Source: Nannochloropsis salina CCMP1776
Taxonomy: Eukaryota; Sar; Eustigmatophyceae; Eustigmatales; Monodopsidaceae
Assembly: GCA_004565275.1 (NCBI GenBank)
Contig: SDOX01000017.1
Location: 935-36,897 of the forward strand
Direction of reading: 5' to 3'
Length of the DNA: 35,963 nucleotides
Made by a program: the position numbers and the translations under genes. This document shows, in pieces, positions 1 through 35,963 of the stretch. The notes beneath the pieces are model-generated. The model did not search any database, was not told the DNA's origin, and saw only the letters and a list, made by a program, of their open reading frames with translations. Within the stretch, counting starts at the first letter, position 1; each line of letters starts with the position of its first letter.

Positions 1-1383
1 TTGCACTGGACCTGCAGCCAGTGGCTCCCGTAAGGCCGATCCCAGTAGAGACGCAGACCTTCAGCATGGGCCAAGGCCTCCTCTTCCTGAAATAAAGGGA
101 GGGAGGGAGGGAGGGGGGGAGGGAGGGGGGGAGGGAGGACTGGCTCATGAATCCGGCTTAGACTCGCACGGACGCCGCCAGGACACGCGATGGGGACGAA
201 GAGACAAAGAGAAGAGGAGAGGGAGGAACGGAGGAAGGGAAATGGGGAGCTGCACAAGAATCTTGTCCGGGGGACTGCGGGGAAAGAAAGGGCGGGAGGG
301 AGGGAGGGCGTACCTCCCGGTCGGGCGCGATGAAGGTGGGATGGTATTGTTGCAGGAGCTGAGGGCGGATTCGACGCACGGCGTCTGCGGAAATGGAGCA
401 AGAAGGCGTGGAGGGAGGGAAAGAGGAAGGGAGGGAGCAAGGCCGTGAGAAAAGACGAGGAGCAGATGTCTGTGGAAGAGCAAGCCATCTGTTACTTCTC
501 CCCTTGCGACGCACCTAAATCTTCCTCTTCCTCCTCCTCCTCATGCTCCCCCCCTTCTCCCGCCCCGGTAGGGTGTGCGGGAGGGGAGGGACTGAGGGAG
601 GAAGGGGGGGAGGAAGGGAAGGAGGGGAGACGACCCAAATCATCGTTCGGAAAGGTAGGAAGCGGGGCTTCGGCGACTTCCCTGTGAGCGGGGCGTAGAA
701 AGGGAGAGAAAGAAATAGACACCCATGAGCCTTGTGCATCTCTTCCCTCCCTCCCTCCCTCCCTCCCACCCACCCTCCCTCCCTCCCTACCTACCTGGAG
801 GTGGACAGGAACTTCTCCGCGGCGGCCTCCGGAGCGTCCCCAGCGCCGTAGATGGCGGGGGAGGGGATAGAGATGATGCGCGGCGCCCGAGTGAATTCTG
901 TGGACACGAGCCAGAGGGGAGGGGAGAGAGCAAAGGGGCGGTGCAAAGAAAGGACGGTGCGTATTTAAAAAGTCAGATGCTTTTCTGCATTCTTTCCCTA
1001 CCTCTTTCTCTTCCCCTCCTCCTCCCTTTTTTTCGTTTCTCGATTCCTTTTCCCTTCCCTGTTCGTTGCTTTTCCATCCTCTCTGCACCCGCTATCTCTC
1101 CTGCCCCATATCTCACCAGTGAGAGCGGTGAGCACTGCCGTAGGAAGCTTGTCCTCCTGCCGCTTATACGTGTCGAGAAGGTCCTAGGGACAGAACAGAA
1201 TATGAGACGTGCGAGGTTGTACACAGCAAAAGCTTCCGTGTTGATTCGCTTGTTTGGGTTGTCCAGTCTACGTCTAGCTTCTATATTAGTTGCCCCTTTC
1301 CTTGTCCCTGGTTTCTATCTGCCTACAGCGGTACTTACCTTCCAGTCAAAGAGAGACTGGCGCTCGATGGTTTTCACTTCCAT
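1..1383 (-). CDS. Unrecognised protein, 5' part of a six-exon gene running off the left edge
   Basis: I do not recognise this protein. Six minus-strand exons can be linked by GT-AG signals with consistent phase: 1383-1339, 1183-1117, 897-795, 681-515, 384-314 and 86-1 (open at the edge). Together they give about 180 residues. The product would begin MEVKTIERQSLFDWK, continue through a segment reading TRAPRIISIPSPAIYGAGD, then a Pro/Ser-rich and poly-Glu linker, then a more ordered part containing VRRIRPQLLQQYHPTFIAP and LRLYWDRPYGSHWLQVQ. No signal peptide or membrane segment is seen. The start at 1383 is the first ATG in the first exon I could place, but a further upstream exon cannot be excluded. 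The introns are rich in CCCT on the coding strand. The existence of a gene is supported by five in-phase junctions; its function is unknown. Confidence 0.5.
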
Positions 1384-2403
1384 GATATCCTGTGCAGCGA
1401 GGGTGTCCAGCAGGATGGCGAGTTACCTGACAAAATCGGTGACAGGACGTCGTACAAAGGTGTGTTCAGAAGGCAGGAGTAACTGCGTGTTATCAATTCG
1501 AAATTCGATCGTGTTTAGACAGGCCCTTGTCCACGGCAACCAGGTCAAGTCGGTTTGTCGGAGGCACGAGCGAGCCCGTGCCGTGAAAGGAAGTAGAAGG
1601 GCGCCGTCTTTGACCTCAGGTTACGAAGAGCCTCAAATAGTGCTGCTTGACGATCCTGTGTCATTTTCATGGACGTGTGCGTGAGTGATCGTGCGTGGGC
1701 AAGGTTTTCGACCGTGGCAATTGCTCGCATCGCCAATGCCAGCCGTTAACATAACTCAAGGCGTTTCAAAAACCTAAAAAGACAAAACCACGAACCACCT
1801 GACCACCGGAATCAACCACGAGCACACGATGCATTGTACCGTGCAATAGAGCGTGTATCAAGACGTGCCTCGTGGTCCTCGCACTGATAGAACTTTGAGA
1901 TACACACGCGGTCGTGCCAACAACCAGGAAGCTTATCAACGAGCAATTTGAATTTTTGGCTGTTCAGACAAGGGGCCTGGCGCATATTCCCAGGCTCATG
2001 GCCAATCGACATTTCGAAGCGTGAGCATATTCTAACGCATTCCCAGACTTGATAAAAGAATGGGCATGACTTCGTGGGACAGGCAAAGAGAAACGAGTCT
2101 CGCCGGTTGTTTAAAGAGATATGCCTTGCGAGCGACCGGATACATCACCCCATCACCTTAGAGGGATGAGATTTCTACTTGCTATTCTTTGCATGATAAG
2201 GCTTGAATCTAATTACATTTTTCAACCTTGAGACATACAAACGTGCCTATAGACTGTGGGTACGGGCCAAAGGTCATTGTCGTGTAAAATATTTTTACTT
2301 TGGTTTGGCTTGTATCTCTCTCTGATATTCCTTGCCAGCATCATGACCTTTCCTCATGCATTTAACAGGCGCATTTGGGAAGTGCTTACCATTAAAAATC
2401 AAA
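1384..2403. other. Intergenic gap between divergent genes, probable shared promoter region
   Basis: About 1 kb separates the minus-strand gene on the left from the plus-strand PX gene. No convincing coding region or RNA gene is seen. Composition is more AT-rich than the genes, notably around 2160-2300. Short open frames here have no family resemblance. Promoter function is inferred only from the divergent layout. Confidence 0.4.
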
Positions 2404-5400
2404 AGTATGGGGAAAAAGAAGACCAAGACTAATAAAGGACACAAAAAAGCTCCTAAGCCAGCTACCGAGAAGTCAACAGTCGTGACAACAACAACAACAA
2501 CAACAACAGCAACAACGACCGCAATGGTCACGGGCGCTGGCATCACAACCGGCACATCATCCACCTCCACTCCTCGCTCGCCCCTCCTTCGACCCATGTG
2601 CGCCGAACAGTTGCCCCACCCTTCCTTCACCCCCATGGAAAAGACCGAAGCGGGGATCGAACCTGATAACCAGGCAGGGACTCTCTCGGCTCCTCCCGTT
2701 GCCCCTCCCTCGCCCTCGCCCGCCGTCGCGGAGGATGCAGCGCTTTCTCCACTCGCCTGCGTAGCTGCCAGCTCGGTGCCGTCCCCCTTTCCGCCCCCCA
2801 TCTCCATCTCGTCCTCGGTCCCCACTTTGCCTCTTCCCTCCTCCCCGCCCTCCTCCTCTCCTTTCCCCCCTCTTCCTTCCCCCCCGTGCCCGTGGCAAGC
2901 GACATCGTTCCAGTTGCCCAAAATCCTTCTTCTTCTTCTACCTCCGAGAATGTCACAGCGTCCTCCTCGCCTCCTCTCGGCCCTGAGTCGGGTGGTTCGG
3001 CCCTCCCTCCCTCCCTCCCTCCTCCCCTTCCTCCTGCGCCCGCCGACCTCCTTGCTCCTCCTCCGCCCCAAGCGGCTAGGGAGACGGATGCCAAGACGTT
3101 GACTTTCTCTGCGTGTTCCTTGCCATCTTCCTCCACATGTCCGCATGTCGCTGTGCAGGTACGCACAGACCCGCGCCTTTGTCCCTCCCTCCCTCCCTCC
3201 CTCCTTCTCCATTCTCTCCCATTCTTACCAAATAGTTTCTGTCTAAGTGTCCACTTGTCAGAAAAGATCCACCGCGCAAAATCCGGCCTGACCCTTATAT
3301 CTCTCCCTCCCTCCCTCCCTCCCTCCCTCCCCTCCCTCCCTCCCCTCCCTCCCCCCCCTCCAAGGGGGGGTAGCTTCACCCTCAAGATGCTGGACTCCAG
3401 CCTAGTAAAATCTAAGGACCGTGGACTCTCCTACACCGATTACCGCATCCAGTGTTTCTGGGGCCGTCAGGTACAATGCGCGCCCTCCCTTCTTCCTCCC
3501 TTCCTTGCCTCCCGCCTGTCCTCCCTCCTTCGACTCTTGCTTGTCTCTGCTCTCCCTCAATAAGCGTTTGGTGACTGTTCTTGCCACGTATTTCATCCCT
3601 TCCACATCCTCTCCCCTTCGTTCCCTCAATAAGCGTTTGGTGACTGTTCTTGCCACGTATTCCATCCCTTCCAAATTCTCTCCGCTTCGTTCCCTCAATA
3701 AGCGTTTGGTGACTTTTCTTGCCACGTATTTCATCCCTTCCAAATTCTCTCCCCTTCGTTCCCTCCCTTTCTCCTCTCTTCTGCCTTCCCTCTCTCCCTT
3801 TCCCCCTCCCTCCTTCCCTCCCTCCTTCCCTTTCTCCCTCCCTTTCTCCTTCCCTCCCTCCTTTCCAGGAAGAATCGGCCATGACGTGGACAGTCGCGCA
3901 CCGTTACCGTGACTTTGCTGCCCTCGACGCTCTCCTGCGGCCCGCCCTCCCTTCCGCCCTCCCCTCCGCCCTCCCCTCGTCTCGTCCCCCCCTGCCCCGC
4001 AAGGAGCCTTTCTGGATCGATTCCAACGGCCTTTCGGTTGTCGCCAAGAGGAAAGCGGGCTTGGAGGAGGTGAGGAGGAGGAGGAATGTCTGGGCTGGAG
4101 GGTGGGAGGAAATGGGAGGGCGAGGTGCTAAGACGATTGCGGTACCTCCGCATCCTGACCCGGTTCCCAAGCAGCCCTCCCCCCCGCCCTCCCTCCCTCC
4201 CTCCCTCGTTTTTCCAGTACCTGCTCGGCCTCCTCTCGCATTTCCCGTCCTCCTTGTCCCTCCCGACGCTCGACATTTTCCTCCACCTCAGCGACAGCGT
4301 CGCCGAAATCAAGAGCATGCCAAGTACGTCACTTTCGGCGACGCTTCCCCCTCCCCCCTTCCTCCCCCCCCCCTTCCCTCCTTCCAACCACCTCCGTTCT
4401 CAAAGCCCTTGTGTCCCTTCATTCATTGATGCCCATCCCTCCCTCCTTCCTTCCTTTCAGCCCCTCCCTCGTCCACGTCCTCTTCATTTCCTCTGGTTAC
4501 CGCCGGGAGCCTATCCCGTCGGGCAGTGGTACCGAAGCGGGAGGGAGGGAGGAAGGAGACAGAAGGCAACCTCCTTCCCTCCTACATCCATGGCGTCGAT
4601 ATGTGCCAGCTGTCTTGTGCGTCGAGGGAGGGCGGGAGGGAGGGAGGGAGGGAGGGAGGGAGAGTAGGCGGTTGATATCGTGACGTGTTCCGGCTTGAGT
4701 CGCAATCAATCGGTAGCCGTGCTGTCTGCTTTCCAGCATCGAAGAGGAGGACGAGAATTGTCCCCCCCCCCCTGTTGGAACACTTTCCCGCATCCCCAAT
4801 CCCCTTTCCGGCCCCCTTTCTCCAAACATTCATCCCTTCCTCCCCTTCTTTCTTTCTAGCCACGGCTGCGTACCTCTCCTATGAGACAACTTCTGTTCCT
4901 GCCATGACCGCCGACACCCTGTGTGCTTTTGAGGATAAAATAACGACGCTAAGAAAAATTCTTTTGGACGTTGATGAAGAAGGCGACTTTATGAAGGTAC
5001 GCAGGCGAAAGTCGGTGGAGGGTTAAGAAGTTCTTTTCGCAATTGTCACGAATCAGGAGAAATGCGGCACAATATACCCGTGCGTGACGCATCTCCTCTC
5101 CCTCCCTTCCTCCCCCTTGTCAGCAACCTAGCCTCTGTCGTCTCCTGACCGAGCTGGCCGGAGAGTGGCCGGCCCTCAAGGCGCTGACCAACACCATCCA
5201 GGAAGAGGAGGAGCACGAGACGGAGAAAGGAATGGTAGGTGGCATTTTTTTCCCCATACCATAGTGCCAATCCTCCCTATTTCTTATTTGACCCATTATT
5301 TCCGAACAGAACAAAGTGATTTCGCGTCCTCGCCTAACGCACGCAACCGTTTTTTAACTACTCTGTCATGCTCTCCCATTCTCTGTCCACCATTCCTTCC

Positions 5401-5528
5401 AGGCTATCGATACTCTGCAAGGAGGCTACTCCGTTCTCGGCCGGGCGCTCACCTGTGACGCTGATCTCACCTCTCTCGTCACGAATTTACGCGGGAAATT
5501 GTACAAGAGATATGGGCAACACGATTGA
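2404..5528 (+). CDS. PX-domain protein, sorting-nexin-like
   Basis: The PX domain binds phosphoinositides and targets proteins to endosomal membranes. The PX core is spread over exons 3387-3470, 3869-4069 and 4218-4323. It contains a YTDYRIQ strand, the HRYRDF motif whose Arg contacts the lipid phosphate in the family, and a YLLGLLSHFP helix. Further exons 4860-4996, 5124-5234 and 5403-5528 encode a helical, acidic C-terminal region ending YKRYGQHD. Junction phases agree from 3387 onward. The N-terminus starts MGKKKTKTNKGHKK at 2404, followed by a poly-Thr tract and a Pro/Ser-rich linker. The frame open at 2404 differs from the frame that enters the PX domain at 3158, so a further small intron must lie between about 2600 and 3000. 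GT at 2776 with AG at 2986-2987 fits the phase but is unproven. The partner and precise class are not identifiable. Confidence 0.75.
3302..3362 (+). repeat. CCCT-rich simple repeat in the PX-gene intron before the exon at 3387
   Basis: A near-pure run of CCCT units with a few interruptions lies just upstream of the proposed acceptor at 3386. It is pyrimidine-rich on the coding strand and would serve as an extended polypyrimidine tract. The complementary strand is G-run rich and could form G-quadruplexes. Confidence 0.7.
3553..3759 (+). repeat. Three tandem copies of a 69 bp unit inside an intron
   Basis: Three contiguous copies begin at 3553, 3622 and 3691. Each starts TCCCTCAATAAGCGTTTGG and ends CCCCTTCGT or a close variant. 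The copies differ at only a few positions. The array lies wholly in the PX-gene intron 3471-3868. A 69 bp unit is a multiple of three, but there is no sign that it is translated: the flanking exons join in phase without it. Confidence 0.9.
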
Positions 5529-6290
5529 ATAAGCTCAAGTAGGAGGAATCGTTGTCTTGCAATGTGCGCTTGGACAGGGTGTGTACGTCTTCATCTTTTG
5601 CTAGCTGAGATATATGGCCAAGGACACAAGTGGTATTTTGAATAGAATTTTAAGTAGGAAAGGATAAAGACACTTCCTAAAGAAGACTGCAAGCAATGGG
5701 GACAAGTATTAAGTGCTTGAGCATCAAAGAGGGATAGTTCTTTAAAAGACGACACAAAAAGAGGAAAAAAACAACACGGTAAGTCTCATGAAGGGCTACT
5801 CACTCGACACATAATTGAAAAGTAATGACTTGATTATTTTTTTTTTAAATAAAAAGGAGACTTAAAAAATGATCGGATTAGAACAAAATGAGGCATATTT
5901 TGATTTCCAAGGTTCTGTTCATGTTGCATTCGTTTTGCGTTCTTTGAAAATGGATACTTGTGGACCCTAAAATTTCATTTTTAGGACGAACAGGCACGTC
6001 AGCTGACGCCGAAACTTCAAGGTCGTAGTGTTCGTGATCCGAGTCGTGATCCCAGACAGCTAATTTCGCACGATACGAAGGCATTTTCCTTGATATGGGA
6101 AATGTCAATGTGTGCAAGGTAGTACGTAGCAGTATTAAATCGATGGCCATTCCTGGTCTTTTCCTGCTGTTGTATTTTCGTGGAACGTCAAGCCATTATA
6201 TTTGCGTCTCATAAAGTTATTTTCGTATTTCATCACATTGTCTACATCACTTTGTTTTGCCTTGTGAAAATCAAGATTACAATAGGCACT
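5529..6290. other. Intergenic gap between PX gene and trehalose enzyme gene
   Basis: This AT-rich stretch contains the 3' untranslated region of the PX gene and the promoter/5' region of the next gene, both in the same direction. T-rich and A-rich runs occur near 5835-5860. No RNA gene or convincing coding region is seen. An open frame extends upstream of 6291 to an ATG at 6180, but its residues are AT-biased and look like untranslated leader. Confidence 0.4.
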
Positions 6291-9062
6291 ATGGCGCCTC
6301 CTTCTCCTCACTTTCCACCGACTGCATCCACATCTATGAGTACCTCCGGGCAGTCTCGGTTTTCTACGTTTGAGCCTCAGGATTTGTGCCGCCCTCAAGG
6401 TTCGCTTCACGATGGCCTTCCTCGCTCCACCCGCCGGCAAGTCCAAGCCCCCGATCGTATTCCACAGCCGATCTATCTGGGCATTGAAGTGGAGGTACTA
6501 GAGTCTCAGGAGGTGGTGCGGTACGGATTGTGCGCACATGACGGCTCCTACACGCTGGACTACTACGAAGAAACTATCGACGTTAGTCATTGCAATACGA
6601 CACCGGAGAAAGTTGAGTTTTTTGAAGCACATATTCTCCAGAAGCTGAAAGAATACCAATCGAGCATGAATGTCAAGGCTCATTTAATTGGCCTGGGCCT
6701 GCGAGTCTGTAACACCATGTGTTTTTTGAAACGGGGCTGCGCTACCATGTGTGTGGACTACGGACGTGAACGCGTGTTCAGTGTGTACGGCTCCGACGTT
6801 CCCTCCTTGTCTTCGCGTGTCTGGCTGGAACTTGACGCTATCCCCTTCGTCATGCGGACGCGGGGCCAAACACTGGACGAACGCGCCAGCACCGCGGTGC
6901 GTCAGGCGGTAGTGGCCTTATCCCCGCAATACCCCGGGAACATCCCGAGGGTGGTGGTGGGCTACCGGAACGAGGTGGAGATCGATTGCAACATGGACAT
7001 CCATTTGTATGACTTGGAACATTACCGACAATTTTGCTCGGAAGGTACCTGGCATGCAGTGTTGGCCATGGCCGATGAGCTACGGCAGCGGCAAATCAAG
7101 GTTTCTTACTTCAACTCCACCCCTCAAGGGGGGGGAGTGGCGTTGATGCGCCACGCCCTGTTCCGACTGAGCCATTACCTTCGGGTGAACACGCATTGGT
7201 TCGTGGCGACGCCGTCTCCGGATGTATTCAACATCACCAAGCGGAAATTCCACAATGTCCTGCAGGGCGTCGCGCCCCAGAATGTCTTTTTGGAAGAGGA
7301 AGAGAAGAAGAAGTGGCTGGAGTGGACGAAAATGAACGTGGAACGTCACTGGGACGACCCCGATGGACCCTTGATGACGTCGGACGTGATTGTCATTGAT
7401 GACCCGCAGGTGTGTGGCCTGATCCCGTGGATCCGACGCTTAAATCCAGAGGCGAAGATCGTCTACCGTTCTCACATTGAAGTCCGGGCCGACCTCATCC
7501 GCGACAACCCGCAGGGGCCGCAGGCGCAGACCTGGGACTTTCTTTGGTCTGCGATCAAGCAAGCCGACCTCTTTGTTTCCCACCCCGTGAAGAACTTTGT
7601 CCCCGACGACGTGCCTTTGGAAAACGTGGTGATGATGCCCGCCGCCACAGACCCGTTGGACGGATTGAACAAACCCCTGGACGACTTCAACTTCACCTAT
7701 TACCAACAGGTTTTCAATCGTATCTGCTACGATCAGGGCTCTCGGCGCGTAGATTGGGACCGTCCCTACATCACCCAAGTCGCGCGCTTCGACCCTTCCA
7801 AGGGCATCCCGGACGTCCTCTTAGCCTATCATCGACTTTACTGCAAATTTCTTGACGCGGGGGAAAAGAATCGTGTCGAGCCCCGTCGCAGCCATGACTC
7901 GAAAAAGGCGGAACCTGCCAATGTGGGGGATGGCGGCCAGCAGGAGACTGAGGAGGCGCGTGGGGAGGCTGAGTCGACAGAGGAGGGCACCGGATGGTCT
8001 ACGCTACACAGGCAGCTTCGCATGGAGGAAACGACGCTGCCCCAGCTAATTATTTGCGGACACGGCTCCGTGGACGATCCGGACGGGACGTGGGTGTTTG
8101 AAGAGGCGCATACGATGCTGAACAAGGAGGACTTTCGGGACCTCTGGCCCCACGTGACCATCGTGCGCATACCCCCTTGCGACCAGATTTTGAATGTGGT
8201 TTTACGGGGCGCCGTCTGCGCCTTGCAGCTCAGCCATCGCGAAGGCTTTGAAGTGAAAGTGACGGAAGCCATGGCCAAAGGTGTGCCGGTCGTGGCTTAC
8301 AAGGCGGGGGGCATTCCTTTCCAGATCCGGGACAAGGAGAACGGTTATCTGGTTCCGGTGGGTGATACAGAGACGGTAGCAGAGCACGTGTATTCCTTAT
8401 GTACGGATGCCGAGTTGAGGGAAAAGTTCTCACGGAAGGCCCGGGAAGAGATTGGAGAAGATTTCTTTACGGTCCATAATTGGGCGAATTGGGCCTATAT
8501 TTGGCTCAAAATTAATAACAAACCTCGTGCCCCGCCCACCCTTGAGGAGGTACTGGAGGTTAAAAACAAAACAAAAAAAGGGGAGAAGGACCAGCAGGTC
8601 AGGCATGATGTTGAGGAGGAGGGAGGGATGGAAGGTAACGGTGGGCGAAGCGACGAGGACGAGACGCTGGCTGCATTGGGCGAGGTCTGTCTGAATGTGG
8701 ACGGTAGTCGCAGTCCTTGTGCGCCCTCGTTGCATCGACGGCGCAAGGAAGCTCATGACGTGCTGGGGGGAGGGCGGTGGGTCAAGGACTTGTGGCAGGC
8801 CGAATACGTGAAGGGCGAAACGGACGAGGGGGTGCCACGTTACAAAGAACTACATGCCCATCACGTCGAGGCGCATGAGGCCAAGACGTGGGACCGCAAC
8901 ACCACCCTTCGGCAGGAACAATTCACGCCGCCCCCCTTTTTGATCGACCAGCGAAGAGGAAACATCGAGGGCGGTGACGACAGCCTCCCGCGCATCGTGT
9001 ATAAGCCCGGGCCGAACAGCAAGCTCTGGGTCCGAGATGCCGGCGATTTGGAGGAGGCGTGA
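6291..9062 (+). CDS. Trehalose synthase/phosphorylase-type glycosyltransferase (GT4)
   Basis: One uninterrupted exon encodes about 923 residues. The protein resembles the retaining GT4 enzymes known as fungal trehalose phosphorylase/synthase (Neurospora CCG-9 type) and prokaryotic TreT, which make or split trehalose with glucose-1-phosphate or NDP-glucose. The N-terminal domain includes YLGIEVEV and HDGSYTLDYYEE. A glycine-rich loop, STPQGGGVALMRH, marks the start of the glycosyltransferase fold. The second Rossmann domain contains TQVARFDPSKGIPDVL and the E-x7-E motif REGFEVKVTEAMAKG (Glu near residues 650 and 658). A charged, low-complexity insert of roughly 60 residues splits the second domain after FLDAGEKNR. 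The C-terminal 200 residues are acidic and poorly conserved by eye. Start 6291 was chosen over an in-frame ATG at 6180 because the extra residues look random. The exact donor substrate and reaction direction cannot be told from sequence. Confidence 0.85.
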   Translation: MAPPSPHFPPTASTSMSTSGQSRFSTFEPQDLCRPQGSLHDGLPRSTRRQVQAPDRIPQPIYLGIEVEVLESQEVVRYGLCAHDGSYTLDYYEETIDVSHCNTTPEKVEFFEAHILQKLKEYQSSMNVKAHLIGLGLRVCNTMCFLKRGCATMCVDYGRERVFSVYGSDVPSLSSRVWLELDAIPFVMRTRGQTLDERASTAVRQAVVALSPQYPGNIPRVVVGYRNEVEIDCNMDIHLYDLEHYRQFCSEGTWHAVLAMADELRQRQIKVSYFNSTPQGGGVALMRHALFRLSHYLRVNTHWFVATPSPDVFNITKRKFHNVLQGVAPQNVFLEEEEKKKWLEWTKMNVERHWDDPDGPLMTSDVIVIDDPQVCGLIPWIRRLNPEAKIVYRSHIEVRADLIRDNPQGPQAQTWDFLWSAIKQADLFVSHPVKNFVPDDVPLENVVMMPAATDPLDGLNKPLDDFNFTYYQQVFNRICYDQGSRRVDWDRPYITQVARFDPSKGIPDVLLAYHRLYCKFLDAGEKNRVEPRRSHDSKKAEPANVGDGGQQETEEARGEAESTEEGTGWSTLHRQLRMEETTLPQLIICGHGSVDDPDGTWVFEEAHTMLNKEDFRDLWPHVTIVRIPPCDQILNVVLRGAVCALQLSHREGFEVKVTEAMAKGVPVVAYKAGGIPFQIRDKENGYLVPVGDTETVAEHVYSLCTDAELREKFSRKAREEIGEDFFTVHNWANWAYIWLKINNKPRAPPTLEEVLEVKNKTKKGEKDQQVRHDVEEEGGMEGNGGRSDEDETLAALGEVCLNVDGSRSPCAPSLHRRRKEAHDVLGGGRWVKDLWQAEYVKGETDEGVPRYKELHAHHVEAHEAKTWDRNTTLRQEQFTPPPFLIDQRRGNIEGGDDSLPRIVYKPGPNSKLWVRDAGDLEEA

Positions 9063-9479
9063 GAAGAAAGGAACTGCCCATGTACGGAGAATAAGAGAAA
9101 GGATAGGGATTGAGTTAGGATTGACCCGAACCCGAACCCTAACAGAAGTGTATAGCTTTGTGTTGTCAGAGGAGAAATGCAGATCACACACAGCGACAAA
9201 GACGGCCGCTTGGCGTGTACATGCTTGAAAAGAGGGATGAAGTAATGGCATGGTAGGGCATTGGAGTTGTATGGCTGGAGGCTTGCATGGGTATCAACGA
9301 CTTTCCATTCCAGGTGTCGGATATAATTTGGCATGGCATGTGAAGTTGTGGGAAACAATTATTCTTGGAAACAATGCTTTTTTTGAGTGTGTTACAAATC
9401 CCCCAAGGGCCTCTTTTCTTCGCCTCTTTGTCCGTCTCCCCCTTTCCTTCCTTCCTTCCCCGCTGACGCACCTCCCTGC
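9063..9479. other. Short gap between convergent genes
   Basis: The trehalose enzyme gene and the HBS1 gene end tail to tail here, so this stretch should hold both 3' untranslated regions. It includes one short stretch of CCCGAACC and CCCTAAC near 9124-9142 that resembles a telomere unit but is far too short to be one. No gene is seen. Confidence 0.5.
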
Positions 9480-11879
9480 CTATGTATCTGGGAGGATTTC
9501 AGTCACGATCCCCACCGCAACCGTCTCCCCCTTCTGTCGGAGGATAAATCGACCCAACGGCCGGGAATCCTCAAAACGCTCCACACACACGGGCCGAGCG
9601 CATTGAAATTCGACCAAGGCCAGCATGTTCCCTGTCAGGCACCGAGGACGCTCCTTCTTGACCTCGGCCGCCCCCCGCCCCTCCTCCGACAGGGGCTTGG
9701 CCAGGGTAGCCGTGAGACGCGTCGCATTCACGGGGATCTCCAGACTTTGCACGTGCATTTGAAAAGGCGTGCCTCGCAAAATGGGCACGCTCAAGGAGGA
9801 TAACGTGGTGATCTGGGCGGCGAAACGACACGAAACCGGCACGGCGGCTTTCCCTTTACACAAGACACTCCCAATCGATATCCGTGCTGGATCCACCCCT
9901 TGCAACGTGATCTCCGCGTGCTCCAAGGCCCCAGCTACCTCGGCCGGACTACCCTCCACCTCGATGCTTCGCACAACAGCCACGTCTCCAATGGGGAGGA
10001 TCAGGACTTTGGAGCCGGTTTTGACCCCACCCGAGAGGACTCGAACCGAGACGCCCACATTCTTCCCGGCGGGCGCCAGGTCGTTCACGATCATGCGCAG
10101 CGGTTTCCCCCGGGCTTCCCGCAAAAATTTGGCGGCGGGCAGGAAGTCGTCCATGGCCGTCAACAAGGACGGGCCCGTGTACCACTCGCGCAGCCCCCCC
10201 CCTCCTTCCTTCCCTCCCTCCCGCCCTCCCTCCTTCACGTTCTCCCCCGTCAGCCCACTCACAGGTACGAACCGGATCCGTTCGGACTTAAACCCGGTCT
10301 GCTCCAGGAAAGGCGTCAAGCTTGTGACGATACCCTGGTATCGGGCCTGAGACCAGGGCGGGTCTGCCGCGTCGAGTTTGTTCACCGCCACCAGGATCTG
10401 GTTCACCCCCAACGCCCGTGCCAGCAGGGCATGCTCCTTGGTTTGCCCCTGGCTGAGGCCGTCGCGACCGGTGCCCGCCCCGGCGAAACCGGCTTCGAAT
10501 TCCCCCGTCGTCGCGGGCACGACCAACAAGGCTACGTCCGCCTGGGCCGCCCCCACGATCATTTGCGGGACAAAGTCGGCGTGTCCGGGGGCGTCTAAGA
10601 GGGTGACGACCCGGTGGGGGAGTTCGATGCGTTTTTGGCCCACTTCCATGGTCACGCCATGCGCGCGCTCTTCCCCGTCTTCGTCCATCATCCAAGCCAA
10701 GTAAAAAGAAGCTTTGCCGAGGGCGCGGGCGTCCCGTTCGAATTTTCGCGCTTCCCGCACCGACACCGTCCCGGTAGAGACCAACACCTGGCCCATTAAG
10801 GTCGATTTCCCCGCGTCCACATGCCCGATCACCACCATCGCGATCCGTGCCTTCTCCCCCTCCTTCTCTCCCTCTTTTTTGGAAGGCAATACGTCCTCCT
10901 CCCACACCTCGGGATCCTTTGACAGCCCGCCCAGAGATGCCCGGGAGGCGATCACGTTCCCCGCGCCCGCCTGCGCTCCCTCGCAGCCGTCCTCTCCTTC
11001 TCCAAGACCCGGCGAGGCACTCTTGAAGCGAGGAGGGGGGGTGGAGGCCCGCGATAGGTGCACGCTCTGCACGCGGCTGGTCACCTCCTCAACCTCCCCG
11101 ACACTGTTGCTGCTGGTGGGGCGGCTCAAATTGCTGCTGCTGTTGTTCCTGCTCTGGTTTCCCAACAATAGATTCCCGCTCGACCGCCGTTGAGGTGTGG
11201 GCCGTACCAATTGCCCGGGAGGGAGGGGGGGAGGGAGGGAAGCAGTGCTCTCCGTCCCTGCCGTCAACCCTCTGCCTTGTTCTCCCCTTCCCCCATCCTC
11301 CGGTGAACTCAGGCGGGACGGAGAGGGCGTCACGACCCGGGATGGGACAGCCGAGGGAGGTTGAGAGGATGAAGGGGTGGAGGAGGAGGATGAGGAGGTG
11401 GCGGGGGGTGTGGATGGGGGAAGGAGGAGGAGGGCGGACAGGGCAACGTCTGCGTCGTAGTTGGCTTGACGCACGGCCGTACGAATCTGGTCGTCTGACA
11501 ATTCCCCAACTTGTCCGCTTCCCTTGATCAAATGGAAAGCCGGGTCCACTAAATCGGCGTCGAAAGCTTCGGAGATGGTCGCCAGGCGGGGATGTGTGCC
11601 TTTAACGTCTTCCTGGACCGGGGCCCGGGGTCCGGCTTGTGAGCTTCGTAATATTGGAGCGACCGGTGCGTTGTGTTGGGCCGCCGCGTGGTCCAAAAGG
11701 GATGACAAGGAGGCCCCATGGCTGCTAGGTAGGTGGCCCTGGAGCTGCTGACGACGGTGGTACGCATAGGTACCTTCGCCTTCTTCCTCCTCTTCCTCCT
11801 CTTCGTCTTCGTACCCATAGTCGTCATAGTCATCGTCGTAGCTGTATGTCCGATTCCGGACGGCGCGATGACGGGACAT
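9480..11879 (-). CDS. HBS1: HBS1-like translational GTPase (ribosome rescue)
   Basis: A single exon encodes 799 residues. HBS1 is an eRF3/EF-1alpha-family GTPase that acts with Dom34/Pelota to release stalled ribosomes (no-go and non-stop decay). The start MSRHRAVRNRTYSYDDD closely matches the N-terminus of animal HBS1L, which fixes the start codon. An HBS1 N-terminal helical domain follows near DLVDPAFHLIKGSG. A Ser/Pro/Asn-rich linker leads to the G domain at about residue 345. Visible motifs are G1 GHVDAGKST, the switch region ERAHGVTMEV, G3 DAPGHADF (about 427) and G4 NKLD (about 499). The two C-terminal beta-barrels end with the family-typical LGRFILRQKGETVAVGIVTEI. A GREGGKEGG insert sits after the G5 region. 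All key GTPase motifs are present, so the protein should be active. eRF3 and EF-1alpha are less likely because of the HBS1L-like N-terminus. Confidence 0.92.
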   Translation of the reverse strand: MSRHRAVRNRTYSYDDDYDDYGYEDEEEEEEEEGEGTYAYHRRQQLQGHLPSSHGASLSSLLDHAAAQHNAPVAPILRSSQAGPRAPVQEDVKGTHPRLATISEAFDADLVDPAFHLIKGSGQVGELSDDQIRTAVRQANYDADVALSALLLLPPSTPPATSSSSSSTPSSSQPPSAVPSRVVTPSPSRLSSPEDGGRGEQGRGLTAGTESTASLPPPLPPGQLVRPTPQRRSSGNLLLGNQSRNNSSSNLSRPTSSNSVGEVEEVTSRVQSVHLSRASTPPPRFKSASPGLGEGEDGCEGAQAGAGNVIASRASLGGLSKDPEVWEEDVLPSKKEGEKEGEKARIAMVVIGHVDAGKSTLMGQVLVSTGTVSVREARKFERDARALGKASFYLAWMMDEDGEERAHGVTMEVGQKRIELPHRVVTLLDAPGHADFVPQMIVGAAQADVALLVVPATTGEFEAGFAGAGTGRDGLSQGQTKEHALLARALGVNQILVAVNKLDAADPPWSQARYQGIVTSLTPFLEQTGFKSERIRFVPVSGLTGENVKEGGREGGKEGGGGLREWYTGPSLLTAMDDFLPAAKFLREARGKPLRMIVNDLAPAGKNVGVSVRVLSGGVKTGSKVLILPIGDVAVVRSIEVEGSPAEVAGALEHAEITLQGVDPARISIGSVLCKGKAAVPVSCRFAAQITTLSSLSVPILRGTPFQMHVQSLEIPVNATRLTATLAKPLSEEGRGAAEVKKERPRCLTGNMLALVEFQCARPVCVERFEDSRPLGRFILRQKGETVAVGIVTEILPDT

Positions 11880-13182
11880 GCTCGGCTACGGGAGAAGTGA
11901 AATACAAAATCTTGACCGCGTAGGAAAGGCTTTCGAAAAACTTGGAGGCTGAGTGGCGGGAATGACGTTGTGGAGGCTTCTGGCCACGCCTAGTTGACCG
12001 ACCTCGGTTGCGTGTAGATGACCACCGTTTCGCATAAGACCGCCTAAGGCTGGCCTGGCGTACGGATCTGTCGAGTGAAAGATATGCGTTTTGGTGAGAA
12101 TGTGTCGGATGGGCGGCGACGGGACGCAAAAGCAAGCACTTTGTAGCTAGGGGCATGGAGGGACGGATGAAGGCAATAGGTACTAGTAGTACCTCTTCGT
12201 AGTACGAGGTCTGATACAGAGGGATCAAGAGCGGTAGAAATGTTGCCAAGCACATCACAGTGAAAAGCTCATGCTGACACACAAGGTATTCAGCACCACT
12301 GTGACCTTCAGTCTCGTGAACGGGCCTTTTGTTACGCCCGTGTCACGTGTGTTTTGCTGGGATCTTGAGCCTCGCTGACAGCAAACGTGAGGAGCACCAA
12401 TGAGCGAGAGGCGGCTTGCGACGTCCTCTTTTTAAAGAACCGGTACATAAATTATTTGGTTTTCACCCGTACCATCAAAGACATAGGGCATGCTGTGAAG
12501 TGGTCTCCCCCAAAGTGACGCCCGGCTTGCCTCTTACCGGTACGCACCAAGTATTTATTTCCTCCCTCTGCTGAGCATTGACACACTGTTCTTCCTATAT
12601 TTGGTCCTGTTATCCACTCTTTCTCTATTTCCGTACTTTAATCCGCCCTTTTCACGTATGAAAAGTGCACAGGTATATCGATGGAATAACAGAGCTTCCA
12701 ATGGGCTTGCATCGTACGTATGTATATATGTCCTGACCATGTCGCACCTGCTTCCAACACACTTCGTGCATTCCCACCGTTTTTTTCTCACTCCGTCGAT
12801 CCCTCCTCTTCGATAAACTTTTGTCTGGACTCTCGAAATATCAGGCAATGAAGTGATTGAAGCATCCCAATGGGAAAATTCCTTTGATTTCGCGGTTTCA
12901 TGGCATGAAAGAAACGCCACCAACAAGTCTTGAGCATCTCTAACCTCCTCCCGGAAAGCATTTCTTCAACCACCTTCGACTCCGTCGTGGGAATGCTCCT
13001 TCGAAAAATACCATGGAACTATCAAAGCAATGCCAATGGCCCTCCCCACAAGATTAAATTTTCGATCTCGACGCCAAAGAAACGTTCGACATTCCAGCGG
13101 CAAGGCCAGCACCCAGTCATTCGTTCTTTTCCTCCCCCTGCTTCCCTCCCTCTTTCCCTCCCCCCCTCTCTCCTTCCCTCAG
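11880..13182. other. Intergenic gap between HBS1 and the GST-HIT gene
   Basis: About 1.3 kb holds the promoter and 5' region of HBS1 on the right of its start, and the 3' region of the GST-HIT gene up to 13182. Short open frames on both strands (for example 12282-11830 and 12926-12555 on minus) show no family features or splice support. No RNA gene is recognised. The section 13130-13180 is CCCT-rich on the plus strand. Confidence 0.4.
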
Positions 13183-14821
13183 CTACCCCGGCGGCCATGC
13201 CAACGGGCGCCCCGCCAAGATATGCATGTGAAGATGGTGCACCGATTGGCCGGCCTCCTCGCCGTCATTCACTATCACCCGGTAACCCCCCTCGATGTTT
13301 TCCTGCCGCACAATCTCCGCCACCGCCACCATCATCTCCCCCAGCACCCCCTTCTGCTCCCGGCTTGCTTTCCGCAGGGCCGTCAGCCCCGCACGCCGCT
13401 TGGGAATCACGAGAATGTGGACTGGGGCCTGAGGGGCGATGTCTCGGAAAGCCAACACTTTGTCGTTCTCGAACACAACTTGAGACGGCAGGGCCTTGGC
13501 AAGGATCTGGTCGAAGACGGTGGCGGGCGCCAGGTCCTGAAGGTCTGCGCCCAGGATGCTGCTCCATCGCCGTTTCTCTTCCCAGCCTTGGATGCCGAGG
13601 ATGATTTCCGAATGGACCTTGGGATTGGGGGGGGAAGAGGTGGCAATCAATCAGAACTTAAAGAATTTCATGCCGTTGCTTCCATCAGCGCTTCCTAATG
13701 ACGGTCCTAGAGGTAGAATATGCTGATCTACACATTCATTCCCCTGGAGGAGGGACAGTTGAAAATTTAAATTCAAACCCGCCGTTGCACAGGGGAGACT
13801 GACGCAGTCGTCCAAACGCCACAAGAGGGACGACATAGCCACCACAACGGGCAGGATAGAAGAAGGAGAGGAAAGGATGGAAGGAGGAAAAGAGGGAGGG
13901 AAGGAGACCGCACCTTTTGAAAAGCCGCTTCGTTCGCTAGGAGGTAATCCCACCACTTGGTGAGCTTGGGCCCAAACACCTCCTGATACGTCCAGCCAAA
14001 ATGATTCGGCAGTATCTGTTCCAAGAAAACACCAGTGGCGAAGAGGGTGGCGTCCGCCATGGACTTCTCGGCCCCGCACAGGTAAGGGCCGTTACTGTCC
14101 GTTAACTCCTCGAGGAGGGCCATTTGTTTTTTTAAATCCTGGAGGGCGTCCTCCCGGTTGTCGAAGATGCCGAAGGGGGGCGCGGCCTTATACATACATC
14201 CTTGGACGGTGGTAATGTACATGTCATGGAAGCGGCAGATGAGGTCGCTTTTGGTCCGCGCGGCTAGGGTGGAAGGGAGGTAGGATGGGCCGGTCTCGAC
14301 GTATTTGTGGACGAGATGGCGGAGGATGGTGTCGGATTCAAAGATTTGAAAATCGGCGAGCGTGTGGTCGATGAGCACGGGGACTTTGCCTTGGGGGTTG
14401 ATGGAGGTAAGGGGGCCATCCGGTTTCTTGATTTCAATCTATTGAGAAAAGGGAAGAGTGTGGGAGGGAGGAAGGAAAGAAGAGAGGGAAAGAGGGAGGG
14501 AGGGAGGGAGGGAGGAAGGGAGGGAGTGAACGCGTGCACACCCAGGACGTGGTCCTCGCCGCCACTGCTACCTCGACAAGCCATTCCATCATCTCCACGT
14601 GCACGCATGTATTTTTTTGCGCTTTGTGGCCCCGTGTTCTATCCCCACACCATCTTTCATCCCGAGAAAGGTTATTGAGGACCCCGAACCCTCCTTTCCC
14701 GTCCTCTGCGGGAGGCGCTCACCTTGTCCTGAAGGCCCTTGTCGTAGATGACCACGCGGCATCGTCCTCCATTGTTGGAGACCGGAAAATCGTAGAGTGT
14801 CGCATCTTTACCCGCCGTCAT
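13183..14821 (-). CDS. Fusion of glutathione S-transferase and HINT-type histidine-triad domain
   Basis: Three minus-strand exons, 14821-14723, 14438-13914 and 13617-13183, join in phase 0 and encode 352 residues. Residues 1-33 begin the GST thioredoxin fold (LYDFPVSNNGG). Exon 2 supplies GKVPVLI with the cis-Pro (about 53), the gamma-Glu-binding FES (about 66-68) and the helical GST domain with GPYLCGAEKSMADATLF. The third exon starts VHSEIILGIQGWEEKRRW, the usual last helix of a GST, and runs directly into a HINT domain: FDQILAKALPSQVVFENDKV, LAFRDIAPQAPVHILVIPKR, and the triad SVHHLHMHILAGRP with His 336, 338 and 340. GSTs conjugate or reduce via glutathione; HINT proteins hydrolyse AMP-amidates. 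No ATG lies in frame at the head of the HIT exon, so it cannot easily stand alone. Combined function is unknown. The acceptor AAG before 13617 is less usual than CAG. Confidence 0.82.
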
Positions 14822-15871
14822 TTGGATCCTTGTGCGGCCCTCCGCTCGAATGGAAGCACCCGTCCACAGCGATCCTTGAGGAGAGACCGAGGCTGGAGTC
14901 AAAAAACCTTGAGCCAGGCCAAAAAGGAGGACGGTTGAGACCTAATGTTGACGCAGCGTGTATAGATAGGCGAATGAGTATGTCTTCATACCATTTTGGC
15001 GGTCCCTTTGCGACCCAAACACAGAAAGCTCGCAGTGCCACATTGATACTTGAGGTTGCTGTCACTTCCAGCCAGTGCCCTTTCTATGCACTGCAAACAA
15101 AAATCGTCAAATATTTGTCTCGTTCACTCTGCCAACAACGAGCTTCACAAGCCACGACTTGATAACATGTGACCACGAAATCCGAGGCAGGGAAGTGATG
15201 GGGGTGGGGAGGCGAGAGGAGGAGGCGGCTAGCAGCAACAATGCAAAAACCATTTCCCAGAAACCAACCTACCAACACAAAGACGTCGCCAACGCGTAAT
15301 CCCATCGCACAGACTTTTCCTCTCTTCTCCTGTGCGTGTGTTTGTGTAGCGGGCGCGGCCGTGAGCCAGAAATTGCGGCACCGGGTGGTCAACTTCTCGG
15401 ACGTGTGTCACTCCCTCGATTAATGGATCGAAGCTTCCTCCCGCTTCTTCCTTTCAATTCCCTGTGGTCGTGAACAAACAAGCAAGGAGACCGTCGAGTA
15501 TCACTCGGGCAGTCGGCAACAATCGGCTCTGTGAGATCGTTGGCACCATTTAGCGTCTTTGGCCTCTTTTCTGGGTTTTCTGCCTCTCGCATTCTCACTC
15601 CCAAGCCTGCGTCGTGCTTCTCGAGGAGAGGGCGGGCGTTAAATTGCATGTCCGTCACAGAGAACGACCAAACCTGCGAAACGACGACCGATTGCTCACC
15701 TGAAATCCCATAAATGTAGTTTACCTTCCATTTCTTGGCATTCCAGGGCGCGCGGGGGAAGAAAAAGACGATCCAGACGCGCCAACCACAGAGAGTGCAA
15801 CCATACACCTCTTCCGGCGCCATCACGCAGGCAGCTTTCGGGAGTACCCTGCTGAAGGGATCAAAATACCC
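14822..15871. other. Divergent intergenic gap between GST-HIT gene and first SOS1 gene
   Basis: About 1.05 kb lies between the two start codons and should contain both promoters. No RNA gene or coding exon is supported. A minus-strand open frame at 15826-15389 is present but has no recognisable domain and overlaps the expected leader of the antiporter gene. Confidence 0.4.
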
Positions 15872-18800
15872 ATGGCAGACGCTGCCAGCGACCCGACCAC
15901 CTCAAATATTTCTCACGATGTAGGCATGGGGACTTTCGTCTTGGCTCTGGCGTTGGGAATTGTAGCCCGGGCCTGCCTCTCATCCTTTGTCCGTCTCCCG
16001 TACACGTGCCTCGTCCTCATCTTCGGACTTCTCTATGGCTTTCTTATCTACACGGAAGTCGGGATCACGGGGTCGGACATCTTCAGTCGATCCGCAGACC
16101 TGTGGATCAATATCTCGCCCGAAGCTATCTTGACGGTGATCCTGCCTATCCTGATCTTCGGTTCGTCCTTCGCCAGTGACCTTCACTTGTTCTTGCAGCA
16201 GCTGACTCCTGTGTTGACGCTTGCCGGGCCTGCTGTGCTCGTGAACGCAGCACTACTGGGGCTGACGGCTAAATACGTGCTACCGTACAACTGGGACTGG
16301 ATGACCTCACTTATGGTAGGGTCGATGCTGTCAGCGACAGACCCTGTGGCCGTGGTGGCGATATTGAAGGAGCTGGGAGTGGTGGAAAGCCTGTCCATCC
16401 TGATCGACGGGGAGAGCTTGCTGAACGACGGCTTTGCCATTGTCCTGTACACGATATTCAGCCGACTGGTGGTACACGAAGAGACCCTGTCCGTCTTGGA
16501 GACGGTGGAGTCCGCCGTCATCCTCTGCCTGGGCGGGCCGGCCATAGGGCTGGTGGTAGGGGCGTTGACCAGCTACATCTTAGGCGTGCTTTTGAACGAC
16601 CCAGCGTCGGAAATCACGAGTGAGTGCGTGGGGGTTACGTTTGGGACGGTTTTACCCGGGAAATGTGGACTGTGTGGCCACATTTGGCATGGGAGGCCGC
16701 CTGGCAGGATCGCATGGGGGCCGCAGACTGACAGAAGGTTTCACCGCATACCACCCTCTCACCCATTTTTTTCCAATGTCTTGGTCTTTTCTACCAGTGA
16801 CCATCCTCTGCGGCTACGGTGCCTACCTCCTTGCCGAGCTCGCCGAAGCCTCTGGTGTCCTCTCCATGGTGGTGGCCGGTCTCTACCTCTCCTTCCACGG
16901 TTTAGGCCGCATCTCCGCCCGCGTCACCGGTTCGCTCAAGTCCTTCTGGGCCATGGCGGCATTCATCAGCGAGACCATTATTTTCTTTGTCAGCGGCTTG
17001 ATCATGGCGGAGAAAGCCCTGATTTCCGAGACGGTCCAGGGCCGCGACTGGGGCTACCTCTTCCTTCTCTACCTGATCGTAAACGCCACCCGCTTCGTCG
17101 GGGTTTTCCTCTTCTTCCCCACCTTAGCCCGTGGTCCCTACGGTATCAATTGGCGCCAAGCCGTTCTGCTCTCGTGGGGAGGATTGCGGGGTGCAGTCTC
17201 CTTAACTTTGGCCTTGGTCGTGAGTCAGGAAGAGGGAATTCCGGAGGAAACCCGCGCACTCATCCTCTTCTTCACGGCTGGCATTGTCCTTCTGACCATA
17301 TTGATCAACGGCTCTACTTGCAAGCTCGTGCTTCAGAAGCTCAAGCTGAACAATCCTACCCGGGTGGAGCAGGAACTTTACATTCGCGCCATGAATCTGA
17401 TCGAAAACGAGCTCGAGGTGTCGTTGCTGAAGCTCAAGAACGACAAGTACTTGGGAAATGCGGATTGGAACGTGGTTTATCGTTATCTGCCCGTGTTCTC
17501 GCCGCAAATTTATTGGCACCGGGTAAGGGAAGGGCATATTTGTCTGGACGAGGCAGAGATTGCCTTGGTGGGCCGGTACGTGCGGGAAGAGGAGGAGGAA
17601 GAAGAAGGAGGGGAGGAAGGTGGGTGGAAGGAAGGACGGAAACGGAGCCACAGTTTGATGGGGCACACTATGGTGGGGTCGGGCCCCGGGAGCCTCTTGA
17701 GCCCCCTCTTCTCCTGCTGTGGAGGGAGTCGGGAGGGCGGGGGAGGGGGAGGAAGCAAGTACGAGGAGTTACCTCCCCGCTTGCGTCATCGCTGGCGGGA
17801 ATACACGAGCCGTTTCAACGGAAAATTGAAATCTGGGATCGACGGAGAGAGATTGAGCGGGATTCGGAAGCAAGTGTGGGAGAGCTTAGCATTGGCCCGC
17901 GGCGTGTTTCCTCCCGCCACCCCCTCGGCCCTCCCTCCGCCCCCCCCTCCCTCTCACCCGCATGCCTTCGGTTTGTTGCCCCTCCCGTCCTGGGTGCACG
18001 GGGAGGAGAAGGGCGAGAAGGGTGGAAGGGATGGCAAGGCAAAAGAGGGGAAGGAGCAGGGAGGCAAGGGGGGGCCGGGGGTCGGGAAGGAGGGCGGCGG
18101 TTGGCACTTCCGACGTGCCACGCGCGACATGGAGAGCGCGGGGGAGAAGGAAGGGCAGAAGGAGGGAGGGAGGGAAGGAGGAAAAGGAGAGAGCGTGCTG
18201 CCCGCCCAAGGGCCCCTGGACTTTCAGCCACTGGTCTCCAGGCACCACCACTCCCTCGATGACCCACGCCCTCCCCAGGTCCTCAAGGGGTCCCCGCAGC
18301 GGCTCATGCCTGTGCTCCCCGAGGCCTCCCGGTCGTTGCCTACTGCTTCGGTCCCCCCCTCTCGGAACCTCTTTGCGAACCTCTTCACCGCTCCCACTCC
18401 CCCTCCTCCTCCATCCTCCCACGCCCCTGCCGCCGCCTCCCTCCCATCCGTCGACGCCAGCCTGGACCCGCCCGTCAATGTGGAGAACCCTCCCCTCCCT
18501 CCTTCCTTCCCTCCCTCCCTCCGTCCCTCCTCGCGGGCTCTCAGGGAAGCCCGCATTCGCTTGCTCACGGTTCTCCGGCATGTCTACTCCTCCTCCTTCC
18601 ACTCCGGCCTCCTCTCCCCCCCAGGCCTCCGAGCTTTTGAACGGAACCTCTCCATACTCATCACCCAGCCTTCCCTCCCCCTCAACGAATGGGCGGGTTT
18701 GGAGGGACACATTCTTCTGCCGTTACGGGCCGTCAAAGCACGGCCCAACTGGCGGCGATTGCCGGTGATGGGAGGCGTCGTGGAGTTTTTCCTCTTTCAA

Positions 18801-21412
18801 AAGTTGGCTTTTTTCTTTGAATTGGCCGTCGTCTTTATCGAAGCGCATTCGAGCATCAACATAAAATTGAGCGAACTCTTCGGTAAAAACGGGCCCGTGA
18901 CCCGGCAGCTTGAGAAGGAAGTGGAGGAGGAAGTGAGCAAGGCCAAGGCCGCCCTGGAAGAGTTCGTGCCCGTCTTCCCCGACATCATCAACAGCGTCAA
19001 GACGGAAATGGCGGCCCGTGTCCTCCTGCACAAGTGTCGCTCCATGCTGGAGGCGGCCGAGGAGAGCGGGTCCTTGGAAACGCGGGAGTTTGAAGACGCG
19101 ATCCGGGAGGTAAGTCTTACATTAGTGCGTTAGTTTACCATATGTGAAGGTGTGTACATGGGGAACGGTCGTGCGTGAGTACCGACCTTGGCTTCCCTCG
19201 TCTTCGGTGGGCAACCGAAATATGCTATCACCCGCTGCCAGCCACCGAGAAAAATGCACTTAGGTCTTGTTTTTTCCTGGCCCCTTTCCTGGCCTCCCTC
19301 CCTCCCTCCCTCCCTCCCTCCCTCCTTCCCTCCCTCCCTCCCACCCAGGTGGACGACTCCATGGTCAAGCTCTACGACCACACCCACGCCGAGGCCCCCG
19401 CCCCCCGTTCGTCCCTCCTAGCCAGCCTCTCCTTCCTCCGCTTCCTCCCTCCCTCCCAGCGCGACAGTCTCTTCGCATCCCCGTCCTCCCCCTTCTGCCG
19501 CGACGTGTACGTGCGGAGCGACACCTGCTTCCTCCCCAAAACGTCCTCCCTCCCTTCCTCCCCCCCTGCCTCCCTCCCGGGCTGGTACGTGATAGTTCGG
19601 GGCTCCGTAGCGGTGGATCCCGACGTGGAGGAGGAGGAGGCGTCGGAAAGCCACATTTTGCAACAGGGCTCTGTAGTGGGTTATGTGGAATCCTTGCTTC
19701 AGCACCCTTCGATCCAAGTGCCCTATTCCTACACGGCGGCCTCCTTTGTCCACCTCTTGTACTTCGACCGGGCCCTCCTGATGGCGGAAGCGGGGCGGCG
19801 ATGGAGGGAGGGGGAAGAAGAATTGTTGAGGTCGCTCTGGTGGGTGGTGGCGGCCTTGGAGTTGAAGCAAGAGGGTGGGAGGGAGGGCGGGGAGGAGGGC
19901 GGGAGGGAGGGCGTCGGTCTGCAGGAATGCTCACTGGCACAACTGGCGTCTCTTTTGGGCGAGGCGACGCTTTTGCACCTCCCTGAAGGTGGACAGGGAG
20001 GGAGGGAGGGAGGGAGGGAGACTATGCGCCGGATGAACCTGATGACGCTGACAAGGGGGGGGACCCTGAGGAACTTGCTGCCTCTGACCGGACGGGGGCC
20101 GAACGAGGGAGGGAGGGAGGGTGGGAGGGAGGGAAAGAAGGATGGGCTGGTGGAGATGACGATGGGGGCGCCCGGGACGTCTTTGGCAAGTCAGTTCCAG
20201 GAAGCCTTGCAACAGCAACAACAACAACCACAGCAACCGCAACAGCAACAGCAACAGCACGAGGTTTTTGAAGCCGATGCGACCAGCCACCTGGTGCTTT
20301 TGACCGGGTGGATGGAGCGGGTGGATGCTGGGGGCCAGGCCGAGGCGGGGAAAGGGAAGGAGAGGGAGAGACGTCCTCCCCTTTGGGGAGGTCGGGGACG
20401 AGAGAGGGAGGGAGGGAAGGAGGAGAAGGACAAGAAAGGCCCGGGGGGGGTCACTGGGGCCTTGACAGCCATTTTGAGCACGGTGGGCGGGGCAGGGGGG
20501 GGAAAGGGAGGCGGTGGCGGAGACAGTGGGACAAGGTCGCCTGCGATGCCTCTCGTGGCGCCGCCTACCATGGTGGTCCCCTACCTCCCTGCTGGCCGTT
20601 ACACGCTGGCGCCCGGAACCGTGGCCTTTGTCCTACCCGAGAGTAAATGCCGACTGGTCCGGCAGCAGGTGCAGCGTCGGTCCCCTCACACAGAGTCGGC
20701 GCCTCCGAAGGAGGAGGAGGAAGGAGGTGAGGAGGGAGAAGGGGAGGGCGAGGGTGGAGAGCGTGGGGGCAGGAGCCTATTGGGAAAGGAAGGGGAGGGA
20801 TTGATCCCTCATCGCTTCACAAAAGCCGCCTCGGTGGGATCCAGGCATCCACCGGCTGCGCGCCAATCTCCTTCTCAGCCCGACACGCCCCTGCTCTCGG
20901 TCCATTTTCGGTCCTACACGGGCTCCCCGGAGGGGGGGAAGGCGGGAGGATGGGGGGGAGGTGCAGGTGCCCTGAAGCCACGCCGGTCGCTTTCGCATGC
21001 TGCGGGTGGGCAGCATCATCGCACAGTCGGAGGTTACAATTTGGTGGACCCGTTGCCCTTTGATAGGAGCGGGGAAAAAGGCGACCCGGAAGAAGACGTG
21101 GCGGAGGAGCAGCCGCCATGGCAAGAAGCTGAGGAGGAAAGCGGGTTGAGGATGCGACGACGCCGACCTTCGCCCCCGCTGGGCATTGTGGGTGCCCCCA
21201 TGGCGTTGTACGGCAATTCTCCTCTAGCGGGGTCGGCAGGGGGGGTTGAAAGTAGTGAGCTGAGGAGAAGGAACAGCGCATCGTCGGATCAGGGGAGGGA
21301 AGGAGATGGATACGGAAATAGGGATGGAGGAGGGGACATGGACGCCGGGGAGTCGACTGAAATTCGTCTGAGCCGAAGTCTGTCAAAGAGCGGGGGTTCT
21401 AAGGGAGTGTGA
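15872..21412 (+). CDS. SOS1-type Na+/H+ antiporter, copy 1
   Basis: Exons 15872-16619, 16798-19109 and 19349-21412 join in phase to give 1707 residues, somewhat longer than plant SOS1 (about 1150). Members are plasma-membrane CPA1 exchangers that extrude Na+ against H+. The membrane domain spans about residues 20-430, with ATDPVAVVAILKELG (Asp157), the ion-site motif GESLLNDG (Asn185-Asp186) and GGLRGAVSL (Arg380). The long cytosolic part has ordered helical blocks (RHVYSSSFHSGLLS; KLAFFFELAVVFIEAH) separated by Gly/Arg/Glu- and Pro-rich inserts. A cyclic-nucleotide-binding-like fold starts near residue 1100 (GWYVIVRGSV, GSVVGYVESLLQHP) and is interrupted by inserts, with a second half at VVPYLPAGRYTLAPG. 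A poly-Gln tract lies near 20204-20260. The end is IRLSRSLSKSGGSKGV. The neighbour at 22622 is a tandem duplicate. Confidence 0.9.
19296..19343 (+). repeat. CCCT simple repeat before the third exon of SOS1 copy 1
   Basis: Repeated CCCT units lie directly upstream of the acceptor at 19348 in the intron 19110-19348. They are pyrimidine-rich on the sense strand and probably act as the polypyrimidine tract. Confidence 0.75.
20204..20260 (+). repeat. CAA/CAG repeat encoding poly-Gln in SOS1 copy 1
   Basis: A run of CAA and CAG codons encodes a Gln tract broken by a few Pro residues, in the cytosolic tail between the two halves of the CNBD-like fold. The corresponding part of copy 2 (near 26830-26860) has no such tract, so the expansion is specific to this copy or was lost from the other. 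Confidence 0.85.
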
Positions 21413-22621
21413 GGTGGACATGGATGGAAGAGCAGCGATGGGAATACAAAGAAGAAGGCGGAAAATGATGAGGCGCAGGAAGCGTGCATGCTGCACCGAG
21501 AGGGATAGACGGAGAAATAGAATAGGAAATTATCGAAGGAAAGCATGGAAATTTCAAAATTTCGTTGATGTATGTGTACATGGAAAGCACCGACGTGAAA
21601 AATTGTCAGGGGACAAAAACCAGGATGATAGATGAAGACGATAGGGTTCAGGATGGAGATGAGAAGGGAAAAAAAGGAAAAATCCACAACTTCAACAACG
21701 ACCGTGCTCGCTGCATGTTACGAGATTCTTACTGGAGCGGAGCATTAAAATGCCATGTGTTTGATGAAATTACTGTTCTTAGTTCATTCAAATGAGTCCA
21801 GGCCCCAAACTGAGCGGGGAGAGAAATTCAAAATTTCAAATCGTCGGTCGATGCCTGCGGGCGGGCCGACCCTGTTACATTCTGACACAAAAAACAATTG
21901 CCGCAGTGGACCATGCGAAGGCAACATTGTTGCAAGGACGATGTGTGTTGAGAGTTTGTTTTGATAGAGTGGGCGGAGCGAGCCCATGAATGTATATAAT
22001 GCGCGTAATCAGTCAGGCGAACAATATATTCTGCCGCTAGTATCTATGGCATCACGCTACCACGATTGATGTCCCATGGCCCTTTTCCCTGTTGCCTTCA
22101 ACTTTCCCCCCCTCAATGCCCGCTCTTGCAAACGAGTCTGTCATGTGCCTATAGACATGTCCAGTGTTAACACAGAAATGGTTGACACACGCTCATAGTA
22201 CTTCCATCGTGGGAGGTTGCGAGAGAACACATTTCAGCACCTGTATATTCACCGACTCCCGCAAGATGGGAGGCCTTCCGCTGCTGGTACCTATCCAACC
22301 ATAACACCTTTTCCTGAACTTATTTATTCTTAGATCATTGATCGTGCACTGAGGCTGGTAGCAGCAAAAGAGGCCACTCGTGGAGTGGTAAAAGAAAAGC
22401 GCCAGCTCAAGTGGCACGGATCCACAGCAAGCGGAACACTCCCTGCAAGACAGTTGAAATAGCCGCCTCGTTTTGGAAGAGGGTGCTCAAGCTCCTCTTT
22501 TTCACATTTCTACGCGACCTCGGAGCTTTAGAACAAGAGAAAATTTAATTTACCGTACAAGGGTACAAAGGGGCTTTTGCGCCCTGTCTCGGGCACCCTT
22601 CTTTGCGCTGAGACGGTACAA
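21413..22621. other. Intergenic gap between the two SOS1 genes
   Basis: About 1.2 kb separates the tandem copies. It should contain the 3' region of copy 1 and the promoter of copy 2. AT-rich motifs of the form AAATTTCAAAATTT occur at about 21548-21563 and 21826-21842. A TATATAA string lies near 21993-22000 but is over 600 bp from the next start. No gene is recognised. By eye the gap shows no clear similarity to the gap upstream of copy 1. Confidence 0.4.
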
Positions 22622-25600
22622 ATGGCAGATTTTACAGAGCACTCGGATCCACATCCATCCTCCTCAGCGGATGTGGGTATGGGGACTTTCGTCATGGCCC
22701 TTACTCTGGGAATCATCGCTCGGGCCTATCTGTCTTCCCTGATCCGTCTCCCGTACACGTGCCTCGTCCTCATCTTTGGACTTCTCTATGGCTTTATTAT
22801 CTACACGGAAGTCGGGATCACGGGATCGGACATCTTCAGTCGATCCGCAGACCTGTGGATCAATATCTCGCCCGAAGCTATCTTGACGGTGATCCTGCCT
22901 ATCCTGATCTTCGGTTCGTCCTTCGCCAGTGACCTTCACCTGTTCTTGCAGCAGCTGACTCCTGTGTTGACGCTTGCCGGCCCTGCTGTGCTTGTCAATA
23001 CAGCCCTACTGGGGCTGACGGCTAAATACGTGCTACCGTACGGCTGGGACTGGGCCACATCCTTCATGGTAGGGTCGATGCTGTCAGCGACAGACCCTGT
23101 GGCCGTGGTGGCGATATTGAAGGAGCTGGGAGTGGTGGAAAGCCTGTCCATCCTGATCGACGGGGAGAGCTTGCTGAACGACGGCTTTGCCATTGTCCTG
23201 TACACGATATTCAGCCGACTCGTCCTGCACGAAGAGACCTTCTCGCCATTGGAGACGTTGGAGGCGGCCGTTACTCTCTGTCTGGGCGGGCCGGCCATAG
23301 GGGTGGTGGTAGGGGCCGCCACAAGCTACATCCTCGGCACGCTCATCAACGACTCCGCCTCTGAAATTACCGGTGCGTTTTTAAAACGCCAGGTCTTATG
23401 AGTCAGCGGAGGGGAACGGGCGGGGCAATCGCTTCCTTGTCCTCCTTGAGGCCCCCGGGGGACTCTGGCTCTCTCCCACGAGCAACTCACCGAACCCTCC
23501 TCATTTCCTCCCTTTTCCAGTGACCATCCTCTGCGGCTACGGTGCCTACCTCCTTGCCGAGCTCGCTGAAGCCTCTGGTGTCCTCTCCATGGTGGTGGCC
23601 GGTCTCTACCTCTCCTTCCACAGCGTCGGGCGTATCTCCGCCCGGGTCACCCGTTCATTGACCTCCTTCTGGGCCATGGCGGCCTTTATTACCGAGACCA
23701 TTATTTTCTTTGTCAGCGGCTTGATCATGGCGGAGAAAGCCTTGGTCTCAGAGACTATCTTGCGGCGCGACTGGGGCTACCTCTTCCTTTTCTATCTCAT
23801 CCTGAACGCTACCCGCTTCGTCGGGGTTTTCCTCTTCTTCCCCACCTTAGCCCGTGGTCCCTACGGTATCAATTGGCGCCAAGCCGTCCTGCTCTCGTAC
23901 GGAGGATTGCGGGGTGCAGTCTCCTTAACTTTGGCCTTGGTCGTGAGTCAGGAAGAGGGAATTCCGGAGGAAACCCGCGCACTCATCCTCTTCTTCACGG
24001 CTGGCATTGTCCTTCTGACCATATTGATCAACGGCTCTACTTGCAAGCTCGTGCTTCAGAAGCTCAAGCTGAACAATCCTACCCGGGTGGAGCAGGAACT
24101 TTACATTCGCGCCATGAATCTGATCGAAAACGAGCTCGAGGTCTTCGCAGGGAAGCTTAAGAACGACAAGTATCTGGGAAGTGCGGATTGGAACGTGGTT
24201 TATCGTTATCTACCCGTGTTCTCGCCGCAAATTTATTGGCACCGGGTAAGGGAAGGACACCTTTGTCTGGACGAGGCAGAGATTGCCTTAGTGGGCCGGT
24301 ACGTGCGGGAAAATGAGAGTCAGGAGAGAAAAGGGAAGGAAGAAGGGGGGGGCTTCAGCGATGAGGAGTGGGGCGCAGGTCATGGCAGAGTGGAGGAAAA
24401 CGGGGAGGCCCTTGGGCCCCACAAGTCGTTCTTTGGGAGTTTTCTCTTTCGACCCTTCGCCTGCGTTCTCTCTATGATGGGCTACAAACCTGGCAAGGAC
24501 GGAGGGGGAGGGGAAGAGGAGTGCAGCTACGAGGAGCTTCCCACCGGCCTTCGTCGCCGCTGGCGGGAGTACACGAGCCGATTCAACGGAAATTTGAATA
24601 CCGGGGTCGATGGCGAGATGCTGTGTGCGATTCGGAAAAAGGTGTGGCAGGGTTTGGTGGGGACGCGGGGAGGGATACCTGGCGCGCGTCCTGCTCTTCC
24701 TCCCGCCCTCCCTCCCTCCCGCCCTCCCCCCGCCAAGCCTACGGCTACGGACAGCGACTCAATGGAGGGTGGAAAGGCGCGCATGATCCGAAGCCGGAGT
24801 TTGGGCGGGGCGATGCTGCGGGGAGGAAGGGATGGAGGGCGGGATGGAGGGCGGGAGGGAGGGCGGGGAGGCGAGTGGTCAGCACCGGGGAGCGTCCGGG
24901 TGAGAGGACATGCCAAGGACGCGCCAACGAGTCAAAACCCTTTGGATTTCCAACCCTTCGCGCCCCGACCTCCGACGGAACGCGGGCCCGCGAAGACCGA
25001 GGAGGCAGCCAGGCTCGCGAAGGAGAAGGCGCTGCGCCTCCCCCCTTCCTCCTCCCCGCCCTCCATCTCCGCCGACTTCTCCCTTCCCCGCCCGCACGAC
25101 CCTGGCCACACCTCCCGCCCGGCCCTGCCTCAATTCACCCCTCCCCCGCCCTCCCTCCCGCCCTCCCTTCCGCCCTGCTCCCACACACTGACCGAGGCCC
25201 GCCTCCGCCTTTACACCGTGCTCAAGCACGTCTATTCCTCCTCCTTCTACTCCGGCCTCCTCTCCCCCCGGGGCTTGCGGGCCTTCGAGCACAACATCTC
25301 CACCCTCCTGATGGACACGTCGGTACCCCTGAATGAATGGGCTGGCCTCGAGCACCACATCCTCTTTCCCCTCCGCGCCGTCCGCGCCCAAGCGCGACTT
25401 CGGCGGCTGCCCTTGGTGGGAAGGGCGGTGCAATACCTCCTGGGGAAAAAACTGGCTTTTTTCTTTGAATTGGCCGTCGTCTTTATCCAGTCGCACTCGA
25501 ACGCGCACAAAAAACTGAACGAACTGTTCGGTAAAAACGGGCCCGTGACCCGGCAGCTTGAGAAGGAAGTGGAGGAGGAAGTGAGCAAGGCCAAGGCCGC

Positions 25601-28335
25601 CCTGGAAGAGTTCGTGCCCGTCTTCCCCGACATCATCAACAGCGTCAAGACGGAAATGGCGACCCGCTACATGCTCAACAAGTGTCGCTCCATGCTGGAG
25701 GCGGCCATGGAGAGCGGGTCCTTGGAGAAACGGGAGTTTGAAGACGCGATCCGGGAGGTCAGTGCGTTACCATTTGAATGTTTGAATTCGAAAGATGGTG
25801 GGAACCGATAGGAGACTTTGAAACCGTGACGGCGAGGTAGTAAGAGAGAAGACTAGGCCCGATCGCCTCCTCGCTTTCAATTTGCGGTGTCCGATCTCAC
25901 TTTCCCCCCTTCTTCCCTCCCTCCCTCCCTCCCTCCTTCCCTCCCTCCCTCCCTCCCTCCCTCCCTCCCTCCCTCCCTCCCTCCTTCCCTCCCTGCCATG
26001 AAGGTGGACGACTCCATGGTTAAACTCCACGACCACACCCCACGCCGAGACTCCCTCCCCCCGTTCCTCCCTCCTGGCCAGCCTCTCCTTCCTCCGCTTC
26101 CTCCCTCCCTCCCAGCGTGACCTCCTCTTCTCCACTGCCTCCCCCTTCTGCCGCGACGTGTACGTCCGGAGCGACACCTGCTTCCTCCCCAAAACGTCCT
26201 CCCTCCCTTCCTCCCCCCCTCCCTCCCTCCCGGGCTGGTATGTGATAGTCCGGGGCTCCGTCATAGCGGAAGGCGCCAAAGCGGGCGGGCGGGAGGGGCG
26301 GACGCTCCCACCCGGTTCTGTAGTGGGTTATGTGGAATCCTTGCTTCAGCACCCTTCGATCCAAGTGCCCTATTCCTACACGGCGGCCTCCTTTGTCCAC
26401 CTCTTGTACTTCGACCGGGCCCTCCTGATGGCGGAAGCGGGACGGCGATGGAGGGAGGGGGGAAAGGTCCTGCTCCGCTCGCTGTGGTGGGTGGTGGCGG
26501 CCCTGGAGTTGAAGAGGGAGGAGGGAGGAGGCGTCCTGGCCTTGCAAGCCTGCACGTTGGCCGAACTGGCGGAGTTGCTGGAGGAGGCTACCCTGGTGCA
26601 TGGCAATGAGGGGGGGGAGGGCGGGAAGGAGGGGCTGGGGAGGCGAGGGAGTCTGCCGCCCTTGTCCCTGCCCCATGTGCGGCAGAGGACGGTCTCTCGG
26701 ACCGAGAGCGAAGGCGAGAAGGAGGGTGGGCGGGAGGAAGGGAGGGAGGGCAGCTCGGAGGTCACCGTGGGAGGGCGGGGCTCGGGCTTGTACCCGCCCC
26801 TTGTCCATCGGAATTCGTCCCAAGGCCGGCGGCCACCGAGCGTGTACGAGGCGGACGGGAACAGTCATTTGCTGTTGCTGCAGGGCAGGATGGAGGTCGG
26901 GAAGGAGGGCGGGGGGGAGGGCGGGGAGGAGGGCGGGAAGGAGGAGGGGCACCGTCGGCATGTCTTGCCCCAGCTGTGGTGGGGGCGGAGCACCGGAAGG
27001 CAGGATGAGAAGGGAGGGAGGCTTCTAGAAGGTGGGGAGGGAGGGAACGAGGGAGGGACCGAGGGAGGACTGGAGGGAGCCGCCGGGGTACCTGGGGGAG
27101 AAAAGGAGGAGGGTGGGGGAGGCGATCGAGGAGGAGGAGGAGGAGGAGGAAGAGGAGGAGAGGGAGGAGGAGGAGGAGGAGGAGGAGGAGGAGGAGGAGG
27201 AGGAAGAGGCGGGGCGACGGTGGTGATGCCTTCGACGACGCTGACGGCGCCCCCCACGGTGGTGGTCCCCTACCTCCCTGCTGGCCGTTACACGCTGGCG
27301 CCCGGAACCGTGGCCTTTGTCCTACCCGAGAGTAAATGCCGACTGGTCCGGCAGCAGGTGCAGCGTCGGCGAGGCGCGGGGAAGGAGGGAGGGACGGAGG
27401 GAGGGAAGGAGGGAGGGAAGGCGGGTCTGGGACCCACAGTGTCCTACCTGCCCGACTCGTTGCGCATGTCGGAAGAAGGGCCTGAGGAATCCGAGGGAGG
27501 AGGAGGAGGAGGGGGAGGGGGAGGGAGGAAGTCGCAGTCCTCCCGGGCCCTGTTTGGCTTCGACGAGGAGGAGGGGGCGACCCAGGTCAAGGATATGCTC
27601 GAGGAAGAGCAGCTCCATCGCCTGGTGGAGAGCCGTTTGCAGCCGTTGGGGATGGTGGGGGCGCCGGTGGCCTTGGCGGGTACCTCTTCCATCATTCTCC
27701 CGGTGCGGGCAGAGGAGGTCGGGAGGGAGGGAGGGAGGTCGGGAGGGGAAGGAGCGAGGAGGGGCAATGGACGGGGGGGCTGCCGGGGGCCGGACGAAGA
27801 GCGTGACCTTCGGAGGGGTGGAAGGGGGGGACGACGAAGGAGGAGGGCGGGAAGGAGGGAGGGGAGGGGAGGGGGAGGAGGAGGAGGAGGAGGAAGACGA
27901 CGGCTTGTTTCAGCTTCGAATGAGTCGCGTGCTGTCGAAGGGGGGGACATTGAAGAAAGGGGGCTAGAGCAGAAAGTGCGGAGAAAACACCCTAACAGGA
28001 GGAGGGAGAAGGGGAGGGAGACTGGGAAGGAGAGGGCTGCGGCAATGGAGGAGCGCCGACGGGAGCTGTGCATGGAATCACGAGGATGGCTGGAGTGGGG
28101 ATGGAAAGGGAGGGGGAGATGCGGGCGGCTTTGTGTGCAATGCAAACGTAGAATGACAAAGAATCTTGAATTTCGATCGTGCTCGAGGGAAAGGGGAGCG
28201 AAGCGATGGGTGAAGATGAGGAAGGGGTTGCGCGCGCTTTCTCTGTCGAGGACAAGAGAGAGCTGTACGAGACCCCAGAAAATGACACGTCAGCATCCTC
28301 CGCACTCCCCGCCTTGCCGTCTTCCGTTTCAATAA
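22622..28335 (+). CDS. SOS1-type Na+/H+ antiporter, copy 2, with frame differences from copy 1
   Basis: Exons 22622-23372 and 23521-25757 mirror copy 1 exactly in phase and encode the full CPA1 membrane domain (ATDPVAVVAILKELG, GESLLNDG, GGLRGAVSL) and the helical cytosolic part. The third exon is the problem. With the copy-1-like acceptor at 26003, an additional C near 26035 shifts frame and a TGA follows at 26118. If the acceptor after CCCTCCCTCCCAG at 26115 is used instead, the reading frame stays open from 26116 to 28335 and includes GWYVIVRGSV, GSVVGYVESLLQHP and VVPYLPAGRYTLAPG; the product is then about 1735 residues and lacks about 37 residues present in copy 1. Near 27720-27900 the frame matching copy 1's tail switches again: LFQLRMSRVLSKGG occurs in another frame ending at 27967. 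The given end at 28335 is therefore doubtful. Gene status: probably functional, altered C-terminus. Confidence 0.72.
25914..25995 (+). repeat. Long CCCT simple repeat before the third exon of SOS1 copy 2
   Basis: About 80 bp of nearly pure CCCT units lies in the intron that starts at 25758. It corresponds in position to the shorter array at 19296-19343 in copy 1, so the array has changed length since duplication. It precedes both candidate acceptors (26003 and 26115). Confidence 0.85.
27140..27210 (+). repeat. GGA simple repeat encoding poly-Gly in SOS1 copy 2
   Basis: An almost pure run of GGA triplets is read as poly-Gly with scattered Arg in the antiporter frame. The same position in copy 1 (about 20490-20525) has a short GGGGG-type stretch, so this tract expanded in copy 2. 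In the neighbouring frame the run reads poly-Glu. Confidence 0.85.
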
Positions 28336-28336
28336 A
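28331..28336 (+). terminator. Possible polyadenylation signal AATAAA of SOS1 copy 2
   Basis: The hexamer AATAAA lies 30 bp before the end of the opposing CX9C gene and overlaps the last stop of the long open frame of the antiporter. A signal overlapping the stop codon would be odd, which favours an earlier true stop at 27967. The site is judged on the hexamer alone. Confidence 0.35.
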
Positions 28337-28344
28337 TTTCTTTC

Positions 28345-28399
28345 CTGTATGTTGTACGACCCTACTTCTCCACTGTATGTTGTACGACCCTACTTCTCC
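28345..28399. repeat. 28 bp direct repeat, two copies, across the end of the CX9C gene
   Basis: The string CTGTATGTTGTACGACCC and the following TACTTCTCC occur at 28345 and again at 28373, a 28 bp period. The stop codon of the minus-strand CX9C gene lies in the first copy, and a run of twelve C follows the second copy at 28398-28409. Confidence 0.85.
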
Positions 28400-28706
28400 C
28401 CCCCCCCCCTTTCAAATTCTCGCGCCGGTACTCGTCCTGCACACGGAAGAACCAATCCTTTCCTCCCCCTTTTCCCTTCACCACCTTGGCCATGCAGCCA
28501 TCGTAGGCCTTCATTTCCTTCTGGCACTCCGCCAAACCTCGTCGTCCCGCCTCTTTGTCCGCCCCAGCTTTGCCCTCCAAGGCCGTAGCGCGCTGTTCCC
28601 CTTTGGATGAGAAGCACGCGAAGAACTTCTCAGCGGGCACGCGACAGGCTTTGGGGTGGCGGGGGAAATGATCGCCCACTCGGAGCTCTCCGTCCTGGGA
28701 AGTCAT
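28362..28706 (-). CDS. Small twin CX9C (CHCH) protein, probably mitochondrial intermembrane space
   Basis: A single exon encodes 114 residues. Two CX9C motifs are visible: CRVPAEKFFAC (Cys21 and Cys31) and CQKEMKAYDGC (Cys61 and Cys71). This twin CX9C pattern defines a coiled-coil-helix-coiled-coil-helix fold that is oxidised by the Mia40 pathway; members include small cytochrome-oxidase and complex I assembly factors. I cannot assign the specific member. The spacing between the motifs is long (29 residues), with a charged linker that is Lys/Glu/Ala-rich. The C-terminus runs through a C12 tract at 28398-28409 and a 28 bp direct repeat. If the tract differed by one base, translation would end EK at the first repeat copy instead of VEK further on. 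It is convergent with SOS1 copy 2 and nearly abuts it. Start chosen at the ATG beginning MTSQDGELRVGDHF. Confidence 0.68.
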   Translation of the reverse strand: MTSQDGELRVGDHFPRHPKACRVPAEKFFACFSSKGEQRATALEGKAGADKEAGRRGLAECQKEMKAYDGCMAKVVKGKGGGKDWFFRVQDEYRRENLKGGGGRSRVVQHTVEK

Positions 28707-29738
28707 GGTCCAGTCAGCGGGAGGAAATAAGGGGTTGCGGGCTGTAAGACAGCCAGGGAATAGCAAGCAAGCTTTGTGGCGCAGAGTGTGGGGGAAGGAA
28801 AGAGAGTGAAGGAATGAAGAATGGAATATACCTCGTCGCTTGTCCCAAATGAACACACTTTGAGCATTTAGGCAAATAGCAAAGGCCAGGCTAAAGTGAT
28901 GGATTCCGTCTCGTCTAGTACGAGGTGTCAATACTTGACTAAACAGGGTAAGCCTCTTCAAGTCAAAAACAAGGCACCGGGGCAAAGGCACCGTGACCGG
29001 CAGCGGGCCCTCACGAGATCTTCGTATTCGACATATCTTTTCTGTGTATGAATGTAGCCTTGAAACCCAAGATAAACACGTTCAGTGCATTTCCAGACAA
29101 GAACGCAGTGAAGCACACAAAGCGTACGCTGCTTTGCAGGGGGGAGGTTGGACGATTGTGGAATCCGCCCTGAACTTTAAGCCCATTCACCGAAAGAATG
29201 AGTAAACAGCCGCCCAATTCTTCGAGCCAGACGGTGTTGCTGTACCAGTAGTCTATTGTCGCCATACCAATGGTCCCCAGTCCTGTTCAATCGCAAGGGG
29301 AAGAATTCTGATGTGGTGGCAACCCTGGCGACGCTGCAAAGCTTCTCGCTCAGCGAGGCCACCACGAAGAGAGAGAGGCACCTCGAAATGTAAATCAAAT
29401 AAGGCCTCCATTTCCATTTCGCATCTTCTTGCCACGTCAACTGAAATGGGGAGTAATTTTCAGGCGGGGCGCATGGATCGATCCCTTAAGTCTCTCACGA
29501 CGTGCAAATGATCTTCGGGCAGGCGGGGAAAAAATTCGCACGGCCCATCCTGTCCATTCAAAAAGATGAGGAAAAAGTCGCTGGAAATTTGCCCACCACG
29601 CGACCATAAAAAGCATTTCACCAGCGACTTTTACGACCCTCCCGCCAACCCCCAGGGGCTTGGTGGACCCAATGGCACTCTCTCACGAACTTGTCCATTT
29701 AATAGCCATTAGGTTCTCCCTTATGTCGATAGTCTTGA
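28707..29738. other. Intergenic gap upstream of the CX9C gene and tRNA
   Basis: About 1 kb with no convincing gene. Short open frames on both strands show no family signal. The left part should hold the promoter of the CX9C gene. The region is more AT-rich than the coding parts. Confidence 0.4.
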
Positions 29739-29819
29739 GGTATCGTGCCCGAGTGGTTAAGGGGCCGCACTCAAGTTGCGGTGGAGCGATCCGCGCGTGT
29801 TCAAATCACGTCGATACCA
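29739..29819 (+). tRNA. tRNA-Leu, anticodon CAA
   Basis: The sequence folds as a class II tRNA with a long variable arm. The acceptor stem pairs GGTATCG (29739-29745) with CGATACC (29812-29818), followed by discriminator A at 29819. The anticodon stem pairs CCGCA with TGCGG around the loop CTCAAGT, giving anticodon CAA, which reads UUG Leu. The T-arm contains GTGTTCAAATCAC. The variable arm is expected for Leu. No intron is present, although tRNA-Leu(CAA) is often intron-containing in other eukaryotes. CCA is not encoded, as expected for a nuclear gene. Confidence 0.93.
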
Positions 29820-30552
29820 GCTTTCGCGCATGCGAGCGCACGGTAGAAAGAAGCGTCACAACTTCAAAAACGACCGATGTCTTTTTTTGATAAGTATATA
29901 TAATTTTCCGTGGCAACCCTACGACAATTTGTCGGGGACTCTTACATAAGTTTTCGAACATCCCCTGGTTGGCGCAAAAAGACGTGCAAGTTTTAATATT
30001 TATCAACCTCAGAGCCACGGGACAAGTAATGAGACGACACACAAGCTGAGAACACAATCTATTGCAATCTTTATTTTTTTTCCCCTCCTTGTTCTACTTT
30101 CTTGCGCAGTGTCACTGCAGAACGCCTCCTGACCCCACGATCTTCCGAAAGACACTTCACGGCCCCCACCTGAGTGATCATGCCGCCTCTCTACCCCCTC
30201 CTCACGTCCTGCTCGTTTGATCTTCCAACTTGCCAGGAGCAACTCTCTGTCCTGCTTTTCTTTTCATTTTGACCAACAAACACGGAGCTTTCTTGCTTTC
30301 CGTGGCCGAAACAGCAGGCGATCCGGCCGTTGTCACCGTATTTCTCTTCTCCCACTCCTCTATCCATATCCAAGGACTCACCTCTCCCTTGCTTCTTCTT
30401 CGTTTACGAGAACACTTCCCGTCCCCCCCCCTCTCATTTCTCTTTCGTTTCTCGTCCCGCATTTGAACCCTTTCCCCCGCCCACTCTTCCGCATCTCAAC
30501 ACATGAATGCCCCTCCCTCCCTCCCTCTCTCCCTTCCTCCTTCTCTCCCTCC
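29820..30552. other. Gap between tRNA-Leu and the carrier gene
   Basis: Beyond the T-run just downstream of the tRNA, this region is the 3' flank of the minus-strand carrier gene. It contains T-rich stretches and CCCT units near 30510-30555. No other gene is supported. Confidence 0.4.
29882..29888 (+). terminator. Likely RNA polymerase III terminator of tRNA-Leu
   Basis: Seven consecutive T on the coding strand lie 62 bp after the tRNA. They are the first T run of four or more downstream, which is the usual Pol III stop signal. The distance is somewhat long, implying a sizeable 3' trailer. Confidence 0.55.
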
Positions 30553-32554
30553 CTACATGTGAGCCTTTGACTTAAGGTGATCGTCAATGAGCTTCCACAA
30601 GACCGAGAAGACGAGCCCTTGCAAGCCTGCGGGCGAGGGAAGGGGCGGAGGGGCGGGAGGGAGGGCAGGAGAGAGGGCGGGAGGGAGGGCAGGAGGGAGG
30701 GTGGGAGGGAGAGAGAGTGAGGGAGAAAGGACGAGAGGACAGGAGGGAGGGAGGGAAGACGCACCGTTGGCGAAGATTTTGGTGCTCAGCCCTCGACCAA
30801 AGAGACCGACGAGGCCGTCGGCGGCGATGATGCGACGGACCGCGTCTGGGTAAGCGATGTGCTCGCTGTTCGCCTGCTTGTAGACCTGAGGGAGAGGGAG
30901 GGAGGATGGGAGGGAGGGCGGGAGAGAGGGAGGGTGGGAGGGCGGAGCGGTCAGGGCGCGGGCCGGGCTTGCCCCCTGGTACGCATGGGCTAAGGCCACA
31001 TCCAAATTGTTGGCTTTCAAGTTCGATTCAAATTCGATTCAAATCCAATTCAAATCCGATTCAAATTCAATTCAATTTGGATCCCCATTCCATTCATTTT
31101 CCAAACCTCCCGAGAGCGTCCCGCCACAAGACATGGGCCCCCCCTTCTCCGCGCCATGGCCCCTCCCTCCGCGCCGTTCCCGCCTGTCTTTCCTCTTGCC
31201 TGCGTCCCTCCTTCCCTCCCGACCACTCTCCCTATCCCTCCCTCCCTCCCTCCCTCTCCCCTTCCCTCGCTTCCCTTTTCCCTCCCCAACACCTCCTACC
31301 CGCCCTCCCTCCCTCCCTCCCTCCCTCCCTCCTTGCTTCCCACCTTCACGACCCGGACGCTGTTGGAGACCGTGTCTGAGATTGCCGAGGAAGAGAAACC
31401 GATCAAAGCGTTGCGGCACAGCTTCATCTTGAAGTCGTCCGTTTTGGGCAGGTTCTCCTGCAAATAGTTGTAGGTGGCGAACCAGGGGTAGTGCCCCAAA
31501 AGATTCGCGGCGAACGCGGCCAAGGCCCCGTGGTACATGACGCCAGGACCGTGGGTCTGCGGGGCGTTTGAAATTTTGAAATTTTGAAAGCGAGGCGCGT
31601 TGACAAACTTGAATGTTCAGAAGGTCGTCACGTGCCTCGGGAAGGGAGGAGGGCGCTCGCGAATGGTGGAGAGGAAGAGAGAAGCACCTACCTTCATCTT
31701 TGCCATGAGCACTTTGAATCCGTCCTTCCCCTCCACCTGCTTGATCGTCTTTAAGGTGTCGACAGGCATGAGAAAGATGCGCCACGAGGCGGCAGTGGCG
31801 GAGGCCGCCGCGGTTTTGACGAGCACGGGCAAGTCCTGACAGGAAGGAGGGAGGGAGGGAGGATAGGAGGGAGGGAGGGAGGGAAGGAATGCGAGGTCAG
31901 GGAGTCGACGAGGCCAGTGCCGTCCAAGGCCTTGAAGGTCCCCCAAACTACCCAAGTGGACCCCCCCCCCTCCCGAGAGAAACTCGGACCCCCAACCCCC
32001 CCTTTTCCCCCGAGACGCTCGCACCTTTGTCTCGTCGAAGGAATCCAGCAGGGTAATGACGCCGGCATTGGCCGCCGTGTCGCCGAATCGGGAGGCCGGG
32101 CCCTGGACCAGGGCAGGGAGCAGTCCCTGGTAGAAGCGGGGAATGCCGCCGTCCGCGTACAACGTCTTGAGCGCCACGCGCATGGTCGTGCCCTGAGGGG
32201 GGGAGGGTGGGGGGGAGGGAAGGAAGGAGGGGTGTGTGGACGTGGCTTTCCTATGCTGCCGTTTCCTTCTCGGGTCCAGATCGCCTCATGACTGTATCCC
32301 TCCTGGCACCACCTATGAACCCGCCCGGTCCGCGAGTGCAAAGTTAGAGGTAAATGCAAACGTACATTGCGATATTGGTAGTTGACGGTTGTTCTCAGCC
32401 ACATGAGTGCGCCCACGTTGATGCCCATGGCGGCAGCCCCTGAAATGCCACCCCCAAGAGCGCGCATGGCCGATTTTTTCAAAATCTCTCCCACGTTAGG
32501 CTTCGGCTTCTCCATGCTGGAAGGTGAAGGGGAGGAAGGAGCAGCAGCGGCCAT
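30553..32554 (-). CDS. Mitochondrial carrier family protein
   Basis: Six exons, 32554-32366, 32192-32025, 31835-31692, 31556-31344, 30885-30765 and 30626-30553, join with consistent phase and encode 302 residues, the normal length of the family. Carriers have three repeats of two membrane helices and exchange metabolites across the inner mitochondrial membrane. The second repeat keeps the signature MPVDTLKTIKQVEG (PxDxxK). The first repeat has NVGALMWLRTTVNYQYRN and the third SDTVSNSVRVVKVYKQA in place of the canonical PxD, so these two signatures are degenerate. Amphipathic segments such as GGIPRFYQGLLPALVQGPASR and GLVGLFGRGLSTK match the matrix-helix pattern GxxxxxG. The substrate cannot be read from the sequence. 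Introns carry CCCT units on the coding strand and, in the fourth, an 11 bp ATTCAA-type repeat. No cleavable presequence is apparent, as is usual for carriers. Confidence 0.85.
31018..31078. repeat. Imperfect 11 bp tandem repeat in a carrier-gene intron
   Basis: About five units of the form ATTCGATTCAA / ATCCAATTCAA lie in the intron 30886-31343. The tract is strikingly AT-rich inside a GC-rich intron and is surrounded by CCCT/GGGA repeats. Confidence 0.8.
31224..31335. repeat. CCCT-rich tracts near the donor of the carrier-gene fourth exon
   Basis: Two blocks of CCCT units on the plus strand (about 31224-31260 and 31302-31332) lie in the intron 30886-31343. Here the gene is on the minus strand, so the sense strand is GGGA-rich near the donor. 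This is an exception to the usual pyrimidine bias of the introns in this window. Confidence 0.7.
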
Positions 32555-33652
32555 GGTACAACGGAAAGAAGGAGGGTGTACTGTACATATGAAGAGGAGA
32601 TGGAGTTAGAGGGGGGCGGGAGCCAATGGACAGCACCCTCCGAAGGCCAACCCCGTGCGCGTATAACGCTGGAGTCAACGATCCTGGCGGCTGCGTGTGA
32701 GAAGCTGTGCCTTTTTCTCAGCATAATGCGTCGCAATGACCACCGTTTGGTCCAGGTACTCAGTCCTAAACACTATCTCCTAGGCGGGGAGGGGGGTAGG
32801 CATCGGCCGCAACGTCGATATGGCGCTGTGACGAGTACACGGGCCAAAAACCGTCCCGCGAACGAATGAGAAGGGTTTTCTTGACGGTACAGGAGGTGGG
32901 GTGAAAATCCATGCACATAATGTCGACCAGCATCAATAAAATCACAGTTAAACCCCAGGGCTTCTCTCAGTCTCAGCCGTCTCCTCGCTCCACTGCAAGT
33001 TAGGGCCGTACCGGTCAAGACAAAAGGGTCCCAGAACACAGGACACACCCGTCAACGGACGATAAAAAAGGTGGCAGGAATGTAGGTATGGCGTACTCCA
33101 AAGGCGTGGGGCTTCGTGGGCGGGATCGTGGCCGTGCTTCCGTCTTTTACCGTTACCTCGCAGAAGGCCATTGCCGAACATGGAATTAATCCCTTGGCGA
33201 GAGACCTGAAAATATCCCAAAAGCGACAAGGGGAAACGAGCGAGACGTGGCCTCGCCCTGGAGGAGAGCTATGCCGCAAGGGTGTGGTGGCCGCGTGTGT
33301 CTTCTTTGGATGGAGTCTTTGGTGCGTTGTGTCAGCATAGTTTGTGCGGGGCATGGTTTATTTTTTGACAAGTATCTTGCCGCACGGGAAGACTTCTTGT
33401 GCAATATGTACCAGGACAAATATCATCCTCGAAATGGGAGCCCGGTGAAACTTCCCAGCGCGCATCGCACCGTGATTTGGGACAAGGACGCGTGACGCTC
33501 CTTATATCATGAGGTCAAACGCTAAAATATGGTGCACATGCATGGATTTTATGCCTCCTCTGCACCACTCCGGACCCCCCCATCTTCCTACCTCCATCTC
33601 CATCCCTCCCCCTTGTACCCTTCGTCCCTTTTTCAACTTTTAAGGCCCAACA
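32555..33652. other. Divergent intergenic gap between carrier gene and IPI1
   Basis: About 1.1 kb lies between two start codons and should hold both promoters. Short overlapping open frames around 33050-33500 show no family features. Pyrimidine-rich sequence at 33545-33640 lies just before the IPI1 start and may be its leader. No RNA gene is recognised. Confidence 0.4.
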
Positions 33653-35963
33653 ATGGGGCTCAAACGTCCTGGTCCCCTGGCGGGTGCCGGTGGAAAGCAT
33701 GACTTCAAAAAACGTAAAGCCCGTGTGGGAAAAAAAGCAGTCAAGCCTGCGAATGTGACAAAAATCAACCTCAAATCGCAAAAACTCTTCATGCCGTCGC
33801 AACGTTTGGGACCCTTGCCTTCCCATGCTCCCTCCACGTCCGTCGTGGGACAGACACCGACTTCCGCCACGGGCAAAACCTTGTCAGAGCTCCTTCACCA
33901 ATGCCGCCACCACCATCCCAGTACCCGCGCCACGGCCATGCAAGGCGTACGCGAACTCGCACTTGCCTTCCCCCATGCCGCCCTCCAGGATGTAAGCCTC
34001 TGTTTGGACGCGGCCTTGGAGCTTCTGCTCGATCCAGAGCAGGAAGTACGGAGGGCGGCTTTGGTTTGTCTACGCATCCTCTTTCGGCTCCCGGCCCATC
34101 TCCGGGGAAAGGAGGACGTGGAGGAGGAAGGAGGCGGGGGCCGCGGACAAAGGCACCGAGAAGGTGGGCCAGGGCCGTCCGCCCTTCCATTCCTGTCCTT
34201 CGTTCCCGTCTTGGCGTCGTACGCCTGCAGTGTCTTGACGCACTTGGATCAACGCGTGCGGAAGGACGGGCTCCTCTTCCTCGACCTCCTCGTCTCCTCC
34301 CTCGGCACCAGCCTCCGGCCCTGGGTGGGAGAGATCTTGCCTACCTTGGTCTCGGTCTTGGAACGCCCCCCTGTTTCCAGCAGGCGGAAGGCGGTCAGGC
34401 TGGCGGGGGCCGGGGGAGGGAGGGCGGGAGGGAGGGCGGGAGGGAGGGCGGGAGGGAGGAAAACGAACCAGGTGAAGACGCTGGTGTCGGAAATGTGGTA
34501 CTCGAAACTGAGCGTCCTCGAGACGGTGCTGGGATTGGTCCGTCTATTGGAGCCTATCTCCTCCACACACAGCGCAGGGGCGCCCAGGGGGAAGGCGAGG
34601 GGGAGGGGAAGGGAGGAAGGGGGGAAGAAGGGGGAGGGGGAGGAGGAGGAGGAGGAGGAGGGGGAGAAGGAGAGGGGGAGGGAGGAAGTGGTCGTCGACT
34701 TGGAGCTTCAGCCCAACCTCCTCCTTGTAAGAGGCACGGCGGGGGGGCGGAGTGGGAGGGCGGGAAGGAAGGCGGGAGGGAGGGCGGGAGGGAGGAAAGG
34801 GCTCTCCAGGACGTTTTGAAGAAGGTGGAGGGCTACGTGGTGGAGATCGCAAGCAGCCATGCGAAGCCTCTGAGGACAGTGGCGGGTGCGTCGCGGGAGG
34901 GGGAGGAGGAGGGAGGGCAGCGGGAGATGGAAGTGGAGGGAGGGGCCGTGTGGGAGGTGCTGTCGGCGGCGACGGAACTGGCCCTGGCGGCCTCCGAGAG
35001 GAGACGGAGGCCGGAGGGGAAAGGGAGGAAGGAGGGAGGGAGGGAGGGTGGGAGGGAGGGAGGGGGGAGGGCGTTGGATCTCGCCCTCCTGGGCCTCTTC
35101 CCCGTACGAATGACGGGCGGGCACTCCGCCCGCATCAGCAAGCACCCAACGGGCTGGGCGCGAAGGGGGAGGGCAGACGGCCCGCGAAGTCAGGAAGGGG
35201 AGGGCGGGGAGGAAGGAGGGGAGGGCGGGGAGGAAGGAGGGGAGGGCGGGGAGGAGGGCGGGGGGACCACAGGCTCTCGCTTCTCGCCCAGAGGGCTCAA
35301 TCTGGCTCTGGCGGAGGTGCTGCTCGTGGGCGCCCCCCAACCCCTCCTCTCCCTCCCGGCCTCTCCCGCCTTCCTCTGGCTCTCTCGGCTGCTGGAGGAG
35401 GAGGTGGAGGAGGAGAGCAGCACCCTGCCCTCCCAGGAGGGCCTCCGCCTCCTCCACCTCCTGCGCCTCCTCCTCCTCCCCCTCCTCAAAGCGCAGGACG
35501 GTCGGTTGGAAGGGCCGGCAGAGAAGCTTCTAGAAGGCTTGGAGGGCTGCCTGCGGCGCTGGCCACTCTCCGCCCCGCCCGCGCAAGCCGCCGTCCGCCT
35601 CCTCTGCGCCCTCCTCCCCTACCGGAATCCGGTAACGGCCAGCCGTTGGGTCCGCCACTCGGCAACGGCCCACGTAACGGCTGCCTGGGCAGTCCTCGCC
35701 GACGCCCCTGGACCGGAGGGCGATGACGTGGCCACCAGCAGGTCGGAGGTGATGGAAACGGCCTTGGTGCTGCTGAACACCATCCGGGAAGAGGCGGTGG
35801 TGGTAGGGGAAGGGGAAGGAGGGAAGCAGGCATGGAGGGAGGGGGAGGGAGGGATGGAGGGAGGGGGGGAGGACGGCCTCGCCTGGCTCCCTGCCTTCCT
35901 TGCGCCCCTCCTTCATCCCCGCGCCCTCGCTCCTCTCCCCTCCTTCTCCAACTGCGGCGTGGA
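33653..35963 (+). CDS. IPI1: IPI1/TEX10-like pre-rRNA processing protein, 5' part
   Basis: Exons 33653-34726 and 34810 to the window edge join in phase 0, giving about 742 residues before the window ends. IPI1 (TEX10 in animals) is an ARM/HEAT-repeat subunit of the Rix1 complex, needed for ITS2 processing and release of 60S pre-ribosomes in the nucleus. The N-terminus has the family signature KHDFKKRKARVGKKAVKPANVT followed by a segment ending in LKSQKLFMP, then ARM-like helices (LSELLHQCRHHHPSTRATAM; PEQEVRRAALVCLRILFRL; LDQRVRKDGLLFLDLLVSS). Low-complexity Gly-Arg-Ala and Glu-rich inserts occur near 34410-34460 and 34590-34685. The second exon is Leu-rich with further likely helical repeats (RLLHLLRLLLLPLLKAQDG). 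The donor at 34727 is GTAAGAGG. The protein is incomplete at the right edge. Confidence 0.85.
34418..34459 (+). repeat. GGGAGGGAGGGC repeat coding for Gly-Arg-Ala in IPI1
   Basis: Units of 12 bp are read as GGRA tandem peptides. A closely similar GGGCGGGAGGGA sequence makes up most of the adjoining intron 34727-34809. Similar GGGGAGGGCGGGGAGGAAGGA units recur at about 35208-35260 in the second exon. Confidence 0.8.

Follow-up and report, generated by a model that had tools for sequence, protein, structure and literature searches.

Little is known, to our knowledge, about the true substrates of HINT proteins in vivo. A GST fold within a multidomain protein, the arrangement found at the locus described here, also occurs in eEF1B-gamma and in hemerythrin- and Iota-class GSTs, and we know of no HIT domain in any of these. 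Hemerythrin and Iota are both named as GST classes in a published account (PMC7730656). On the HIT side, published work describes cleavage by HINT1 of phosphoramidates, mixed anhydrides, and thiophosphates, with release of H2S from the last (PMC8775712), activity of Arabidopsis HINT4 on adenosine phosphosulfate (PMC7710942), and conversion by FHIT of adenosine phosphosulfate to AMP-NH2 (PMC8704414). The HINT4 paper also describes, in N. gaditana, a HINT protein, NgHIT1, that is found in mitochondria and plastids and that has a PTS2 at residues 4-12 and a 68-residue first exon, together with two more HIT homologues, NgHIT2 and NgHIT3, which are given there by accession only (PMC7710942). Joining of a HIT-superfamily domain to a second enzyme has a described example in worm and fly NIT-FHIT, which combines a domain of the FHIT branch with a nitrilase (PMC4860965).

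The window analysed here (the whole stretch of 35,963 nucleotides of Nannochloropsis salina DNA) contains, on its minus strand, what is probably, judging from sequence, a fusion gene of two well-known domains, GST and HINT, with both active sites intact. The three-exon model (Table 1) joins to 352 residues ending at TAG; both introns are GT-AG, and the exon lengths are all multiples of 3. These three phase-0 exons had been proposed, with the same boundaries, by an earlier sequence-only reading of the window, and they are borne out. The intron-2 acceptor in the model is AAG, which is less usual than CAG. A three-row alignment with maize GSTF3 and PcUre2p4 places an 8-residue gap (net 6) in the GST N-domain directly after the exon 1/2 join, and this join is therefore the least secure part of the model. 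Two ways of altering the 5' part of the model were considered but not adopted: an in-phase scan of intron 1 for a missing mini-exon gave 10 formal candidates, none of which, by eye, had a good acceptor or strand-like sequence, and a longer upstream exon chain (MGLRVGDV...) gave no Pfam match at E 1. The CCCT-type tract that intron 1 carries on its coding strand corresponds to a GGGA tetranucleotide array (14462-14526, 16.2 copies).

Table 1. Features of the GST-HINT gene model and of the candidate leader upstream of it (positions in the window).
Feature	Position	Strand	Description
Candidate upstream start codon (GCCAAAATGG)	14992..14994	-	directly before candidate 50-base intron 14942-14991 (GTATGA...CATTAG); candidate
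Candidate upstream coding stretch, in frame with exon 1	14822..14941	-	possible bipartite plastid leader (VSTVLLFGLAQG^FLTPASVSPQG...); candidate
Exon 1	14723..14821	-	99 bases, phase 0; first strand and helix of GST N-domain, with Ser15
Intron 1	14439..14722	-	284 bases, GTGAGC...AATAG; long CCCT-type tract on coding strand
Exon 2	13914..14438	-	525 bases, phase 0; remaining GST N-domain (P53, E67-S68) and most of helical C-domain (S159-x-x-D162)
Intron 2	13618..13913	-	296 bases, GTGCGG...CCCAAG
Exon 3	13183..13617	-	435 bases, phase 0; last GST segment (from residue 209, through GWEEKRRW), linker, complete HINT domain (His275, Asn325, Ser333, H336/H338/H340, C-terminal WPPG), stop TAG

Judged by its residues, the HIT half is a canonical HINT. 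Pfam places a HIT domain at residues 251-346 (7.8e-26), the best NCBIfam match is a purine nucleoside phosphoramidase model (below its cut-off), and the closest solved structures are human HINT2 (5e-32) and HINT1 (3e-31), in an alignment that reaches the last residue and includes WPPG. The triad reads H336-L-H338-M-H340-I-L, the HxHxHxx form of the HINT branch. The whole domain can be aligned with HINT1 and HINT2 proteins, including NgHIT1, at 45-48% identity, and when the domain is aligned with NgHIT1 and HINT2 in three rows, the upstream His275, Asn325, Ser333, the triad histidines, and WPPG are all invariant; we take the first three to be His51, Asn99, and Ser107 in HINT1 terms, with the roles known from HINT1 work. 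The structure 1ems also matched the HIT half, and the protein resembles NIT-FHIT in that a HIT-superfamily domain is joined to a second enzyme; however, the domains joined here are HINT and GST, and the full-length protein, scanned against Pfam at E 0.1, gave only GST families, HIT, and DcpS_C, with no nitrilase domain, so that identity as a NIT-FHIT was rejected.

The other half is, on the same kind of evidence, a member of the GST superfamily, with a thioredoxin-like N-domain and a glutathione site comprising the cis-Pro and Glu-Ser. GST_N_3 (Pfam) matches residues 9-81 above its cut-off (3e-10); GST_C_2 matches residues 128-195 below its cut-off (6.3e-4), and phmmer alignments to GST structures pass through this region. 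Among solved structures, PcUre2p4 (2e-9) and maize GSTF3 (2.5e-9) match the GST half best; plant DHAR1 reaches 2e-5. The layout of the N-domain is that of GSTF3 (phi) and of fungal Ure2p-like GSTs, and P53 (the cis-Pro) and E67-S68 are invariant with GSTF3 and PcUre2p4 in the three-row alignment; in contrast to these proteins, the fusion has a shorter stretch after the exon 1/2 join and is joined to a HINT. Ser15 aligns without gaps to GSTF3 Ser11, presumably the catalytic residue, as in serine-type GSTs, whereas PcUre2p4, the best GST match, has Gly there. The active-site position reads FPVSNNGG and holds no Cys, the first Cys of the protein being residue 21; since the DHAR motif carries what we take to be a catalytic Cys, where the fusion has Ser, identity as a dehydroascorbate reductase was rejected. 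The GST half thus has a serine site like that of the phi class and a tail like that of DHAR.

The same fusion was looked for in prokaryotes, in viral contigs, and in the literature. A GST-sized stretch preceded HINT in none of the 80 best bacterial HINT loci (the best 80 of at least 568 confirmed; longest stretch 127 aa), five of which (L033, L044, L078, L079, and L099) have fewer than 600 bases upstream and provide a poor test of fusion. Among the matches listed for a cyanobacterial set, that of the phylum of a Phormidium (194 genomes, 189 with matches), none starts before query residue 212, and among those listed for the set of the phylum of a Lysobacterales MAG (Pseudomonadota; 398 genomes, 329 matched at E 1e-10, a threshold at which GST-only matches could not appear) the earliest start is query residue 206. 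The main GST part is accordingly not reached by any of the matches listed for these 592 prokaryote genomes, and we infer that a fused relative of similar sequence should have ranked first in such lists. Of six loci with long reported frames, four (L113, L114, L116, and L118) had, by eye, no GST, and in the other two (L115 and L117) no HIT frame passed the filter used; the frames read in L113 and L118 are 129 and 125 aa, vs. 397 and 519 aa as reported by the search. Three pattern matches in viral contigs include no relative, and the titles and abstract openings among the matches listed for the open-access literature contain no description of a GST-HIT fusion. NgHIT1, the solved HINTs, and the 80 best bacterial HINTs are small proteins without GST, whereas in the fusion a GST precedes a HINT that has diverged further. 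We conclude that, within the prokaryote genomes and open-access literature covered, the combination of GST and HINT is new, its parts being known.

The N. salina assembly (26.5 Mb, 103 contigs) contains six HIT loci. One of them is a separate HINT gene, whose RLx5HL motif (PTS2) occupies residues 4-12 and whose possible first exon is exactly 68 residues long. It fits NgHIT1 in PTS2 position and first-exon length as given for N. gaditana, a fit that points to N. gaditana or a close relative as the probable host; of the two further N. gaditana homologues, NgHIT2 or NgHIT3 may be the present fusion gene (PMC7710942). The presence of a separate HINT gene would leave the fused copy free to specialise. 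Since NgHIT1 is placed in plastids in the same paper, the plastid may already hold a HINT and would not need the fused copy. In a tree of 52 HIT rows (kept from 91 possible rows after removal of near-copies, with cyanobacterial L106 and L111 among the rows left out), the fused HIT half lies on a long branch (0.94, vs. 0.48 for NgHIT1), and for that reason its activity may have shifted. The branch is unresolved, at an open fork with cyanobacterial, planctomycete, and other rows, and recent duplication of the separate HINT gene is unsupported. For the GST half, the sole match in the genome at E 0.1 is its own locus; the GST_N_3 model has 16 genome matches at E 0.1 or better, including exon 2 of the fusion gene.

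Upstream of the gene, the sequence is consistent with a possible plastid leader. Use of the ATG at 14994 with the candidate 50-base intron would lengthen the protein by 41 residues to 393, the added part beginning with a hydrophobic stretch followed by AQG^FLTPASVSP; the frame upstream of the exon-1 ATG is open for 40 codons to a TAG, and the same TAG ends the acceptor-like CATTAG. The junction AQG^FLTP resembles bipartite leaders of red-lineage secondary plastids, which are described as a signal peptide, cleaved so that Phe stands at +1, and a transit peptide behind it (PMC4329603). The leader pattern, in a test devised after the motif had been seen, matches 24 of 181,612 real positions (one counted twice, in overlapping loci) vs. 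15, 14, 14, 9, and 10 in Markov-resampled sequence. The candidate intron is short relative to the 230-base average given for N. oceanica introns (PMC3499364). Elsewhere in the genome, hydrophobic leaders whose end reads A/G-F/Y-x-P or similar occur at five GST loci (L015-L019); the leader shares one frame with the GST in L017 and L018 and lies near it in L015, L016, and L019, which suggests, at the level of sequence, a set of plastid GSTs. L013 and L018 are long GST frames (621 and 574 aa) with leaders that look plastid-like by eye and with long C-terminal extensions, and a further HIT protein (L003) has a leader containing ASFAFAS and is possibly plastid-targeted.

The neighbouring genes in the window are of several kinds. 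The plus strand carries two Na+/H+ exchanger genes in head-to-tail order (15704-19133 and 22532-25811), each divided between two long open frames; the first is divergent from the GST-HINT gene. On the minus strand, 9480-11885 encodes a translation GTPase, possibly of the HBS1 type (named by eye), in which a long N-terminal part accompanies the EF-Tu/eEF1A domains. The plus strand also holds an open frame of 979 residues whose domains are of the trehalose-synthase type and of glycosyltransferase group 1 (6123-9062), a frame with the N-terminal domain of Ipi1, of the Rix1 complex in ribosome maturation (33644-34819), and a tRNA-Leu with anticodon CAA (29739-29819).

Interpretation of the locus depends on whether its two halves form one protein. 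Exon 3 contains both GWEEK, from residue 219, and TVFDQ, from residue 241, where the HINT begins, so the GST/HINT border lies inside one exon, as the sequence-only reading had claimed in pointing to this exon and to its HLHMHIL motif; also as claimed there, the HIT exon has no ATG of its own near its head, since the open frame of exon 3, 155 residues long, reaches its first Met at residue 106, already within the HIT domain, so that the HIT part cannot start in this frame without another exon. The first 15 residues after the exon 2/3 join resemble the C-terminal tail of plant DHAR1 (5el8), with the pattern F-x-K...E...GW..K matched across the splice join and a score of 19, and the GST therefore seems to run across this splice. 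The score was reached by 246 of 200,000 shuffles and by 13 of the 52,485 stop-free six-frame 15-mers of the window, figures that flatter the likeness because DHAR1 was chosen as best match (E 0.11 for 93 residues). The three in-phase acceptors in the first 120 bases of the exon-3 frame (13618, 13576, and 13537) would each still yield the fusion. According to the contrary hypothesis, that there are two genes or alternative transcripts, the GST would end inside intron 2 and a HIT protein would start from an unseen exon: a CAG acceptor near 13745, named in the sequence-only reading as a possible refutation, opens a 30-residue tail to a stop, a retained intron 2 stays open for 46 codons, and the model itself depends on the AAG acceptor. 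However, both alternative tails are unlike the DHAR1 tail (scores of -9 for the CAG acceptor and -16 for retention, vs. +19) and were rejected, and no Met occurs in the first half of the HIT frame, making this hypothesis very improbable. We conclude that a GST-HINT fusion from one gene is supported.

With regard to function, we lean towards the proposal that a single nuclear gene encodes one 352-residue polypeptide, with an N-terminal GST, a short linker, and a C-terminal HINT, that would rid one compartment, possibly the plastid, of reactive adenylates and electrophiles; the protein is most likely a dimeric bifunctional clean-up enzyme. Both halves would fold and be active: the GST half would bind and activate glutathione through Ser15, and the HINT half, with its middle histidine, His338, would attack AMP adducts at phosphorus and release AMP, its substrates being phosphoramidates, mixed anhydrides, thiophosphates, and perhaps adenosine phosphosulfate. 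The protein would be at least a dimer, since both folds usually dimerise. By analogy with the described HIT proteins, the placement of a GST beside a HINT suggests joint removal of reactive adenylates and electrophiles; the two sites may also be linked chemically, and glutathione chemistry may be tied to AMP-adduct hydrolysis, as first proposed in the sequence-only reading. It is doubtful, in our view, that the GST half only docks or dimerises and so places a working HINT near a partner, as in translation factors and synthetase complexes. In eEF1B-gamma and some tRNA synthetases, GST domains do act as docking modules, HINT1 has aminoacyl-adenylates among its substrates and a connection to lysyl-tRNA synthetase, and the genome has a frame resembling eEF1B-gamma (L021, name by eye), but the glutathione-site positions Ser15, P53, and E67-S68 are kept, and pure docking would not need them. 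We consider it unlikely that two neighbouring genes merged neutrally, leaving parts that work or decay independently and a join without meaning of its own: the long branch of the HIT half, the existence of the separate HINT gene, and the absence of a conserved copy among the matches listed for the prokaryote genomes are in keeping with such a merger, whereas the compared HINT catalytic positions, WPPG, and the GST site are all intact, and neither half looks decayed. A more specific version of the two-enzyme idea, a plastid-imported two-site enzyme special to eustigmatophytes, in which the HINT would cleave adenylated sulfur compounds (adenosine phosphosulfate, AMP thio-adducts) and the GST would supply or capture glutathione for chemistry on them, is improbable.

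If the two-site plastid enzyme did exist, it would be a physical tie between glutathione and the uncommon nucleotides of sulfur metabolism. More broadly, if the fusion is conserved, the GST half would serve as a Rosetta-stone clue, as the nitrilase does for FHIT, that one process brings together HINT hydrolysis and glutathione chemistry, a clue that would be open to test in a transformable alga.
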